Shown here one piece after another: positions 1-64,000 of a stretch of 64,000 nt of DNA. The translations under genes and the position numbers were made by a program. The notes under the pieces are model-generated. The model was not told where the DNA came from. It was given only the letters and a program-made list of their open reading frames with translations, and did no database searches. The stretch is from assembly GCA_903873705.1 (NCBI GenBank), contig CAIQPK010000072.1, forward strand, positions 124,001 to 188,000, given 5' to 3'. Every line of letters begins with the position of its first letter. Positions within the stretch are counted from its first letter, which is position 1. Source of the stretch: an uncultured Acidobacteriota bacterium (lineage in GTDB: Bacteria > Acidobacteriota > Terriglobia > Terriglobales > Acidobacteriaceae).

Positions 1-20
1 TTGTTGCAGTGCTATGAGAC

Positions 21-45
21 CCAAGGCTGAAGCCTTGGGGTACCC
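21..45. repeat. palindromic intergenic repeat with GGGGTACCC tail
   Basis: Arms CCAAGGCT (21-28) and AGCCTTGG (31-38) form an 8-bp hairpin with a two-base loop. The right arm runs into GGGGTACCC (37-45). The same tail follows unrelated palindromes at 151-191, 23828-23872, 23901-23931, 25305-25336 and near 27600, so this is one member of an interspersed family. Confidence 0.6.
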
Positions 46-150
46 AGAGGCAACAGCCAAGGCCAGGAGAACGCAAAGGGGGGGCAGGGCAAACCATGGT
101 GCGGGTTCCTGACAACGCAAAGTGGGTGGCGGGGCCACGGGGTTCTGGGG

Positions 151-191
151 CCGCCCACTCATGACGGTGGACCGTCATGAATGGGGCACCC
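151..191. repeat. palindromic intergenic repeat with GGGGCACCC tail
   Basis: Perfect 10-bp inverted repeat: TCATGACGGT (159-168), GG, ACCGTCATGA (171-180). It is preceded by CCGCCCAC and followed by ATGGGGCACCC. A near copy with compensating changes in both arms lies at 23828-23872, so the stem is conserved more than its sequence. Confidence 0.7.
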
Positions 192-227
192 GATGTTGTG
201 CAAGCCTGAAATGGGAATGGGGAGGTG

Positions 228-303
228 TGGTGAGCGGGCTGGGGCTCGAACCCAGGACCAACGCCTTAAAAGGGCGATGCTCTACCAACTGAGCTACCCG
301 CTC
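228..303 (-). tRNA. tRNA-Lys (UUU)
   Basis: The reverse complement folds as a complete tRNA. The acceptor stem is GAGCGGG/CCCGCTC, the D-arm GCTC/GAGC, the anticodon loop CTTTTAA (anticodon TTT), the T-loop TTCGAGC, the discriminator base A, and an encoded CCA occupies 228-230. Position 27-43 is a U-U mismatch, which other Lys tRNAs tolerate. It stands alone, divergent from the cellulose cluster. Confidence 0.95.
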
Positions 304-605
304 GTACTCCTTGGTTAGGTTAGCACGGCGGGGTGAGGAAACCGGTGGTTGCGAGGGTAAGTCGAAAGGCGATAACGGCTTAGATAACGCCTAAATAGGT
401 GTAGATTGCTGACCCGATGGTGGCGCTGACTTCGGACAAAAGTACCACCGATGTTTGATTGACTTGGCGGTGACAGAGACGTAGCCTCAGCCCAAGAGTT
501 ATTGCAGCGCAACCCCGCACAGAGTGGGCAATGGGGGCGCTGGCATTGGTGTATTGAAGGTTGGCATCGCTTTAGGGCAAGCTGGACAAAGGATTGAGGC
601 CATAG
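304..605. other. intergenic region upstream of bcsQ
   Basis: About 300 bases between the divergent tRNA-Lys and bcsQ. It probably holds both promoters, but no -35/-10 pair or operator can be singled out by eye. The small open frames here overlap each other on both strands and show no recognisable protein. Confidence 0.4.
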
Positions 606-2834
606 ATGGACCAGATGGAACCCGACAAGATCGACGAGGAGCTGCAGGAAACTCCGGAAGACGTCGCCGTTCTGTATTCATGGGCGAAGCTGCAAGGGGC
701 CAAGTATCGGGATTTTTCGGCATCGCGGCGCGAATATCGCGCGCAGATGCGTCATCGTGCGGCGGAATCGCAGCGCGAAGCGGAACGCAAGGCCCAGGCT
801 GAGGCTGAGAATGCTGCCGCTGCTGCGGAGAAGGCTGCCCGTGAGGCTGAAGAGGCGGCGCGGGTGCATGAACAGGCGGCGAAGATTGCGTCGCGACGGG
901 GAGATTCATCGGTGGAAGAGGCGGCCAGCGCGAAGGCGATGAAGGAAGCGGCGGAACTGGCCCGAAAGGCTTCGGCGGACCGTTTGGAAGCGGCTCGGCG
1001 GGCGGAGGCGGTGGCTGCGGCGGAGGCGGCGGCACGGCGGGAAGAGCGCGAGATGGCTGAAGCCCATGCTTCGGCGCAACGGCAGGCGCAACAGTACCAG
1101 GAATCGGAGATGCGGCGGAGGGCAGCGGCCGGTCCGCAGCCTACGGTGGCCGGCGAGATCAGCGACCCGTACACTATGGATAAATCCTCCATCCGTCCGG
1201 ACCGCGTTTATCACCACCCCGTGGTGGTTCCCCAGGACGACATGCAGCCGGCACGGTACCGGCAGTCGCGGGAAAGGAATGCCTACGTGCCTCCCACAGA
1301 ACCTGTTTACAACGATGCGCCGGATTATGACGACGACGGGCTGGACCCGGCGCGGCGGGCGAGCGATAAGCCGCATCCGCTGCGGAGGGCTTCGGACAAA
1401 AAGCCGCCGACGTCGATACCGGCGTTTGTGACTCCCCAGGCGGAGCTGGTGGGGCTGGATGAACCGAAGTTTGAAGAGCCGGACGGACGTTTTCCGGAAC
1501 CACAGTTTTCGGACCTGCCGCAGAGCCTTCCCATAGCGCCTCGCGCGATGGGAAGCCGTGCGGAGCGGGAGGCTTATGCGGCGCGGGTTTCGCGACGGGG
1601 AGCGTCGAGCACGAAGCGACCGGCAGCGCCCTATCGCACGTACGAGAGTGAGAGCGGCGAGCGGCCGGCGGCGGATACGCGGCCCGCGTACGAGGAGCCG
1701 GTAGAACGGCGTCCGCGTTCGACCAACAGCCTGGTGCCGGACGATCTTCCGGAGCCACGGGTGGAAGCTCGTGCGGAGCCGCGGCCGCGGCAGGACAGCC
1801 GTCCGGCGATTCGTCCGGCGGTGCGTATGCAGGAGACCGAAACCGACGATGTGGTGCCGGCGTGGATCAACAATCCCAAGCCGAAGGCACAGGCGCCTGC
1901 GCCAGTGGCAACTGCTCCTGCACCCAAGCGGACGCCAGTAGCGGCGTCGCCGGTGGAGGATACGCTGCAGCACTCGCGGGAGCGGGTGGCTTCGCGGTGG
2001 TTTGCGCTGAAGGGGGTGTTTGACCAGAGTGCGCAGGACCCGCAGCAGGAGGCGGCGCCGCAGCGTGCGGCCGCGTCACGGGTTCCTCTGCTGACGGTGT
2101 TTTCACTGGCTGGTGGGGTGGGGAAGACGAGCCTGGTGGCGACGCTGGGACGGGCGCTGTCGTCAGTTGGCGAGCGGGTATTGCTGACGGATACGACATC
2201 GCATGGGTTGCTGCCGTTTTACTTTGGCGCGAGCGAACTGCGGCCGGGAGCAGTGCGGACGTTTACACCCCCCGAGGGTAGCCCGGATGCGCCGATCTCG
2301 CTGGTGAGCTATGACGTGAATGAGAAGGTCGGCGATGCGGAGTCGCAGGAGTGGCTGGCTGAGGAGTTGACCAAGAACGGCAAGAACATGCAACGGCTGC
2401 TGGTGGACCTGACTCCGAGCGGAGCGTGGATGGCTCGCAAGCTGGCGCGGATGGGGTCGGTGTTCGTTGTGCCGGTGGCGCCGGACATGAATTCGGTGAT
2501 CAGCTTGCAGGGTGTGGAGAAGTTCTTTTCGACGCTGGTGGATGGCGAAGGGCACGCTGTGGAGCCGTTCTACCTGCTGAACCAGTTTGACGCGGCACTG
2601 CCGTTGCACCTGGATGTGCGCGAGGTGATGCGTCAACAGCTGGGCGACCGGCTGCTGCCGTTTGCGATCCGGCGGTCGCCGTCGGTGTCTGAAGCATTGG
2701 CGGAGGGGATGACGGTGATGGATTACGCTCCGGACTCGACCGTGGCCTCGGACTACGGAAACCTGGTGTCATGGGTGAGAGCCCAGGCGCCGGTGGTGAC
2801 GGGGTTGAAGAAGGCTCGCTGGAGTGAGCGATGA
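606..2834 (+). CDS. bcsQ: BcsQ-like cellulose biosynthesis ATPase (MinD/ParA family)
   Basis: 742 aa, roughly three times the length of enterobacterial BcsQ. The C-terminal domain (about residues 490-735) is a P-loop ATPase with AGGVGKTS around K507 and the BcsQ-type sequence SLVATLGRALSSVGERVLL. In the family it helps place and assemble the cellulose synthase complex at the inner membrane. Residues 19-38 (DVAVLYSWAKL...YRDFS) resemble the small protein BcsR, suggesting a fused BcsR-like element. An Ala/Glu/Arg-rich coiled coil follows (about 50-185), then a long Pro/Arg-rich, probably disordered linker. It is first in the bcs cluster, and its stop overlaps the bcsAB start (ATGA), implying translational coupling. 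ATG at 606 is the first start that keeps the conserved N-terminus. The BcsQ assignment is firm; the BcsR-like element is inference. Confidence 0.88.
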   Translation: MDQMEPDKIDEELQETPEDVAVLYSWAKLQGAKYRDFSASRREYRAQMRHRAAESQREAERKAQAEAENAAAAAEKAAREAEEAARVHEQAAKIASRRGDSSVEEAASAKAMKEAAELARKASADRLEAARRAEAVAAAEAAARREEREMAEAHASAQRQAQQYQESEMRRRAAAGPQPTVAGEISDPYTMDKSSIRPDRVYHHPVVVPQDDMQPARYRQSRERNAYVPPTEPVYNDAPDYDDDGLDPARRASDKPHPLRRASDKKPPTSIPAFVTPQAELVGLDEPKFEEPDGRFPEPQFSDLPQSLPIAPRAMGSRAEREAYAARVSRRGASSTKRPAAPYRTYESESGERPAADTRPAYEEPVERRPRSTNSLVPDDLPEPRVEARAEPRPRQDSRPAIRPAVRMQETETDDVVPAWINNPKPKAQAPAPVATAPAPKRTPVAASPVEDTLQHSRERVASRWFALKGVFDQSAQDPQQEAAPQRAAASRVPLLTVFSLAGGVGKTSLVATLGRALSSVGERVLLTDTTSHGLLPFYFGASELRPGAVRTFTPPEGSPDAPISLVSYDVNEKVGDAESQEWLAEELTKNGKNMQRLLVDLTPSGAWMARKLARMGSVFVVPVAPDMNSVISLQGVEKFFSTLVDGEGHAVEPFYLLNQFDAALPLHLDVREVMRQQLGDRLLPFAIRRSPSVSEALAEGMTVMDYAPDSTVASDYGNLVSWVRAQAPVVTGLKKARWSER

Positions 2835-5800
2835 CCCGGTCTCCACTATGGAGAGAGTTTGAGTCAGGTGATGGGCCCCTGCTGGTGTTGCTTCGCTTCA
2901 TGATCCTGGCGGGCGGCGGGGTGTTCCTGATTTTTGCGGGGGCCCTGGAACTGACGTGGCCGCAGCAGGCGTTGATGGGCCTGGTGATGCTGGTGATCTC
3001 GATCTGGATGGATCGCGCGTCGACGTCGTACCTGGTAACGCTGACGCTGATGATCATGTCGTGCTTTGCGACGTTCCGGTATGGGTACTGGCGTATTACG
3101 ACGGTGATCAAGTTTTTTGCCGACCCGGGGACGAAGTGGACGCCGCTGGATGCGTTTTTTATCTGCCTGCTGGTGGGTGCGGAAGGGTACTCCTTTGCGA
3201 TTCTGGCGCTGGGATTCCTGCAGACGCTGTGGCCGCTGCGGCGGACGCCTGTGCCGCTGCCGGAGGATACCGACGAGTGGCCTGAAGTGGATCTGCTGAT
3301 TCCGAGCTACAACGAGCCGTTGAACATTGTGCGGTACACCGCGCTGGCGGCGATGAATATCGACTGGCCAGCTGACAAGCTGAATGTGTACATCCTGGAT
3401 GACGGCAAGCGCGAAGAGTTCCGTGCGTTTGCTGAAGAAGCCGGCATCGGCTACATGACGCGGGACGATAATGCGCACGCCAAGGCGGGCAATATCAATC
3501 GCGCCCTGGAGCGGCTGGAAGCGCCGTTTGTGGCGATCTTCGATTGCGACCACGTGCCGACGCGGAGCTTTCTGCAGCTGACGATGGGCTGGTTCAATCG
3601 CGACAAGAACCTGGGGCTGTTGCAGACGCCGCACCATTTTTACTCGCCCGATCCCTTTGAGCGGAACCTGGACCAGTTCCGGACGATTCCGAATGAGGGC
3701 GAACTGTTCTACGGCATTGTGCAGGACGGCAACGACTTCTGGAACGCGACGTTCTTCTGCGGATCGTGCGCGGTAATCCGGCGGACGGCGATCGATGAGA
3801 TTGGCGGGATCGCGGTGGAGACGGTGACCGAAGATGCGCATACGTCTCTGCGCATGCAGATGAACGGATGGAACACGGCGTACATCAACATTCCGCAGGC
3901 GGCGGGTTTGGCTACCGAGCGGCTGAGTGGACATGTGAAGCAGCGTATTCGCTGGGCGCGTGGCATGATCCAGATTCTGCGCACGGACAATCCGCTGTTT
4001 GCTACGGGTCTGGGGGCGTTCCAGCGGCTATGCTACTTCAACGCGATGACGCACTTTATGTACGCGTTTCCGCGGCTGATCTTTTTGACTTCGCCGCTGA
4101 TCTACCTGGTGCTGGGGCATACGAATATTCCGGGCTACTGGGCTGCGATTTTTGCGTACGCACTGCCTCACCTGGTGCTTTCAAACATTACGAACTCGCG
4201 CATCCAGGGGCAGCATCGGCACTCGTTCTGGAACGAGATTTACGAGACCGTTCTGGCGCCTTATATTTTCCTGCCCACCATGATGGCGCTGATCAATCCG
4301 AAGCTGGGCAGCTTTAACGTGACGGCGAAGGGCGGCGTGGTGAACAAGAGCTTCTTCGACACGCGCATCGCGCAGCCGTTCCTGGTGCTGCTGGGGTTGA
4401 ACTTTGTCGGCATTGTCTGCGGGTTCTTCCGGTTCTTCCAGTTTCCGGGAGCGCACATTCCGCCCGTGTTCAACAGCGGCGGCAACGCGATCCTGGATGC
4501 GATTGCGAACCTGCCGGATACGATTGTTAACATTCCGGCGAATTTGTTTGATGGCGACCATCCTGGAACGATCGTGATGAACCTGATCTGGACGGTGTTC
4601 AACATTGTGATCCTGGGCGTGGCTACGGCCGTGGCGTGGGAGAGTCAACAGCGCCGGCAGACGGTGCGCGTGACGATGGCGGTGCCTGCGAACGTGATGC
4701 TGCCCGATGGGACGATGGTGGAAGGCGTGACGATGGACCTTTCGAGCGGCGGCGTGATGATGCGGACCGAGACGGAGATTACGCATCCGCCGGGGACGAT
4801 TATTCAGCTGGTGTTCCCGGTTCTGGATGGCGATGCGACGTTGCCGGCCACGATTGTGGCGATCGACGACGACCGGACTCTGCGGGCTTACTTCAATCCG
4901 CTGAATATGCAGGAAGAGGAAGCGCTGACGATGGTGCTGTACTCGCGGGCCGATACGTGGCTGGGGTGGGGCGAGACGAGAGAACCGGATAAGCCACTAC
5001 TGAGTTTATGGCGCATCCTGCAACTCTCTTACCATGGGCTTATGCAAACCGCACGAGGCATGATGAAAAGCACAAAGAAATCATCGAAGGGCAAACTGGC
5101 CACGAGCGTTGTGCCCCTGTTGCTGATGTTGGCTGTACTTCCGGGGCTGGGTATGAAGGCGCGGGCGCAGGTTGCGCCACCAGCGCTGACGGCGGGTGTT
5201 CCACCGACGACGCAGACGTCGGGGGTGGATGGCGGTGTGCCGGTTCGGGCGGTGCCTGCGGGTACGTTCGACAACATTTTTACGCTGGCTGATGTGGGCC
5301 CCGCGGAGACGATTGTGCTGCGCGGTGTGGATGCTTACCACTCGGTTTACTTTTCGGTTCCGCAGACGCAGATTGTCAAGACTGCTACGCTGAAGCTGCA
5401 TTATCACTTCTCGCCCGGACTCCTGCCGGCGCTGAGCCACTTGAAGGTAAGCATCAACGGCACGCTGTTTGCGACGCTGCCGGTGGTGAACGGACCTTCG
5501 GTGCCCGTGCAGGATAACGCCGACGGCAAGACCCCCGCGCAGTCGGCCGTGGTGGTTTCAAATGAGAACAGTGCTGTGATGGAGGCGACGCTGAGCATGC
5601 CCGCAGAGATGCTGGTGCATGACAACGAGCTGACGTTTGAATTTATTGGTCACTACACCCTGCAGTGCGAAGACCCTTCGCATACGACGCTGTGGGGCCA
5701 TGTGGATTCGAACTCGAGCATTGAGCTGGCGGGCTCGCTGCTGCCTTTGCAGAACGATCTGAAGCTGCTGCCGCTGCCTTTTTACGATGGGGCGGTGAAT

Positions 5801-7435
5801 CTGCATCCGTCGGTGCCGCTGGTGTTTTTGAGCCAGCCCTCGGCGAAGGGAATGCAGGCGGCGGGGATCGTGTCGTCGTGGTTTGGCGTGTTGACGGATT
5901 ATCACGCGGTGCGCTTTCCGGTGACGTTCGGATCGATTCCGCAGGGCAATGCGATTGTGTTTGCGGAGAGCGCGTCGCAGTTGCCGGCGTCGCTGGGGAT
6001 TAGTGCGAGTTCCGGGCCGACGATTGCGATGCGGACTAATCCTTACGATCCGTATTCCAAGATTCTGGTGCTGGTCGGGGATACTCCCGAGGACCTGCTG
6101 ACCGCTGCCAAGGTGTTGACGCTGCAGCGGGACCAGTTGGCCGGGGACATACAGACGGTACGGCTGGCGCAGGATGTGAAGCGAAGGCAGCCCGACGACG
6201 CTCCTCGCTGGATGAGTACCGACCCGAAACATATTGTGACTCTGGGCGATATTGCCCAGCAGGGAGACTTGCAGGGTGACAGCAGTGTGCCGATCACGGT
6301 GTATGCGCGGCTGCCGCCGGATCTTTATTACGGTGCTCGGCAGAACCTCGCGTTCCAGATGAACTATCGCTACAACGCGATACCGCTGGCGAATGAGAGC
6401 ACGCTGCAGGTGTATCAGAATGGCGCTTACGTGAGTTCGACTCCGATGCCGCATACGGACAAGGCGTCGGTGGACTTGCGGACGGTGATACCGATTCCGG
6501 TTGTGGACATGCGGCCGTTTTCGAACTCGCTGATGATGCGGTTTATTTTCCAGATTGCGAAGAAGGGCCGCTGCCTGGATACGGCTCCGATGAACTTGCA
6601 GGGCGCGGTGCGCAAGAGCTCTTACCTGGACATCAGCGATATTCCGCACTGGACGCAGATGCCGAACCTGGAGATTTTTGCGAACGCGGGCTACCCGTTT
6701 ACGCGGATGGCTGATCTATCGGATACGGCGGTGGTGCTGCCGGATACGCCGACGCCCGAGGAACTGGAGCTTTACCTGACACTGATGGGACACTTTGGCG
6801 CGCAGACCGGTTACCCGGTGCTGAACGTGACGGTGACCAATGCTGACGGGATCAAGAACGACAGCTCGAAGGACTACCTGATGCTGGGCACGGTGGACGA
6901 TATGTCGGGTGCGATTGCGAAGGTGGGCGAAGGACTGCCGGTGAAGATACAGAACGGCGGACTGAAGATCGAAGACACGACGGGCTTCTTTACGGCGATC
7001 CAGAATGCATGGTGGATTGTGCCTAGCTCGGACCGTGTGGAAAGCGGCAAGCTGGAGACGGCGGGCGAACTCCCTGAGGCGCTGGTTGAGGGAATCGAAT
7101 GGCCGCGGGGAAGCAGCAAGTCCGTGGTGATGATCGCGCTGCGGGACAAGTCGGTTGTGCCCAACTTCCTTTCGGTGTTCCTGAAGACGTCGCAGTCGTC
7201 GGACATTTCGGGGTCGGTGAGTGTGTTGAAGGGGGCACGGTTTGCGTCGTACCGCATCGGCAACGATGTGTACCACGTGGGGTCGCTGTCTCCGCTGATC
7301 CAGATCCAGATATTGTTCTCGCAGTTTCCGTGGCTACCGGTGATTGCGGCGGTGCTGGCGTGCTTCCTGATGGCGGTGCTGCTGCGCGCGATGTTGCGGC
7401 GGCGGGCGCGGAGGCGGTTGCTGGGTGAGGATTAG
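2831..7435 (+). CDS. bcsA: BcsA-BcsB fusion, cellulose synthase
   Basis: 1534 aa. The BcsA half (about 1-735) has N-terminal membrane helices and then a GT2 domain with D190/D191, DxD (D238-C-D240), TED (333-335) and QRIRW (371-375), the signature of processive UDP-glucose-using synthases. More membrane helices follow, then a PilZ domain with RxxxR (609-613) and DLSSGG (636-641), which binds cyclic di-GMP. From about residue 750 there is a basic stretch, a hydrophobic segment and Ala-Gln-Ala-like cleavage residues. This looks like a signal peptide left inside the fusion, and it opens the BcsB half (periplasmic carbohydrate-binding and flavodoxin-like domains), which ends in a C-terminal membrane anchor (about 1500-1525). 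Fused BcsAB is known from acetic acid bacteria. It polymerises glucan and threads it across the inner membrane. Activity should depend on cyclic di-GMP. Confidence 0.95.
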   Translation: MTRSPLWREFESGDGPLLVLLRFMILAGGGVFLIFAGALELTWPQQALMGLVMLVISIWMDRASTSYLVTLTLMIMSCFATFRYGYWRITTVIKFFADPGTKWTPLDAFFICLLVGAEGYSFAILALGFLQTLWPLRRTPVPLPEDTDEWPEVDLLIPSYNEPLNIVRYTALAAMNIDWPADKLNVYILDDGKREEFRAFAEEAGIGYMTRDDNAHAKAGNINRALERLEAPFVAIFDCDHVPTRSFLQLTMGWFNRDKNLGLLQTPHHFYSPDPFERNLDQFRTIPNEGELFYGIVQDGNDFWNATFFCGSCAVIRRTAIDEIGGIAVETVTEDAHTSLRMQMNGWNTAYINIPQAAGLATERLSGHVKQRIRWARGMIQILRTDNPLFATGLGAFQRLCYFNAMTHFMYAFPRLIFLTSPLIYLVLGHTNIPGYWAAIFAYALPHLVLSNITNSRIQGQHRHSFWNEIYETVLAPYIFLPTMMALINPKLGSFNVTAKGGVVNKSFFDTRIAQPFLVLLGLNFVGIVCGFFRFFQFPGAHIPPVFNSGGNAILDAIANLPDTIVNIPANLFDGDHPGTIVMNLIWTVFNIVILGVATAVAWESQQRRQTVRVTMAVPANVMLPDGTMVEGVTMDLSSGGVMMRTETEITHPPGTIIQLVFPVLDGDATLPATIVAIDDDRTLRAYFNPLNMQEEEALTMVLYSRADTWLGWGETREPDKPLLSLWRILQLSYHGLMQTARGMMKSTKKSSKGKLATSVVPLLLMLAVLPGLGMKARAQVAPPALTAGVPPTTQTSGVDGGVPVRAVPAGTFDNIFTLADVGPAETIVLRGVDAYHSVYFSVPQTQIVKTATLKLHYHFSPGLLPALSHLKVSINGTLFATLPVVNGPSVPVQDNADGKTPAQSAVVVSNENSAVMEATLSMPAEMLVHDNELTFEFIGHYTLQCEDPSHTTLWGHVDSNSSIELAGSLLPLQNDLKLLPLPFYDGAVNLHPSVPLVFLSQPSAKGMQAAGIVSSWFGVLTDYHAVRFPVTFGSIPQGNAIVFAESASQLPASLGISASSGPTIAMRTNPYDPYSKILVLVGDTPEDLLTAAKVLTLQRDQLAGDIQTVRLAQDVKRRQPDDAPRWMSTDPKHIVTLGDIAQQGDLQGDSSVPITVYARLPPDLYYGARQNLAFQMNYRYNAIPLANESTLQVYQNGAYVSSTPMPHTDKASVDLRTVIPIPVVDMRPFSNSLMMRFIFQIAKKGRCLDTAPMNLQGAVRKSSYLDISDIPHWTQMPNLEIFANAGYPFTRMADLSDTAVVLPDTPTPEELELYLTLMGHFGAQTGYPVLNVTVTNADGIKNDSSKDYLMLGTVDDMSGAIAKVGEGLPVKIQNGGLKIEDTTGFFTAIQNAWWIVPSSDRVESGKLETAGELPEALVEGIEWPRGSSKSVVMIALRDKSVVPNFLSVFLKTSQSSDISGSVSVLKGARFASYRIGNDVYHVGSLSPLIQIQILFSQFPWLPVIAAVLACFLMAVLLRAMLRRRARRRLLGED

Positions 7436-7466
7436 CTGGGTGTCGGGGAAGCAGGGAGGCAGCAGG

Positions 7467-8645
7467 ATGTTGAACGTCGGCTGGATGAAGGGCAAGATTG
7501 CTCTGCGGCAGGCGATGACGGCCGTGCTGGTGCTGACGTGCTGCTTGCAGGGCGGCTGCCGGGCGGAGGCGCCGTGGCCGCTGTGGGACGCGTATGCGCA
7601 GAAGTTCATGGACGACCAGGGGCGGGTGATCGACCACTCCGGGGGCGACCGGACGACCACCGAGGGCGAGGCGTATGCGATGTTCTTCGCGCTGGTTGCG
7701 GGAGACCGGTCGCGGTTTGACAAGCTGGTGAAGTGGACCGAGGAGAACCTGGCGCAGGGCGATTTGACCGCTCGGCTGCCGGCTTGGAGCTGGGGCAAGG
7801 CACCGGATGGGAGCTGGAAGATTCTGGATAACCATCCGGCGTCGGATGCGGACCTGTGGATGGCTTATGCGCTGTGCGAGGCGGGGCGGCTGTGGAAGTA
7901 TCCGCGGTATGAGAAGCTGGGCGACCTGATGGCGTCGCGGGTGGCTCAGCAGGAGGTGGTGCTGGTCCCTGGGGTGGGGACGCTGCTGATTCCGGGGGCT
8001 GAGGGATTCCATCCGGACGAGACGACGTGGTTTGTGAACCCGAGCTACATGCCTCCGCAGCTGCTGGAGTATTTTGCGAAGCGGAACCCTGCGGCGCCGT
8101 GGGGATCGGTGCTGGAGAGTTTGCCGGCGGTGGTGCATACGGATGGCGGCTTTGTGATGGATTGGGTGAAGGCGGGGGGAAGCGGGGTGCAGGCTTCGGT
8201 GAGTCCGGCGAAGCTGGTGAATGGGCCTTCGACGGACGCGCCGGTGGGGAGTTATGACGCAATACGGGTTTATCTGTGGCTGGGTATGGCCGATCCGAAT
8301 ACGCCGGGGGTCACTGCAGGGATGCAGGAGCTGGGTGGGATGATGGCTTATTTGAAGGCGCACCCTTTCCCTCCGCAGAGCGTGGATGCGACGGGTAAGG
8401 TGCTGTCGCCGGACGCGCCGGTGGGGTTTTCTGCTGCGGTGATACCCTATCTTCATACCCTTGGCATGAAGTCTGAAGAGCGTACGCAGAGCGACCGGAT
8501 GATTGCTCTACGGGACGACAAGACCGGCCTGTTCGGACGGGATGTGGCTTACTACGACCAAAATCTGGCGCTGTTTGCGACGGGGTGGACGGAGCAGCGG
8601 TTTCGGTTTGAGAAGGATGGGAAGCTGCGCTTGAAGTGGAAATGA
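7467..8645 (+). CDS. bcsZ: BcsZ endo-1,4-glucanase, glycoside hydrolase family 8
   Basis: 392 aa from ATG 7467, chosen because GGAGG lies 7 bases upstream. An in-frame GTG at 7425 overlaps bcsAB and has no better site. The N-terminus is a signal peptide (basic residues, then MTAVLVLTCCLQGG). The mature protein shows the GH8 pattern of BcsZ: TTEGEAY with the probable catalytic acid E66, and SDADLW with D127/D129 in the conserved Asp region, followed by AYALCEAGRLW. In other bacteria BcsZ is a periplasmic endoglucanase that trims the nascent chain and influences fibre formation. Its position between bcsAB and bcsC is the usual one. Confidence 0.92.
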   Translation: MLNVGWMKGKIALRQAMTAVLVLTCCLQGGCRAEAPWPLWDAYAQKFMDDQGRVIDHSGGDRTTTEGEAYAMFFALVAGDRSRFDKLVKWTEENLAQGDLTARLPAWSWGKAPDGSWKILDNHPASDADLWMAYALCEAGRLWKYPRYEKLGDLMASRVAQQEVVLVPGVGTLLIPGAEGFHPDETTWFVNPSYMPPQLLEYFAKRNPAAPWGSVLESLPAVVHTDGGFVMDWVKAGGSGVQASVSPAKLVNGPSTDAPVGSYDAIRVYLWLGMADPNTPGVTAGMQELGGMMAYLKAHPFPPQSVDATGKVLSPDAPVGFSAAVIPYLHTLGMKSEERTQSDRMIALRDDKTGLFGRDVAYYDQNLALFATGWTEQRFRFEKDGKLRLKWK

Positions 8646-8822
8646 TGGGCGATGAGGTGCAATGGGGCCGGAGTGGGGACGAGCTGAGTAACCCGGACGG
8701 GCGGTACGGAAGCCTGAAAAACCCAACAAACGTCGCACAAAAAGCGGTAAGCTTCATAAACCAGCTGGTTTGTCTCCGATGAGGACGATGCGCGGGGGCA
8801 GGCGGGCGGACAAAGAGTTGCG

Positions 8823-11800
8823 ATGACGAAGGGTTTGCCGATTCGGTTGTGGGCTTCCGGGCTGCTGCTGTGCTCCGCGTTATGCGGACCGGCGGTGCTG
8901 CGCGGGGGTGCGCAGGCAGGGGACTCGGCGACGACGCAACTGCTTGGAAAAGCGCATGCACTGGAGGTTCGGGGCCGAATTGATATGGCCAAGCAGACCT
9001 GGCAGCAGGTGCTGCTGGTTGATCCGAACAACGCTGAAGCGCTGGCTGGGATGGCGCGGGCTGTTGATGGCGAATTATGGCGCACAGCACTACAACGAGG
9101 CGATTGCGATTGATCGCCGGGTTCCGACGGCAGTTCATGCGCAGTTGATGCGCGACCCGGATTACATGCGGACGCTGGCTTCGGTGTACTCGGCGCTGGG
9201 GCGCGACGCGGATGCCCAGCGGGTGTTGAAGAGTGCGCTGGAGCTGCCGTTTCCGGCGGATGCGCGTGGACTGCAGGCGGATACGCAGCTGCAGTATGCG
9301 GGGTTGCTGGCGGCGGCGAAGCATTATGAGCAGGCTGTTGGACTCTACCGGCAGGTGCTGGCGGCGGATACGACGAATACGGGAGCGTGGACGGGGCTGA
9401 TCGGCGCGGAGCATGCGCTGAACATGGACCAGGATGGGCTGCTGGCGTTGGGGAATATGCCACCGCAGAATTATCAGCAGGCGATGCAGGACCCCGGGTT
9501 TGAGACGCTGGTGGCTTCGGTGTACCAGGGTGCCGGCAAGCAGGATGAGGCTCAGGAAGTGCTGGAGACGTTCCTGGGCGCTATGCGCGCGGCGCGACGT
9601 CCGCTGCCGGTGGGTGCAGAGTTGCAGCTGGCGACGATTTACATGACGCGGGGCGAGTCAGACAAGGCTTATCCGCTGTATCGCGAGGCGCTGCGTGCCA
9701 ACCCCGAGAATACCGATGCGTGGAAGGGCATGCTTTCGACGCTGCACAGCACGGGACACGACCAGGAGGCGCTGGCCCAGGTGACGCAGATGCCGGCGGC
9801 GATTCGCAAGAACCTGGAACAGGACCCGGCTTATCTGCAGACGGTGGGATCGATTTATGCGGGTCTGGGACATCCGCAGGAGGCGATGAGCTTTCTGAAC
9901 CGGATTCAGCAGCACTATGCGGCACAACGCGTGGCGGCCCCGGCGGACATTGATATTCAGAGCGCTTGGCTGCTCTACAACAGCGCGAACGACGCTCCGC
10001 TTTACAAGGCGCTGATGACCTTGGGGAGCCGCACGGACCTGACTGATGAACAGCGGCGGACGGTGCAGACGATCTGGGCGAGCTGGGCTACGCGAAGGGC
10101 GAACCAGGCTGCTGCTGCCGGCAACAACAGGCGAGCACTGATGATTTTGAATGCGGCCGCGCAGGCGTTCCCGGATAATCCGGCGGTAACGAAAGCGCTG
10201 GCGAGTGGCTATGCGGCTGCCGGCCTGCCGAAGCAGGCCGTTGCGATATTTAAGGGGCAGGATTTGAGCTCGGGGTCGGCCGCGGACTACAAGGCGGCGG
10301 TGGGCGCGGCGATTGCCAATAACGATTTGAAGAATGCGGAGATCTGGCTGCGTTTTGGGCTGGAGCAGTATCCGCGCGATCCGCAGTTGCTGGTGCTGGC
10401 GGCAAAGTTTGAGCAAGCGCGCGGCGATGCGAATAAGGCGGCGCAGTATTACAAGGCTTCGCTGGCAGCGATGCCTCCGGTGGATTATGGCGCGGACCTG
10501 GCCAATGAGCTGGTGAAGCCGACGCCTGCTCGGCGGGCTACGGTGACGCAGCGTCCTGCGGACCTGGCAACGCTGCTCTCGCAGCAGGACCCGGCGGCGG
10601 CCTCGGCGGCGGTTCAGCCGGAGATGGCTCCGCAGCCGGTTTATACGCGGCCGTATCTGCCGGGGTCGGCGAACTCGACTCTGGCTCCGGTGCTGCTGAA
10701 TAATCCGCAGCCGAATCCTTATCTTGCACCGGGAAGCCCGGTGACGACGGTGCCGCATTATGACAATGTTCCGCGGTATCCGGGGTCGAGTGACCTGGGT
10801 GGGCAGGCTCCGGCGACGACGCGGGTGCCGAAGAATACGAAACTGAAGGATTATGTACCGCTGCCGCAATCGCAGGTGGAAGCGCCGGCGGGTGGCGTGA
10901 TTCGACTGCATCCGGTAGCGGCGATGGAGAGCGTTTTCGGGCCGTATGCGAGCTACGATCCTTCCGTAGAGACGCCGAAGATGGCGATGGAACGGGGCAA
11001 GGCCAGCTGGGCTGACGGGCTTCATGCGGTGTCTGCGAGCACGGGGTCGCTGTGGGGCGATGTGCTGCATACGGTGGCGTTCCAGCAGAGCAATGCGCCG
11101 CTGCTGCCGGTTTATCCGCAGCCGGGGCAGCCGAAGCCGGCACCGCAGCAGAGCTCGGGGGAGACGGGAACGAGCACACCGCCGCAGCGGAATACGATTA
11201 CGTTGCCGGATGGGACGCCGGTAGTGCCTTATGCGGATGTGGCGCGTCCGGTGGACCACAACAAGGGTCCGGCGAGTGACGCCGCGAAACAGCGGGCTGC
11301 CGCGATCAAGAAGAATCAGCAGACGGCACCGCAGAACCGGACCGGGGTAAGCGTTCCTCCGGAAGAAGACTTCAGCTCGAGTGCGGTTGATTCCGCGCAG
11401 TTCAGCACGTCTCCGGCGAATCCGGCGGCGCAGCAAGGAGCGACGGTGCAGCGGCCAGCTTCAGCGCAGGCGGCCGACGTGAATGGGCGGCAGCAGGTGG
11501 ATCCGCAGTCGACCCTTCCGCAGCAGAACGGCGACGGCTATGGGCAGCAGTATCCGCAGCCGAACGTGCGGGGTACGCGGCCGGCTCCGAGCAGGACGAT
11601 TCGGAGACAGCAGGCACCGGCGCAGCAGCCGACTACGCAGCCGGTGGGACCGCCGATGCAGTATCCGGTTTATCCTCAGCCGCTGCAGACGCCCGGGCCT
11701 CCGGTGATCGACAAGGCTTATCCGCTGCCCACGCCGCCGAGCGATCAGCAGCTGATTCAGCAGAATGTGCCGCCGTTGCGTGGGTATTACGATCCGCGGC

Positions 11801-13038
11801 CCGATCCGCTGGTGCCGTTGAATGACCGGCAGCAGGCGGAACTGGATCTGGCGACGATCGAGGGGTCGTACTCGGGCTGGATGGGCGGCACGGTGAACGG
11901 GCGGTATCGCAGCGGGACGTCGGGTGTGGACCGGCTGTCGGCGGTGGAGATTCCGTTTGAGATGTCGGGTGTGGCGAGCAAGACGGCGCGGTTCTCGGTG
12001 GTCGCCAAGGGTGTGTTTTTGAACTCGGGACTGCTGGATACGACGGCGGGTACGCTGGGAACGCAGCCGGTGCTGGGAACACTGCCGGGTGATGCGCTGA
12101 ATCCTCCGCAGCAGCAGTTTGCGACGGGCGTAGGCGGCGAGATTCAGATGACGACGAACACGTTGTCGCTGGCGGCAGGGTATACGCCTTACGGGTTCCT
12201 GGTGTCGAACGTGATTGGGCGGGTGCGGTGGCGTCCGGGCAACGGGCACTTTACGCTGTATGGCGGACGCGATGCCGTGCGGGAGACGCAGCTGTCTTAT
12301 GCGGGGCTCCATGATCCGGGCAGCCGAACGACCAATGGGAATATCTGGGGCGGCGTTGTTGAGACCGGCGGCGGCGTGCGGTTCGATTTCGGCGATGAGA
12401 AATCGGGCTTCTACGTACAGGCTGAAGGTGCTGACCTGACCGGCTACCATGTGCTGCACAATCGCAAGTATGACGGCACGATGGGCGCTTACTTCCGGGT
12501 AATGAACTGGAAGGATGTGGGGTCGCTGAACGTCGGCGGAACGATGTTTGGCGAGCACTACAACTTCAACGAGCGTGGGCAGACTTATGGCCTGGGCGGT
12601 TACTTCAGCCCTAATGCGTACTTCCTGGCGGCGGTGCCGGTAACGTTTACCGGGCATCATGGGCAGTGGTTCCACTACCTGGTATCGGGCAGCGCGGGAA
12701 TTCAGACGTTCCAGGAAGACAGCCAGACTTACTTTCCGCTGGATGTTCCGATTCAAACGGGGTTTGCGGCGGGTTGCGGGCCAACGGTACCGAATTGCGC
12801 GGTCTTTCCGGTGAACTCGAATACGGGGTTGAATTACTCGCTGGATGCGCAGGGGTCTTACCAGGCGAGCGATCACTGGTACCTGGGTGCTTTCGTGAGC
12901 GGCAATAACACCAATAACTACAACACGATATCGGGCGGGTTTTTCGCGCGGTACCTATTCCGTCCGCAGTACCAGACGGTGGAGTATCCGACTGGATTGT
13001 TCCCGGTTGAAGGCTTCCGTCCGGTGAAGGTTCCCTAA
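8823..13038 (+). CDS. bcsC: BcsC-like cellulose export protein, frame broken near the N-terminus
   Basis: Reading starts at ATG 8823 with a signal peptide and a first TPR unit (VDPNNAEALAGMARA), then runs into a stop at 9113. TPR coding continues in the +1 frame from about 9065 (NYGAQHYNEAIAID) to 13038, so one extra base near 9060-9080 would explain the break. The continuing part has three or four TPR modules (to about nt 10500), a Pro/Gln-rich low-complexity linker of roughly 450 residues (about 10500-11850), and a C-terminal beta-barrel of the BcsC_C type (about 11870-13035; motifs such as FNERGQTYGLGGYFSPNAYF). BcsC links the periplasm to an outer-membrane pore for cellulose. Frame +1 alone also offers a GTG at 8908, but its first 50 residues are Arg-rich nonsense. 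This is either a genuine lesion that would disable export or a sequence error. Confidence 0.8.
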
Positions 13039-13192
13039 GCGACAAACGATGGCAGCAGCGGCATTTCGGGGCGCGCGGCTGGGTCGTCAGGCGATGGGAA
13101 TTTACTTGCTTCGTTGCGCCGGCCAACGTATAACTTGCTCACACAAACAAATCACTCCCGGCTCATGAGCAGTTGGTCGCCGCAGGTCTGGA

Positions 13193-15217
13193 GTGTGGAG
13201 CAGTCCATTGTCTCTTGGGGCCACTGAAGTTTCGTTGAATGGCGGGTGGGTGCGGGGTGTTCTCGCGGTAACGCTTGCGACCGCTACATGGGGAATGTCC
13301 GCGCATGCGGGTGACAAGCCGGTGCCGGATTGGGTGAAGGCCGCGGCGGCGCAGGAAGTGCCGCATTACAACGCGAAGACGAAAGCTGTCGTGCTGCTGG
13401 ACGAGACGACCTACACGGTTTCTCCCGATGGGCAGGCGGTGCAGCATGTTCGCCGAGCGGTGAAGATTCTGCGCCAGCAGGGACGGCGGGATGCGACGCC
13501 GGTGGTGTATTACGACAAGGACTCGAAAGTGCTGTCGATGCACGTGTGGACGATCTCGCCCACGGGCCACGAGTACACGGTGAAGGACAACGAGATTCTG
13601 GACTTCGCCGCGCATACGGGCGGGGGCGAGTTGTACAACGATGACCGGGTGAAGGTGATGCCCGAGCCTCCGGGGTCCGATCCAGGCGGCGTGGTGGCGT
13701 ATGAGTATGAGGTAAAGGAGCGGCCCTACCTGGCGGAGACGACGTGGTTTTTCCAGGACGATTTGCCGCGCCTGAAGCAGAGTTTTCGGCTGGTGCTGCC
13801 GCCGGGTTTCACGCAGACGACGACGTGGGCGCACCACACAGTGGATAAGGGCATCGACCTGGAAAACCAGAAGTGGCTGTGGAATATGGACAGCGTGGCG
13901 GGAATCGATCTGGATGAGATTCCGATGTCGCCCTCCGCGGGCGCGCTGGCCGGGCGCATGACGGTGCACTACGCGGGACCTACCTTGGCCATGCCGCAGG
14001 AAGGTACGTGGAAGGGCATTGGCGAGTGGTACGGCGTGCTTTCGCATGACCGCCTGGCGGCTACTCCCGAAATTTCTGCGAAGGCTGCGGAGCTGACCGC
14101 GGGTAAGGCCGACTTCTATGACAAGAGCGAAGCGATTGCGTTGTTTTTGCAACAGCAGATTCGCTACGTGGCGATCGAGATGGGCGTGGGCGGGTACCAG
14201 CCCCATGCTGCGGCGGATGTGTTTCGCGGCCGCTACGGCGACTGCAAGGACAAAGCGGCGCTGTTGAGCGCGATGCTGGGCAGCGTAGGCATCCACAGCG
14301 CGCTGCTGATGGTGGACACCGAGCGCAATGTGATCGATCCGGATGCGCCGTCGATTCTGGGCAACCACATGATCGGAGCGATCGAGATACCGAAGGGGTA
14401 CGAGTCGCCCAAGATGCGCAGCGTGGTGACGGCGGCTACCGGCAAGCGGTATTTGATTTTCGATCCGACGTGGGACAAGACGCCGTTCGGTCAGCTGGAG
14501 AACAATCTGCAGGGCAGCTATGGCGTGTTGATGGAAGGCAAGGAAAGCCAGGTGATTCGGCTGCCGGTACTTTCGCCGGATCTGAATACTGTGCGGCGGA
14601 CTGCGAGCTTCGAACTGATGCCTGACGGGGAGCTGAAGGGCAAGATTACGGAGAAGCGGTTTGGCGATATGGCTGAGCGGCGACGCGTGGTCTTTACCGA
14701 GAGCGATGCCAAGCAACAGCAGCAGTATATGGACAACATCATCCGGGGCGACTTGAGCACGGCTGCGCTGACGGACCTGAAGGTTGAGAATGCGGCGGTG
14801 CTGAACCAGGACCTGACGACGAGCTTTGGCATCGATGCGGTGCATTTTGCGACGACGGCGGGGCCGCTTCTGATGGTGCGTCCGCGGGTGTTCGGGTCAG
14901 TCGGGCTGAAGGTTGACCGCAAACCGCGGCTGCTGCCGGTGGACCTGCGGCAGACGATGCGGGCCAGCGATGAGTTCGACATTGCTCTGCCGGCGGGTTA
15001 CTCGGTGGACGAGTTGCCCGATCCGGTGAAGCTGGACCTAGGATTTGCGAGCTATGAGAGCTCGACGACGGTGCAGGGGCAGATGCTGCATTACAAGCGC
15101 GTGTACACGGTGCGGGAGGTGACGCTGCCGGCCGAGAGGTACTCGGAGCTGCAAAAAATGGCGTCAGTGATTGAGGCGGATGAGCAAAGCCGAGCGGTGC
15201 TCAAGAAGTCGAACTAA
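13193..15217 (+). CDS. DUF3857 / transglutaminase-like exported protein, intact triad
   Basis: 674 aa from GTG 13193; the start is uncertain because no strong ribosome site is visible. A signal sequence (GVLAVTLATATWGMSAHA) precedes a DUF3857 domain (about 60-230) and a transglutaminase-like domain. The papain-type triad is visible: C351 in GDCKDKA, H392 in NHMIGAIEI and D424 in FDPTWD. A C-terminal beta-rich region follows. Such proteins are common in Acidobacteria and Bacteroidetes; their substrates are not known. The gene lies about 155 bases after bcsC and 67 bases before a second gene of the same architecture, so the two are probably co-transcribed. Nothing in the sequence ties it biochemically to cellulose. 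Confidence 0.85.
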   Translation: MWSSPLSLGATEVSLNGGWVRGVLAVTLATATWGMSAHAGDKPVPDWVKAAAAQEVPHYNAKTKAVVLLDETTYTVSPDGQAVQHVRRAVKILRQQGRRDATPVVYYDKDSKVLSMHVWTISPTGHEYTVKDNEILDFAAHTGGGELYNDDRVKVMPEPPGSDPGGVVAYEYEVKERPYLAETTWFFQDDLPRLKQSFRLVLPPGFTQTTTWAHHTVDKGIDLENQKWLWNMDSVAGIDLDEIPMSPSAGALAGRMTVHYAGPTLAMPQEGTWKGIGEWYGVLSHDRLAATPEISAKAAELTAGKADFYDKSEAIALFLQQQIRYVAIEMGVGGYQPHAAADVFRGRYGDCKDKAALLSAMLGSVGIHSALLMVDTERNVIDPDAPSILGNHMIGAIEIPKGYESPKMRSVVTAATGKRYLIFDPTWDKTPFGQLENNLQGSYGVLMEGKESQVIRLPVLSPDLNTVRRTASFELMPDGELKGKITEKRFGDMAERRRVVFTESDAKQQQQYMDNIIRGDLSTAALTDLKVENAAVLNQDLTTSFGIDAVHFATTAGPLLMVRPRVFGSVGLKVDRKPRLLPVDLRQTMRASDEFDIALPAGYSVDELPDPVKLDLGFASYESSTTVQGQMLHYKRVYTVREVTLPAERYSELQKMASVIEADEQSRAVLKKSN

Positions 15218-15284
15218 GTTTGCTGGTATGACGTGGCCGCAAGGCCGAAGATGAGATTGGGTCAACGCTAAAGGAGTACAGGAC

Positions 15285-17321
15285 GTGATGATTGCAGGAA
15301 GCAAAATGAGTGCTGGACGGGTGGGGATGGTGGCGGCGATGGCGCTGTTTCTGGGGGCGCTGCCGTTGCGGGCGGCAGACTTATTTACCAAGCCGACGCC
15401 GGAAGAACTGGCGATGACGTCGCTGCCGGGGTTTCCGGGTGCACCGGCAGTCATTTTGTTTCGTGAAGAGATCACGAACGCGGACCTCCACTCCGTGCAG
15501 CACTATGAGCGCATCAAGGTGCTGACCGAGAAGGGCAAGGAGTATGCCAACGTTGAACTGCGGTTTTTCAGTTCGACGGGCTATGACGACTTTGCGGATG
15601 ACAAGCAGGTAACCGACATTGCCGGCCGCACCATCCATCCCGATGGAACGATCATTCCGTTCACTGGCAAGCCGTATTTGAAGATGATGGAGAAGGGCAG
15701 GGATTTCAAGTACCAGGCACGCGTGTTCACGCTGCCGGACGTGGAGATCGGCAGCATCATCGAGTACCGCTACGCCGAGCGTATTAACGACAACATCTAT
15801 GAAGCGCCTGACTGGTACGTTCAGGGCGATTTGTATACCAAGGCAGCGCACTTCTCATGGCTGCCGACCAACCACGAGCTTAATTCGAAGGACGGGATAA
15901 TCAATACGATCACGTGGCTGCCGATCCTGCCCGAGGGCGTCACGGTAAAACGCACCGACATGGTGGGCAAGCAGACGTTCGAGTTGACTGTGCACGACAT
16001 GGCTCCGCAGCCGGACGAGGATTACATGCCCCCGATCAGGAGCTTCTCGTATCGCGTGTTGTTCAACTACACGCCGTTTCATTCGCCCCAGGATTTTTGG
16101 AAGAGCCGGGGGAAGGATTGGTCGAAGCGGGAGGACAGCTTTATTGGACCTAGCGGGGAGCTGAAATCGGCTACGGAGAGTGTGATTGCCGGCGCGACGA
16201 CGCAGGATGAGAAACTGCGGAAGATTTATGCGGCGGTGATGGCGCTCGAGAACACGGACTACACGCGCGACCGCGATCGCAAGGAAGACAAGGCGGAGGG
16301 CGTAGGCAAGATCAACAACGCCGGTGACGTTTACAAACGTGGCCGGGGATCAAGCGATCAGCTCAATGACGTGTTCATCGGCATGGCCCGTGCGGCGGGG
16401 ATGAAGGCCTATGTGATGCTGATCCCGGACCGCTCGAAACGTATCTTTACGTCGGGGTGGACGCAGTTCAACCAGTTCGACAACAGCATCGCGATCGTCA
16501 ACGTCGATGGCAAGGAGCAGTTCTTCGATCCTGGGCAACGGTATGCGGAGTACGGTCACCTGGCCTGGCAGAACACGTTGGGTATGGGCATCCGCCAGTT
16601 GGACAGCGGGACTGATTTTGCGCAGGCGCCGATCGACAATTACACCACTACTCGCAGCACCCGGGTGGCGAACTTGACCATGGATGCCAGGGGCGCGATT
16701 ACAGGCAAGATCGATCTGACCTTCACGGGGGCCATGGCGCTGCGGTGGCGGCACACGGCGCTGCGTGGCGACGACGAGAGTCTGAAGACTGCGTTGAAAA
16801 AGAACCTGGAAGATATGCTGCCGAAGACACTGGAAGTGAACGTCACGTCGATTGAGAACCTGGCTGATTACGTGAAGCCGCTGGCTGCGCACTTCGAAGT
16901 GAAGGGCACCCTGGGCACGGTGACAGGCAAGCGCATGATTCTGCCTGCCGATGTGTTCGCGGCTGAAAACGTTCCCACCTTTCCCCATGAGAAACGCGAA
17001 CTTCCGGTGTACTTTGAATATCCGCAGACGGTTGCGGATGCGATGAAACTAAACTTTCCAGCTTCAATGAGCGTGGAGGCTGTTCCGGAGGTGACAAAGG
17101 AACTGTTTCAGAAGTCGGCACAATTCGACATGGCGGCGGTTACGGCAGGGAACAGCGTGACGGTGCGGCGGAACTACGTGGCGAATCTGATTGTGGTGGA
17201 AGTGAAGGACTATAACGATCTGCGGGCGTTCTACGCGAAGATCGAATCGAAAGACAAGGACAGCATTGTGCTGAAGATGCCGACCGAGTCGGCGAGCAAT
17301 GCGCCGGGAGGCGGAAACTAA
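15285..17321 (+). CDS. DUF3857 / transglutaminase-like exported protein, catalytic residues lost
   Basis: 678 aa. AAGGAG about 10 bases before GTG 15285 and ATG 15288 supports the start; either codon could serve. A signal peptide ends near LPLRAA. The same DUF3857 plus transglutaminase layout as the preceding gene is present, but the GDCKD position reads GSSDQ (Ser at about 357) and the His position reads FDNSIAIV. Only the Asp of FDPGQR remains. The fold is therefore expected but not cysteine-protease chemistry. It may be a binding or structural partner of the intact paralogue upstream. Its stop overlaps the stop of the convergent membrane gene (CTAA at 17318-17321). Confidence 0.85.
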   Translation: MMIAGSKMSAGRVGMVAAMALFLGALPLRAADLFTKPTPEELAMTSLPGFPGAPAVILFREEITNADLHSVQHYERIKVLTEKGKEYANVELRFFSSTGYDDFADDKQVTDIAGRTIHPDGTIIPFTGKPYLKMMEKGRDFKYQARVFTLPDVEIGSIIEYRYAERINDNIYEAPDWYVQGDLYTKAAHFSWLPTNHELNSKDGIINTITWLPILPEGVTVKRTDMVGKQTFELTVHDMAPQPDEDYMPPIRSFSYRVLFNYTPFHSPQDFWKSRGKDWSKREDSFIGPSGELKSATESVIAGATTQDEKLRKIYAAVMALENTDYTRDRDRKEDKAEGVGKINNAGDVYKRGRGSSDQLNDVFIGMARAAGMKAYVMLIPDRSKRIFTSGWTQFNQFDNSIAIVNVDGKEQFFDPGQRYAEYGHLAWQNTLGMGIRQLDSGTDFAQAPIDNYTTTRSTRVANLTMDARGAITGKIDLTFTGAMALRWRHTALRGDDESLKTALKKNLEDMLPKTLEVNVTSIENLADYVKPLAAHFEVKGTLGTVTGKRMILPADVFAAENVPTFPHEKRELPVYFEYPQTVADAMKLNFPASMSVEAVPEVTKELFQKSAQFDMAAVTAGNSVTVRRNYVANLIVVEVKDYNDLRAFYAKIESKDKDSIVLKMPTESASNAPGGGN

Positions 17322-18847
17322 TTCGGGTTTGCGCCCTGGAGCAGGGTGCAGATTTTGACGGTGCCGTTGTTGTAAGGGCAGTTGTGTGACGTGGGTGCTG
17401 CGGAGTGAAGCAGGACCCATGTTGCGTTTAAGGGGAGCAGGCGGGCATCGCGGGCGGGGTCGGTGAGGGTGCTGAGGTTGAGTTGGGTGGTGGCACCGGC
17501 TTGCCAGGCGTCGGCGAGGGCGGGCTGGATGGCGGCTTCGCCACCGTCTTTGGAGAAGTCAGGCAGGACGCTGCGCTGGGCGGTGGCGCGGAAGGTCTGG
17601 CCGTCTTCGTTGGCGGTGGTGATGTAGTTGGCGTCGATGGCGAAGAGGGCGTTGGTGGGGGTGTTCTCGCGGGCCCAGAGGAAGGCTTGCTGCCAGGGGT
17701 TGGCGTGGGCGCGGTGGGGGAGCTCAAGGTGGAGCGAGGCGGGGAAGGTCTGGCGCTGGACGGTGAACATGATGGCGGCCATGACGAGGACGAAAGCGGG
17801 AGCGAGGACGCCAAGTTTGCGCGAGGTGAGTTCAGCCAGGGTGCCGCCTAGAAGGATGATCATGACGGCGTAGATGGGGAGGAACTGGCGGAGGGGTTGG
17901 AGGCGGGCTACCAGGTGTGTGGGGAAGTGTTCGTGGGCGAATAGCGCGGAGACGAGGGTGGCGATGAGGCCGATGGCTATGGCGGCTCGGCAGAGAGCGG
18001 CTTGCGGGGTGGTGGGGTTGGTGGAGCGCAGGAGCAGGGTGAGGACGATGAGGGGGCCGATAATGCCGAGCAGCTCGAACCATTGCCATTGCGAGAGGAA
18101 CCAGTAGTAGCGCGAAAAGGCGGCGGCAGTGGTGGCGGGGGATTCGGCGGGGGCGGTGAAATGGAGGAATGCGGCTGCGGCGAGGACGAGGGTGGTTAGG
18201 GTGGCGTAGGCGCGGATTTGAGCGCGGTGCGTGGGTAGTTTTGCGATGTGCAGGGCGATGATGATGCCGACGGCGTAGGCGGCCATGAGCGGGTGGAAGG
18301 CTGCGGCGGCGACCAGGGTAATTGCGCTGCGAGTGAGCGAGCGGCGGGTGGGGAGTTGCAGGGCGAAGGCGATGGCGAGTAGAGAGAGTGGCGTGGAGAA
18401 GGTGCGGGCGGTGACGTAGGGGTCCATCAAGAGCAGCGACGTGCCGGCGATGGGAAGCGTGAACCAGGCGGCGACGAGGGAGGTGGCGAGAAGTTGCGTG
18501 CGTTGTGACGGCCAGCACTGGGCGGCGATGAGCCAGGCAGCGTAGAGCGTGAGGACGATGCCGGTGAGGTCGGCGAGGAGGAGCAGCCACGGAAGGGCAA
18601 TGTGGGTGAGCCGGACGAGGGTGGCGAGTACGGGCGTGAAGAGGGAGTAGTGTGTGGTGGCGCGGACGAAGGGCAGGTCGTTGGGGAAGAGTACAGGGTT
18701 AAGGCTGGACTCGACGCCGGCAACGTAGAGGCCGCCGTCTTCTGCCAGGGGGTGGTAGCCGTGCACGGCGAAGGTGCAAAGGGTGAGCGCGGCCAGGGCG
18801 AGGCGTGGCGGGCGCGTGGAGGTCGTAATGGGAGTGGTGGTTGGCAA
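17318..18847 (-). CDS. polytopic membrane protein, DUF6798-like
   Basis: 509 aa with about ten hydrophobic segments over residues 15-360 and a soluble C-terminal domain of about 140 residues. The ordering (short N-terminus, HPLAEDGGLY near the first loop, many helices, extracytoplasmic tail) resembles GT-C-like integral membrane proteins such as the DUF6798 group. No catalytic motif can be named. The start is a TTG at 18847 with no clear ribosome site, and no better in-frame start precedes the first helix. It is convergent with the DUF3857 gene and shares stop-codon bases with it. Confidence 0.7.
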   Translation of the reverse strand: MPTTTPITTSTRPPRLALAALTLCTFAVHGYHPLAEDGGLYVAGVESSLNPVLFPNDLPFVRATTHYSLFTPVLATLVRLTHIALPWLLLLADLTGIVLTLYAAWLIAAQCWPSQRTQLLATSLVAAWFTLPIAGTSLLLMDPYVTARTFSTPLSLLAIAFALQLPTRRSLTRSAITLVAAAAFHPLMAAYAVGIIIALHIAKLPTHRAQIRAYATLTTLVLAAAAFLHFTAPAESPATTAAAFSRYYWFLSQWQWFELLGIIGPLIVLTLLLRSTNPTTPQAALCRAAIAIGLIATLVSALFAHEHFPTHLVARLQPLRQFLPIYAVMIILLGGTLAELTSRKLGVLAPAFVLVMAAIMFTVQRQTFPASLHLELPHRAHANPWQQAFLWARENTPTNALFAIDANYITTANEDGQTFRATAQRSVLPDFSKDGGEAAIQPALADAWQAGATTQLNLSTLTDPARDARLLPLNATWVLLHSAAPTSHNCPYNNGTVKICTLLQGANPN

Positions 18848-19015
18848 GTAGCTTGGCGTAAGTGCTTTGAGTTGAGGGTAGCAGCGCGGGTGCGTGCGAT
18901 GCGCGGCGCGGGAGGGAGGCTACAATAGACCTGACCGCATGGGCAAGATATTTTCAGCAAAAAGAGTGGGCCGAGTGGCCGCGGCTGCGATGGTGCGGCT
19001 GGGCGGAGATAGCCT

Positions 19016-20047
19016 GTGACGCGGGAACATCGGGTGAGTTTGCTGAAGACGCTGCCGGGGCTGTTGATCAGCTGTGGGTTTATCTGGTGGACGTTCTTTC
19101 ACCGCGACGCTCATGGAGCGCGGGGTTTTGATCCGGAAGAGTTTCGCGGCCTGCGGTTTGAGCAGCCGTGGTGGATTGTGGGCGTGGTGGTCTTTACGGT
19201 GGCGGGTTATGGGATTCGCTGCTACCGGTCGTACGCGATGCTGCGGAGTGTGAAGGCGAAATTTTCAGAGTGTGCGCGGGTGTTCCTGACGTCGCTGGCG
19301 GCGAATAATATCCTGCCGCTGCGGGTGGGCGATGTGATGCGGATCTTTACTTACTCCGGAGATTTGAATGCGACGCCATCGATTATTTTGAGCACGGTGA
19401 TCCTGGAGAAGCTGCTGGATGTGTTTTCGCTGGCGCTGCTTTTTGTGGTGACGATGCACTTCAGTAAGAGCGTGTCGGAACATGTACGGACTGGGGCTGA
19501 GGTGGGCGTTGCGGTGTCGACGCTGGGCGTGCTGGTGCTGGTTTTTGGGGCGCGGACGCTGGAAGGACCGGTCAAGAAGCTGTTTGCGAAGACGAAGAAC
19601 GAAAAGCTGGCAAAGGTTGAGCACTGGCTGCTGCTGGCGATTGATTGCATCAAGCAGATTGGCGTGGCGGGGACGCTGATGCTGGTGGTTTACAGCTTTG
19701 CTGCGTGGTTCTGCGAAGGGATGTTATATGTGTCGGCTGCAAACGTGATCGCGTTGCCGACGGACCGGGTGGGGCCGTGGCAGGCGGTGGCGGAGGCGAA
19801 CCTTTCGTTTTTGATTCCCAGCTCGCCGGGCGGAATTGGGCCTTTTGAGATGGCGGCGAAGGATGCACTGGTTCGGCATGGCGCGACGGCCAGTGCGGGC
19901 GGATTGTTTGGACTGCTGATGCATGCGTGGTTGTTTGTGACGATTACGGCGGCAGGCGGCGGGATGTTCCTGGTGCACCGAGCGCACCGCGCGATGCGCA
20001 AGCCGCTGCTGGAAGAGATTGAGACGTTGCCGGTGGAACTGCCGTAG
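19016..20047 (+). CDS. flippase-like membrane protein (UPF0104 / LPG synthase TM domain)
   Basis: 343 aa, GTG start with GGAG about 8 bases upstream. It has seven or eight hydrophobic segments. The near-C-terminal motif SFLIPSSPGGIGPFE matches the conserved P-x-PGG-x-G-x-x-E of the AglD/MprF-type transmembrane family. Members without the synthase domain are thought to move lipids or lipid-linked sugars across the inner membrane; the substrate here cannot be told. The gene is followed closely by argS, separated only by a short A/G-rich repeat. Confidence 0.82.
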   Translation: MTREHRVSLLKTLPGLLISCGFIWWTFFHRDAHGARGFDPEEFRGLRFEQPWWIVGVVVFTVAGYGIRCYRSYAMLRSVKAKFSECARVFLTSLAANNILPLRVGDVMRIFTYSGDLNATPSIILSTVILEKLLDVFSLALLFVVTMHFSKSVSEHVRTGAEVGVAVSTLGVLVLVFGARTLEGPVKKLFAKTKNEKLAKVEHWLLLAIDCIKQIGVAGTLMLVVYSFAAWFCEGMLYVSAANVIALPTDRVGPWQAVAEANLSFLIPSSPGGIGPFEMAAKDALVRHGATASAGGLFGLLMHAWLFVTITAAGGGMFLVHRAHRAMRKPLLEEIETLPVELP

Positions 20048-20085
20048 GGCAGAGGGTAGATAGTAGAGCGTAGTAGGTAGAGGGA
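20046..20085. repeat. short imperfect TAGA/TAGG direct repeats
   Basis: A string of GGTAGA, TAGTAGAGCG, TAGTAGGTAG units fills the spacer between the flippase-like gene and argS. Similar purine-rich short-period tracts lie at 28334-28362, 33466-33495 and 58936-58955. Confidence 0.45.
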
Positions 20086-20094
20086 AAGAGACCC

Positions 20095-22092
20095 ATGTAT
20101 CGGATTTGGCAGCAGGCTGTTGTGGCGCGGGTGCAGGCTATTGTGGCTGAGCGGTATGGTGTGGCGCTCGGCAACCTGGTGGTGGAGCTGCCGCCGAAGC
20201 TCGAGTTTGGCGAGATGGCGCTGCCCGTGGCGTTTGAGCTGGCGAAGCGGTTGAAGAAGGCGCCGCGCGCGATCGCGATGGAGCTGCAGGCTGAGCTGGC
20301 GGCTATGGATGGGGTGGCGTCGGTTGAGGTGGCGGGTGCGGGCTATCTGAATGTGAAGCTGGATCGCGCGGCGACTGTGCGTCGCATCGCGGCGGATGAA
20401 CATGCGGCAGTGGGCGGGCCGGGGTTCCGGCTGGTTGAGCATACGAGCATCAATCCCAATAAGGCGGCGCATGTGGGTCATCTGCGCAATGCGATCCTGG
20501 GCGATACGTTTCAGCGGATGCTGCGGCCGGATGAGTTCAAGCCGGGATATGAGACGGGGGTGCAGAACTACATCGACAATACGGGCGTGCAGGTTGCGGA
20601 CATTGTGGTGGCGATCATGCACCTGCACAACATGGGGCTGGAGGATGTTCGGGAGTGGATGACCGAGCTGCTGGAGACGAATCAGCGGCTGGACTATGTG
20701 TGTTGGGGGATGTACGCGCACGTGTCGCAGTGGTATGAGGCGGAGCCGGGTGAAGTGGCGGCGCGCAAGAAGCTGCGACTGGATACGCTTCATGCGATTG
20801 AGGCGGGGGACAACGAGGTTGCGGAGATTGCGGAGTTGATTTCGACGGGCGTGCTCCGTCGGCATCTGGATACGATGGAGCGGCTGGGGATCGAGTACGA
20901 CTTTCTGCCGCGTGAGAGTGAGATTCTGCACCTGAAGTTCTGGGAGACGGCGCGGCAGTTGCTGGTGGAAACGGGCGCGATGTATCTCGAAACGGAAGGC
21001 AAGAACAAGGGCTGCTGGGTGATGCGGCGGGCGATTTCTTCAGCGGCGGAGGTGACTGCGGGGCCGGATGAGGACGCGAAGATTATTGTGCGGTCGAATG
21101 GGACCGTGACTTATGTGGGCAAGGACATTGCTTATCACCTGTGGAAGTTCGGGTTGCTGGGCAAGGACTTTGGCTATGCGCAGTTTCATCCGTATGCCGA
21201 GCACATGTGCTGGATTTCTACTACTCAGGGTGAAGAGCCGCATCCGACTTTCGGTAAGGCTACAGCGATTTATAACGTGATCGATTCGCGGCAGGATGAT
21301 CCGCAGACGCAGGTGCGGGAAGCGCTGCGGGCGATGGGTTATGGCGACGCCGCGGACAATTATGTGCATTTGAACTATGCGTTTGTGGGGCTGACGGCGC
21401 GGACTGCGGCGGAGCTGGGTTATGTGCTGAGTGAGGAAGACAAGGGGCGGGCGTACATCGAGGTGAGCGGGCGGAAGGGTTTTGGCGTCAAGGCTGATGA
21501 CCTGATTGACCGGATGATTGCGGCGGCGCGGAGTGAGGTTGACGCGCGGCATCCGGAGCTCGACGAGGCGACACGGGCGGAGATTGCGGAGGCGATTGGT
21601 GTGGGAGCGCTGCGGTTCTTCATGCTGCGGTTTACGCGGAATACGATCATTGCTTTCGACTTTCAGGATGCGTTGTCGTTTGATGGAGAAACCGGGCCGT
21701 ATGTGCAGTATGCGGCGGTGAGGGCGGCGAATATCTTCCGCAAGGCCGGGGCGGAGGAGAGTGCATCGCTGGCGGCGGTGGCCGAGTTGGACCTGGCGGC
21801 CATGCTCGAGGGTGATGAGGGGACGAGCATCTGGGAGGTTTGGCGGACGGCTTCGCGGCTATCGCTAGTGCTGGAGCAGGGCATTGCGGCGGCAGAGCCA
21901 GCGGGGATGGCGAAGTATGCGTTTCAGCTGGCGCAGCAGTTCAGCAACTTTTACCAGCAGAAGAGAAATAATGTGGTGAACGAGACGGATGAGACACGGA
22001 AGGCGCTGCTGCTGGCTACGGCGGCAGTAGCTCGGCGGGAGCTGGTGAGAGCGCTGGGGTGGATGGGGATGACGGTGCCGGTGGCGATGTAG
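20095..22092 (+). CDS. argS: arginyl-tRNA synthetase
   Basis: 665 aa, ATG 20095 with a GA-rich site upstream. It is a class I synthetase that charges tRNA-Arg in the cytoplasm. An N-terminal Arg-tRNA-synthetase domain (about 1-95) recognises the tRNA D-loop. The catalytic signature AHVGHLRN is the HIGH motif (H126-V-G-H129), and GRKGFGVKADDLID stands where ArgRS proteins have a degenerate KMSKS loop. A C-terminal DALR anticodon-binding domain follows (about 530-665; FSNFYQQKRNNVVNETDETRK). It is longer than E. coli ArgS (577 aa), with extra sequence in the catalytic core (about 175-215). No other arginine gene is adjacent. Confidence 0.95.
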   Translation: MYRIWQQAVVARVQAIVAERYGVALGNLVVELPPKLEFGEMALPVAFELAKRLKKAPRAIAMELQAELAAMDGVASVEVAGAGYLNVKLDRAATVRRIAADEHAAVGGPGFRLVEHTSINPNKAAHVGHLRNAILGDTFQRMLRPDEFKPGYETGVQNYIDNTGVQVADIVVAIMHLHNMGLEDVREWMTELLETNQRLDYVCWGMYAHVSQWYEAEPGEVAARKKLRLDTLHAIEAGDNEVAEIAELISTGVLRRHLDTMERLGIEYDFLPRESEILHLKFWETARQLLVETGAMYLETEGKNKGCWVMRRAISSAAEVTAGPDEDAKIIVRSNGTVTYVGKDIAYHLWKFGLLGKDFGYAQFHPYAEHMCWISTTQGEEPHPTFGKATAIYNVIDSRQDDPQTQVREALRAMGYGDAADNYVHLNYAFVGLTARTAAELGYVLSEEDKGRAYIEVSGRKGFGVKADDLIDRMIAAARSEVDARHPELDEATRAEIAEAIGVGALRFFMLRFTRNTIIAFDFQDALSFDGETGPYVQYAAVRAANIFRKAGAEESASLAAVAELDLAAMLEGDEGTSIWEVWRTASRLSLVLEQGIAAAEPAGMAKYAFQLAQQFSNFYQQKRNNVVNETDETRKALLLATAAVARRELVRALGWMGMTVPVAM

Positions 22093-22152
22093 GTTCGTGG
22101 CGGGCCAGTCTTGCGCAACTGCGCGCCAATGGGCACCCGATGAGTTGACCTG

Positions 22153-22755
22153 CTAACGGCGGGTGCGGCCGGAGGGTGTGGGGGTTGAGGGGGCGTCGGG
22201 GTCGCGGACGATGTGGCGGATGCCGTCGGCGCAGAAGGATGTGGCGATGGTGCAGGCGCGGCCTCCGGCTCGCTGGCAGCGGAGGTTGGCGTTCATGTCT
22301 GCGAAGTTGACGGCGCCGGTAGGGCCGCCGATGGCGTAGAGGCGCTGGGGTTTACTGAGGGCGAGGGAGACGCAGACGTCGGCGATAGCGACGGCGATTT
22401 TGCAGTCTTTGACGCTGGATATGGACTTGCAACGTTGCAGGGCGGCGGCGCGGGCGGCGGCTTCGCTCTTGTAGTTCCAGACGGTGGCCCACTGGAGAGA
22501 AGTGGAGATGGCGAGGGCTCCCCAGACGTCGGGGAGGGGTGGGGGAACATAGGCGCGATGTCCTTCGTCTTCGGGATTGCAGCTCCAGATAGGGATACTG
22601 TTGCCTGCGGCGTTAGTGGCACCGGCTCCGACGACGGAGCAGCCCTGTGCGTGGGCGTAGGCACCGCCAGCGAAGACGGTCAGCAGTGCGATGAGAAGGA
22701 TGGATTTGATGCAGCGAGTGGCGGGCAAAAAGAGAGACGTCCGGCGGAGTGGCAT
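22153..22755 (-). CDS. secreted DUF4189-domain protein
   Basis: 200 aa from ATG 22755, preceded by GAAGGA. An upstream extension of the frame gives only low-complexity His/Pro sequence. The signal peptide is SILLIALLTVFAGGAYAHAQ. The mature domain (WGALAIS..., AARAAALQRC, DCKIAVAIADVC) has the paired Cys pattern and spacing of DUF4189, small disulphide-bonded secreted domains of unknown function. It is convergent with argS and in the same direction as the lipid kinase upstream. Confidence 0.78.
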   Translation of the reverse strand: MPLRRTSLFLPATRCIKSILLIALLTVFAGGAYAHAQGCSVVGAGATNAAGNSIPIWSCNPEDEGHRAYVPPPLPDVWGALAISTSLQWATVWNYKSEAAARAAALQRCKSISSVKDCKIAVAIADVCVSLALSKPQRLYAIGGPTGAVNFADMNANLRCQRAGGRACTIATSFCADGIRHIVRDPDAPSTPTPSGRTRR

Positions 22756-22862
22756 GGATTCCTTCTTTCCGTTTTGAGACGAATGGGGATGGCTGGATGT
22801 GAGGCGATTCCTCACTTGAGATGCACGCGCACGGTTCGGCGGTTGCGACTGCTGGCGATTCT

Positions 22863-23789
22863 CTATGGCATAAGGAGGCGGAGGGCGTTGGGGATGAGGG
22901 TGACGGTCATGGGGGTTTGGCCTAGCCATTCGCCGTCGGCCTGGACGTGGACGGGGGCGATGCCGTTGGGGCTGCAGTGGAGTTCGGTGGCTTCGCAGGT
23001 TTCTACGAAGTAGCTTAGGCCGGGGAGGCGGGTCCAGCTGAGGGTGAACCAGGCGGGGAGGGAGATCTGGCCGGGGGGGCGGATGAGCATGAGGTGGAGA
23101 TAGTCGTGGTGGATGGCGGCGCCGCGGACGAGGGGGCTGAAGATGCCGCCGAGGTCGCTGACGCGGACGGCCATGACGCCAGTGATGCGGCGTCTAAGGC
23201 GCTCGCCGGTGGTGAGGGTGACGTCAGCCAGGTAGGCAGGGAAGCTGCCGGTGCAGAAGAGGCGGGCGGCGTTGAGGTAGTAGGCCATGCGGCCGAGGAG
23301 CTGTTTTTCGGTGCGGAGGGAAGCATACATGAGCGCGCCGTCTGGGCCGGCGCCGGCCATGAGAAGGAAGTAGCGGCTGATCTGGCCGGCGGGAGACTGG
23401 CAGGTGACGTGTCCGAGGGGAACGCGTTGTGGCGTGCGTGAGAGTTGGGTGAGGGCGGCTTGCTGGGGGTCGAGGGGGATCTGGAGGTGGCGGGCGAGGA
23501 CGTTGCCGCTGCCGAGGGGGATGATGCCGAGGGTGGTGTGGGGGTGGAAGGCGAGGCCCTGGAGGATTTCGTGGATGGTCCCGTCGCCGCCGCAGGCGAA
23601 GATAATGTCGGCTCCGCTGTCGGCGGCTTCGCGGGCCTGTTGGCCAGCGGTGCCGGGGGCGGCGGTGGGGGTGATGTCGACGGTGAGGTGATTGGCGCGG
23701 AGCGTGGTGGCGATGGACTCGATGATGGCGAGGCGGTTTTGGGAGCGGCGTCCAGAGGAAGGGTTGAAGAGGAGGACGGCGCGGCGCAT
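22863..23789 (-). CDS. diacylglycerol kinase-family lipid kinase (YegS/DgkB type)
   Basis: 308 aa, ATG 23789. Motifs of the NAD/DAG/sphingosine kinase fold are present: NPSSGRR at the N-terminus, the nucleotide-binding GGDGT (about residue 67) and IPLGSGNVLARHL. Members phosphorylate diacylglycerol or related lipids with ATP at the membrane. The length fits the YegS/DgkB group of about 300 aa. The lipid substrate cannot be read from sequence. Confidence 0.88.
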   Translation of the reverse strand: MRRAVLLFNPSSGRRSQNRLAIIESIATTLRANHLTVDITPTAAPGTAGQQAREAADSGADIIFACGGDGTIHEILQGLAFHPHTTLGIIPLGSGNVLARHLQIPLDPQQAALTQLSRTPQRVPLGHVTCQSPAGQISRYFLLMAGAGPDGALMYASLRTEKQLLGRMAYYLNAARLFCTGSFPAYLADVTLTTGERLRRRITGVMAVRVSDLGGIFSPLVRGAAIHHDYLHLMLIRPPGQISLPAWFTLSWTRLPGLSYFVETCEATELHCSPNGIAPVHVQADGEWLGQTPMTVTLIPNALRLLMP

Positions 23790-23827
23790 GGGGTGATTCT
23801 AGATGGTGTGGAGCACGGGGTGTTGGG

Positions 23828-23872
23828 GCCGCCCACCCGTGACGATGGGACCGTCACGAATGGGGCACCCGG
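23828..23872. repeat. palindromic intergenic repeat with GGGGCACCC tail (copy 2)
   Basis: GGCCGCCCAC is followed by an inverted repeat, CGTGACG / CGTCACG, then AATGGGGCACCCGG and GAGTTGTGG. It is a diverged copy of 151-191 in which both arms changed together. Confidence 0.7.
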
Positions 23873-23900
23873 AGTTGTGGTGGGTTGGCTGCATACTCTC

Positions 23901-23931
23901 CCATGTCCGAAAATCCGGACATGGGGCACCC
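23901..23931. repeat. palindromic repeat, CCATGTCCG stem with GGGGCACCC tail
   Basis: Arms CCATGTCCG (23901-23909) and CGGACATGG (23916-23924), then GGGCACCC. A second copy with the same 9-10-bp stem and a changed loop is at 25305-25336. The two copies flank the metallo-hydrolase gene at 24002-25276. Confidence 0.7.
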
Positions 23932-24001
23932 GGAATGTTTGAGAGGCGGGATGTTGGTTGCTGTGAGATGGTGGTGAGGATGGACGTTCAGGGAGGTTGG
24001 C

Positions 24002-25276
24002 GTGACGGAGTGGATTAGCCGGCGGCGGTTCTTGCGGGGGTCGGTTGCGAGTGTGGCGCTGGTGGCGGCGGCGCGTGCGTGCGTGGCGCAGATGGGTGGC
24101 GCGGTGGGCGTGGGCGCTGCGTTTGAGCCGTGGCGGCGCGGGTGGCTGGATATTCACCATATTTCGACGGGGTGTGGGAACTCGGTGCTGGTGATTGCGC
24201 CGGATGGGACATCGCTGATGATTGATGCGGGGGCGAAGTCGCCGGATGCGACGGGGGCGCAGGCGGTGGCGCGGCCGGATGCGAGCCGCAGGCCGGGGGA
24301 GTGGCTGGGGCGCTATGCGCGGCATCATCTGCGGACGACGCCGCGACAGGAGATCGATTATTTTTTTCTGACGCATCTGCATGACGACCACATGGGGACG
24401 TGCCTGCCGGGGTCGCCGATGGCGGCGGGGGGAGGGTACCGGCTGACGGGGGTGAGCGATGTGGCGGAAGTGTTGCCGCTGCGGATGATGCTCGACCGTG
24501 GGTGGCCGGATTATGCGTATCCGGCGCCGTTCACGGATCCGAGTGCGCTGAACTATATTGCGTTTGCGCGGTCGATGGCGGGGCGTGGGGTGAAGGTGGA
24601 GGGGATAAAGGTGGGGTCGGCTGGGCAGATGGCGCTGCGGCATGAGACGGGCGCGTTCAGGGATTTTTCGGTGCGGAGTGTGGCGGCGAGTGGGCGGGTT
24701 TGGACGGGTGTTGGAGAGAAGGTGCGCGAGGTGTTTCCGGCGCTGAAGGGGCTGGCGGTAAGGGATTATCCGACGGAGAATATGTGCTCTGCGGCGGTGC
24801 GGATTGGGTATGGCGGCTTTGCGTATTACAACGGCGGCGACCTGACCTGCGATACGGCGTTTGGGACGGAGCCGTGGCGGGATGTGGAGACGCCGGTGGC
24901 GCGGGCGGTGGGGAAGGTGAGCGTGGCGGCGCTGAATCACCATGGGTACTACGACGGGACGGGAGCGGATTTTGTGCGGGCCGTGCAGGCTCGGATATGG
25001 GTGCTGCAGAGCTGGCATGCGTCGCATCCGGCACTGGCGTCGCTGGACCGGTTGTACAGCAAGGTGCTGTATGGGGGCGATCGCGATGTGCTGGCGACGA
25101 GCCTGACGCAGGCGGCGGAGCTGGCGGACGCTCGGCTGTCGGACCGGATGCTGAGCCAGCAGGGGCATGTGGTGGTTCGGGTGGCAGGGGGGGGAAGGAG
25201 TTATGAGGTTTGTGTGCTGGATGATGGCAGGGAAGAGGGGGCGGTGAAGGGGCGGTTTGGGCCGTTTGCCAGTTAG
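24002..25276 (+). CDS. Tat-exported metallo-beta-lactamase-fold hydrolase
   Basis: 424 aa, GTG 24002 with AGGGAGG about 7 bases upstream. The N-terminus has a twin-arginine signal (SRRRFLRG, then a hydrophobic stretch ending near ARACVAQ), so the folded protein is exported. The metal motif HLHDDHMG (about residues 125-132) is the HxHxDH signature, and a later His (ALNHHGYYDGT) fits the remaining ligands. It resembles ComEC/Rec2-type hydrolase domains in layout. The substrate is unknown. The gene stands alone between two copies of the CCATGTCCG palindrome. Confidence 0.82.
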   Translation: MTEWISRRRFLRGSVASVALVAAARACVAQMGGAVGVGAAFEPWRRGWLDIHHISTGCGNSVLVIAPDGTSLMIDAGAKSPDATGAQAVARPDASRRPGEWLGRYARHHLRTTPRQEIDYFFLTHLHDDHMGTCLPGSPMAAGGGYRLTGVSDVAEVLPLRMMLDRGWPDYAYPAPFTDPSALNYIAFARSMAGRGVKVEGIKVGSAGQMALRHETGAFRDFSVRSVAASGRVWTGVGEKVREVFPALKGLAVRDYPTENMCSAAVRIGYGGFAYYNGGDLTCDTAFGTEPWRDVETPVARAVGKVSVAALNHHGYYDGTGADFVRAVQARIWVLQSWHASHPALASLDRLYSKVLYGGDRDVLATSLTQAAELADARLSDRMLSQQGHVVVRVAGGGRSYEVCVLDDGREEGAVKGRFGPFAS

Positions 25277-25304
25277 GGTTTTCGGTGGTTCGTGTAGGAC
25301 CGTT

Positions 25305-25336
25305 CCCATGTCCGAGAATACGGACATGGGGCACCC
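25305..25336. repeat. palindromic repeat, CCCATGTCCG stem (copy 2)
   Basis: Arms CCCATGTCCG (25305-25314) and CGGACATGGG (25321-25330) around GAGAAT, followed by GCACCC. It lies immediately downstream of the metallo-hydrolase stop and may also act as its transcript-end hairpin. Confidence 0.7.
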
Positions 25337-25362
25337 CTCAGCAAAGGCGCTGCCAGCAAAAC

Positions 25363-25392
25363 GCAGATCCTTCGCTTCGCTCAGGATGACAA
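25363..25392. repeat. interspersed repeat CAGATCCTTCGCTTCGCTCAGGATGACAA type
   Basis: A 30-base element containing CCTTCGCTTCGCTCAGG and ending GATGACAA. Related copies lie at 27717-27751, 35160-35202, 35224-35257 and, more diverged, 37936-37992. All are intergenic. Confidence 0.65.
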
Positions 25393-25408
25393 TGGCAAAA
25401 ATAGTTCG

Positions 25409-26950
25409 TTAGCTGGCGTAGCTGTTGACCCACTCGACGAGGGAGCGGACTGCGATGCCGGTGGGGCCTTTGGATTGCCAGGCTTTGGATTCGTCCATCC
25501 AGGCGGTGCCGGCGATGTCGAGGTGGATCCAGGGGGTATCGCCGACGAATTCCTTGAGGAACATGGCGGCGGTGATGGCTCCGCCGTAGCGGGAGCCGCC
25601 GGTGTTCATGATGTCGGCTATCTGGGACTTGATCTGGTCGCGGTAGTCGTCGGTGCAGGGCATGCGCCAGAACTTTTCGCCGGAGGTGGCGAGGCCGTCC
25701 ATGAAGTGCTGGGTGGCGTCATCGCAGTTGGAGAAGAGGCCGGCGTTGAGGAGGCCGAGTGCGACGCCGATGGCTCCGGTGAGGGTGGCGGCGTTGATGA
25801 GGTGGGTGGCGCCGAGGGTTTTGGCGTAGTGAAGGCCGTCGGCGAGGACGAGGCGGCCTTCGGCGTCGGTGTTCATGATTTCGATGGTCTTGCCGGACAT
25901 GGCGGTGATAACGTCGCCGGGTTTGAAGGCTTTGCCGTCGGGCATGTTTTCAGCGGAGCAGACGATGGAGATGACGCGCACGTTGGGCTTGAGGTGGGCG
26001 ATGGCGCGCATGGCCCCGATCATGGCGGCGGCTCCGCCCATGTCGTACTTCATCTTGTCCATGTTGTCGGCGGGCTTGATGGAGATGCCGCCGGTATCGA
26101 AGGTGATGCCTTTACCGACGAGGGCGAGGACGGGGCCGTCGGGTTTAGGGTTCGCGGGCTCGTAGCGGAGGATGATCAGGGCGGGGGGTTCGGCGGAGCC
26201 CTGGGCTACGGCGGCGAGTGCACCCATTTTGAGCTCGTTGATCTTGTCCCAGCCATGGACCTCGCATTGCAGGCCGGAGTCGGCGGCCATGGCGGCGGTG
26301 CGATTGCCTAGCTCGGTGGGAGTGAGGACGTTGCCGGGTTCGTTGATGAGTTCGCGGGCGAAGTTCTGGGAGGCGGCGATGATGAGGCCGGCGTCGAAGC
26401 CGTGCTGCATTTCGGCCTGGGACTTTTTGTCGTCTTCGCGGGCGGCGCAGGTGAAGGAGTGGACGCTGAGGTCTTTGCGGTCGGAGCGATAGATGTCGAT
26501 GTCGTACTCGGCGAGGACGACGCCTTCGGCGATGGCGCGGGCGGTGAGGTCGCAGGGGAGCGAATCCATGTGCTCGTCGGAGAGCGCTTTGTCTTCGGGG
26601 AAGGCGATGGCGAGGTCACGAATGGCGCGAGGCTTGGCGAAGCGGACGGCGGTGCCGGCGCCTTTGCGGACCTCGTGTATGGAGAGCGTTTTGGCTTTGC
26701 CGAGGCCGATGATGAGGAGGCGCTCGGCTTTGACGCCGGCGGGGGCGTGGAGGAGAAGTGTCTCGGCGAGGCCGGCCTTGAACTCGCCGCTGGCGATCCA
26801 GGGGGCGGCGGCGTTGGCGATCGCGTCGGAGGTGGAGAGCAGTGCGGGGTGCGGGTCGGCGTCCTTGCCCGTCGAAATGTCCACGGCGAAGACGGCGAGG
26901 AGCGGCGTGGCGGCGGTGGCGGGGTCGAGGAAGGCGAGGGTAGTGTTCAC
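25409..26950 (-). CDS. pepA: leucyl aminopeptidase, family M17
   Basis: 513 aa, GTG start at 26950. The C-terminal catalytic domain carries the family signature NTDAEGRLVLADGL and the metal and active-site region KGITFDTGGISIKPADNMDKMKYDM (positions about 265-290). The N-terminal macrodomain-like region is about 150 aa. It is a cytoplasmic hexameric di-metal aminopeptidase that removes N-terminal residues during peptide turnover; some family members also bind DNA. A tract of TCAGCG-type direct repeats lies just ahead of its start codon. Confidence 0.95.
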   Translation of the reverse strand: MNTTLAFLDPATAATPLLAVFAVDISTGKDADPHPALLSTSDAIANAAAPWIASGEFKAGLAETLLLHAPAGVKAERLLIIGLGKAKTLSIHEVRKGAGTAVRFAKPRAIRDLAIAFPEDKALSDEHMDSLPCDLTARAIAEGVVLAEYDIDIYRSDRKDLSVHSFTCAAREDDKKSQAEMQHGFDAGLIIAASQNFARELINEPGNVLTPTELGNRTAAMAADSGLQCEVHGWDKINELKMGALAAVAQGSAEPPALIILRYEPANPKPDGPVLALVGKGITFDTGGISIKPADNMDKMKYDMGGAAAMIGAMRAIAHLKPNVRVISIVCSAENMPDGKAFKPGDVITAMSGKTIEIMNTDAEGRLVLADGLHYAKTLGATHLINAATLTGAIGVALGLLNAGLFSNCDDATQHFMDGLATSGEKFWRMPCTDDYRDQIKSQIADIMNTGGSRYGGAITAAMFLKEFVGDTPWIHLDIAGTAWMDESKAWQSKGPTGIAVRSLVEWVNSYAS

Positions 26951-26974
26951 AGGTACATGGTAACGCTGGAGGGG

Positions 26975-27010
26975 CAGCGAGTCAGCAAGTCAGCGCGTCA
27001 GCGAGGCAGC
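26975..27010. repeat. tandem AGTCAGC(GC) direct repeat
   Basis: Four to five imperfect 8-9-base units (GCGAGTCA, GCAAGTCA, GCGCGTCA, GCGAGGCA) lie 25 bases before the pepA start. The same unit recurs between the two pseudopilin genes at 31633-31675. Confidence 0.6.
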
Positions 27011-27039
27011 AAAATGCTGGATGGGCGGGAATTGTGTGA

Positions 27040-27513
27040 CTATTGGCAGTTTTTCCTGGCGATGTAGTCGGCGAGCTTGTTTTTGGCGTCCATGCTGGCT
27101 AGGTCGCTGAGGGTTTTGTCTTTGGCGTCGGGTTCCTGGCGGAGGATGGCGGCGTAGCCTTTGAGGACACTGTGGAGAGCGTAGAGGCTGGTTCCCTGTG
27201 AGTCGGTCTTGCCGGATTCGACCTGATAGGTTGCAGCGCCGAGGAGGTAGAGGCGGCGAATCTGCTGGCGGTAGGTGTACCTGGAGTCGCTGAAGTCCTG
27301 GAGGAGTTCCGGGCAGACTTTGACGCGGAAGTCCGAGACGGCGATGTTGGCGACGGTGAGGGTGGCATCGTGGTCGGCGTCGTCGTCGAGTGGGGCGGTT
27401 TCGTATTTGTGGGTGACTTCGGCCCAGTGCTTGTGCTCGTCGGTGGGAGTGGGGTTCTGGGCGGCGAGGGTGGTGGTGAGGAGGAGGGTGAGAATTGTGG
27501 GCCGGATGGTCAT
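27040..27513 (-). CDS. small exported protein of unknown function
   Basis: 157 aa from ATG 27513 with GAGG about 10 bases upstream. It has a short signal peptide (TILTLLLTTTLAAQ) and a mature, mostly helical domain of about 135 residues with two Cys (KVCPEL and the C-terminal KNCQ). I do not recognise a family. An in-frame start further upstream is possible, but it would add repeat-derived sequence. Confidence 0.65.
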   Translation of the reverse strand: MTIRPTILTLLLTTTLAAQNPTPTDEHKHWAEVTHKYETAPLDDDADHDATLTVANIAVSDFRVKVCPELLQDFSDSRYTYRQQIRRLYLLGAATYQVESGKTDSQGTSLYALHSVLKGYAAILRQEPDAKDKTLSDLASMDAKNKLADYIARKNCQ

Positions 27514-27555
27514 GGTCGGTGCCTCACGAGGGATGATACGCGGTGGGGCGGAGGG

Positions 27556-27704
27556 TGTGCGAGGCCACGCATCGCGCGAAAGGATGTGCGATGAATGGGG
27601 TACCCGGGGGTTGTTGCCTGCCATTCGGGAAAGCGATCGCGCTTTGCGCGATACCCCACCCTTTCGCAAAGGGCGCGAAAGGATGGGCCACCCGGAGTTG
27701 TGGC
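27556..27704. repeat. cluster of palindromic repeats with GGGGTACCC / GGCCACCC tails
   Basis: Three adjacent inverted repeats: CATCGC...GCGATG followed by AATGGGGTACCC; a CGATCGCGC/GCGCGAT pair followed by ACCCC; and TTTCGC...GCGAAA followed by GGATGGGCCACCCGGAGTTGTGG. The last tail matches the one at 23862-23880. This is the densest cluster of the family in the window. Confidence 0.55.
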
Positions 27705-27716
27705 GCTGCGAACGAG

Positions 27717-27751
27717 AAGCAAATTCCTTCGCTGCGCTGCGGGATGACAAC
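27717..27751. repeat. interspersed CCTTCGCTGCGCTGCGGGATGACAA-type repeat
   Basis: Copy of the 25363-25392 element, here with CTTCGCTGCGCTGCGG. It lies at the 3' side of smpB, directly after the palindrome cluster. Confidence 0.65.
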
Positions 27752-27783
27752 TCTAAAAAGTATTTGGCATGACGAAGGAAAGA

Positions 27784-28326
27784 TTAGCGGCGCTGGGAGC
27801 GGGCTACGGCGGCTTTGGCTTCGTTGTCGGCTTCGCGTTTGCGTTCGGTGGCGCGCTTGTCCCAGTCTTGTTTGCCTTTGGCCAGGGCTAGTTCGCATTT
27901 GACGCGGCCGTTTTTGAAGTAGAGGCGGACCGGGATCAAGGTGTAGCCCTTCTGGCGGGTGAGGGCGTTCAGTTTTTCTATTTCCTTGCGGTGGAGGAGG
28001 AGCTTGCGGGTGCGCGTTTCTTCGTGGTTGTAGATGTTGCCGTGGGTGAAGTGCCCGATATGGAGGTTGAGCAGGAAGGCTTCGCCGTCTTTGAGGAGAC
28101 CGTAGGCGTCTTTGAGGTTGGCCTTGCCTTCGCGGATGCTCTTGACCTCGGTGCCGCGGAGGGCGATGCCGGCTTCTACCTTGTCGGAGAGGAAGTAGTT
28201 GAAGCTGGCCGAGCGGTTGAAGGCGGCGTCGCGGTTGCCGGTGGCGACGGGGTCGCGGTCCTTGGCCTTCACCACAGGTTTGTTCTGGGTGGTGGGGACG
28301 GTCGGGTTGGAGAGGGAGCGAGCCAT
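27784..28326 (-). CDS. smpB: SsrA-binding protein SmpB
   Basis: 180 aa, ATG 28326. The core (about 35-165) has the SmpB barrel signatures AGIALRGTEVKSIREGKANL and HEETRTRKLLLHRKEI, and the tail DWDKRATERKRE that becomes helical in the ribosome. SmpB delivers tmRNA to stalled ribosomes for trans-translation. A 30-residue N-terminal extension is somewhat longer than usual. No tmRNA gene was found in this window. Confidence 0.96.
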   Translation of the reverse strand: MARSLSNPTVPTTQNKPVVKAKDRDPVATGNRDAAFNRSASFNYFLSDKVEAGIALRGTEVKSIREGKANLKDAYGLLKDGEAFLLNLHIGHFTHGNIYNHEETRTRKLLLHRKEIEKLNALTRQKGYTLIPVRLYFKNGRVKCELALAKGKQDWDKRATERKREADNEAKAAVARSQRR

Positions 28327-28333
28327 GGAAGTC

Positions 28334-28362
28334 AGAGATTAGAGATTAGAAATTAGAGATTA
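28334..28362. repeat. tandem AGAGATTAGA/AAATTAGAG direct repeat
   Basis: About four units of AGATTAGA/AAATTAGAG, AT-rich in a GC-rich background, directly before smpB. A near-identical tract lies at 33466-33495. Confidence 0.6.
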
Positions 28363-28702
28363 ACGACGCGTATGCCGGAAGTTTGATGCTAGCAGACGGT
28401 GTTTGGATGAAACGGTATGGGGTGGGGTGCGTCCAAACGGGGAGAAGAGAAACAGCGACGGCAGGTTTTGACTGCGAGGCGGCGTGACGGCCGCTCGCGG
28501 ATGACGTTTGGGATGAGTGTAGTTTGCGGAGAAGTCGGTGACACGAATGGTATTATCGAAGCAGCCCGACCAGAAGCTCGAGAGCCTGCAGGAAGCCGCA
28601 CGACAGCCCGATGTGAACGTCGATGGGGTGGCCGGTAGAGGGTTTTTTGAGTTGAGGCGAACCGAGTCAACGGTGGCGGGCGCAGGGGAGCGGGACTCAC
28701 GC
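28363..28702. other. intergenic region upstream of the secretin gene
   Basis: 340 bases between divergent smpB and the secretin gene. It should hold both promoters. The secretin frame extends back to GTG 28538, so part of this stretch could be coding, but the extra residues lack signal-peptide character. No terminator or operator is obvious. Confidence 0.4.
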
Positions 28703-31117
28703 ATGTCGTCAAGCAGGATCGGTCGCGCCAGCGCGTTTTCGCACTTTACTTCACCGTTTATCCGCCGGGCTTTTGGCGCGATGTTGATGGTCCTGGCGTT
28801 GGCGGGTGTGGCCGCGAAGGCGCAGTCGGCTGGAACGTGGAACAAGCGCGGTGTGCAGGCTGAGGCGCGCGAGGATTTTGACGCGGCGTTTGAAGCTTAT
28901 CGGCAAGCGCACCTGAAGAAGCCTAACGACATGCGTTACAAGACGCATTACGAGCGGCTGCGCTTCCAGGCGGCTAACCAGCATGTGGACCGCGGACGCG
29001 TGCTTCGGCAGTCGGGCGACTCAGGGGGCGCGATCAACGAGTTTGCACGGGCGCTGCAGATTGATCCGGGCAACCAGGCGGCAGCGCAGGAGCTGCAGAC
29101 GACCGACAAGCCGACGCCGGGAGCGGCTCCGGGGCAGCCCGGGACGGTGGTTGGGCCGGGGTCGGTGGAGCAGACGCCTCACCAGGCTGATGTGCAGCGC
29201 GAGATCAACGGCATGGGATCGCCGGTGGTGTTGCAGGCGGTGTCGAATGACCCGATTACGCTGCACATGGTGGAAGATGTCAAGGTGATTTACCAGGCCG
29301 TAGGCAAGGCGGCCGGGCTGAATGTGCTGTTCGACCCGGACTATACGTCGAAGCGCATCCCGGTGGATCTGACGAGCGTTTCGCTGCCTGACGCGTTGCG
29401 GATTATCGGCACGCTTTCGGGGACGTTCTGGAAGCCGGTGACGAGCAACACGATTTTTGTGGCGCAGAACAATCGGACGAAGCGGACCGACCTGGAAGAC
29501 CTGTCGGTGCAGACGTTCTACCTGACCAATGCGGCACAGCAGAACGATGCGAACGAAATCCTGATCACGCTGCGCAATATTCTGGACCCGAGCATCAAGG
29601 TTTACCTGGTGGCCAGCCAGAATGCGATCATCATGCGGGCGACGACCGACCAGCTCATTCTCGCTGAGAAGATCATCAACGACCTGGACCGCACACGGCC
29701 GGAGGTGGTGATCGATGTCGCGGTGCTGGAGGTGAACCGGCAGAAGGAGCGCAACCTTGGCATCACGCTGCCGACGAGCTTTGGGCTGACGCCGCAGGTG
29801 AGCAACGGGACGACGACCAACGGAACGGGCAGTGGAACGACGAGCGGGTCGTCGACGACGACCAACCTGACGCTGAATAATCTGGCGAACATCAACGCCA
29901 CGAATTTTGCCGTGAATGTGACCGGCGGAACGGTGAATGCGCTGCTGTCGGACTCGGACACGCGCATTCTGCAGAACCCGCGCATACGTGCGACGGATGG
30001 ACAGCGGGCGACGCTGAAGATTGGATCGAAGATACCGGTGGCGACGGGGTCGTATAACGCGGGTGTGTCGACCGGCGTGGCGAACATCGGTGTGCAGACG
30101 CAGTTTACGTACCTGGATGTGGGCGTGAATATCGACGTGACGCCGACAGTGCATTACGACCGCGAAATTACGCTGAAGCTGAAGATTGAAGTGTCGTCGC
30201 AGAGTGGTACGGTGACGATTTCCAGCGTTTCGGAGCCGATCATTTCGCAGCGCGTGATTGAGCAGGTGATCCAGTTGAAGGACGGCGAGCCGTCGATCCT
30301 GGCGGGGATTCTTCAGAAGCAGGACAACAAGACGACAACCGGGACGCCCGGGCTGGGTGAAATTCCGTTCTTGAAGTATTTCTTTTCGAGCAACGACAAG
30401 GTGCAGTCGCAGGATGAGATTGTGTTCCTGCTGATTCCGCACATTGTGCGTGAGTCTATTATTACGGACCAGAACACGCGGGCAATTTATACGGGGACGA
30501 GCCAGTCGATCGAGCTGCTGCACACGGCGGATTCTCAGGCTCCGGCGCGGGCTCTGAATCCGGCTCCGACGGCTACCCAGGCGACGTCGGCTGCGAATGC
30601 TGCTTCGGCGATGGTGGGGCAGATGGCGGCGCAGGCTCAGCCGCTGCCGGCTCCCGTGGCGGGCACTCCGGCGCCGGCTGCTGCGGCTTCTACGGGTGGG
30701 ATGGCCCCGCTGAATGTGACGATTGTGCCGGGATCGGTGGCGCAGACTGTTGGCGCTACGTTCCAGGTGGCCGTGATGTTGTCGAATGCGAAGGACCTTT
30801 CTTCGGTTCCGCTGCAGATGCACTTCGATCCGCGGGTGCTGGCGCTGGTGAATGTGGACTCGGGCGAGTTGCTGGGGCGTGACGGCCAGGCTGTGGCGCT
30901 GGTGCATCGCGATGAGGGCAATGGACAGGTGACGATTTCGGCTTCGCGGCCGCCGAGCACGAAGGGTGTCGACGGGCAGGGAACGCTGTGCACGCTGACG
31001 TTCAAGGCTATTTCGGCGGGGGATTCTCCGCTGACGCTGATGAAGGTGGGCGCGAAGGATTCGAGTCAGAACAACCTGCCGACGGTTGGCAACCAGTCCG
31101 TTGTGCATGTGAAGTAA
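28703..31117 (+). CDS. type II/IV secretion secretin with N-terminal TPR and C-terminal cohesin domain
   Basis: 804 aa from ATG 28703, chosen because a signal peptide (AFGAMLMVLALAGVAAKAQ) follows; GTG 28538 is the alternative. TPR-like repeats (about 55-135) are followed by secretin N-domains (DPITLHMVEDVKVIYQAVGK) and the secretin core (VIDVAVLEVNRQKERNLGI; ILQNPRIRATDGQRATLKIG; EIPFLKYFFSS). Then come an Ala/Pro-rich linker and a cohesin-type domain (about 665-800; NVDSGELLG...TLTFKA). Secretins form the outer-membrane channel of type II secretion or type IV pili. The cohesin fusion recurs in Acidobacteria and may bind a partner outside the cell. Two pseudopilin genes follow directly. Confidence 0.88.
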   Translation: MSSSRIGRASAFSHFTSPFIRRAFGAMLMVLALAGVAAKAQSAGTWNKRGVQAEAREDFDAAFEAYRQAHLKKPNDMRYKTHYERLRFQAANQHVDRGRVLRQSGDSGGAINEFARALQIDPGNQAAAQELQTTDKPTPGAAPGQPGTVVGPGSVEQTPHQADVQREINGMGSPVVLQAVSNDPITLHMVEDVKVIYQAVGKAAGLNVLFDPDYTSKRIPVDLTSVSLPDALRIIGTLSGTFWKPVTSNTIFVAQNNRTKRTDLEDLSVQTFYLTNAAQQNDANEILITLRNILDPSIKVYLVASQNAIIMRATTDQLILAEKIINDLDRTRPEVVIDVAVLEVNRQKERNLGITLPTSFGLTPQVSNGTTTNGTGSGTTSGSSTTTNLTLNNLANINATNFAVNVTGGTVNALLSDSDTRILQNPRIRATDGQRATLKIGSKIPVATGSYNAGVSTGVANIGVQTQFTYLDVGVNIDVTPTVHYDREITLKLKIEVSSQSGTVTISSVSEPIISQRVIEQVIQLKDGEPSILAGILQKQDNKTTTGTPGLGEIPFLKYFFSSNDKVQSQDEIVFLLIPHIVRESIITDQNTRAIYTGTSQSIELLHTADSQAPARALNPAPTATQATSAANAASAMVGQMAAQAQPLPAPVAGTPAPAAAASTGGMAPLNVTIVPGSVAQTVGATFQVAVMLSNAKDLSSVPLQMHFDPRVLALVNVDSGELLGRDGQAVALVHRDEGNGQVTISASRPPSTKGVDGQGTLCTLTFKAISAGDSPLTLMKVGAKDSSQNNLPTVGNQSVVHVK

Positions 31118-31131
31118 AGGCTGGCGGAGAG

Positions 31132-31632
31132 ATGACTTGGGCCATTGCCAAAGCGAAGACGGAGACGGGCAGGCGTAAGGCGCTGCGACCGGGTGAGGCC
31201 GGGCTGACGCTGATCGAGCTGATTATTGTGGTGACGATCATGGGGATACTGGCTACGGCTTCTATCCCGGTGGTGAAGTTTGAGGTGAAACGGAGCAAGG
31301 AGCGCGCGCTGCGGCAGGATCTGTGGGAGATGCGACGGGCGATTGATGCTTATAAGGATGCGGCGGACAAGGGCGGCATCCAGACCAAGGCCGACTCGAA
31401 CAACTATCCGCCCGACCTGCAGACGCTGGTGGATGGGGTGGATATCAGCTCGAAGCATGTGCGGTTTTTGCGGCGGATTCCAGTAGACCCGATGACGAAT
31501 GGGACGGAGTGGGGCCTGCGGTCGAACCAGGATGATGCGGATTCGGATTCTTTTGGCGGACAGAACGTTTACGACGTCTATACAAAGAGCCAGGGAACGG
31601 CGCTGGACGGGTCAAAGTACAACGAATGGTAG
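31132..31632 (+). CDS. type II secretion pseudopilin (GspG-like)
   Basis: 166 aa, ATG 31132 with GGCGGAGAG upstream, 14 bases after the secretin. The prepilin motif is PGEAG|LTLIELIIVVTIMGIL: cleavage after Gly, then the conserved Glu at +5 and a hydrophobic helix. The short globular domain (YPPDLQTLVDGV, RRIPVDPMT) is of the GspG type. It is expected to be processed by a prepilin peptidase, not seen here, and to polymerise as part of the pseudopilus. Confidence 0.88.
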   Translation: MTWAIAKAKTETGRRKALRPGEAGLTLIELIIVVTIMGILATASIPVVKFEVKRSKERALRQDLWEMRRAIDAYKDAADKGGIQTKADSNNYPPDLQTLVDGVDISSKHVRFLRRIPVDPMTNGTEWGLRSNQDDADSDSFGGQNVYDVYTKSQGTALDGSKYNEW

Positions 31633-31675
31633 GGCAGCGAGTCGGCGGGTCAGGAAGTCAGCGAGTCAGCGGCAA
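31633..31675. repeat. tandem GTCAGCGA direct repeat
   Basis: Units GCAGCGAGTCG, GCGGGTCA, GGAAGTCA, GCGAGTCA, GCGGC between the two pseudopilin genes. They match the tract before pepA (26975-27010). Confidence 0.6.
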
Positions 31676-31685
31676 TGGGTGCGAG

Positions 31686-32105
31686 ATGGTAGAGATGGGG
31701 CCAATTCGGACGAGTGGGGACAGTGAGCGCGGGTTCACGCTGATGGAGTTGATGATCGTGATGACGATCATCGGCATCCTGGCGGCGATTGCGGCGCCGA
31801 TCTATCTGCGGCAGGTGCAGCGCGCCAAGGAGGCCGTGCTGAAGGAGGACCTGCACACGATGCGGCAGGCGATCGACAGTTACACGGTGGACAAGGAAAA
31901 GGCGCCGCAGGGGTTGGATGACCTGGTGCAGGCGGGGTATTTGAAGTCGGTTCCGGTGGACCCGATTACGAGCCGGAACGATACGTGGATTGTGGGGGAA
32001 TCGCAGAATTTGACGACTGTGGAGGAAACGGCGGGCGGGATAGACGACGTTCACTCCGGGGCGCAGGCGGCTTCGAGCGAGGGCACGTCTTACGGGACGT
32101 GGTGA
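31686..32105 (+). CDS. second type II secretion pseudopilin
   Basis: 139 aa from ATG 31686; ATG 31695 is equally possible and the ribosome site is weak. It has the prepilin signature SERG|FTLMELMIVMTIIGIL, then a short domain with KAPQGLDDLVQAGYLKSVPVDPIT, which parallels the first pseudopilin. The two genes are probably a duplication. They lie in one operon with the secretin, separated only by a short direct-repeat tract. Confidence 0.86.
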   Translation: MVEMGPIRTSGDSERGFTLMELMIVMTIIGILAAIAAPIYLRQVQRAKEAVLKEDLHTMRQAIDSYTVDKEKAPQGLDDLVQAGYLKSVPVDPITSRNDTWIVGESQNLTTVEETAGGIDDVHSGAQAASSEGTSYGTW

Positions 32106-32249
32106 GCCAGCGGGGCGGAATTTGGGGATTTCCGGGCGCGACAAAGCGGTGACAACGGGTGACGAAACAAAGGCGTAGAATCCGCGTCTAAGATAGTAGT
32201 GGAGCTGTGCCCGGATGGCAGGGCTGCGGCTCTCCAGGAGTTACATCCC

Positions 32250-33465
32250 ATGAGCGCTCTTGTCCGGACCTCTTTCGCAGCAATAATCCTTGTTTCCAGC
32301 GCGGCATTAGCACAGACGCCGAGCGTCTCGCCGACGACGGTTCCACCGGGGGCGACCGTTCCGCGCGGGCAGACGGACCCGATTGGCGGCATGGATCCGG
32401 TGGATGCGAAGGACTCCAAGCCGGGACCAAAAGATTCGAAGAACCCGGACGCTTCGACGGCCAAGGCTACCGACACGTCGTCGTCGAAGAAGACGGACGT
32501 GATTCCGCAGCCGGGTGAGGCGCTGGACCAGCACATCAAAAAGGGCAGCGAGGATGATGTAAGTGCTGTGGGGACGCGGAATATCGGCGGACGCGGCATG
32601 GGGAACTGGTACTCGACTGACTGGGAGATCCGGACGGGCAAGGGTACGTCGATGGAAATTGAGAAGCAGTCGCACCTGGTGACCGACCCCGTGATTGTGG
32701 AGTATGTGAACCGGGTGGGGCAGAATATTGTGAAGAATTCGGACTGCAAGGTGCCGTTCACAATCAAGGTTCTGGACGCGGACGAGATCAATGCCATGGC
32801 GTTGCCGGGCGGCTACTTCTATGTGAACTCGGGGCTGATTCTGGCTGCCGATGAAGAAGCTGAACTGGCCGGGGTGATGGCGCATGAGACGGCGCACGTG
32901 TGCGCGCACCATGGAGCGCGGACTATGACGCGCATGAATTACATGCAGATCGGGTCAGTGCCGCTGATGATTTTCACGCAGGGGACGTGGACGGGCTATG
33001 GGATCTATGAGGCGGCGCAGCTGGCGGTGCCGCTGACGTTCCTGCAGTTCTCGCGGTCGTTCGAGGCTGAGGCTGACTACCTGGGACTGCAGTACATGTA
33101 CAAGGCGGGGTACGATCCGCAGGCGTTCATTACGATTTTTGAAAAGCTGGACGCGCTGGAGAAGCATAAGCCGGGGGGCTCTGTCGAAGGCGTTCAGCGA
33201 TCATCCGCAGACGCCGGACCGGATTACGCACTCGGAGGATGAGATTGCTACGATCATGCCGGCCAAGCCGGATTACGTGGTGACGACGTCGGAGTTTGAC
33301 GAGGTGAAGGCGCGGTTGGCGCGGATTCAGAATAAGCGGAGCGTGGGGAACAAGAAGGATGCAGGCAAGCCTACGCTGCGGCGGGCGGGGGGATCGAATA
33401 ATGATCCTAATGCGCCTAATTCGGGGTCCAATGGGGATGATCGTCCTACGTTGGGGCGGCGGTAA
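32250..33465 (+). CDS. secreted M48-family metalloprotease, frame broken at a G6 run
   Basis: ATG 32250 has AGGAG about 10 bases upstream and a signal peptide ending near SAALAQ. The zinc motif HETAH (in MAHETAHVCAHHG) and the third ligand region FSRSFEAEADYLG are peptidase M48 (BepA/LoiP-like periplasmic chaperone-protease). The first frame ends at 33242 after KPGGSVEG. The family sequence continues in the next frame (LSKAFSDHPQTPDRI to 33465). Removing one G from GGGGGG at 33173-33178 restores one frame with KPGALSKAFSDHP. This is either sequencing error or true slippage at a homopolymer. The catalytic residues lie before the break, but the C-terminal lid would be lost. Confidence 0.82.
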
Positions 33466-33495
33466 TTAGAGAATAGAAATTAGAGATTAGAGATT
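33466..33495. repeat. tandem AGAAATTAGAGATTAGAG direct repeat
   Basis: Four AT-rich units after the M48 gene, almost the same as the tract at 28334-28362. They abut the terminator that follows. Confidence 0.6.
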
Positions 33496-33529
33496 AAAAG
33501 GCGTGGCTTTGGCTGCGCCTTTTCTTTTT
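33496..33529 (+). terminator. rho-independent terminator
   Basis: Arms AAAAGGCG (33496-33503) and CGCCTTTT (33516-33523), 12-base loop, then CTTTTT. This is the clearest intrinsic terminator in the window. It ends the M48 transcript 15 bases before the queF start, so the queF promoter would have to lie inside or before it, or queF depends on read-through. Confidence 0.8.
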
Positions 33530-33543
33530 GAGAGAATGGAAGA

Positions 33544-33999
33544 ATGGCGAAAGATAAGAAGAGCAAGGTGAAGGCGGCGGAGAAGGTGGCGGCTAAGGCT
33601 TACACGACGGGTTATACGGACGATCATGCGAAGTCGGGGCTGGAGCAGAAGTTTCCGGCGATTGAGACTTGGCGGAACCAGTTTCGGGCTTATGAGATTT
33701 TGGTGGATGATCCGGAGTTTACGAGCGTTTGTCCGAAGACGAGTTTGCCGGATTTTGGCGTGCTGACGATTCGGTACATGCCGAAGGAGAAGTGCCTGGA
33801 GCTGAAGTCGCTGAAGGAGTATCTGTTTACGTATCGGAACCTGGGGATTTTTCAGGAGAATATTGTGAACCAGGTGCTGGATGATGTAGTGAAGGCGACC
33901 GATCCGGTGTGGTGCGAGGTGAAGGGGGACTTTCGGCCGAGGGGTGGGATAAGTACGGTGGTGACGGCGAGGTATCCGCGGACGGAGGAGATGCGGTAG
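33544..33999 (+). CDS. queF: NADPH-dependent 7-cyano-7-deazaguanine reductase
   Basis: 151 aa, unimodular (short) QueF. The family motifs are VCPKTSLPDFG, with the nucleophilic C63 and catalytic D70, the QueF signature ELKSLKEYL, and the conserved Glu of GIFQENIVNQVLDD. It reduces preQ0 to preQ1 in queuosine biosynthesis. It has a Lys-rich N-terminal extension of about 20 residues. No other queuosine gene is adjacent, and no preQ1 riboswitch was seen in the short leader. Confidence 0.95.
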   Translation: MAKDKKSKVKAAEKVAAKAYTTGYTDDHAKSGLEQKFPAIETWRNQFRAYEILVDDPEFTSVCPKTSLPDFGVLTIRYMPKEKCLELKSLKEYLFTYRNLGIFQENIVNQVLDDVVKATDPVWCEVKGDFRPRGGISTVVTARYPRTEEMR

Positions 34000-34015
34000 G
34001 CTGGCGGCAGTCTTC

Positions 34016-34555
34016 ATGCGCTACTTTGAACAGGATGTCACCGTTGTAGGAACCGCAAGTCCGGCGGAGTTTATGCTGCGGCTTGCGGAAGTGACCGCCG
34101 CCCCGCGGTCGTTGGCCAAGCGTGAAAGGGCGAAGCTGCTGCGCGGAAAGTTAAGGACTGATGGCGGCGTGGTGCGGTGGCCGCTGAATCAATACGATTT
34201 TGCTTCGCCGCGTAGCTTGCACTTTACAGTTCAACCATCGGGCGAGGGCGCGGTCTTGGCGGGCACACTACGCCTGTGGCTTGCCTATCGCATCATTGTT
34301 TTGGGTTGGCTAATTCTGGGCATTGCGTTCAACGCGGAGCAAACCTTCGCCCGCCTGTATGCGGGGCAGGGCTGGACGCAGATTCGCTTCAATTTGATTT
34401 TCATTCCGGCTGGGATCGCGATGGCTCTTGCCTATACATGGCTGATCGTTCGCGTGGGCCGCCGGAGAGAAAGGAAACTTCTATTCATACTTGGAAACCT
34501 GATGAAGGGCGATACAGAAGCGGCTGTGATCCGAGAATTGATTGCATTGCGTTAA
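34016..34555 (+). CDS. unknown membrane protein, first of a tandem pair
   Basis: 179 aa. It has a soluble N-terminal region of about 85 residues, two hydrophobic helices (about 88-110 and 122-143) and a basic, helical C-terminus (RRRERKLLFILGNLMKGD). I recognise no family. The layout, and the stretch PSGEGAVLAGTLR before the first helix, correspond to PNGGTRLSGGIR in the next gene, so the two look like diverged tandem duplicates. Codon use is less G/C-ending than in neighbours. The ATG at 34016 lies 16 bases after queF and has no strong ribosome site. Confidence 0.6.
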   Translation: MRYFEQDVTVVGTASPAEFMLRLAEVTAAPRSLAKRERAKLLRGKLRTDGGVVRWPLNQYDFASPRSLHFTVQPSGEGAVLAGTLRLWLAYRIIVLGWLILGIAFNAEQTFARLYAGQGWTQIRFNLIFIPAGIAMALAYTWLIVRVGRRRERKLLFILGNLMKGDTEAAVIRELIALR

Positions 34556-34577
34556 TCGCGTGCCTTAGGGTGAAGGC

Positions 34578-35129
34578 GTGAGTTGGTGGGTTCCAAAGTC
34601 GGTTGAGTTGACGACACTCCTGAGTCCGGAAGAGGTTTGCGGACTGTTGAAGGGAGCGACCAGTCCGTCGTTAAGTTTATTTCCCTCGGGAGAACGTCCT
34701 CTTAGGGGAAGCGTCACGGCTGCCGGCTGCCGTGTGCGGGTCAGGGGATGGTTTCCGACCGGCAGAGGCCGTCTTCGACAGCCGTTGATACTGCAATTCA
34801 GCAGAGAGCCAAATGGTGGGACGCGATTGAGCGGCGGGATTCGCAGGGATGCGGCGGAGATATTGCTTCTTGTTGTGGTGATTTCGTTGATGCTAATTCT
34901 CTGCGTCGCGCAAATTGCTGCGGGAGAAATGCCGAAGCTGTCTCTGGTGTTTCTCGCCGCGGCCGGCGCCGCAGCATATTTTTATTTGCGATACGACTTA
35001 TCATTCCCGTCCTTCACGGAAAATTTGGCCTTGGAAGTGGTGATAAAGCTCCTCGAGAAAGCAGATCAGCAGAGACGCATGTTTACCCATTCCGGGGTGG
35101 TTATTCGTCCGCGCCATGAGAGGGTGTGA
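34578..35129 (+). CDS. unknown membrane protein, second of a tandem pair
   Basis: 183 aa from GTG 34578. It has the same order as the gene before it: soluble N-terminus (about 95 aa), two hydrophobic helices (about 95-115 and 120-138), and a helical tail (FTENLALEVVIKLLEKADQQ) matching the tail of the first protein. The function is unknown. The pair lies between queF and a repeat-rich spacer and has a more even base composition than the flanking genes, which may mean recent arrival. Confidence 0.6.
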   Translation: MSWWVPKSVELTTLLSPEEVCGLLKGATSPSLSLFPSGERPLRGSVTAAGCRVRVRGWFPTGRGRLRQPLILQFSREPNGGTRLSGGIRRDAAEILLLVVVISLMLILCVAQIAAGEMPKLSLVFLAAAGAAAYFYLRYDLSFPSFTENLALEVVIKLLEKADQQRRMFTHSGVVIRPRHERV

Positions 35130-35159
35130 GCGGTTTGTGTTGGTGCGGCTTCCAGCAAA

Positions 35160-35202
35160 CTGCAGGTCTCTCCACTGCGCTGCGCTCCGGTCGAGATGAC
35201 AA
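35160..35202. repeat. interspersed repeat, CTCCACTGCGCTGCGCTCCGGTCGAGATGACAAG type
   Basis: Begins GCAGGTCTCTCCACTGCGC and ends GTCGAGATGACAA. It is a variant of the 25363-25392 family with a longer GC-rich centre. Confidence 0.6.
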
Positions 35203-35223
35203 GTTGGTGGCAGCATCAAAGAA

Positions 35224-35257
35224 AGCAGATTCCTTCGCTGCGCTGCGGAATGACAAT
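35224..35257. repeat. interspersed CCTTCGCTGCGCTGCGGAATGACAA-type repeat
   Basis: Second copy in the same spacer, only about 20 bases from the previous one. It matches 27717-27751 almost base for base. Confidence 0.65.
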
Positions 35258-35350
35258 CCTTGAGAAAGGTGCGGAGAATCGCTTGGGAAGTCGCGGCGAT
35301 ATTTCGGGCGCTGACGTGTGGCAGCGGGTTGACCTGCTATCCTCATCGCG

Positions 35351-36607
35351 ATGAGCGAAGTTACGAAACCTAAGGGAAATGTTGGGGCGGTGGCTGGGGC
35401 TACTGTGGCGTTGGTGTTGTTGACGGGGATGAATTTCGTCAACTACCTGGATCGCTACATACTGCCGGCGGTGCAGGAACAGGTTAAGGGCGAGTTTCAT
35501 CTGACGGACGATCAGCTGGGGTCGCTGACGGTGTGGTTCTTTGTGGCTTATGTGGCTTCGTCGCCGTTTACCGGGTGGCTGGGAGACCGGTTCAAGCGGA
35601 AGCCGATGATTGTGATTGCCGCGCTGGGGATTGCGGCGATGAACTTTTTTACGGCCAGCGTGCATGACTACATGAGCCTGAATCTGCGGCACATGGCGCT
35701 GGGTGTCGGCGAGGCCAGCTTTGGGATCTTTGCGCCGGCGCTGCTGGCGGATTTTTATTCGGAGAAGCGGCGTAATGCGGCGCTGACGATTTTCAATGTG
35801 GCTATCCCGGTGGGCGCGGCGCTGGGATTTTTGCTGGGCGGGAATATTGCTCAGAGCCATGGATGGCGTATGGCGTTTATTGCTTCGGCGGTGCCGGGGG
35901 CGTTGATTGCCGTGTTGATTTTGATCTTTATGCGCGAGCCCGAGCGGACGGGGGCGCATGAGAAGGCGCAGGTGGATAAGGGGTCGGTGGCGTCGCTGCT
36001 GTCTAATAAGGCGTACCTAGGGGCGATCCTGGGGTATGCGGCGGTGACGTTTTCGCTGGGTGGGATTTCGTTCTGGATGCCGTCGTTTCTGCATCGCGTG
36101 AATGGGCGTGACCTGGGAGCGGCGGGGACGATTATGGGCGGCATCACCGTGGTGTGCGGGCTGGGCAGCACGCTGGTGGGTGGGTGGTGGGCTAACCGGT
36201 GGTCGAAGAAGACGGGCAAGGCGCTGTACTATGTGCCGGCGATTGGGGCGGCGCTGGCGGTGCCGCCGGCGCTGGTGTGCTTCTTTGGGCCGAGCAGCTT
36301 AACGCTGCCGATGCTGGGGCTGGCGGTGTTCTTTATCTTCCTGGGGACGGGGCCGGTGAATGCGGCGACGCTGAATGCGGTGCCGGCGAATCTGCGGGCG
36401 ACGGCGATGGCGGGGCAGTTGTTCGTGCTGCATGTGTTTGGGGATATGCCTTCTTCGAAGATTATCGGGATTGTGAGCGACCATTCGAATTTGCGGCTGG
36501 GGTTGGGGATTACGCTGATCACGATGGTGGTGGCTTCGGTGATCTTTACGTGGGGAGCGCGGTACGCTCCACGGCTGCACGCCAGTGTGGAGGAAGTCGC
36601 GGCTTGA
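35351..36607 (+). CDS. MFS transporter, Spinster-like
   Basis: 418 aa with about twelve hydrophobic segments. The N-terminal NYLDRYILPAV and the loop motif GWLGDRFKRKP (motif A between helices 2 and 3) are typical of Spinster-type major facilitator proteins. The substrate cannot be told from sequence. Its stop codon overlaps the TTG start of the glycosyltransferase that follows (TTGA at 36604-36607), so the two products are made together. Confidence 0.86.
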   Translation: MSEVTKPKGNVGAVAGATVALVLLTGMNFVNYLDRYILPAVQEQVKGEFHLTDDQLGSLTVWFFVAYVASSPFTGWLGDRFKRKPMIVIAALGIAAMNFFTASVHDYMSLNLRHMALGVGEASFGIFAPALLADFYSEKRRNAALTIFNVAIPVGAALGFLLGGNIAQSHGWRMAFIASAVPGALIAVLILIFMREPERTGAHEKAQVDKGSVASLLSNKAYLGAILGYAAVTFSLGGISFWMPSFLHRVNGRDLGAAGTIMGGITVVCGLGSTLVGGWWANRWSKKTGKALYYVPAIGAALAVPPALVCFFGPSSLTLPMLGLAVFFIFLGTGPVNAATLNAVPANLRATAMAGQLFVLHVFGDMPSSKIIGIVSDHSNLRLGLGITLITMVVASVIFTWGARYAPRLHASVEEVAA

Positions 36608-37836
36608 TTCGGCCGGAGCTGCTGAAGAGTCTGAATGAGCTCGCGGCTTGGGCGGTCGCGATGGGGTGGTGCATTCGGACTACGGAGGCGATGAAGAACC
36701 TGCCGCTGGTGGCTAATCTGACGGACCTGGACAGGAATGTCGTGCCGGAGGGAACGCCCGGGCTGACGGTGATTGTGCCGGCTCGGGATGAGGCGGAGAA
36801 TATTGCTGCGACGCTCGACACGCTGATGCAGCAGGACTATGCGGGCGTGATGGTGGTGGCGGTGGATGATCGCTCGACCGATGCTACGGGCGCGATCATG
36901 GATGATTATGCGGCGCGGTTTCCGGAGCGCGTGCGGGTGCTGCACATTACGGAGCTGGCTTACGGTTGGTTGGGGAAGACTCATGCGCTGGCGCAGGGGC
37001 TGGCGCTGGCGGAGTCGGAGTATGTGCTGTTTACGGATGGCGATGTGTTGTTCTCGCCGTCGGTGTTGCGGCGGTCGCTGGCTTATGCGGTGGATGAGCG
37101 GGCGGACCACCTGGTGACCGTGCCGACGATGCAGGTGAAGACGTGGGGAGAAGGCGTGGTGCTGGGATTTTTTCAGACGCTGGGGTTGTGGGCTACTCGG
37201 CCATGGAAGGTGAGCGATCCGAAGGCGGAGCGGGATGTGATTGGGATTGGGGCGTTCAATCTTTTTCGGCGAGAGGCGCTGGTGGCGATTGGGGGGATGA
37301 TGCCGCAGCGGCTCGCGGTGCTGGAAGACATTACGCTGGCGCGGCGGATGCAGGCGGCGGGGATGCGGCAGCGCGTGGCGTTTGCGCCGGGGCTGGTACT
37401 GGTGCACTGGGCGGCGGGAGCGAATGGGTTGATGCGGGTGATGAGCAAGAATCTGTTTTCGGCGTTTAATTTTCGGCCGGCGCTGGCGCTGGCGGCTTGT
37501 GTGGGGATTGCGCTGTTTTGCCTGGGGCCGCTGGTGGGGTTGTTCTATTGGGGGACGATGGTGCCGGGGCTGCTGGTGGTGGCTTGCTTGTCGATTGCGT
37601 ACCGGATGTATGGGGAGCTGAGCTGGATCCCGGCGAAGTATGGGTGGGCGTTTCCGCTGGGGGCGGTGGCGTTTATTTATGCCGTGGTGCGGTCGATGGT
37701 GGTGGTTTGGAAGGACCGCGGGGTGAAGTGGCGGGGGACGCTCTATCCGCTGCGGGAGCTGCGGCGGCATAACAGCATGCGGCAGTGGGCGAAGAAGGCG
37801 GGGGAAGTGCGGCAGCCGGGGGGCGGGGGATTCTGA
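36604..37836 (+). CDS. membrane glycosyltransferase, family GT2
   Basis: 410 aa from TTG 36604, with GGAGGA about 10 bases upstream; ATG 36661 is the alternative but would cut the first helix. GT2 motifs are VPARDEAENI, DDRSTDAT, the DxD-like TDGDV and LEDITL. Three hydrophobic segments near the C-terminus anchor it in the membrane. The layout is that of HpnB-like and similar polyprenyl or lipid-linked sugar transferases. Coupling to the MFS gene suggests a shared substrate or product, but this is inference. Confidence 0.85.
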   Translation: MIRPELLKSLNELAAWAVAMGWCIRTTEAMKNLPLVANLTDLDRNVVPEGTPGLTVIVPARDEAENIAATLDTLMQQDYAGVMVVAVDDRSTDATGAIMDDYAARFPERVRVLHITELAYGWLGKTHALAQGLALAESEYVLFTDGDVLFSPSVLRRSLAYAVDERADHLVTVPTMQVKTWGEGVVLGFFQTLGLWATRPWKVSDPKAERDVIGIGAFNLFRREALVAIGGMMPQRLAVLEDITLARRMQAAGMRQRVAFAPGLVLVHWAAGANGLMRVMSKNLFSAFNFRPALALAACVGIALFCLGPLVGLFYWGTMVPGLLVVACLSIAYRMYGELSWIPAKYGWAFPLGAVAFIYAVVRSMVVVWKDRGVKWRGTLYPLRELRRHNSMRQWAKKAGEVRQPGGGGF

Positions 37837-37935
37837 CGGATGCAGGAAGGCAAGAGCAACGGCCTTGACGCAGAGTTCGCGAAGTTTGAACGCTAAGTTT
37901 CGCGAAATAGAACAAGCAAAGGCAAGTGCCAATGC

Positions 37936-37992
37936 GGGGATCTCTCCACTGCGCATCGCCGGTGCGCGATGCTTCAGTCGAGATGACTGCGG
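37936..37992. repeat. interspersed hairpin repeat ending GTCGAGATGACTGCGG
   Basis: TCTCTCCACTGC is followed by an inverted repeat GCATCGC / GCGATGC and TTCAGTCGAGATGAC. It shares its ends with the 35160-35202 element, but the centre is replaced by a hairpin. It lies between the convergent glycosyltransferase and ispG genes. Confidence 0.55.
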
Positions 37993-38045
37993 TTACTTCG
38001 CTGGAGAGTCAGACTTTGACGGCTTGTTTGCCGTAGCGCTTAGCT

Positions 38046-39278
38046 TCAAATGGCGACGGTCTGACGACCGTATCTCTTCTCGACGTAGTCATCAAGGATG
38101 ACCTGGAATTCTTCTACGATGTGGTCGCCTTTGAGGGTCATGGCTAGTTTGCCGTCGATGTAGACGGGGGCCTTGGGTTCTTCGAAGGTGCCGGGGAGGG
38201 AGATGCCGATGTTGGCGTGCTTGGATTCGCCGGGACCGTTGACGATGCATCCCATGACGGCCAGCTTGAGCTCTTCTACGCCGGGGTATTGCTTCTTCCA
38301 CTCGGGCATTGATTCTACGAGGTAGTTCTGGATGCGCTCGGCTAGCTCCTGGAAGTAGGTGCTGGTGGTGCGGCCGCAGCCGGGGCAGCTGGTGACCTGG
38401 GGCATGAAGCTGCGGATGGAGAGCGACTGCAGGATCTGCTGGGCGCAGCGGACTTCTTCTGAGCGGTCGCCGCCGGGGGTGGGGGTGAGGGAGACGCGGA
38501 TGGTGTCGCCGATGCCCGCGAGGAGAAGCGGGGAGAGGCCGGCGGTGGAGGCGACGACGCCCTTCATGCCCATGCCGGCTTCGGTGAGGCCGAGGTGGAG
38601 GGTGTAGTCGCAGCGGCTGGCCAGCTCGGTGTAGACGTCGACGAGATCGCGGACGCCGGAGACTTTGGCTGAGAGGATGATCTGGTCGCGGCGGAGGCCG
38701 TAGCGCTCGGCGGCGGCGGCGTTATCGAGCGCGGAGACGACCATGGCTTCCATCATCACGTCGCGGGCTTCGAGCGGCTGCGCTAACTGGGAGTTGTCGT
38801 TCATCATCTTGGTGAGCAGGGCCTGGTCGAGCGAGCCCCAGTTGACGCCGATGCGGACGGGCTTCTGGTGCTTGACGGCGACTTCGATCATGGTGCGGAA
38901 GTTGTCGTCGTCCTTGCGGCCGATGGAGCAGTTGCCGGGATTGATGCGGTATTTGGAGAGGGCTTCCGCGCAGTCGGGGTAACGGGTAAGGAGCTGGTGG
39001 CCGTTGTAGTGGAAGTCGCCGACGATGGGTGTGTTCCAGCCTTTGGCCTTGATGCCTTCGACGATGTAGGGAACGGCCTTGGCGGCTTCGTCGTTGTTGA
39101 CGGTGATGCGGACAAGCTCGGAGCCGGCGCGGGCAAGGGCGGCGATCTGCTGGATAGTGCCTTCGATGTCCGCGGTGTCGGTGTTGGTCATCGACTGGAC
39201 GACGACGGGGGCGTCGGAGCCGACGCGGATGCCGCCTACGTTGACGGTCACGGTTTTTCTACGATGAATAGCGGCCAT
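38046..39278 (-). CDS. ispG: 4-hydroxy-3-methylbut-2-enyl diphosphate synthase
   Basis: 410 aa, ATG 39278. This is the penultimate step of the MEP isoprenoid pathway. The N-terminal TIM barrel begins [20 protein letters not shown] and includes [14 protein letters not shown]. The C-terminal part has the 4Fe-4S ligands SCPGCGR and a third Cys in [12 protein letters not shown], where the Glu after NGPGE is also conserved. The gene is alone and divergent from the DUF1801 gene. Length and motifs are those of the short bacterial form. Confidence 0.96.
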
Positions 39279-39344
39279 AATCAGGGTTCAGTTTATCATT
39301 TTGCCAACTTGCGGAAGTGAATACGGTGTGTACGAGGTGGCTCG

Positions 39345-39821
39345 ATGAGTGCGAAGAAGACGGTTGGCGTCGTGTCGCAGGAAGTAGTGACGGAAGAGGT
39401 GGAGAGGTTCATCGACAAGTTCGATGAGCCGATGGCAAAGCGTATCCGCGAGGTCCGGAAGGCGTTGCGGAAGCGGTTTCCGGCGGCGGTGGAGATGGTT
39501 TATGACAACTACAATTTTTTCGTGATTGGGTATGGGCCTACGGAGAAGGCGACGCAGTACATTGTGTCGTTGGCGGCCAATGCGAAGGGTGTGGGGTTGA
39601 GTTTCAATCATGGCGCGGATCTGCCTGATCCGCATGGGATTCTTCAGGGGAGTGGGAGCCAGAACCGGTTTGTGCGGCTGCCTACGGTGGCGCGGTTGAA
39701 GGATGCGGCGGTGGCAGAGGCGATCAATGCGGCGGAGGCGAATTCTGATGTGCCGTGGGGGCAGGCGAAGGGGTATACGGTGGTGAAGTCGGTTTCGGCG
39801 AAGCAGCGGCCACGGCAGTAG
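39345..39821 (+). CDS. DUF1801-domain protein
   Basis: 158 aa, ATG 39345. The N-terminal helix (EEVERFIDKFDEPMAKRIREVRKALRK) and the sequence PAAVEMVYDNYNFFVIGYGP match the DUF1801/YdhG-like fold, a small cytoplasmic domain of unknown role. It keeps the usual segment GLSFNHGADLPDP near residue 90. No operon partner is seen. Confidence 0.75.
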   Translation: MSAKKTVGVVSQEVVTEEVERFIDKFDEPMAKRIREVRKALRKRFPAAVEMVYDNYNFFVIGYGPTEKATQYIVSLAANAKGVGLSFNHGADLPDPHGILQGSGSQNRFVRLPTVARLKDAAVAEAINAAEANSDVPWGQAKGYTVVKSVSAKQRPRQ

Positions 39822-39872
39822 GATGAATGAATCGTCATGCGGAGCGTTAAGGGCACAGGCTAGGATGACTTC

Positions 39873-40760
39873 ATGCGAAAGATGAACGGATTCTGGGGTG
39901 GCAGCCGGTGGATGTGCGGCTTCGTGTTTTTAGGCGTCTTGGCGGTTTGCGGCGTGGCGCGGGGGCAGGATAACTACGAGATCCAGGTTTACGGTGCGGA
40001 CACCGTGAAGCCGGGGACGACGATGCTGGAGTTGCATAGCAACTTTACGTTGAATGGATCGAAGGCACTGCCGGGGTCTCGGTATGCGGCTGACGGGACG
40101 TACCCGACGAATCATGCCGAGCATGAGACTGTGGAGATTACGCAAGGGATCAACGACTGGGCTGAGGTTGGGTTTTATATTTTTACGAGTATCGACAAGC
40201 AGGATGGATGGCAGTGGGTGGGGGATCATATCCGGCCGCGCGTGCGGGCGCCGGATAGCTGGCATCTGCCGTTCGGGTTGAGCCTGTCGAATGAGGTCGG
40301 CTATCAGCGGGCGCGGTTTTCGCCGGACACGTGGACGTGGGAGATACGGCCGATCATCGACAAGCAGATAGGGCGTTGGTACATGGCGTTCAATCCGGCC
40401 ATGGACCGCTCGTGGCATGGGCCGGGAGTGAAAGATGGCGTGGGTTTTTCACCGAACGCGAAGATTGGGTACGACTTCTCCAAGAAGGTGAATGCGGGCC
40501 TGGAGTACTATGCCGCGTATGGGCAGCTGGGTAGCTTTGACCGATTGCACGATCAGCAGCAGCAGTTATTTGTGGCCACGGATTTGAATGTCTCGCCGGA
40601 CTGGGAGATTAACTTTGGGGTGGGTGTGGGAGCGACGAGCTCAACTGACCACTTGATTGTGAAGGGGATTATTGGACGGCGGTTCAGCTGGCACAAGGGG
40701 CAGAAGTCGGCGGAGACTTCTGCGGGTGATGTGAAAGAAAAGGACAAGCCGAAGCCGTAA
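39873..40760 (+). CDS. exported, probable outer-membrane beta-barrel protein
   Basis: 295 aa with a signal peptide (CGFVFLGVLAVCGVARGQ). The mature part alternates polar and aromatic residues in short strands (ITQGINDWAEVGFYIFTS; LSLSNEVGYQRARF; WEINFGVGVGATSS) as in outer-membrane barrels, and ends in Phe-rich and then charged sequence. It resembles uncharacterised transporter-type proteins of Acidobacteria, and no substrate is suggested. A perfect 10-bp hairpin follows its stop. Confidence 0.7.
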   Translation: MRKMNGFWGGSRWMCGFVFLGVLAVCGVARGQDNYEIQVYGADTVKPGTTMLELHSNFTLNGSKALPGSRYAADGTYPTNHAEHETVEITQGINDWAEVGFYIFTSIDKQDGWQWVGDHIRPRVRAPDSWHLPFGLSLSNEVGYQRARFSPDTWTWEIRPIIDKQIGRWYMAFNPAMDRSWHGPGVKDGVGFSPNAKIGYDFSKKVNAGLEYYAAYGQLGSFDRLHDQQQQLFVATDLNVSPDWEINFGVGVGATSSTDHLIVKGIIGRRFSWHKGQKSAETSAGDVKEKDKPKP

Positions 40761-40768
40761 AAGGACCG

Positions 40769-40798
40769 GGTTCGCAACTGCTGAATCGGTTGCGAACC
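40769..40798. terminator. hairpin between convergent genes
   Basis: Perfect arms GGTTCGCAAC (40769-40778) and GTTGCGAACC (40789-40798) with a 10-base loop, between the ends of two convergent genes. No T-run follows, so a bidirectional terminator is likely but not certain. Confidence 0.55.
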
Positions 40799-40832
40799 AC
40801 GGTGCATGGAGGTGTCCGGCTGGGGGTGCGGG

Positions 40833-41762
40833 CTAGGTGAGGCGGCCGCGGACGCCGAGGATGATGCAGTGCGCGTGGTGGGTGAGGTGGGAGAGCGTTG
40901 ACCAGGGAACGTGATCGGCGAGTGCGCCGCGCTCCTGGAGGCCAACGACGACCATGCTGGCTGCTTCCTGACGAGCGACATCGGCGATGGTCTCGGAAGG
41001 AATACCGTACTCCACCCTCAACTTGGTCTTGCTGTAGTGGTCGACGTCGCCTGGGAGAAGGCGAGCGAGTTCCAGCTTGACGCGCTGCTCAAGGAGTTCG
41101 GGGTCGAGTCCGGGAGTGCGTTTGCGGTTTTCGACGACGTGCAGCAGGGTGATGCGGCCGTGAAAACGCTCGGCCAACCCGGTGGCGTATTGGGCAGCGC
41201 GGAGGCCGGTGGTGGCGAGATCGGTGGCGAAGAGGATGGAGCGGAAGGGGAAGGGCTCGGCCTGGCAGTGCGGGCCAATAATCAGCACGGGGCAAGAAGC
41301 GCGACGCAGTACGCATTCCGCTACTGATCCCAGCGCGAGGCGCTCGACGCCGCTGGCGCCGTGCGAGCCGACGATGATGAGGTCTGATTGCTCGTCATGC
41401 GCGGCTTCGATGATGACATCGAGGACGTCACCGTACTCGACGATGGTTTCTGGATCGAGCGCCCGCAGCTCGGGGTCTGAGGCGATGAGTTTGTCCATTT
41501 TTTGCTGCGCTACTTCAAGGTTGAAGGCGAGCACGTTGCCGGCAGTCATCTCAGGACTGGTGCCGTAGTAGTAGGGCAGTGCGGCATGGACGAGTGTGAG
41601 TTCAGAGCCGAAGATCTGGGCGATCGTGACAGCGGTTTTCAGGGCCCGTGCGGCGGGCTTGGAAAAGTCGGTGGCTACGAGAATTCTCTTGAAGACGATC
41701 TCGGTGGTGGCGAGATGAATTTCTTCTTCTGTGGGCGCGAGTTCAAGGGTGGCTGTGCTCAT
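40833..41762 (-). CDS. universal stress protein, two UspA domains
   Basis: 309 aa from ATG 41762, preceded by GAGAGG about 8 bases upstream. The first UspA domain has the ATP-binding pattern G-x2-G-x9-GS (GSHGASGVERLALGSVAE) and ends CPVLIIGP. The second domain is degenerate at that site (GLQERGALADHVPWS). Usp proteins are cytoplasmic and accumulate under starvation, hypoxia or other stress. A GTGAT-N4-GTCAC site lies about 77 bases before the start. Two further proteins of this layout follow within 4 kb. Confidence 0.9.
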   Translation of the reverse strand: MSTATLELAPTEEEIHLATTEIVFKRILVATDFSKPAARALKTAVTIAQIFGSELTLVHAALPYYYGTSPEMTAGNVLAFNLEVAQQKMDKLIASDPELRALDPETIVEYGDVLDVIIEAAHDEQSDLIIVGSHGASGVERLALGSVAECVLRRASCPVLIIGPHCQAEPFPFRSILFATDLATTGLRAAQYATGLAERFHGRITLLHVVENRKRTPGLDPELLEQRVKLELARLLPGDVDHYSKTKLRVEYGIPSETIADVARQEAASMVVVGLQERGALADHVPWSTLSHLTHHAHCIILGVRGRLT

Positions 41763-41837
41763 AAGAGACCTCTCAGGATGCGGCAATGGATGAATCCCAA
41801 CTTAAGCATGAGCGTATCCAGTGATGACAAATGGGAC

Positions 41838-41853
41838 AGTGATGCTGGTCACA
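41838..41853. promoter_or_regulatory. Crp/Fnr-type operator, site A
   Basis: GTGAT-GCTG-GTCAC (GTGA 41839-41842, TCAC 41849-41852), upstream of the minus-strand usp gene at 41762. Half-site and spacing equal those of CRP (GTGA-N6-TCAC). Confidence 0.65.
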
Positions 41854-41917
41854 GTGGGTGAGTTTTGGTGGAAGAGGGAGGCGGATGCACAGGGAATGAG
41901 CGGGACCGCAGCTTGTC

Positions 41918-42517
41918 TTATACCGCGGCGAGGGCCACGGCCTGGCGGTCGGCGTAAAGCATGCGGGCAGCAGTGATGCACTGCGCCATGCCGAAGGCGA
42001 TGAGGTATCCGAAGACCAGGAAGGCAATGGTGCGTGGCTGCAAATCGGGGCCGTAAAGCAGGGCCGGGACGAGATAGGCGATGCCGCATAGGAGCGCAAT
42101 GGCCGAGGCGGCGTAGTTCCAGACGGTGGTGGGTTCGGCGACACCGTGTTTGGCGACGACGAATTCGGCGATGGCTATGCCGAGAGCCTGGAAGCCGACG
42201 AGATACAGGAACCAGTGCATCTGGACGCGATCGATGACGACGGAGAACAGGATGATGCCGATGATGGAGCCCGCAATGCCCTGGATGCGAAGCGCGAACT
42301 TTGCGCGCCGCGTGGCGGCCATAAAGCTGGTGGCGAAGATGATGGCGCTATCGAGAATGCCGTATGCGGCGAGGCACAGTACGGAGATGGCTATGGCGAA
42401 GGGAAGGAGGAGCAGGGTTTTGGCCATGTCGGGAATGACCAGGACGGCACTTCCAATTAGAAGCGCGAGGACGCCGCGGATCAACGTCGCTGCCCAGAAA
42501 TGAATGTCATTCTTCAT
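41918..42517 (-). CDS. HdeD-family membrane protein (DUF308)
   Basis: 199 aa from ATG 42517 with GGGGAGA about 8 bases upstream. It has six hydrophobic segments in three pairs. The opening WAATLIRGVLALLIGSAVLVIP is characteristic of HdeD/DUF308 proteins. E. coli HdeD is linked to acid resistance at high cell density; the biochemical role is unknown. A TGTGA-N6-TCACA site lies about 75 bases before the start, and the gene is divergent from a usp gene with its own site. Confidence 0.86.
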   Translation of the reverse strand: MKNDIHFWAATLIRGVLALLIGSAVLVIPDMAKTLLLLPFAIAISVLCLAAYGILDSAIIFATSFMAATRRAKFALRIQGIAGSIIGIILFSVVIDRVQMHWFLYLVGFQALGIAIAEFVVAKHGVAEPTTVWNYAASAIALLCGIAYLVPALLYGPDLQPRTIAFLVFGYLIAFGMAQCITAARMLYADRQAVALAAV

Positions 42518-42590
42518 AAGATGTCTCCCCATTCACACTCCATGTTGATCGCGTTGCGGGAATAATGCCGTGATCCGTCGCAACACGCCC

Positions 42591-42606
42591 TGTGACGGAT
42601 GTCACA
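42591..42606. promoter_or_regulatory. Crp/Fnr-type operator, site B
   Basis: TGTGAC-GGAT-GTCACA, a perfect palindrome identical in plan to the CRP consensus. It lies about 75 bases upstream of the minus-strand hdeD-like gene. Confidence 0.72.
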
Positions 42607-42648
42607 GGCAAGGCACTTCATGGATTACAGCAAGAATGCAACCGGGTA

Positions 42649-42664
42649 TGTGATGGTTGTCACC
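42649..42664. promoter_or_regulatory. Crp/Fnr-type operator, site C
   Basis: GTGAT-GGTT-GTCAC (GTGA 42650-42653, TCAC 42660-42663), about 100 bases upstream of the usp gene at 42756 and 58 bases from site B. Each divergent gene therefore seems to have its own site. Confidence 0.68.
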
Positions 42665-42755
42665 GTTGCCTGTGGAGGCGCTCACTGCTTGCGGCGGAGA
42701 GCGGCAGTAGTCTGCATCTGGAATGCACCTGCCCTTAGGCGTGCATAGGTGACTT

Positions 42756-43649
42756 ATGCCGGTAATCAATGATCAAGTTGGCCTGATTCTCGATCGCGTC
42801 GTCCTGGCAACCGACTTCACATCCGCTTCTGAAGTCGCGGTTGCGTATGCCAAGAGACTGGCGAAGCGGTTCGCTTCGACGGTGACGCTGACCAATGTTG
42901 TGGACCTTTCCGGTGCCACTCGTTCGGAGTCGGCCATTATGGGCATGCCGATGGCGAAGCTGCTCCACCACAGCGCGGAAAACCTGGAACAGCTGTTGGG
43001 CGAGATGACGATGGAAGAGATCCGTGCCACGGCGCAGACGCTGGAATCGCATAGTCCCGCGGCGGCCGTTATCGGGTTATCGACGGATTTGAAGGCTGAC
43101 CTCATCATTACGGGAACGCATGCCCGGCGTGGGCTGGACAAGGCGATCATGGGATCGTTTTCGGAAGGCGTTATTCGTCACGCGGCTTGTCCTGTGCTGA
43201 CGATCGGGCCGAAAGTGCCGATGCCCGAGCCCGGCCCGGGAACGTTTCACACGATTGTGTTCGCCACGCATTTCGGGCCGGAGTCCGCGGACAAGGCGGT
43301 GACCGCGTTTGCGCTGGCGCAGGATAGCGGAGCGGCGATTTACTTGTGCCACGTGCTGAAGGATGCGGGCGAGGATATTTCAGACACGCTTGCGCTGCAC
43401 CTGCGTTTTGAGGCGCAGCTGGGCGACCTGATCCCGGGCTCGGCTTACGACTGGTGCAATCCGGAGTGTGTCGTGGAACATGGCAAGGCGGCACCGCACA
43501 TCCTGGCGCTTGCGAAGAGGGTTGGCGCCGATCTGATTGTGCTGGGCGCGACGCCAAGCCTGACGTGGTATGCGCACCTGGTCGAAGGCACGGTTGGACA
43601 GGTGATTGCCGGGTCGGAATGCCCGGTGATGACCATCGGTTCGAAGTAG
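42756..43649 (+). CDS. universal stress protein, two UspA domains
   Basis: 297 aa, ATG 42756. The first domain carries the nucleotide-binding pattern GTHARRGLDKAIMGSFSE and ends CPVLTIGP. The second keeps the fold ending (CPVMTIGSK) but not the Gly pattern (GATPSLTWYAHLVEGTVG). It has the same plan as the usp genes at 40833 and 44543, so the three are paralogues. It is followed 60 bases later by a Crp/Fnr regulator and may be co-transcribed with it. Confidence 0.9.
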   Translation: MPVINDQVGLILDRVVLATDFTSASEVAVAYAKRLAKRFASTVTLTNVVDLSGATRSESAIMGMPMAKLLHHSAENLEQLLGEMTMEEIRATAQTLESHSPAAAVIGLSTDLKADLIITGTHARRGLDKAIMGSFSEGVIRHAACPVLTIGPKVPMPEPGPGTFHTIVFATHFGPESADKAVTAFALAQDSGAAIYLCHVLKDAGEDISDTLALHLRFEAQLGDLIPGSAYDWCNPECVVEHGKAAPHILALAKRVGADLIVLGATPSLTWYAHLVEGTVGQVIAGSECPVMTIGSK

Positions 43650-43709
43650 CGGGACAGAGAGCATGCAGCTGGACCGACTGCCCAAAGGCAGTCACGGAGT
43701 GAATCAACC

Positions 43710-44426
43710 ATGAACCCAAGTGCCACGCCACTGCGTCGCCAGTCAAGCTGCGCATCCTGCGCGTATCGGTCATCACGGATGTTCTGTAACCTGTCGCCGA
43801 CGGCGCTGATGGAGTTTGACGGCCTGGGTATGCAGATGAGCCTGCCGAAGGGGGCGATCGTCTTCCATGAGGACGACGTCAGCAACGGCGTGCTCATCCT
43901 GTGCACGGGACAGGTGAAGCTATCGTGCAGCTCGAAGGATGGGCGGACGCTGATTTTGAAGATTGCGATGGCCGGCGATGTGCTGGGGCTGGGCGCCGTG
44001 ATGTCGGGTTGCCGCTATGAGGTTACGGCGGAGACGCTGGAGCCGACGATCGTGAAAAATATTCGACCGGACGAATTCCTGGCGTTCCTGGAGAAGCATG
44101 GGCAAGCGAGTATGCACGCGGCCAAGGCCTTATCTGAGGAATACAAGTCTGCCTTTTTCGATGCGCGTCGCCTGGCCTTATCGCCCTCTGCGGCGGGGCG
44201 GCTTGCGGCGGTGCTGCTGGACTGGGGAAGGGCGGCTTCAGCCGGCAAACCCGAGATGATCTTTACGATGACGCTGACACATGAAGAGCTGGCCAACCTT
44301 GCCGGCACCTCGCGCGAGACGGTGACGCGTGCCCTGGGCCGCTTCCAGAAGGACAAGCTGATCGAGATCAGGGGCACATCGATCACGATTATGGCGCCGG
44401 CGCGGCTTGAAGCTCTGGCCAGTTAG
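43710..44426 (+). CDS. Crp/Fnr-family regulator with N-terminal Cys cluster
   Basis: 238 aa, ATG 43710. N-terminal cysteines C14-x2-C17-x8-C26 resemble FNR-type Fe-S ligands, although FNR itself has C-x2-C-x5-C plus a fourth distal Cys, and the fourth ligand here is uncertain. A cyclic-nucleotide-binding-like beta-roll (about 45-125) is followed by a dimer helix and a winged helix with recognition helix TSRETVTRALGRFQ. In CRP the R-E-x-x-x-R pattern reads GTGA, matching the operators around this gene. It is likely an oxygen-, NO- or redox-responsive regulator. No GTGA-N6-TCAC site precedes it directly, so transcription probably comes through the upstream usp promoter. Confidence 0.88.
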   Translation: MNPSATPLRRQSSCASCAYRSSRMFCNLSPTALMEFDGLGMQMSLPKGAIVFHEDDVSNGVLILCTGQVKLSCSSKDGRTLILKIAMAGDVLGLGAVMSGCRYEVTAETLEPTIVKNIRPDEFLAFLEKHGQASMHAAKALSEEYKSAFFDARRLALSPSAAGRLAAVLLDWGRAASAGKPEMIFTMTLTHEELANLAGTSRETVTRALGRFQKDKLIEIRGTSITIMAPARLEALAS

Positions 44427-44463
44427 CCAATGCGACTCTCGTTGTAAGTGGGGCACAGCCAGC

Positions 44464-44479
44464 CGTGATGGTTATCACG
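44464..44479. promoter_or_regulatory. Crp/Fnr-type operator, site D
   Basis: CCGTGAT-GGTT-ATCACGG (GTGA 44465-44468, TCAC 44475-44478), a 7-bp perfect inverted repeat centred about 71 bases before the usp start at 44543. Confidence 0.72.
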
Positions 44480-44542
44480 GCATTCCCGGAGAGATTTTCT
44501 TATAGTGCCTTCAGGTTACGTGTTGGAGGTCGAGACACTTTT

Positions 44543-45505
44543 ATGAACTCAACAGGACAGACCGGACAAGCAACAGCGGCGGAGCGATCGATGCCGTTAC
44601 CGGGCAGCGGCGGGGCCACAACCGGCCCGTCACGGCCATCTTTCCACAATGTGCTCGTGTGTACCGACCTTTCGCCCGCGTCGACTCCTGCGCTGCATGA
44701 GGCGGCCCGGTTTTGCCGGGTTGCGGGTAGCCATCTTGTGGTGCTCCACGCCTGCCAGTGCGGTCTCCTTTCGAAAGGAACGGAGGAGGGGATCGACCAG
44801 GTTGCGGAGCAGTTATGCCGCCAGGATGGAAAGCTTCAACGTGTGGCGGACGAGATGCGCCGCAGCGGGGTTTCGGTGGAAACGGTGCTGGAGTATGGTC
44901 CCACTTCGGAGGTCATTCTGAAGTGCATGGCGACGATGCATATCGATCTCGCCATCCTGGGGACGCACGGCGCGACGGGAACTGAGCGATTGTTCTGGGG
45001 ATCGACTGCGGAAGAGGTGTTGAGAAAGGCAAGCTGTCCGGTGATGACGGTTGGGCCGAGAGGAACCGTCTCCAAGGCGGATGGACCTCGACCTGTGATT
45101 TTTGCGACGGATTTTCAGAGCTGCTCTACCGAAGCGGTGCACCTGGCGTCCGCGATGGCGAAGGCAGCAGGGGGGCCGCTGCACTGCGTGCATGTGCTTC
45201 CGCTCTCGATGGATGTAGAGGGCCGGGCACCGATCATTCCGCAGGTGATGACGGAAGCCTTGCGGCATATGCTGGAGCAGAAGCAGGTGAACAACGCGGA
45301 TGCCGTTTGTGCGGTGACGTATGGGAGCGAAGTTTCGCATGCCATCGTGGATTATGCGAAGGCGCATGATGCCCAGGCGATTGTGCTGGGCGTGCACCGG
45401 ACGTCTTGGTTTGCGACGCACCTGGTTCCCCATGTGACGTACCGGATTATTGTGACGGCCTCGTGCCCGGTGGTGACTATTTCTTCGGAACCGGCAAAGG
45501 AATAA
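44543..45505 (+). CDS. universal stress protein, two UspA domains
   Basis: 320 aa from ATG 44543; GGAGG lies about 13 bases upstream. ATG 44591 is an alternative that removes a disordered Gly/Thr-rich leader. The first domain has GTHGATGTERLFWGSTAE and CPVMTVGP. The second has the degenerate site GVHRTSWFATHLVPHVTYR and ends CPVVTIS. It is the third paralogue in this cluster. An operator (site D) precedes it, and a sensor kinase follows 70 bases downstream in the same direction. Confidence 0.9.
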   Translation: MNSTGQTGQATAAERSMPLPGSGGATTGPSRPSFHNVLVCTDLSPASTPALHEAARFCRVAGSHLVVLHACQCGLLSKGTEEGIDQVAEQLCRQDGKLQRVADEMRRSGVSVETVLEYGPTSEVILKCMATMHIDLAILGTHGATGTERLFWGSTAEEVLRKASCPVMTVGPRGTVSKADGPRPVIFATDFQSCSTEAVHLASAMAKAAGGPLHCVHVLPLSMDVEGRAPIIPQVMTEALRHMLEQKQVNNADAVCAVTYGSEVSHAIVDYAKAHDAQAIVLGVHRTSWFATHLVPHVTYRIIVTASCPVVTISSEPAKE

Positions 45506-45575
45506 GATAGGCGCGTCGGGCACGCCCATCCGGCAGCAGGAGAGCCACGCCATCGCCGAGTTTAATCAGGCCCAG

Positions 45576-47168
45576 GTGCCGTCGCGGTCCAGTGCGCCTT
45601 ATGAGGCGGAGCGCTGGCTGGCGGCGATTGTGGCGTCGTCGGACGATGCGATCCTGGGCAAGTCTCTAGATGGCGTTATCACGAGCTGGAACGAGGGCGC
45701 TACGCGCATCTTCGGGTATTCAGCTGACGAGGCTATCGGCAGGCCGATTTCGTTGCTGGCGTGGCCCGGTGAAGAGGAGCGGATGGAATCGTTCCTGGAG
45801 AAACTGAGGCGGGGCGAGCGGGTCGACCACTTTGAGGTTTCCCGGCGGCATAAGAACGGCAGCAAGATTTTCGTTTCACTGAGCTTGTCTCCCATTGTGG
45901 ACGCCGATGGGACGGTGATCGGGATTGCGAAGATTGCCCGCGATATTACCGGGCGAAAGGCGGCAGAAGAACGGCTGGCTGCCAGTGAATTGCGGCTGAG
46001 GACTCTGACTGAACAAGAGGCGACAACGCGCGCGGAAATGATTGCGGACCGGCGCTTCCGTGAATTGATTGAGAACGCTCCCGACGCTATTGTGCAGGTT
46101 GACCCAGCGGGGACGATTGTTATCGCAAACCGGACGGCGGAGACGATGTTTGGCTATGGTCGCGACGCGCTGACGGGAACGAGCGTTGACGCGCTGATAC
46201 CGGCGAAGGTTCGCGGTCATCATGCTGCGCATCGGGCGGCGTTCGCGGCGGCGGGAGAGATTCGCCCGATGGGAGCGGGGCTTGACCTTCGGGCGCGGCG
46301 GAAGGACGGCACCGAGTTTCCGGTGGAGATTAGCCTGAGCCCGGTGAAGACCGACAGCGGCACGCACATGACGGCGGTAATTCGCGATGTGACGGAGCGC
46401 AAGCGGACGGAGGAGCGCGTTCGGTCTTTGCAGGAAAGCTACATGCTGGAGCTGGAGTCGCGGCACAAGGAGTCGGAGCGGCTGAACAGCCTGAAGAGCG
46501 AGTTTATCGCCAGTGTGAGCCATGAACTACGCACGCCGCTGCACACGATTATTGGCTTTTCAGAGCTGCTTGGAGAGCAGGAGCAGGGAACGCTGAATGA
46601 GAATCAACAGCGGTTTCTGCACCATATCCAAGCCGATGCCGAGCATTTGCTGGGGCTGATCAATGACGTGATCGATTTGAGCCGGGTGGAAGAGGGGCGC
46701 CTGAAGGTGCGGACGGAGACGCTTTCGGTCCGTGCGGCGATTTCTGAGGCGGTGAATGCGATCAACGGGATGGCGCGGTCGAGGGAAGTTACGGTGCGGG
46801 AAGGGCAGTGCCCGAACGTTTTGGTGCTGGCCGATCCTTTGCGGTTGCGGCAGATTCTTTACAACCTGCTGAGTAACGGGGTGAAGTTCACGAAGCCGGG
46901 GGGCGAGGTCGCGGTGAATGCCGTGCTCGAGGACGGATTTGTGCACATCACCGTTTCCGATACGGGGATAGGGCTCCAACCGGAGGAGTATGCGCGCATT
47001 TTCGACAAGTTTTACCAGGTTGGCCTGACCGTAGCGGGGGTCCGAGAAGGTACGGGACTGGGATTGACGATTTGCAGGCAGCTGGTGGAGATGCAGGGCG
47101 GCAGGATCTGGGTGGAAAGCGATCCGGGCCAGGGCAGCCGGTTCCAATTTACGATTCCCGCCCAATAG
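45576..47168 (+). CDS. PAS-domain sensor histidine kinase
   Basis: 530 aa from GTG 45576; the start is uncertain. Two PAS domains (about 12-125 and 155-265), each ending in the PAC-like DIT/DVTxRK motif, precede a short coiled coil, a HisKA dimerisation domain with the phospho-acceptor H316 in SHELRTPLH, and a HATPase (NLLSNGVKF; DTGIGL; GTGLGLTI). There are no membrane segments, so it is cytoplasmic. The PAS domains lack an obvious heme or flavin signature. Its partner is probably the response regulator that follows or the NtrC-type activator. Confidence 0.92.
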   Translation: MPSRSSAPYEAERWLAAIVASSDDAILGKSLDGVITSWNEGATRIFGYSADEAIGRPISLLAWPGEEERMESFLEKLRRGERVDHFEVSRRHKNGSKIFVSLSLSPIVDADGTVIGIAKIARDITGRKAAEERLAASELRLRTLTEQEATTRAEMIADRRFRELIENAPDAIVQVDPAGTIVIANRTAETMFGYGRDALTGTSVDALIPAKVRGHHAAHRAAFAAAGEIRPMGAGLDLRARRKDGTEFPVEISLSPVKTDSGTHMTAVIRDVTERKRTEERVRSLQESYMLELESRHKESERLNSLKSEFIASVSHELRTPLHTIIGFSELLGEQEQGTLNENQQRFLHHIQADAEHLLGLINDVIDLSRVEEGRLKVRTETLSVRAAISEAVNAINGMARSREVTVREGQCPNVLVLADPLRLRQILYNLLSNGVKFTKPGGEVAVNAVLEDGFVHITVSDTGIGLQPEEYARIFDKFYQVGLTVAGVREGTGLGLTICRQLVEMQGGRIWVESDPGQGSRFQFTIPAQ

Positions 47169-47170
47169 AG

Positions 47171-47186
47171 GGTGACTGGCGTCACA
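47171..47186. promoter_or_regulatory. Crp/Fnr-type operator, site E
   Basis: GTGAC-TGGC-GTCAC (GTGA 47172-47175, TCAC 47182-47185), only about 35 bases before the response-regulator start. This position would suit repression or a different start codon better than activation. Confidence 0.58.
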
Positions 47187-47219
47187 GTGAGAGTTTGTCC
47201 AGTTTTCTAAACTGAAAAC

Positions 47220-47642
47220 GTGGACACCGCTTTGCTGGATCACATTGGGGCGCACGAAAAAGCCCCGACGAGACGTATTTTGATTGCGGACGATGCTCCG
47301 AGCAGTCGCGAACTGCTGCGTTCGATCCTGGCTGACAGCGGCCACGAAGTGGTTGAGGCGACGGATGGCGTTGAAGTGCTGGAGTCGGTGGTCTGCTCTC
47401 TGCCTTCGCTGATCATTATCGATATGGAGCTATCCGGCATTGATGGCTATGACACGCTGCGGCGGGTGAGAGCGCTGCCGGGTTCTGAGCGCACCCCGGT
47501 CGTCGCCCTGATTACGGAACCGGCGCACGTGGCGCGCGAAGAAATTATGGCGGCGGGGTTCTCGGCTTACCTGGTGAAACCGATCGCACCGTCCCAGCTG
47601 CGCGCCTGCGCACGGCGATTGCTGGCAGGCAGCCAAGGCTAG
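47220..47642 (+). CDS. single-domain response regulator
   Basis: 140 aa, GTG 47220. It is a receiver domain only: acidic pair DD in ILIADDAPSS, phospho-acceptor D68 in IIIDMELSG, and Lys in LVKPIAP. There is no output domain, so it works by protein contact or as a phosphate relay, in the manner of CheY or Spo0F. It follows the PAS kinase by about 50 bases. Its stop overlaps that of the convergent NtrC-type gene (CTAG at 47639-47642). Confidence 0.88.
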   Translation: MDTALLDHIGAHEKAPTRRILIADDAPSSRELLRSILADSGHEVVEATDGVEVLESVVCSLPSLIIIDMELSGIDGYDTLRRVRALPGSERTPVVALITEPAHVAREEIMAAGFSAYLVKPIAPSQLRACARRLLAGSQG

Positions 47643-48988
47643 AGCCCGTAGCGCTTGACCTTGTAGCGCAGGGCGTCGCGACCGATTCCCAGTCTGCGGG
47701 CGGCTTCTGACAGGTTGCCGTTGGATGAACGCAATGCTTCAACGAGAAGTCGCCGCTCCTGTTCCGCAAGTGGCATAAGGCCTTCCTGGGGGATGGACTC
47801 GTCGGCGCTGATATCGCGGGTGAGGTGGTCGGGCAGGTCGTGGATGTCGATCAGGGGACCGTCCGTCAACATGCATGCACGCCCGATTACATGCTCGAGC
47901 TCGCGGACGTTGCCGGGCCAGGTATACCGCTCGAGCAGGAGCAGGACGCGAGGAGTGAGACCTTCCGTGGCCTTATCGAACTCGCGGCTGAACTTCCGTA
48001 CAAAGTGCCGGGCGAGCAGGGGAATATCCTCGGGGCGATCTTTCAAGGGTGGAACGGTCAACTCAACCATGGACAGGCGGTAGTAGAGGTCCTCGCGGAA
48101 GTGGCCCTCGGCGACGGCGGTCCGGAGGTCGCGGTGGGTGGCGGCAACGATGCGCACGTTTACCTTGCGCGGGGTTTGCGAGCCGACGGGGAGGATCTCC
48201 TGGTTCTGCACAGCACGCAGGAGCTTGGCCTGGGTGGAGAGGGGCATGTCGCCAATTTCATCGAGAAAGAGCGTTCCGCCATTGGCGAGCTCGAAGAGGC
48301 CGGTCTTGTCGCGGTCGGCTCCGGTGAAGGCGCCACGGACGTGGCCGAAGAGCTCGCTCTCGAAGAGGGTTTCGACGACAGCGGAACAGTTCAGTACGAC
48401 AAACTTACCCGTAATCCTGCTGCGGTGATGCAGCGCGCCGGCAACGAGATCTTTGCCGGCGCCGGTGGCGCCCTGGATGAGGACGGAGCGGAAGTGCGGG
48501 GCGATGCGTTGAATCATCGCGAAAAGGTTCCACATCTGGTCGCTGCGTGCGATGAGACCTTCGAACTCGAACTCCTGTGGGTGCTCGACGGTGGACGACT
48601 GGATTTTTCGCCTGCGTTCGGCCGAGGCGATGAGGTCGGCCACGCGACTGCGTAGAGCGGCAAGTTTCACGGGCTTTTCGAGATAGTCAGCGGCCCCGTT
48701 CCGGATGGCGGCGACGGCGGTTTCGGTGGTGTAGTGCGCGGTCATCAGGATGACGTCAATGAGGGGATCGAAGCCGACCACCTGCTGCAGGACGTCGAGG
48801 CCGCTCAGGCCGGGCATCACGAGGTCCGTGATCACGAGCCTGGGGCGCAGCTGGCGTACGAGTTCGAGCCCCCGTTGGGGGTCCTGGGCCGTGTGGACGG
48901 CTGCTTCGGAGCTGGTCAGCGCGGTCGACAGCAGATCCAGGCTGCGGGGATTATCGTCGATCACGACGATGTCGATCATTTGGGCCAT
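47639..48988 (-). CDS. NtrC-type sigma-54-dependent response regulator
   Basis: 449 aa, ATG 48988. The receiver domain has DD at 11-12 and D55 in ITDLVMPG. The AAA+ domain has Walker A GATGAGKD and the sigma-54 contact loop GAFTGAD, with Walker B LFLDEIG. A C-terminal Fis-type helix-turn-helix follows (EAARRLGIGRDALRYKVKR). The intact GAFTGA loop means it can open sigma-54 promoters after phosphorylation. Its likely kinase is the PAS protein upstream. Targets are not apparent, and no -24/-12 promoter was identified by eye in this window. Confidence 0.92.
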   Translation of the reverse strand: MAQMIDIVVIDDNPRSLDLLSTALTSSEAAVHTAQDPQRGLELVRQLRPRLVITDLVMPGLSGLDVLQQVVGFDPLIDVILMTAHYTTETAVAAIRNGAADYLEKPVKLAALRSRVADLIASAERRRKIQSSTVEHPQEFEFEGLIARSDQMWNLFAMIQRIAPHFRSVLIQGATGAGKDLVAGALHHRSRITGKFVVLNCSAVVETLFESELFGHVRGAFTGADRDKTGLFELANGGTLFLDEIGDMPLSTQAKLLRAVQNQEILPVGSQTPRKVNVRIVAATHRDLRTAVAEGHFREDLYYRLSMVELTVPPLKDRPEDIPLLARHFVRKFSREFDKATEGLTPRVLLLLERYTWPGNVRELEHVIGRACMLTDGPLIDIHDLPDHLTRDISADESIPQEGLMPLAEQERRLLVEALRSSNGNLSEAARRLGIGRDALRYKVKRYGL

Positions 48989-49114
48989 GGTGGTAGTGAT
49001 TCAGCGAATCGTAGCAGGAGTGGGGCCAAAAGGTCGCTTATGTAGGTTATATGACCCAACGAATGGGTGAAATGACCCACATGTCAGGGATTCGGAAGGT
49101 CGTGAACATGCGTA

Positions 49115-49130
49115 AGTGATTGATATCACG
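49115..49130. promoter_or_regulatory. Crp/Fnr-type operator, site F
   Basis: GTGAT-TGAT-ATCAC (GTGA 49116-49119, TCAC 49126-49129), centred about 70 bases before the second Crp/Fnr gene. This is consistent with autoregulation or cross-regulation. Confidence 0.7.
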
Positions 49131-49191
49131 ACGAGGTGTGTTTGGCGCCCCGATTGCTTTTACCCAGTCAGCTTCTTACTGGAGACCTATC

Positions 49192-49881
49192 ATGTCGAAA
49201 TGCCTGAACTGCCAACATTCCGGAAAGCATGCCTTCTGCAGCCTGGGCGAACAGTCTCGCGCCTACCTCGAATCGAATTCGATCTCGATGGAATACCCGC
49301 GGGGAAGCGTCCTGTTTCGTGAGGGCGACCACTGTGGTGCTGTCTTTGTGGTTTGCTCTGGAAGGGTGAAGGTGTCGGTGACGTCGCGTGAGGGACGCAC
49401 GATGATTCTTCGCCTGGCCGATGCGGGCGACGTGCTGGGGATGAGCGCGGCCCTATCCGCCGGTGACTTTGAGGTGACGGCCGAGGCGCTGGAGCCGTGC
49501 AAGGTTCGGGTGCTGAGTGCGAAGTGCCTGACGCAGATGCTGAAGCAGTTCGGCGACGCCAGCATGGGAGCAGCGAAGGCCCTGGCTGAGGACTATCGCG
49601 CGGCGTTCGATGAGGCGCGGCTGATTGCGCTTCCGAGCTCGCCGGCCGGCCGGCTGGCCCGCCTGATACTGGATTGGGTGGAAGATTCCAAGCGCAGTGG
49701 ATCGCAAAGCTTTATCACCATGCCGCTGACGCACGACGAACTGGCATCGATGACGGCGACAACCCGCGAGACCGTGACGCGGACGCTGGGCAAGTTCCGC
49801 AAAGACCAGATCATCACGCAGCGCGGTGTTGCACTGACAGTGCTGAAGCCGGCAGCGCTGGAATTGCTTTCGGCCTGCTAG
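49192..49881 (+). CDS. Crp/Fnr-family regulator with N-terminal Cys cluster, second paralogue
   Basis: 229 aa from ATG 49192, with GGAG about 8 bases upstream; the frame extends to 49120, but that would run through the operator. Cysteines C4-x2-C7-x8-C16 repeat the spacing of the paralogue at 43710. EALEPCKVRVL supplies a further Cys near the position of FNR Cys122, so this copy is the better Fe-S candidate. The recognition helix TTRETVTRTLGKF has the same R-E-x-x-x-R contacts. It probably binds the same GTGA-N6-TCAC sites, so the two regulators may compete or respond to different signals. Confidence 0.88.
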   Translation: MSKCLNCQHSGKHAFCSLGEQSRAYLESNSISMEYPRGSVLFREGDHCGAVFVVCSGRVKVSVTSREGRTMILRLADAGDVLGMSAALSAGDFEVTAEALEPCKVRVLSAKCLTQMLKQFGDASMGAAKALAEDYRAAFDEARLIALPSSPAGRLARLILDWVEDSKRSGSQSFITMPLTHDELASMTATTRETVTRTLGKFRKDQIITQRGVALTVLKPAALELLSAC

Positions 49882-49946
49882 GAGTGGGGGAAAAGTGTGG
49901 TGCATTCGAGCTTGCGCTCTCTCCATGCGGGGGTGACATTTAGGGC

Positions 49947-50279
49947 CTAATCCGGCCCCGCCTGGCGCGGTAGTGGGACGATGGTGACGGACTCGCATGA
50001 TCGGGAGTGTGCGGCGAAGGGGTGTAGATCCGGAGCGTGAATGAAGATTGTTGACAGCATGGCGGCGAGACCGGTGGTAGTGATGATGTCCATGATTCCG
50101 CCATACAAAGGATATTGAAGGATGAGTGGTCCACTGATCCGCGCCGCGTTCTTGATGGCGGCGATGTAGACGGAGGGTCTCCCGTGCAGGAGCAGCCCCA
50201 GCACCAGCAGGAGTGCGCGTTCCACAGCGACGGTAGTGCGGACGAGCATTGATAGCGAAATGCCCAATTGTTTCTCCAC
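49947..50279 (-). pseudogene. remnant of an AtoE-like short-chain fatty acid transporter
   Basis: A 110-codon open frame (GTG 50279) at the end of the efflux operon. Residues 38-75 (YIAAIKNAARISGPLILQYP, then LYGGIMDIITTTGLA) resemble an internal membrane segment of the AtoE family, which is normally about 440-470 aa. Before it there is only a short hydrophobic leader, and after it unrelated His/Arg-rich sequence. I take it as a fragment left by deletion or recombination. Expression as a small membrane protein cannot be excluded. Confidence 0.45.
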
Positions 50280-50301
50280 TAACCATTGAGCGATAACTTC
50301 C

Positions 50302-51618
50302 TCATTGGCCTGTTTGGTAACGCAGCGTAGAGAGCGAGCCCTGGTAAGAATACTTCGCTGTGGCGAAAGCTATCTGAGCCTCTGTCTGGGCGAGTTGGGC
50401 TTGGCTCAACTCCACGATGGATGAGAGACCGAACTTGTACCGAGTTTGCGCGAGATCGAAGGCTGAATTTGCCTGGTCTAAAAGCTGTTGTGTCACGGCG
50501 ATTCGCTGAAAGTTCGATTGGGCGTGCAGCACCGTGGTGCGAACATCCCTCGCAATATTTTCCCGCAGTTGTTCGACCTGCTTTCCTGCTGCGCTGGCCC
50601 GGTAATCCGCCTCCTTTGCTCTTGCTGAAAAGGAGAACCCATTGAATATGGGGACGCTCAGATTGATGCCGACAGCGCCGAACCAGGGTGTCGTGATCTG
50701 GTCAGCTCTTACGGGGCTGTCGCCTACCGTCCCAAGCGCCTGAATCGTGGGCCTCTTGAGATCATGTTCCGCCGAACTGAATTTTTTTGCGGCTGCAAAA
50801 TCCTGGTTGACTGCCATCAAGTCGGGACGGGATTGGAAGGCTTGAGTCACCATCGGCTCGGCGTTGTCTGGCGGAGGCGTCGGTGCGGAGGGCGTTTCAT
50901 CGACCAACGTGTACGTCGCGGATTTCTCTTCGCCGAGGAGCGCATTCAATGTTGCCATGGCATCGGCATTCGCATTTTGAGCGTCGAGCAACAGAAGATT
51001 GGCCTCAGATAAATTCACGTTCGCGAAACTGAGGTCGAGACTCGACTTAAGCTTCGCTCCGGTCAGAGCATGGATTTGGTCGCTGGTTGTTTGGCGTGCC
51101 GTCACGGTCTGTTGTGCGACTTTCAGAACTTCCAGGCTTCCCAACGCTCGATAAAACGTTTGGTCAACCGCAAGAATGATGTCGGCCGTAGTCGCGGCCT
51201 CAATACTCTGCTGGGCCTTTGCTCGTAGTTCCGCACTGCCCACTAAATTATGGGTTCGACCGAAATCAGTGATCAGTTGACTGACGGACACGCCACCAGC
51301 GGCACGTTCATAGACGATTGGATTATTGAGAGCACCGGCAGTGATTCGGCTACCGGAGTGAGGCTCAACCGCCGTCAGATTTCCGGCTATGGTTGGCAGC
51401 TCTGCAGCTCTTTGTTCACGCACAACTTCTCCCTCCGCAAGAGCCAGAAGCTGGCCGACCGCAATGCGGGGATTGTTCCTGATCGCAAGCTGCTCGGCTT
51501 GTCTGAGGGTCAGCATCGTCGGTGTGGGAGCAGTGCCTGGGATGGCCGGGGATTGCCCCAGGGCGAGCATGCTGCCAGCGACGAAGACGGTGAGTCCTTG
51601 CAAGGTTGGATTATTCAT
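50302..51618 (-). CDS. TolC-family outer-membrane efflux protein
   Basis: 438 aa from ATG 51618, which overlaps the RND stop (TAATG). The signal peptide is LTVFVAGSMLALGQS. Two homologous halves follow, each with long heptad-rich helices (for example EVLKVAQQTVTARQTTSDQI; QVEQLRENIARDVRTTVLHA), as in the trimeric TolC channel-tunnel. It supplies the outer-membrane part of the tripartite pump encoded by the two genes upstream in the operon. Confidence 0.9.
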   Translation of the reverse strand: MNNPTLQGLTVFVAGSMLALGQSPAIPGTAPTPTMLTLRQAEQLAIRNNPRIAVGQLLALAEGEVVREQRAAELPTIAGNLTAVEPHSGSRITAGALNNPIVYERAAGGVSVSQLITDFGRTHNLVGSAELRAKAQQSIEAATTADIILAVDQTFYRALGSLEVLKVAQQTVTARQTTSDQIHALTGAKLKSSLDLSFANVNLSEANLLLLDAQNANADAMATLNALLGEEKSATYTLVDETPSAPTPPPDNAEPMVTQAFQSRPDLMAVNQDFAAAKKFSSAEHDLKRPTIQALGTVGDSPVRADQITTPWFGAVGINLSVPIFNGFSFSARAKEADYRASAAGKQVEQLRENIARDVRTTVLHAQSNFQRIAVTQQLLDQANSAFDLAQTRYKFGLSSIVELSQAQLAQTEAQIAFATAKYSYQGSLSTLRYQTGQ

Positions 51619-54600
51619 TACAGACCTTCCTGTGGCGTGCTTGCGAGTGCTTCCTTGCGCCGGTGGACCCATAAATAAGCAGCGGGAACGACGTACACGG
51701 TGACAAGTACCGAGACGGTAAGTCCACCGATGATGGCACGGGCGAGAGGGGCGTACTGTTCGCTTCCTGCCTCCAGAGCGAGCGCCATGGGAATCATTCC
51801 AAGGATGGTCGCGAGTGAGGTCATCAAGACTGGACGCAGGCGCACTCGACAAGCCATCGCCACCGCTTCTTGGATGGGCATGCCCTCCCGCCGCAAACTT
51901 CGCGTGAATTCCACGATGAGGATGGAGTTCGATACGACGATGCCGGTCATCATCACGACTCCCATCAGCGACATGACGTTCAGGGTGGTGCCGGTGATCA
52001 GGAGAAAGACAATCACGCCCGTGATGCCCGGGGGGATAGCCAGAAGGATGATGAGGGGATCGACGAATGAGGCGAACTGCGCCATCAGGATGAGGTAGAC
52101 AAGAATAATTGAGAGAATCAAACCAATGCTGAATGAGAAAAACGATTTTCGCATGCCCTCCACGGACCCGCGCATGACTACATTCAGATTGGATGGGACA
52201 TTCGCATTCTTGATAACACGGTCGACCTCCTTGGCGAGTGCTCCGAGGTCCTGTCCAGAGGGCGAGACGTAGACGTCAATCACGCGTCGAAGCTGATAGT
52301 GATCTACTTCAGTGGGCGTATTGATGGCCTTGATCTCCGTCACTGCGCCCAGGTTTGTTGTCTGCGTGCCATCTTTGGATCGGATTGGAATTTGTTGGAA
52401 GTCAGTGATCGACTTCACCTGGCTCTCGGGAAATTGCACCGTTAGCAGATAGTTGTTTCCGCTCTTGGGATCGACAAAATAACTTGGCGCAATCATGCCG
52501 TTGCTTGTCAGTGCGGTGATGACGTTGTCGACGATCTCGCTGGAATTGAGACCAAGCCTGCCCGCCATCTCACGATTGACGTTGAGTTGGAGTCCGGGGT
52601 AATCGATGTCTTGCGGGATAAGAACATCGCTGACCCCTTTGAGATTGTTGATGCTGGTCGCCAGTTTCGTTGCGGTCGCAAAGGCCTCCTTCATGTTGTT
52701 ACCTCCCACCTGGATGTCGATCGGGGCAGGCAGGCCAAGGTTTACGACAGCATCCACCAATCCACCGGTCTGGAAATAGGTTGAGAGTTCAGGAAGATCG
52801 TCGCGAAGCTTACTGCGTACGAGGTTCATGTAGGCAAAGCTGCTTTTCTTGTGGCCTTCTTTCAGGCTGACCTGCACGAAGGCGGTATGTTGACCGGAGT
52901 TGCTGGTGTAGATGGCAGAGAAATCCGGCGTGATGCCAATATTGGAAACGATCATTCCGAGATCATCCTTGGGCACAACAGAGCGAATATCTGCTTCCAC
53001 GCGTGCGATGTACGCGTCAGTCAATTCAATGCGCGTGCCGCTTGGAGCCTTTACATTGATGACAAATTGACCGGGGTCCGTGCGTGGAAAGAACGACAGT
53101 CCCAAGAACGGAAACAAAGTCAAGCTCAAGAGGAAGATTCCCAACACTCCGAAGACGACTGAGACGGGTCGCAAGAGGCTTTTGCGAACGGAGATGTCAT
53201 AGTGCATGAGCATCTTGTCGTAGCGGCGATTGAACCAGCGCACAAACCGCTGAAAGAAGTTTCCGCCGACATGATGCGCGGCTTCATTGTGCGCGTTGCG
53301 GATGAATTTCGCGCAGAAGAGAGGAACGACAGTAAGGGCCACTACGTAGGACGCGAACAAAGAGAGCACCACTGACAGTGCCAGCGCGGTAAACAGGAAC
53401 CTGCTCACGCCATACAAAAAGACGACCGGGAAAAAGACGATCGCCGTGGTGAACGTGGCCGCAAGGACAGGCAGAGCAACTTCCCTGCCACCTTTCTCGG
53501 CAGCTTCTTCCGGAGAAGCTCCCATCTCCAAGTGTCGAAAGATGTTTTCGAGCACCACGACGGAGTTGTCGATGAGCCGCGAGAAGGCGAGCGCGAGCCC
53601 GCCAAGCACCATTGAGTTGATCGTCTCTCCCATCACGTTCAAGATGAGAAAGGCGGCGAGGGCTGAGAGAGGGATGGAGAGCATCACCGCAAGGGTCGCG
53701 CGGAAGTTTCCCAGGAAGATGAGGATCATGAACGCAGTAAGAACGAGACCGATTCCTCCTTCGCTTCCCAGGTTCGAAATCGCTGTCTTCACAAATATTG
53801 ACTGGTCGAAAACGACCTTTGTCACAAGTGTCGATGGAACATCCAGCAAATGCGTGATGGCCTCGCGAATGCCATTCACAACGGCGATCGTGTTACTGCC
53901 GCCGCCTTGCTTCAAAATGGGGAGATAAACAGAATGCTGTCCGTCGACGCGCACGACGTTGGTTTGAATGGCTGAAGCGTCTTTTGCTTGTCCAATATCT
54001 CCCACCAGTAGTTGGCCGTTGCCGATTGTTTTCAGAGGAAGCTGGTCGATCTGCGATGTAGTTGGGAACTGGGAGTTGGTGTAAATGTTGAAGTCTTTTG
54101 GTCCGATGCGCACATCACCGGCGGGAAGAATTGCGTTCGCCTGGTTGACGGATCGCACCACGTCCATCGGGCTTAGCTGGTTTGCTTCGAGCTTCAGCGG
54201 ATCGACATATATCTGAATCTGACGATACTTTCCTCCGAACGGCTGGGGCACGGATGCACCCGCCACACTGGCGAGTTGGTTCCGAACGTTGAACTGTGCG
54301 AGGTCGTGAAGTTGTGTCTCATCCAGACCTTCGCCTCTGAGAGTGATCAAGCAGACGGGCAGGCTCGATGCGTCGAATTTGAGCACAACAGGCGGCAGAG
54401 TTCCCGGTGGCAGTCGTCTTAGCTGGGCGAGGGCAAGATTTGAGATGGTTGTAACGGCTGCATCCGCATTCGTTCCAGGCTGAAAGTAGATGCGAATAAG
54501 GCTGACTCCGGTAAGGGAACGAGATTCGATGTGATCAATGCCGCTGCCCAGCGTAAAAAAGCGCTCGAACGGATTCGTGATATTGGATTCGATCTGTTCC

Positions 54601-54761
54601 GGCGGCATGCCGTTGTAGAAGGTCGCCACGACCACTACAGGGATGTTGATGTCAGGAAAGAGATCGACCGGCATTCGAGCAACAGTGGTCACGCCGACAA
54701 CGGCAACCACCATACAAAGCATGATGATGAAGAAGGGATACCTTATGGAGAACCCGGACAT
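51618..54761 (-). CDS. RND efflux transporter, AcrB/MdtB-like
   Basis: 1047 aa, ATG 54761. It is full length, with twelve predicted helices and two large periplasmic loops. The N-terminal FSIRYPFFIIMLCMVVAVVG, AFSRLIDNSVVVLENIFRHL before the central helices, and GVVMMTGIVVSNSILIVEF in the second half are standard hydrophobe/amphiphile RND signatures. The first of these reads RLIDN, where many RND pumps have a GLVVDD-type sequence. It uses proton flow to export compounds; the substrate is unknown. Both ends overlap neighbours by one base (TAATG), so the three genes form one tightly coupled operon. Confidence 0.92.
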   Translation of the reverse strand: MSGFSIRYPFFIIMLCMVVAVVGVTTVARMPVDLFPDINIPVVVVATFYNGMPPEQIESNITNPFERFFTLGSGIDHIESRSLTGVSLIRIYFQPGTNADAAVTTISNLALAQLRRLPPGTLPPVVLKFDASSLPVCLITLRGEGLDETQLHDLAQFNVRNQLASVAGASVPQPFGGKYRQIQIYVDPLKLEANQLSPMDVVRSVNQANAILPAGDVRIGPKDFNIYTNSQFPTTSQIDQLPLKTIGNGQLLVGDIGQAKDASAIQTNVVRVDGQHSVYLPILKQGGGSNTIAVVNGIREAITHLLDVPSTLVTKVVFDQSIFVKTAISNLGSEGGIGLVLTAFMILIFLGNFRATLAVMLSIPLSALAAFLILNVMGETINSMVLGGLALAFSRLIDNSVVVLENIFRHLEMGASPEEAAEKGGREVALPVLAATFTTAIVFFPVVFLYGVSRFLFTALALSVVLSLFASYVVALTVVPLFCAKFIRNAHNEAAHHVGGNFFQRFVRWFNRRYDKMLMHYDISVRKSLLRPVSVVFGVLGIFLLSLTLFPFLGLSFFPRTDPGQFVINVKAPSGTRIELTDAYIARVEADIRSVVPKDDLGMIVSNIGITPDFSAIYTSNSGQHTAFVQVSLKEGHKKSSFAYMNLVRSKLRDDLPELSTYFQTGGLVDAVVNLGLPAPIDIQVGGNNMKEAFATATKLATSINNLKGVSDVLIPQDIDYPGLQLNVNREMAGRLGLNSSEIVDNVITALTSNGMIAPSYFVDPKSGNNYLLTVQFPESQVKSITDFQQIPIRSKDGTQTTNLGAVTEIKAINTPTEVDHYQLRRVIDVYVSPSGQDLGALAKEVDRVIKNANVPSNLNVVMRGSVEGMRKSFFSFSIGLILSIILVYLILMAQFASFVDPLIILLAIPPGITGVIVFLLITGTTLNVMSLMGVVMMTGIVVSNSILIVEFTRSLRREGMPIQEAVAMACRVRLRPVLMTSLATILGMIPMALALEAGSEQYAPLARAIIGGLTVSVLVTVYVVPAAYLWVHRRKEALASTPQEGL

Positions 54762-56008
54762 TACTGCTCCTCCCCATTGGCGGAGTCGGTCGTTCCGAGG
54801 GAAGAGCGCTTCGGCTCTACAAGTTCTCCTTGCTGAAAGCTGGCCAGATTCGCGACGATGACACGATCGCCTGCGTTCAGTCCGCTCAGTATCTCAGTAC
54901 GATTGGCCGTGGAAACACCTACCTGCACGGCCCTCTTCTGCACACGATTCGAACTATCCACCAACATCACGAACGGTTGACTTCCGGTGTGATCCACGGC
55001 CTGAACAGGAACCACGAGCGCGTTGCCTGCCCGCTGAATGTTGAGCGAGACATCGGCGTACATTCCGGGATTCAGTTTGCCGTCGCGATTCGGTACGTCG
55101 ATTTCGACCTGCATGCTGCGGGTGGAGGAATCCAAAGCCCCGGTGTTGCGCGCTACGGTTCCAGTGAAGGTTTTGCCGGTTGCGCCAACATGGATCGAGG
55201 CGGAGTCGCCTATCTTGATGAAGGCGGCGAGGGACTCGGGAACAGGAAGGCGAAGTCTTAACACGTCTACCTGGGCGACTTTTACGACGGGCATCGATCC
55301 GGCGTTTGACGTTCCTGCCTGGATGAGCGAACCCGTGTCAGCATAGCGCCACGTGACGATGCCGTTGAACGGCGCCGTTATGCGGGAGTAGTCCGCCATG
55401 GACGAGTAGTGCTGACGGTCAGCTTGCGATACTCCCAGTTGTTCCTGCGTGGCGGAGTACGCCGACTTCGCCGCGTCCACCTGAGCTGCTCCTGCTCGAT
55501 CCTTCGCGAGGGCGTCGTCAAGTTCCTGCTGCGCGATGAGTCCGGGGCGAGCGTCAGACGCCTGCTGCAGACGTTGCGCGGCGGAGTGGACAGCATCGTA
55601 GTTTGCCTGCGCCCGAAGAATCTCACTTCTTGCGCGAGTGATCTGCTCCTGGGTTTGACGGACACCGGCGTCGGCTCCCTGGACCTGAGCGGTGATCTCA
55701 GGAATGTCGAGCGTTGCGAGCACCTGGCCTGTGTGGACTTGGTCTCCGATGTCGACGTGGATGTGCTTTATGTAGCCCGCGACTTTAGCGTGTAACTCGA
55801 CTTCCTGAAAAGGAAAAAACCCTCCCGCGACATTCAACGTGTTGCTCAAGGGCGCTCGATCAGCAGCAACTACGGCAGCGGGCGGGATGCTTGAAACGGC
55901 AGCGGCATCATCGCTGGATGCGCGGCAACCGCTAACACTGATGAGGAAAAGGAAAAGAGACGCCGAACTCCATAGGAGCTTCGCGCGCAACGCTTGAGAC
56001 AGGGTCAT
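54761..56008 (-). CDS. RND periplasmic adaptor lipoprotein (HlyD/AcrA family)
   Basis: 415 aa from ATG 56008. The signal peptide has the lipobox VSGC, so it is probably lipid-anchored. A barrel-sandwich/lipoyl part (EVELHAKVAGYIKHIHVDIG; YSRITAPFNGIVTWRYADTG) flanks a coiled-coil hairpin (about 120-210), then beta-barrel and membrane-proximal domains. It bridges the RND pump and the TolC-like channel. It is first in the operon. A 5-bp inverted repeat about 30 bases upstream may be an operator. Confidence 0.9.
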   Translation of the reverse strand: MTLSQALRAKLLWSSASLFLFLISVSGCRASSDDAAAVSSIPPAAVVAADRAPLSNTLNVAGGFFPFQEVELHAKVAGYIKHIHVDIGDQVHTGQVLATLDIPEITAQVQGADAGVRQTQEQITRARSEILRAQANYDAVHSAAQRLQQASDARPGLIAQQELDDALAKDRAGAAQVDAAKSAYSATQEQLGVSQADRQHYSSMADYSRITAPFNGIVTWRYADTGSLIQAGTSNAGSMPVVKVAQVDVLRLRLPVPESLAAFIKIGDSASIHVGATGKTFTGTVARNTGALDSSTRSMQVEIDVPNRDGKLNPGMYADVSLNIQRAGNALVVPVQAVDHTGSQPFVMLVDSSNRVQKRAVQVGVSTANRTEILSGLNAGDRVIVANLASFQQGELVEPKRSSLGTTDSANGEEQ

Positions 56009-56037
56009 AGGGGCACTCGCTAGTCGGATGATTGACC

Positions 56038-56052
56038 GTGCCAAACAGGCAC
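56038..56052. promoter_or_regulatory. possible operator upstream of the efflux operon
   Basis: Inverted repeat GTGCC-AAACA-GGCAC, about 30 bases before the adaptor start. This is a plausible repressor site, but no regulator gene for the pump is adjacent. Confidence 0.35.
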
Positions 56053-56091
56053 ACTCCCGGGCGCAGGAAAACGTCCGGCAAGAAGCTGAGA

Positions 56092-56451
56092 TTAGATTGT
56101 GGGAGGAGGGCGTACGACTAGATGAGGCGAAAACCAGCACTGGAGAGCAGGTGCTGCGAACACCATCGCCAAAGCACTCTTCATCAATGGAAGACTGGAA
56201 AAGAGACTCAGGCACCCTAAAATCAAAAATGCCGTGGCGGCCAGAAGCTGGGGGGCTTTCGATAGCGCTTGTTCTGCGTTCCGTTGCTGCAGCTTCATAG
56301 AAGCGATTTGCTTCTGAGGCGTACCCGGCTGCGACATGGACGCCTTGGCTGCGATCGCGAAGAAGATGACCAACATGCACAAAGCGCAACCGAAGAGCTG
56401 TCTCAGGCTCCTTCGGCGATGCGAGTTCAGCAGGATCATCATCTTCCCCAT
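56092..56451 (-). CDS. possible small membrane protein, unrecognised
   Basis: An open frame of 119 codons from ATG 56451 has two hydrophobic segments (LFGCALCMLVIFFAIAAKAS and APQLLAATAFLILGCLSL) with a polar linker (QKQIASMKLQQRNAEQ). It lies upstream of the efflux operon in the same direction. The first segment could be a signal peptide. No family is recognised and the ribosome site is weak; a longer frame to 56658 also exists. It may not be real. Confidence 0.35.
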   Translation of the reverse strand: MGKMMILLNSHRRRSLRQLFGCALCMLVIFFAIAAKASMSQPGTPQKQIASMKLQQRNAEQALSKAPQLLAATAFLILGCLSLFSSLPLMKSALAMVFAAPALQCWFSPHLVVRPPPTI

Positions 56452-57177
56452 CGTATCGTATGACGAGGAATTCGCGCGGAGGTAGCTTGCCGACCCGGTA
56501 TATCGCCGGGATCGGCACGGTGCCCAATCTGTTTTCAGCAATATGCCGGAATGACTGTCGCGGCCACCTGTCGAATCGATGGCCAACTTCCTAATTAGCG
56601 TGTTTTGTGAAAATGGGGGCCCTGGCTTCATCTTCCCTGCGCTTCTTGAGCAAGACATAGATACTGTACCTATCCGCGAGTATCGGGAATCCGATTAAAA
56701 CCCAAATGAGATACATAACGACCTCCAGTCATTCGAGAGCAGGCGTCAGGATGAGCTGCGACCGCAATAGACGTTAGCGCTCTGCTAACTAACGCCGGAC
56801 CATGCGAGGGAGTGAGTACTCCCGGCTCGTGGTGGAGGTTTGAGGAATGTTGGTGGGAAGGTTAGATGGACGGATCTTTGGGAGACTTCGCACCTGCGTT
56901 GTTCGCGCAACACACGCAGAACGTTTCCTGAGAAAATCGGTGGCATCGTGCGCTGGGCTGAATACCATGGCAGCTCCAACATGAGACACACCAACGACCT
57001 AAGTGGACATAAAAGTCCATGGCGATGCAAACGCATCGTCCCACAGATACGGCGGACTCGAATGTTATCAACTGGGACTAATCGGGAGTGGTAATAGAGA
57101 GAAGCCCAGCAAAGCCACCTTTGCATGCGGGGAGAGGGAATATGTGGGACAAATGGGGATTGATCGGAAGGGATAGA
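56452..57177. other. non-coding stretch between the efflux region and tRNA-Arg
   Basis: About 725 bases with no convincing gene. The open frames on both strands are short and overlap. Small inverted repeats occur (GTTAG...CTAAC near 56772-56790; GGGAGT-GAGT-ACTCCC at 56808-56823). Base composition is lower in GC than the core genes, as in the efflux operon. No integrase or transposase fragment was seen. Confidence 0.4.
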
Positions 57178-57254
57178 TGGTGGCCCGGGCAGGAGTCCAA
57201 CCTGCGACCTTCGCGTTAGGAGTGCGCTGCTCTATGCAACTGAGCTACCGGGCC
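57178..57254 (-). tRNA. tRNA-Arg (CCU)
   Basis: The reverse complement folds as a tRNA: acceptor GGCCCGG/CCGGGCC, D-arm GCTC/GAGC, anticodon loop CTCCTAA (anticodon CCT), T-stem GCAGG/CCTGC with loop TTGGACT, discriminator A, CCA encoded at 57178-57180. The anticodon stem has an A-C mismatch at 31-39 and G-A at 27-43. The T-loop reads TTGGACT where TTCGAxx is usual, an uncommon second base pair context. It decodes AGG. Confidence 0.92.
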
Positions 57255-57283
57255 AACAGGGGTAGTGTACCGTGTGGCGGAGT

Positions 57284-57793
57284 TCAGGCGTTGCCGCAGC
57301 CGCGGGAGATCACGCGCGGCTTCCGCCACTCTTCATCGGTGGCAAAGGCGACGCAGCTGGCGCCGGTCTGGGTGTTGACGCGGTAGGTGATGTTGCCCTG
57401 GCGATACCACTGATATTGGCCGGTTCCACCAAAACGCTGCCCGTTGGGGTTGTTGGGGATCTGGGAGTCGGCTACCGGGAGTGGATCGCTGGGTTTGGCG
57501 ATGTTGGTGATGCGGGGTGTGGCTTCCGGCGTAGTGGTGGCGGCTGCCGGGGTGGCCGTGGTCTGGGTTGTCGCGGTTTGGGTCGTAGTGGCTGCGGCGG
57601 GTGCGGGAGTGGGCTCGGGTGCGGGGGGAGCGGGTTCAGGCTGATCTTTGGCGGTGGCGTCTGGCGTCACGTTGCGAATGAAGACGTCGCCGTTAACAGG
57701 GACGTCTTTGCCGGAGTTTGCGCGTTTGTAGAACCACCAGCAGCCTCCCAGGATCAGGAAGGCCCCCAGTACCCACGCGATTGTTCTCAGCAT
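57284..57793 (-). CDS. membrane-anchored protein with Thr/Ala/Pro linker
   Basis: 169 aa from ATG 57793 with GAGGGG upstream. The N-terminus is one hydrophobic segment (TIAWVLGAFLILGGCWWFYK). ILGGC fits a lipobox, but the Trp/Tyr/Lys that follow also suit an uncleaved anchor. A 60-residue Pro/Thr/Ala-rich linker leads to a small C-terminal domain (GTGQYQWYRQGNITYRVNTQTG) with two Cys. It is exported or periplasm-facing, and the family is not recognised. Confidence 0.7.
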   Translation of the reverse strand: MLRTIAWVLGAFLILGGCWWFYKRANSGKDVPVNGDVFIRNVTPDATAKDQPEPAPPAPEPTPAPAAATTTQTATTQTTATPAAATTTPEATPRITNIAKPSDPLPVADSQIPNNPNGQRFGGTGQYQWYRQGNITYRVNTQTGASCVAFATDEEWRKPRVISRGCGNA

Positions 57794-57949
57794 TGCTTCC
57801 CCTCGCCAGTTATAGATGCCCGATGCAAACCTTTGTATCCCTATCAATGATGGCGCGGACAGGCGGCGGGTGTGCGGGAAAGACAGGCAGAGAACATAGC
57901 TCGTTACCTGCAAAATAGGTTCCCGGTCCCAGCGTAGTATCATCGCTTC

Positions 57950-58927
57950 GTGCCGAAATATTCGATTGTCGTCCCGTTTCATAACGAAGAAGACAACGTT
58001 ACCGTGCTCTACGACCGGGTAAAGCACGTGATGGAGCAGGTCGATACGAGCTTCGAGCTGGTGTTCGTGGACGACGGCTCGCGGGACCGGACTTACCGGC
58101 TATTGGAAGAAATTGCGGCGGTAGATTCACGGGTGCTCCTGGTAAAACTGCGGCGTAATTTCGGGCAGACATCGGCGCTGGCGGCGGGGTTCGATCACTC
58201 ATCGGGCGAGTACGTGCTGGCGATGGATGGCGACTTGCAGCACAATCCTGATGAGATTCCAGGGTTCCTGGCGAAGTTGGAAGAAGGCTACGATGTGGTG
58301 AGCGGATGGCGCGCGCAACGTGCCGACGGCTTGCTGCGACGGTTTCCCTCGCGGGTGGCCAACGGGTTGATGGCGCAGATTTCCGGCGTGGACATTCACG
58401 ATTTTGGTACGACCTTCAAGGCTTATCGCCGAGAAGTGATTGCGAATATTCCGCTTTACGGCGAGATGCATCGCTTTATCCCCGCGCTGGCTAGCTGGTA
58501 TGGCGCGAGCATCTGCGAGATTCCGATTTCGAACCCGGCACGGACGGCAGGGAAGAGCCACTACGGCATTGGGCGAACGTTCCGGGTGATGTTTGATCTG
58601 CTGACGATCCGGTTCCTACTGAAGTACATGTCGCGGCCGCTGCACTTCTTTGGCGTGGTGGGCGCGTTGGGTATGTTTTCGGGTGGCGGGCTGGCGACGT
58701 GGCTGCTGCTGCACAAGATCATGACCGGACGGGATGTGGGCGGAGAGCATGGGCCGCTGTTCGTGATAGCGGCGGTGCTGATCCTGGGCGGTATCCAGAT
58801 GATCGGAGTTGGGTTGCTGGGCGAGTTGCAGGTGCGGCACTTTTATGCGCAGTCGCAGCAGACGCCGTATACGGTGGACCGCGTGGTGCGGATGAAGCCT
58901 TCCGAAGAGATTTTGCGGCAGTCGTAA
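57950..58927 (+). CDS. GT2 polyprenyl-phosphate glycosyltransferase (DPM1/GtrB-like)
   Basis: 325 aa, GTG 57950. The GT-A domain (about 1-230) has VPFHNEEDNV, FVDDGSRDRT and the metal motif MDGDLQHNPDE. Two C-terminal hydrophobic helices (about 235-260 and 268-292) match the GtrB/ArnC/DPM1-like bacterial transferases that load sugar onto polyprenyl phosphate at the cytoplasmic face of the inner membrane. The sugar and the later acceptor are unknown. It is followed by a quinone oxidoreductase with no evident functional link. Confidence 0.88.
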   Translation: MPKYSIVVPFHNEEDNVTVLYDRVKHVMEQVDTSFELVFVDDGSRDRTYRLLEEIAAVDSRVLLVKLRRNFGQTSALAAGFDHSSGEYVLAMDGDLQHNPDEIPGFLAKLEEGYDVVSGWRAQRADGLLRRFPSRVANGLMAQISGVDIHDFGTTFKAYRREVIANIPLYGEMHRFIPALASWYGASICEIPISNPARTAGKSHYGIGRTFRVMFDLLTIRFLLKYMSRPLHFFGVVGALGMFSGGGLATWLLLHKIMTGRDVGGEHGPLFVIAAVLILGGIQMIGVGLLGELQVRHFYAQSQQTPYTVDRVVRMKPSEEILRQS

Positions 58928-58935
58928 GGCAGGGA

Positions 58936-58955
58936 ACAGGGATTAGGGATTAGGA
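58936..58955. repeat. short GGATTAGGGATTAGG direct repeat
   Basis: Two to three ATTAGGG units between the glycosyltransferase and the oxidoreductase, similar to the ATTAGAG tracts at 28334 and 33466. Confidence 0.4.
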
Positions 58956-58978
58956 AAGTCTTTAGTTCGGAGGAAGTT

Positions 58979-59947
58979 TTGAAAGCGATCCAAATTGCGA
59001 AGACGGGTGGACCTGAGGTCCTGGAGTATGTTGATCTGCCTAAGCCGGCACCGGCAGCGGGACAGGTGCTGATCAAGGTTGTGGCTTCGGGCGTGAACTT
59101 TATCGACACGTACCTGCGTGAGGGGCGCTACCCGGCACCGCTGCCGTTCATTGCTGGGCAGGAAGGTGCGGGCGTCGTTGAGGGCGTCGGCGAAGGTGCG
59201 ACCGGGTTCCAAGAAGGCGACCACGTGGCGTGGATGGGTACGCGCGGATCGTATGCGGAGTATGCCGCTGTTCCGGCAGCGGATGTGTTGCACGTCCCGG
59301 AGAAGCTGAGCCTGCACCAGGCTGCCGCGGCGATGATTCAGGGTGTGACGGCACACTATCTTTCACACAGCACCTATCCGATTCAGAAGGGCGATACGGT
59401 GCTGGTTCATGCCGGTGCCGGCGGCGTGGGACTGCTGCTGACGCAGATGGCGAAGATGCTCGGTGCGACTGTGTTGACAACGGTTTCGACTGAGGACAAG
59501 GCTGCGCTTTCGCGTGAGGCTGGCGCTGACCAAGTCATTCTTTACACGCAGCAGGACTTCCGTGAGGAACTGCTGAAGTTTACCGGCGGCGTGGGGATTC
59601 CGGTAGTGTACGACGCAGTGGGCAAGACGACGTTTGAGGATTCGTTAAAGTGCCTGCGGACGCGCGGAATGATGGTGCTGTATGGCGCCTCGAGCGGAGC
59701 AGTGCCACCGCTCGATCCGATTCGGCTGATGAGCTCGGGCTCACTGTATCTGACGCGGCCTACTTCGAAGGACTATACGCGGACGCGTGCGGAGCTGGAG
59801 CAACGGATGGGCGATGTGTTTGGCTGGATTCTCGACGGCAAGCTGAAGGTGCGGATTGGGCATGAGTATCCGCTGGCTGAAGCGGCGCAGGCGCAGAAGG
59901 ATCTCGAAGGGCGAAAGACGACGGGGAAGGTGCTGCTGATTCCGTAG
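58979..59947 (+). CDS. NADPH:quinone oxidoreductase, zinc-less MDR family
   Basis: 322 aa, TTG 58979 with GGAGGA about 6 bases upstream. The medium-chain dehydrogenase fold starts MKAIQIAKTGGPEVLEY. The nucleotide-binding motif is HAGAGGVGLLLTQMAKMLGA. The catalytic zinc ligands of alcohol dehydrogenases are absent, as in quinone reductases (QOR; crotonase-like zeta-crystallin group). It transfers hydride from NADPH to quinones or enones in the cytoplasm. The gene stands alone. Confidence 0.9.
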   Translation: MKAIQIAKTGGPEVLEYVDLPKPAPAAGQVLIKVVASGVNFIDTYLREGRYPAPLPFIAGQEGAGVVEGVGEGATGFQEGDHVAWMGTRGSYAEYAAVPAADVLHVPEKLSLHQAAAAMIQGVTAHYLSHSTYPIQKGDTVLVHAGAGGVGLLLTQMAKMLGATVLTTVSTEDKAALSREAGADQVILYTQQDFREELLKFTGGVGIPVVYDAVGKTTFEDSLKCLRTRGMMVLYGASSGAVPPLDPIRLMSSGSLYLTRPTSKDYTRTRAELEQRMGDVFGWILDGKLKVRIGHEYPLAEAAQAQKDLEGRKTTGKVLLIP

Positions 59948-60027
59948 CGGCGATGATGTTTTGACTTCCACAGGGCTGGCGCTCACACTGGAAGCTCACT
60001 GCTAATTCCTGCGGTCTTTGTTGCTAC

Positions 60028-60245
60028 TAGAGGCTGCCTGTCGATCACCGTTACCGCAAGGGAATGTTCGGGAAGCGCGGTGAAACTCCGCCACTGCCCC
60101 GCAACTGTGATGCGCGCACCTTTCGAGGTTGAAGGGTGAAAGCCTGGCCGGGATTTTCTCACTGACGCCTCCCCGGCGCCGGGAAGGGAAAGTCCAAATG
60201 CAGCAGGTCAGCTTGTAATCGCGCCAGTCAGGAGACCGGTTCCGC
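60028..60245 (+). ncRNA. cobalamin riboswitch
   Basis: The leader contains the conserved core GGTGAAACTCCGCCACTG followed by CCCCGCAACTGTGA (about 60079-60110), and the B12 box AGTCAGGAGACCGG at 60227-60240 pairs with that region. The order and spacing are those of the adenosyl- or methylcobalamin riboswitch. It lies about 50 bases upstream of the TonB-dependent receptor, so cobalamin should lower receptor expression. The exact 5' edge is uncertain. Confidence 0.93.
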
Positions 60246-60293
60246 TCGCGCACGTCACCACGCTCTCGCAGGGAGAGCGGAGGAGTTATCCCC

Positions 60294-62789
60294 ATGCCCC
60301 ATGTTCTGCGCCGCGCTGCGGCCGGCTTGTCTTTGCGTGCACCTTCGGTGCGACGCTTCGCCTTGGCGTTTTTCTTTTGCTCGTTGATGACCATCGCGGC
60401 CGATGCTGTGGTGGTGCGGGGTCGTGTGACGACGCCGCTGGGTGTAGTGGTGCCGGGTGCTCGAGTGCAGCTGGTGGAGTCGGGCAAAGTGGTGGCGGTG
60501 GGCATTGCGGGCGCGGATGGCACCTTTGAAGTGCGCAGCGGCGACGAGGGGCGGTTTACGCTGCTGACTTCTGCGGGTGGGTTTCTGCCGGCGGTGGGCG
60601 TGGACTTCTATGGCGGTGCGAGCGACGTGGTGACGCAGGATGCCGTGCTGGCGACGAATACGGTGCGGCAGGAGGTGTCGGTGACGGCGACGGGGATGGC
60701 GACACCGCTGCCACAGGTGACGGCGCCCGTGAGCGTGATTGGAGCCGAGGCGCTGGTGACGCGTGTTGGTATTACCGAGGAGTTGCGGCAGGAGCCGGGT
60801 GTGGTGATGGTGCAGTCGGGGCAGAGTGGTGGCGTGACATCGCTGTTTATGCGCGGTGGGCCTTCGGACGGCAACAAGGTGCTGATTGACGGCATTCCGG
60901 CGGAGGATGTGGGCGGGTCGTTCGACTACGGCACGGTTTCGAGCACGGGCGTGGCGAGCGTGGAGGTTTATCGGGGACCGAACAGCGCGCTGTATGGAAC
61001 GGACTCCCAGGCGGCGGTGGTGAACATCACGACGCCGCGAGGGTCGTCGCTGAAGCCGATGCTTGAGTACAGCGGCGATGCGGGGAACCTGCATGCGTGG
61101 CGCGATGAAGCGGTGGTGAGCGGAACGCTGAATAAGTTGGATTATCTGGGTGGGTATTCGCGGTTCGATATGTCGAATGCGCTGCGGTTCGATCGCTATT
61201 ACTCTGGTACGGCTGTGGCGAACCTCGGTTACAGCTTCAGCGCGAACACGCTGCTGCGGTTGACGCTGCGGCAAGGTGTTTCGGCTGAGGGGCTGCCTGG
61301 CGCGTATGACTTCTATGGGCTTGCGCAGAATGGCAAGGAGAGCGACCAGGACCTTTACTGCGGTGTGACGCTGGAGAACCGGACTGAGGGCGGATGGCAC
61401 AACCTGGCGCGTTATGGCATTGCGCGCAAGCGGGAGCAGGCGAAGTACTTTGGACAGCCTGGAACGCTGCTGACGTTTCCTGATCCGTTCAATCCGGGCA
61501 AGACATATAGCGGTTACTTCGGCAACGTGGTGACGATTCGCGGAGCGAATGGGTATACGGCGACGGATCGTGCGCAGCTATTTGGTGGAGCGAATCGCGA
61601 CCAGGACTCTAACCGCGATGAGTTTTACTACCAGAGCGATTATGTGTTTCCGAAACGTGTGGCCGCGTTGTTTGGCTTCCGTTATGAAGATGAGCGCGGC
61701 AGTTCGAATATTCCGGCTTACTTCAGCTTCCAGAAAACGGAGCGGAGAAACTTCGCTTACACGCTGCAATTTCAGGGGGACATCAAGAGCCGGTTCTTCT
61801 ATTCGCTGGGCGGTGCTGTCGAGAAGAACCATCTTTATGGCGTTGTTGGCGAGCCGCGGGTGGGGTTTGCTTATGTGCCGGTGCGGACTTCAGGCCGTTG
61901 GTTTCATGGGACGCGGTTGCGGTTCAACTATGCGCAGGGTGTGCAGGAGCCTTCGCTGGCGGTGGAGTTCAGCTCGCTGCTTACCGAACTGCAGCAGGCT
62001 GGCGATACGACGGACATCAAGGCGTTCCATGTTGGGCCGCTCGGGCCGGAGCGCTCGCGGACATATGACTTTGGCATCGACCAGAATGTGCTGGGCGACA
62101 AGATCGTGGTGAAGCTGGGCTACTTCCACAACCGGTTTGCTAACCAGGTGGAGTTTGTGGGTTCGAACGATATTCAGCAGTACTTCGGCATCGCTCCTTC
62201 GCATGATGCGTTCTTCTTTGGTGCCGAGTTGAACTCGCTGCAGTATCGCGCTGCGGGACTGGAGAGCGAGATTGCTTATCGGCCGACGCATCGTGTGCTG
62301 CTGCGGGGTGGGTACACGTATCTGGATGCGGTGGTTGAGAAATCGTTCTCGGGTGATGTGACGGCGGCGCTGGGTGGGTTTGCTAATGTGAACCCGAAAT
62401 ATCCGGGGATTGCGATTGGGAGCTCGGCTCCGTTGATTGGGGCGCGGCCGTTTCGGCGGCCTCCGCATACGGGGTTTGTGGCGGCGACGTATACGCAGCC
62501 GAAGTGGAGCGTGGCTCTGAAGGGCGCGCTTGCGAGCCGGTCGGATGACTCGACGTTCCTTGGATTCGTCGATCCGGCGGAAGCGAATACGCTGCTGCTG
62601 CCGAATAGGGATTTGGACTTTGGTTACGCGAAGCTGGACGTTAGCGGGACATATTCGGTCACGTCTCGCATCAGCGTGTTTTCGCAGGTGGAGAACCTGT
62701 TGAACGATCAGCACATCGGGCCGATTGGCTTTCCGGGTTTGCCGTTGACGGTGCGCGCTGGGATGAAGTTCCGGCTGGGTGGTGACTAG
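60294..62789 (+). CDS. TonB-dependent receptor, probable cobalamin uptake (BtuB-like)
   Basis: 831 aa, ATG 60294. The signal peptide (RFALAFFFCSLMTIAADA) is followed by a CarboxypepD-regulatory-like beta-sandwich (about 40-110; VRGRVTTPLGVVVPGARVQL), the plug (about 125-240; VLIDGIPAEDVGGSF, VEVYRGPNSALYGTDSQAAV) and a 22-strand barrel ending in the Phe-rich strand AGMKFRLG. The plug and TonB-box region match the outer-membrane receptors of the siderophore/B12 class. The riboswitch directly upstream makes B12 or its precursor the likely ligand. No BtuFCD transporter is in the window. Confidence 0.9.
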   Translation: MPHVLRRAAAGLSLRAPSVRRFALAFFFCSLMTIAADAVVVRGRVTTPLGVVVPGARVQLVESGKVVAVGIAGADGTFEVRSGDEGRFTLLTSAGGFLPAVGVDFYGGASDVVTQDAVLATNTVRQEVSVTATGMATPLPQVTAPVSVIGAEALVTRVGITEELRQEPGVVMVQSGQSGGVTSLFMRGGPSDGNKVLIDGIPAEDVGGSFDYGTVSSTGVASVEVYRGPNSALYGTDSQAAVVNITTPRGSSLKPMLEYSGDAGNLHAWRDEAVVSGTLNKLDYLGGYSRFDMSNALRFDRYYSGTAVANLGYSFSANTLLRLTLRQGVSAEGLPGAYDFYGLAQNGKESDQDLYCGVTLENRTEGGWHNLARYGIARKREQAKYFGQPGTLLTFPDPFNPGKTYSGYFGNVVTIRGANGYTATDRAQLFGGANRDQDSNRDEFYYQSDYVFPKRVAALFGFRYEDERGSSNIPAYFSFQKTERRNFAYTLQFQGDIKSRFFYSLGGAVEKNHLYGVVGEPRVGFAYVPVRTSGRWFHGTRLRFNYAQGVQEPSLAVEFSSLLTELQQAGDTTDIKAFHVGPLGPERSRTYDFGIDQNVLGDKIVVKLGYFHNRFANQVEFVGSNDIQQYFGIAPSHDAFFFGAELNSLQYRAAGLESEIAYRPTHRVLLRGGYTYLDAVVEKSFSGDVTAALGGFANVNPKYPGIAIGSSAPLIGARPFRRPPHTGFVAATYTQPKWSVALKGALASRSDDSTFLGFVDPAEANTLLLPNRDLDFGYAKLDVSGTYSVTSRISVFSQVENLLNDQHIGPIGFPGLPLTVRAGMKFRLGGD

Positions 62790-62820
62790 AAACACGGGTT
62801 ACAGAAAGTAGTTGCGATCA

Positions 62821-62853
62821 CCCGCAAAGCCTTGTGCTGAGCGGGTTTTCGTT
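62821..62853 (+). terminator. probable terminator after the TonB receptor
   Basis: Arms CCCGC (62821-62825) and GCGGG (62841-62845) with TTTTCGTTT following. The stem is short and the loop is 15 bases, so strength is uncertain. Confidence 0.5.
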
Positions 62854-62910
62854 TAGTTGGGGTGAACCCCGGAGGGGGTGTGCGGCGTCTAACTGAACGT
62901 GGAGGAAGTT

Positions 62911-63852
62911 ATGTTTACTCTGAATCGTTCTATGGCCCGTTTAGCCTGTGTGAGCCTGCTGGCAGGTGCTTTGCCGCTGGTGGCGCAGGAGTTGAGGAAT
63001 GAAGGACCGGTGGCTACGCAGGCTACTGTGTCAGTGGAGTCGAAGCAGTCGGTTCCGCTGGATCCGGCTACGGTGAAGGTGGAAGTGAATGGTCATGCGA
63101 CTACGCTGACGAGCATTACACCGATCCAGCCGGGGACGGCGCAGGTTGCCATTCTGATCGACGATGGTCTGCGTTCGAGCTTTGGCAACCAGGTTGGTGA
63201 AGTGAAGAAGTTTATCAACACGCTGCCGGAAGGAACGCAGGTGCTGGTGGGTTATATGCGCAATGGCAGCGTGATGTCGCAGGGCGGTTTTTCGGCTGAC
63301 CATGCTGCTGTGGCTGCCAGTGTGCGGATGCCGCTGTCGGCTGTGGGCATCAGCGCGAGCCCTTACTTCTGCCTGTCGGACTTTGTGAAGAAGTGGCCTT
63401 CGCGTGAAGCGGGACCCCGGTTCGTGCTGATGCTGAGCAACGGCGTCGATCCTTACAACGGCAGCACGTCGCTGATGAACCAGGACAGCCCTTATGTGGA
63501 GTCGGCGCAAGCCGATGCCCAGCGTGCCGGTGTGGCGGTCTATGCGGTGGCTTATTCCAATGCCGGGATGCGTGGTGAACGCGCTTCGTTCAGCGGTCAG
63601 AGTTACCTGAACCAGGTGGCGGATGCCACTGGCGGACGGTCGTTCTATAACCTGGACGGCAGCCCGGTTTCGCTGTCGCCTTACCTGAAGGCTTTCCGTT
63701 CGGCGATCGCGGAGAGCTATACGGCGACGTTCATGGCCAGTTCAGACCATGAGAAGCCGAATACGCTGGCGCGGTTGAAGATTACGACGTCGCAGCCTGG
63801 TTTGAAGCTGCACGCGCCGGATGCGGTGCATCCGGGTGCGGGTGGCGAGTAA
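62911..63852 (+). CDS. secreted VWA-like protein
   Basis: 313 aa from ATG 62911, with GGAGGA 5 bases upstream. The signal peptide (LACVSLLAGALPLVAQ) is followed by a beta-rich region and a von Willebrand A-type domain (about 75-270): AQVAILIDDGLRSS replaces the canonical DxSxS metal-binding motif (DDGLR), so ion binding may be lost. Such VWFA-related secreted proteins are abundant in Acidobacteria; their partners are unknown. It follows the TonB receptor but is separated by a possible terminator. Confidence 0.8.
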   Translation: MFTLNRSMARLACVSLLAGALPLVAQELRNEGPVATQATVSVESKQSVPLDPATVKVEVNGHATTLTSITPIQPGTAQVAILIDDGLRSSFGNQVGEVKKFINTLPEGTQVLVGYMRNGSVMSQGGFSADHAAVAASVRMPLSAVGISASPYFCLSDFVKKWPSREAGPRFVLMLSNGVDPYNGSTSLMNQDSPYVESAQADAQRAGVAVYAVAYSNAGMRGERASFSGQSYLNQVADATGGRSFYNLDGSPVSLSPYLKAFRSAIAESYTATFMASSDHEKPNTLARLKITTSQPGLKLHAPDAVHPGAGGE

Positions 63853-63874
63853 GGGTGGTTGTTGCGTATGGCTT

Positions 63875-63901
63875 CGCGGGCTCCCTCAATGGGGGCCCGC
63901 G
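63875..63901 (+). terminator. GC-rich hairpin after the VWA-like gene
   Basis: Arms CGCGGGCTCCC (63875-63885) and GGGGGCCCGCG (63891-63901) pair fully with one G-U, loop TCAAT. GTTTGTG follows instead of a T-run. It is a likely transcript-end hairpin. Confidence 0.65.
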
Positions 63902-63956
63902 GTGTTTGTGGGGGTGGCCCCCCCAGACTTGACTGCAAAGTCTCAGAAAACACAGG

Positions 63957-64000
63957 GCGAGGTCTGGGTAGACCCCGGGGTGTGGTCTGGGTTGGTCTGG
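63957..64000. repeat. GGTCTGG short direct repeats at the window edge
   Basis: GGTCTGG occurs three times within 44 bases, spaced irregularly, with the inverse AGACC between them. The region is cut by the window end, so it may be part of a larger element. Confidence 0.35.

Follow-up and report, generated by a model that had tools for sequence, protein, structure and literature searches.

Do two neighbouring genes for the same kind of envelope protein, one with a complete active site and the other without, form a working pair, and does that pair belong to the cellulose genes that precede it? The question is raised by two adjoining DUF3857 and transglutaminase-core genes, here called P1 and P2, in the window, meaning the whole stretch of 64,000 nucleotides that was analysed. 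Both genes lie on the forward strand where a first-pass annotation had placed them. P1 (13193..15217) encodes a protein of 674 amino acids with a DUF3857 domain (PF12969) at residues 78-236 (13424..13900; E 2.4e-20, 73.7 bits) and a transglutaminase core (PF01841) at residues 297-372 (14081..14308; E 7.7e-7, 29.8 bits). P2 (15285..17321) encodes 678 amino acids, with DUF3857 at residues 70-178 (15492..15818; E 4.2e-7, 30.6 bits) and the transglutaminase core at residues 296-377 (16170..16415; E 5.4e-5, 23.9 bits). The curated Pfam cut-offs are 24.6 bits for PF12969 and 23 bits for PF01841. GTG is the first possible start in both genes, so the true starts may sit a few codons inside. Upstream on the same strand is a bcs cluster (606..13038), comprised of a BcsQ-like gene (606-2834), a BcsA-B fusion (2831-7435), BcsZ (7425-8645), and BcsC (8908-13038), which we judge to be a neighbour outside the P1-P2 unit. 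A reverse-strand tRNA-Lys(TTT) (228..303) marks the left border of this variable locus, and its right border is formed by genes for a DUF6798 protein (17318-18847, reverse strand), an LPG_synthase_TM protein (19016-20047, forward strand), and ArgS (20095-22092, forward strand).

The first-pass annotation had read C351/H392/D424 in P1 and, in P2, a Ser at the Cys position and no His. Alignment bears out both readings, the numbering included. The codons of the P1 triad lie at 14243..14245 (Cys351), 14366..14368 (His392), and 14462..14464 (Asp424); the predicted catalytic Cys351 starts a predicted helix (351-364) and is the single Cys of the whole ORF. The P2 ORF contains zero Cys. Its Ser357 (16353..16355) takes the catalytic Cys position and starts the equivalent predicted helix (357-370), Asn400 (16482..16484) stands at the His column, and the third triad residue is kept as Asp415 (16527..16529). 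The same division is seen in relatives, counted over ORFs of at least 500 aa and 60 bits: the complete Cys-His-Asp triad is present in 81/81 P1-type proteins, and the P2-type proteins have Cys in 0/88, His in 1/88, and Asp in 86/88. A second collection, whose genomes overlap those of the first, again gave Cys in 56/56 P1-type against 0/84 P2-type proteins, so the split is not due to chance, and on these alignments it is ancient. Asp occupies the His column in 70/88 P2-type sequences. The Cys column carries Ser in 42 of the 88 and G, D, N, R, A, P, H, E, or K in the rest. Ser357 was considered as a substitute nucleophile and rejected, since the column holds ten residue types and Ser, present in only these 42, is no conserved stand-in. 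A hydrophobic N-terminal stretch is found in 70/81 P1-type and 83/88 P2-type proteins. Judged by its residues, P1 thus has the triad that defines catalytic members of the transglutaminase-like superfamily and P2 lacks it. P2 fits a pseudoenzyme of this fold: the fold is kept in the model, the nucleophile is gone, and the gene is maintained, P2-type genes being mostly intact across the order with few broken (G100, G193).

The two genes travel together. Among 200 genomes, P2 is present in 112/112 with a strong P1 match and near P1 in 110 of these. Where both positions are listed, the two lie within 1.2 kb of each other in 108/110 genomes, and random placement of P1 and P2 is thereby ruled out. 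These genome counts cover strong matches and omit weak P1 matches (E about 1e-62 to 1e-65, in five genomes of a second family) and longer DUF3857 subfamilies. Direct reading shows P1 and P2 adjoining in G014 and G103, P2 on the same strand 4 kb from P1 in G087, and the two genes on two contigs in G193. At adjoining junctions the genes share a strand in 80/80 cases with short gaps, and they overlap by exactly 4 bases in 11/80. The pairing is spread over many lineages within a single bacterial phylum. P2-type genes without a neighbouring P1 were found at 16 or more loci, four of them in genomes without a strong P1 match, one of which (G100) is a broken gene; of the 16 loci read, the 15 with a readable column all lack the Cys. 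Outside these read loci, G036 has a P2 match (7.6e-42) and no P1 match among the matches listed. The first-pass annotation had named independent loss of the two genes as a sign against pairing. Such loss is largely not seen between P1 and P2, and it is seen between the pair and bcs.

Beyond the order, at least 48 tandem arrays of such genes occur. Exactly one member has both Cys and His in 44/48 arrays read, and at least one member lacks the Cys and His pair in 48/48; "dead" in these counts means lacking Cys or His. Solo genes (at least 26) carry Cys and His in 26/26 cases, nine of which belong to the window's own family. Some solo stretches stop at a contig end, so that solo status is bounded by the contig, and L143 was scored as solo in one reading where the sequence read stopped at the gene end. 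In some arrays each active copy is accompanied by two or three dead ones, and L238 (cut at its edge), L243, and L314 hold no active member. In 12 arrays the partner has nothing aligned at the Cys column, the dead partner of L232 keeps its Cys without His or Asp, and in the side group L254-L257 Asn replaces the Cys and both His and Asp are retained. A single-sequence scan of genome contigs with the window protein returned no relatives; a profile scan did, and the best 80 of 192 were kept as loci. No pair was found in the viral contigs searched, and Bacteroidota plasmid records added 2 further pairs. About 160 natural arrays were seen overall, within and outside the order. A tree test rejects the hypothesis that all dead members share one origin (AU p 5.8e-36), and the trees indicate several origins. 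These trees include 19/81 order loci (the window among them) and members of at least 500 aa, with three rows left out (two of L285, one of L238) and three eroded partners added; one of the omitted L285 rows, misaligned before, proved active on later reading. The 56-row tree is a chosen subset of the tree rows.

Predicted models of both proteins are confident (pLDDT 91.8 for P1, 91.1 for P2). Single window proteins gave no credible match in a PDB sequence search, and profiles led to 3KD4, the only solved structure found for the family. This is the Parabacteroides distasonis protein BDI_1141, which carries the title "putative protease". Among the highest Foldseek-ranked chains, to which structural comparison was confined, both models align over most of the length of 3KD4, P1 with Z 27.7 (rmsd 3.4, 485 aligned) and P2 with Z 21.9 (rmsd 5.1, 478 aligned), at 12-13% identity. 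In the profile alignment 3KD4 resembles P2, its active-site position having YGTPLEI for YGDCKDK without the Cys. It would be a dead member of the family, and its title would then be misleading.

Catalytically inactive transglutaminase folds are familiar from erythrocyte protein 4.2 and Rad4/XPC. In comparison with these, the P2 core matches 7UZS with Z 9.7 (rmsd 3.8, 148 aligned) and 8EBW chain H with Z 10.2 (rmsd 4.0, 157 aligned), middling values that indicate a common core fold only, and we know of neither protein being encoded beside an active paralogue. Bacterial pairs of catalytic and non-catalytic paralogues include the tandem M16B peptidases and TldD/TldE, for which heteromers have been shown. 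P1/P2 would resemble them in having one catalytic subunit and one that is not; however, the M16B and TldD/TldE folds and chemistry are unrelated. P1 shares its transglutaminase-fold core with the LapG-type bacterial transglutaminase-like cysteine proteases and has Cys-His-Asp in it; the P1 model and LapG (4FGO) are similar in core fold (Z 10.3, rmsd 3.9, 135 aligned). LapG is described as a periplasmic thiol protease (PMC13090378). LapG is small and under the control of LapD, whereas P1 additionally has DUF3857 and C-terminal parts.

What was observed is the sequence of both proteins with their domains, the loss of the nucleophile as a conserved trait, the co-occurrence and adjacency of the genes, and the predicted folds; the reading we favour, and hold to be probable, is that P1 is an envelope thiol enzyme with P2 as its dedicated pseudoenzyme partner. 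P1 would be exported to the periplasm or outer envelope and would act through Cys351-His392-Asp424 as a protease or acyl-transferase. P2, a paralogue that retains the full length and overall fold of P1 and lacks the nucleophile, would most likely bind the substrate or P1 and position or regulate the reaction. The two would form one functional unit, possibly as a physical complex. The catalytic subunit and pseudoenzyme partner of the first-pass annotation stand strongly as a conserved genomic unit, with no special mirror-tree signal between P1 and P2. Unpaired P2 loci, the weak mirror-tree result, and the three arrays without an active member are counted against the unit.

P2 might instead be an independent non-catalytic envelope protein with a ligand of its own, its adjacency to P1 due to tandem duplication and common regulation. 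The unpaired, Cys-less P2 loci and the arrays with surplus dead copies suit such a protein, as does 3KD4, a Cys-less relative solved alone. Mirror-tree analysis gave no special support for P1-P2 coevolution: their distance correlation given ArgS is 0.20 to 0.29, and P1 follows two unrelated neighbours more strongly (0.745 and 0.816). However, in the 112 genomes with a strong P1 match P2 is never missing, and separate subfamilies evolved the same adjacency of catalytic and dead genes, which plain duplication does not predict. We regard an independent P2 as unlikely, though it deserves more weight than the other alternatives. It is very improbable that P2 has a different catalytic mechanism in which Ser357 or some other residue serves as the nucleophile. 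The Ser of the window P2 and of nearly half its relatives, the almost constant Asp, and the side group with His, Asp, and Asn are in favour of such a mechanism, but a column that admits Gly, Pro, and Arg and a His kept in one sequence speak against it.

A third alternative, in line with the tie to cellulose export that the first-pass annotation had raised, is that the pair serves the Bcs machinery for cellulose secretion in an accessory role, with BcsC, cellulose, or a matrix protein as its target. We consider it improbable. In the 200 genomes, with five weak BCSC_C genomes (G041, G081, G119, G158, G187) left out of the bcs counts, P1 and bcs occur together in 59, the pair only in 53, bcs only in 23, and neither in 65. 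Over all genomes the association is positive (Fisher p 1.6e-4, ignoring common descent). In 33/59 genomes with both, no more than 1.2 kb separates the pair from a bcs gene, 30 of these 33 at one locus and two in reverse gene order (G085, G171), and in 12 genomes the pair directly follows bcsQ-bcsAB at a locus without bcsZ and bcsC. At 27 bcs loci the ArgS-corrected correlations of BcsAB with P1 (0.228) and P2 (0.369) are no less than that of P1 with P2 (0.198), so the corrected mirror-tree is not counted against a bcs role. However, before correction P1 distances correlate less with those of BcsAB (r 0.42) than with those of P2 (0.82), 53/112 P1 genomes have no bcs match, 23/82 bcs genomes lack P1, and the two are unlinked in 26/59 genomes with both. 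Within the listed genera, whose lists are incomplete, the association is not significant, and for genera g6, g10, g17, and g30 the genomes sampled that carry the pair gave no BcsB match. At the shared locus each is also lost alone: the pair is kept without bcs at L064, L066, L067, and L088, and bcs without the pair at L259, L260, L262, and L263. The constant co-occurrence and linkage of a bcs operon component are therefore not found for the pair, and its cellulose link is weak. In the best explanation, which as a whole we think somewhat more probable than its rivals together, the P1-P2 unit is older than its place beside bcs in this genome.

A broader proposal, which we hold to be evenly balanced, is that DUF3857-transglutaminase genes repeatedly split after duplication into one catalytic and at least one dead subunit kept adjacent, giving widespread envelope enzyme/pseudoenzyme heteromers of which the sole solved structure found, under its misleading title, would be the dead member. 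If a lost triad is never regained, there were at least three such splits. Dead paralogues appear to be central to how a large part of this bacterial family is organised. In the literature searched, where the family is scarcely named, no function for it was found. Two likely misreadings are corrected here, that of the pair as part of cellulose export and that of 3KD4 as a protease. Being compact and probably exported, the pair lends itself to a direct test of why a dead twin is needed. Nine recurrent neighbour genes of the pair were scanned for a functional clue; the ninth is without a match, and the others, mostly housekeeping, encode Maf, ATP-grasp, histidine kinase, leucyl aminopeptidase, phosphoglycerate dehydrogenase, TPR, aminotransferase, and SmpB proteins.

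Directly after bcsC, the window carries two genes on the forward strand, P1 (13193 to 15217; 674 codons) and P2 (15285 to 17321; 678 codons), with 67 bases between them. Profile searches place DUF3857 and Transglut_core in both proteins above Pfam cut-offs. The first-pass annotation had read a C351/H392/D424 triad in the first protein and a Ser at the Cys position, with His missing, in the second, and both readings are confirmed. C351 is the sole cysteine of P1. P2 has no cysteine and carries S357, N400, and D415 at the triad columns. A hydrophobic stretch in the N-terminal region of both proteins, also found in 70 of 81 P1-type and 83 of 88 P2-type proteins, suggests that they are exported.

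The split between an active and a dead member holds across the sampled loci of the order Terriglobales. Eighty neighbourhoods of this order were fetched, one per genome, and the window was added to the counts. Cys, His, and Asp are present in 81/81 P1-type ORFs (window included), while the 88 P2-type ORFs have Cys in none, His in one, and Asp in 86. In a second set, made of named records from organisms that overlap the first set, Cys is found in 56/56 P1-type versus 0/84 P2-type proteins. Ser as a conserved substitute for Cys in P2 is ruled out because that column is variable, with ten residue types (S 42, G 14, D 7, N 7, R 6, A 4, P 3, H 2, E 2, and K 1).

AlphaFold2 models of both proteins are confident (pLDDT 91.8 for P1 and 91.1 for P2), and in these predicted models Cys351 of P1 and Ser357 of P2 are the first residues of equivalent helices. 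The models match most of the length of PDB 3KD4 (P1: Z 27.7, rmsd 3.4, 485 aligned; P2: Z 21.9, rmsd 5.1, 478 aligned). LapG and transglutaminases have a similar core, as do protein 4.2 and Rad4/XPC in the case of P2, with moderate Z-scores between 9 and 11. At the position of YGDCKDK in P1, 3KD4 has YGTPLEI when aligned to the profile of P1, so the only solved relative found appears to be without the nucleophile. Since the catalytic Cys is missing in this alignment, the 3KD4 title 'putative protease' is doubtful. A paper from 2016 counts 3KD4 as a transglutaminase-like cysteine protease and states that every member of that superfamily contains a conserved triad (PMC4866520).

A strong P1 match is present in 112 of 200 genomes of the order. 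The partnership of the two genes was proposed in the first-pass annotation against random placement and independent loss. Placement is not random, as P1 and P2 lie within 1.2 kb in 108 of the 110 genomes where both were printed. In the remaining P1 genomes, as read, P2 adjoins P1 in G014 and G103, is same-stranded at a distance of 4 kb in G087, and is on a separate contig in G193. Independent loss is largely not borne out: P1 without P2 was never found among the 112 genomes, but a P2-type gene stands without a neighbouring P1 at 16 or more loci read. Cys is absent from all 15 of these unpaired loci where the column is readable. Among 16 loci read, 12 are in genomes with a pair elsewhere and four are in genomes without a strong P1 match (G058, G091, G100, and G131), the G100 gene being broken. 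Adjacent junctions are on the same strand in 80/80 cases, 51 P1-first and 29 P2-first. Array L141 reads dead-dead-active-dead ("active", Cys and His both there; "dead", either missing), and either order could be derived by loss from a similar state.

Three sets, each with 27 to 30 loci, give P1-P2 distance correlations of 0.260, 0.288, and 0.198 after correction for ArgS, a right-flank gene. The corrected values of P1 are 0.745 with the LPG_synthase_TM gene and 0.816 with the DUF6798 gene, and those with BcsAB in the bcs set are 0.228 for P1 and 0.369 for P2. These values therefore give no evidence of a particular tie between P1 and P2, nor of a looser tie to bcs.

Across the phylum, 98 of 199 genomes carry DUF3857, commonly in tandem. 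Tandem and solo loci were sampled among the matches listed, and there exactly one member has Cys and His in 44 of 48 tandem arrays. Of these 44, 27 have one dead partner, five have two, and one has three; the other 11 have a partner with nothing aligned at the Cys column because of erosion or gaps in its core. Of the four remaining arrays, one combines two active members with a dead one, and three have no visible active member (L238, L243, and L314). L243 and L314 contain two dead genes side by side, and L238 one dead gene beside a gene cut at the stretch edge; G239 and G262 also hold an active-plus-eroded pair elsewhere. The dead partner in L232 keeps Cys and has lost both His and Asp. Solo genes have Cys and His in 26/26 cases read among the matches listed, and nine of these genes belong to the window's own family. 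In Bacteroidota, an active gene precedes a dead one on two Persicobacter plasmids. Cys and His are both present in one Aureibacter gene and in four Proteobacteria plasmid genes, none of which has a dead neighbour at the loci read. In a divergently oriented side group (L254-L257), all six dead members have Asn at the Cys position and keep His and Asp. In L227, L228, L239, L312, and L313, the active gene lies beside a partner of 524-570 aa whose transglutaminase core is eroded or cannot be aligned. The third DUF3857 protein of the window's genome (L289, G000:C55; 1403 aa) has a full triad and is alone in the stretch read.

Dead members arose repeatedly. The active/dead label needs five changes on a 145-row tree, all five forced by starred branches, and five on a 56-row mixture-model tree, three of them forced. 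A single clade of all dead rows is rejected (p-AU 5.8e-36). On the 56-row tree, the dead 1360-aa gene of L251 is sister to its own active neighbour (100*) and the dead gene of L243 is sister to an active one (99*). The exact number of origins is uncertain because some branches are long (L276 and L266), and any such count presumes that a triad, once lost, does not return. The dead clade with the window's P2 is single on these trees and includes several acidobacterial families.

The most likely reading is that P1 works in the envelope as a thiol hydrolase or acyl-transferase and that P2 would be a dedicated dead paralogue binding the substrate or P1. P2 may serve as a binding platform that the active subunit joins, which fits because no strong P1 match lacks P2, yet P2 is sometimes alone. 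Neighbouring genes gave no clue to function. A catalytic protein with a dead paralogue is already known as a kind; what looks new is the family, how widely it extends, and the fact that the arrangement arose more than once. DUF3857 labels a gene adjoining lolA in Xanthomonas in PMC6341742 and was not found elsewhere in open-licence PMC literature. The portions of that literature retrieved on transglutaminase-like pseudoenzymes, acidobacterial cellulose synthase, 3KD4, PF12969, and DUF3858 contain no description of the active/dead pairing, which may be in print elsewhere.

The window reads tRNA-Lys, bcs, P1-P2, DUF6798 protein, LPG_synthase_TM protein, argS. In its genus, L066, L067, and L088 have tRNA-Lys, P1-P2, the DUF6798 gene, and argS, with bcs absent; in L064 the pair accompanies tRNA-Lys, and in L065 tRNA-Lys and the pair are followed by other genes and then the DUF6798 gene. 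L259, L260, L262, and L263 have bcs genes and the window-type right flank, with the pair absent. L114 and L116, where P2 comes first, likewise start beside tRNA-Lys, and L117 reads tRNA-Lys, a short bcsC-like ORF (915 aa), P2-P1. The L117 genome has BcsB and a second BcsC match elsewhere. Because each occurs without the other at one common locus, bcs and the pair are gained and lost separately. The possible tie to cellulose export that adjacency to bcsC had suggested is not supported: of 200 genomes, 59 have both, 53 the pair only, 23 bcs only, and 65 neither, and 26 of the 59 are unlinked (eight on one contig, 18 on different contigs). Co-occurrence beside bcs in related genomes stands in part, with 33 of the 59 linked and a positive overall association (Fisher p 1.6e-4, kinship ignored), but it is not significant within the genera listed. 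The window-type right flank is found in 30 of the 33 linked genomes (window included).

The published acidobacterial bcs locus comprises bcsQ, bcsAB, bcsZ, and bcsC, and the word transglutaminase does not occur in the main text of that paper (PMC9693552). In twelve genomes (L071, L072, L075, L076, L078, L080, L081, L083, L086, L087, L090, and L094), the pair comes immediately after bcsQ-bcsAB; bcsZ and bcsC are missing from the locus, and the genomes give no BCSC_C match. These would apparently have a cellulose synthase without an outer-membrane pore. The BcsQ-like protein of the window (606-2834) has about 490 extra residues ahead of its BcsQ domain, a portion of them weakly TolA-like below the cut-off, and its complete relatives are 735-826 aa long.
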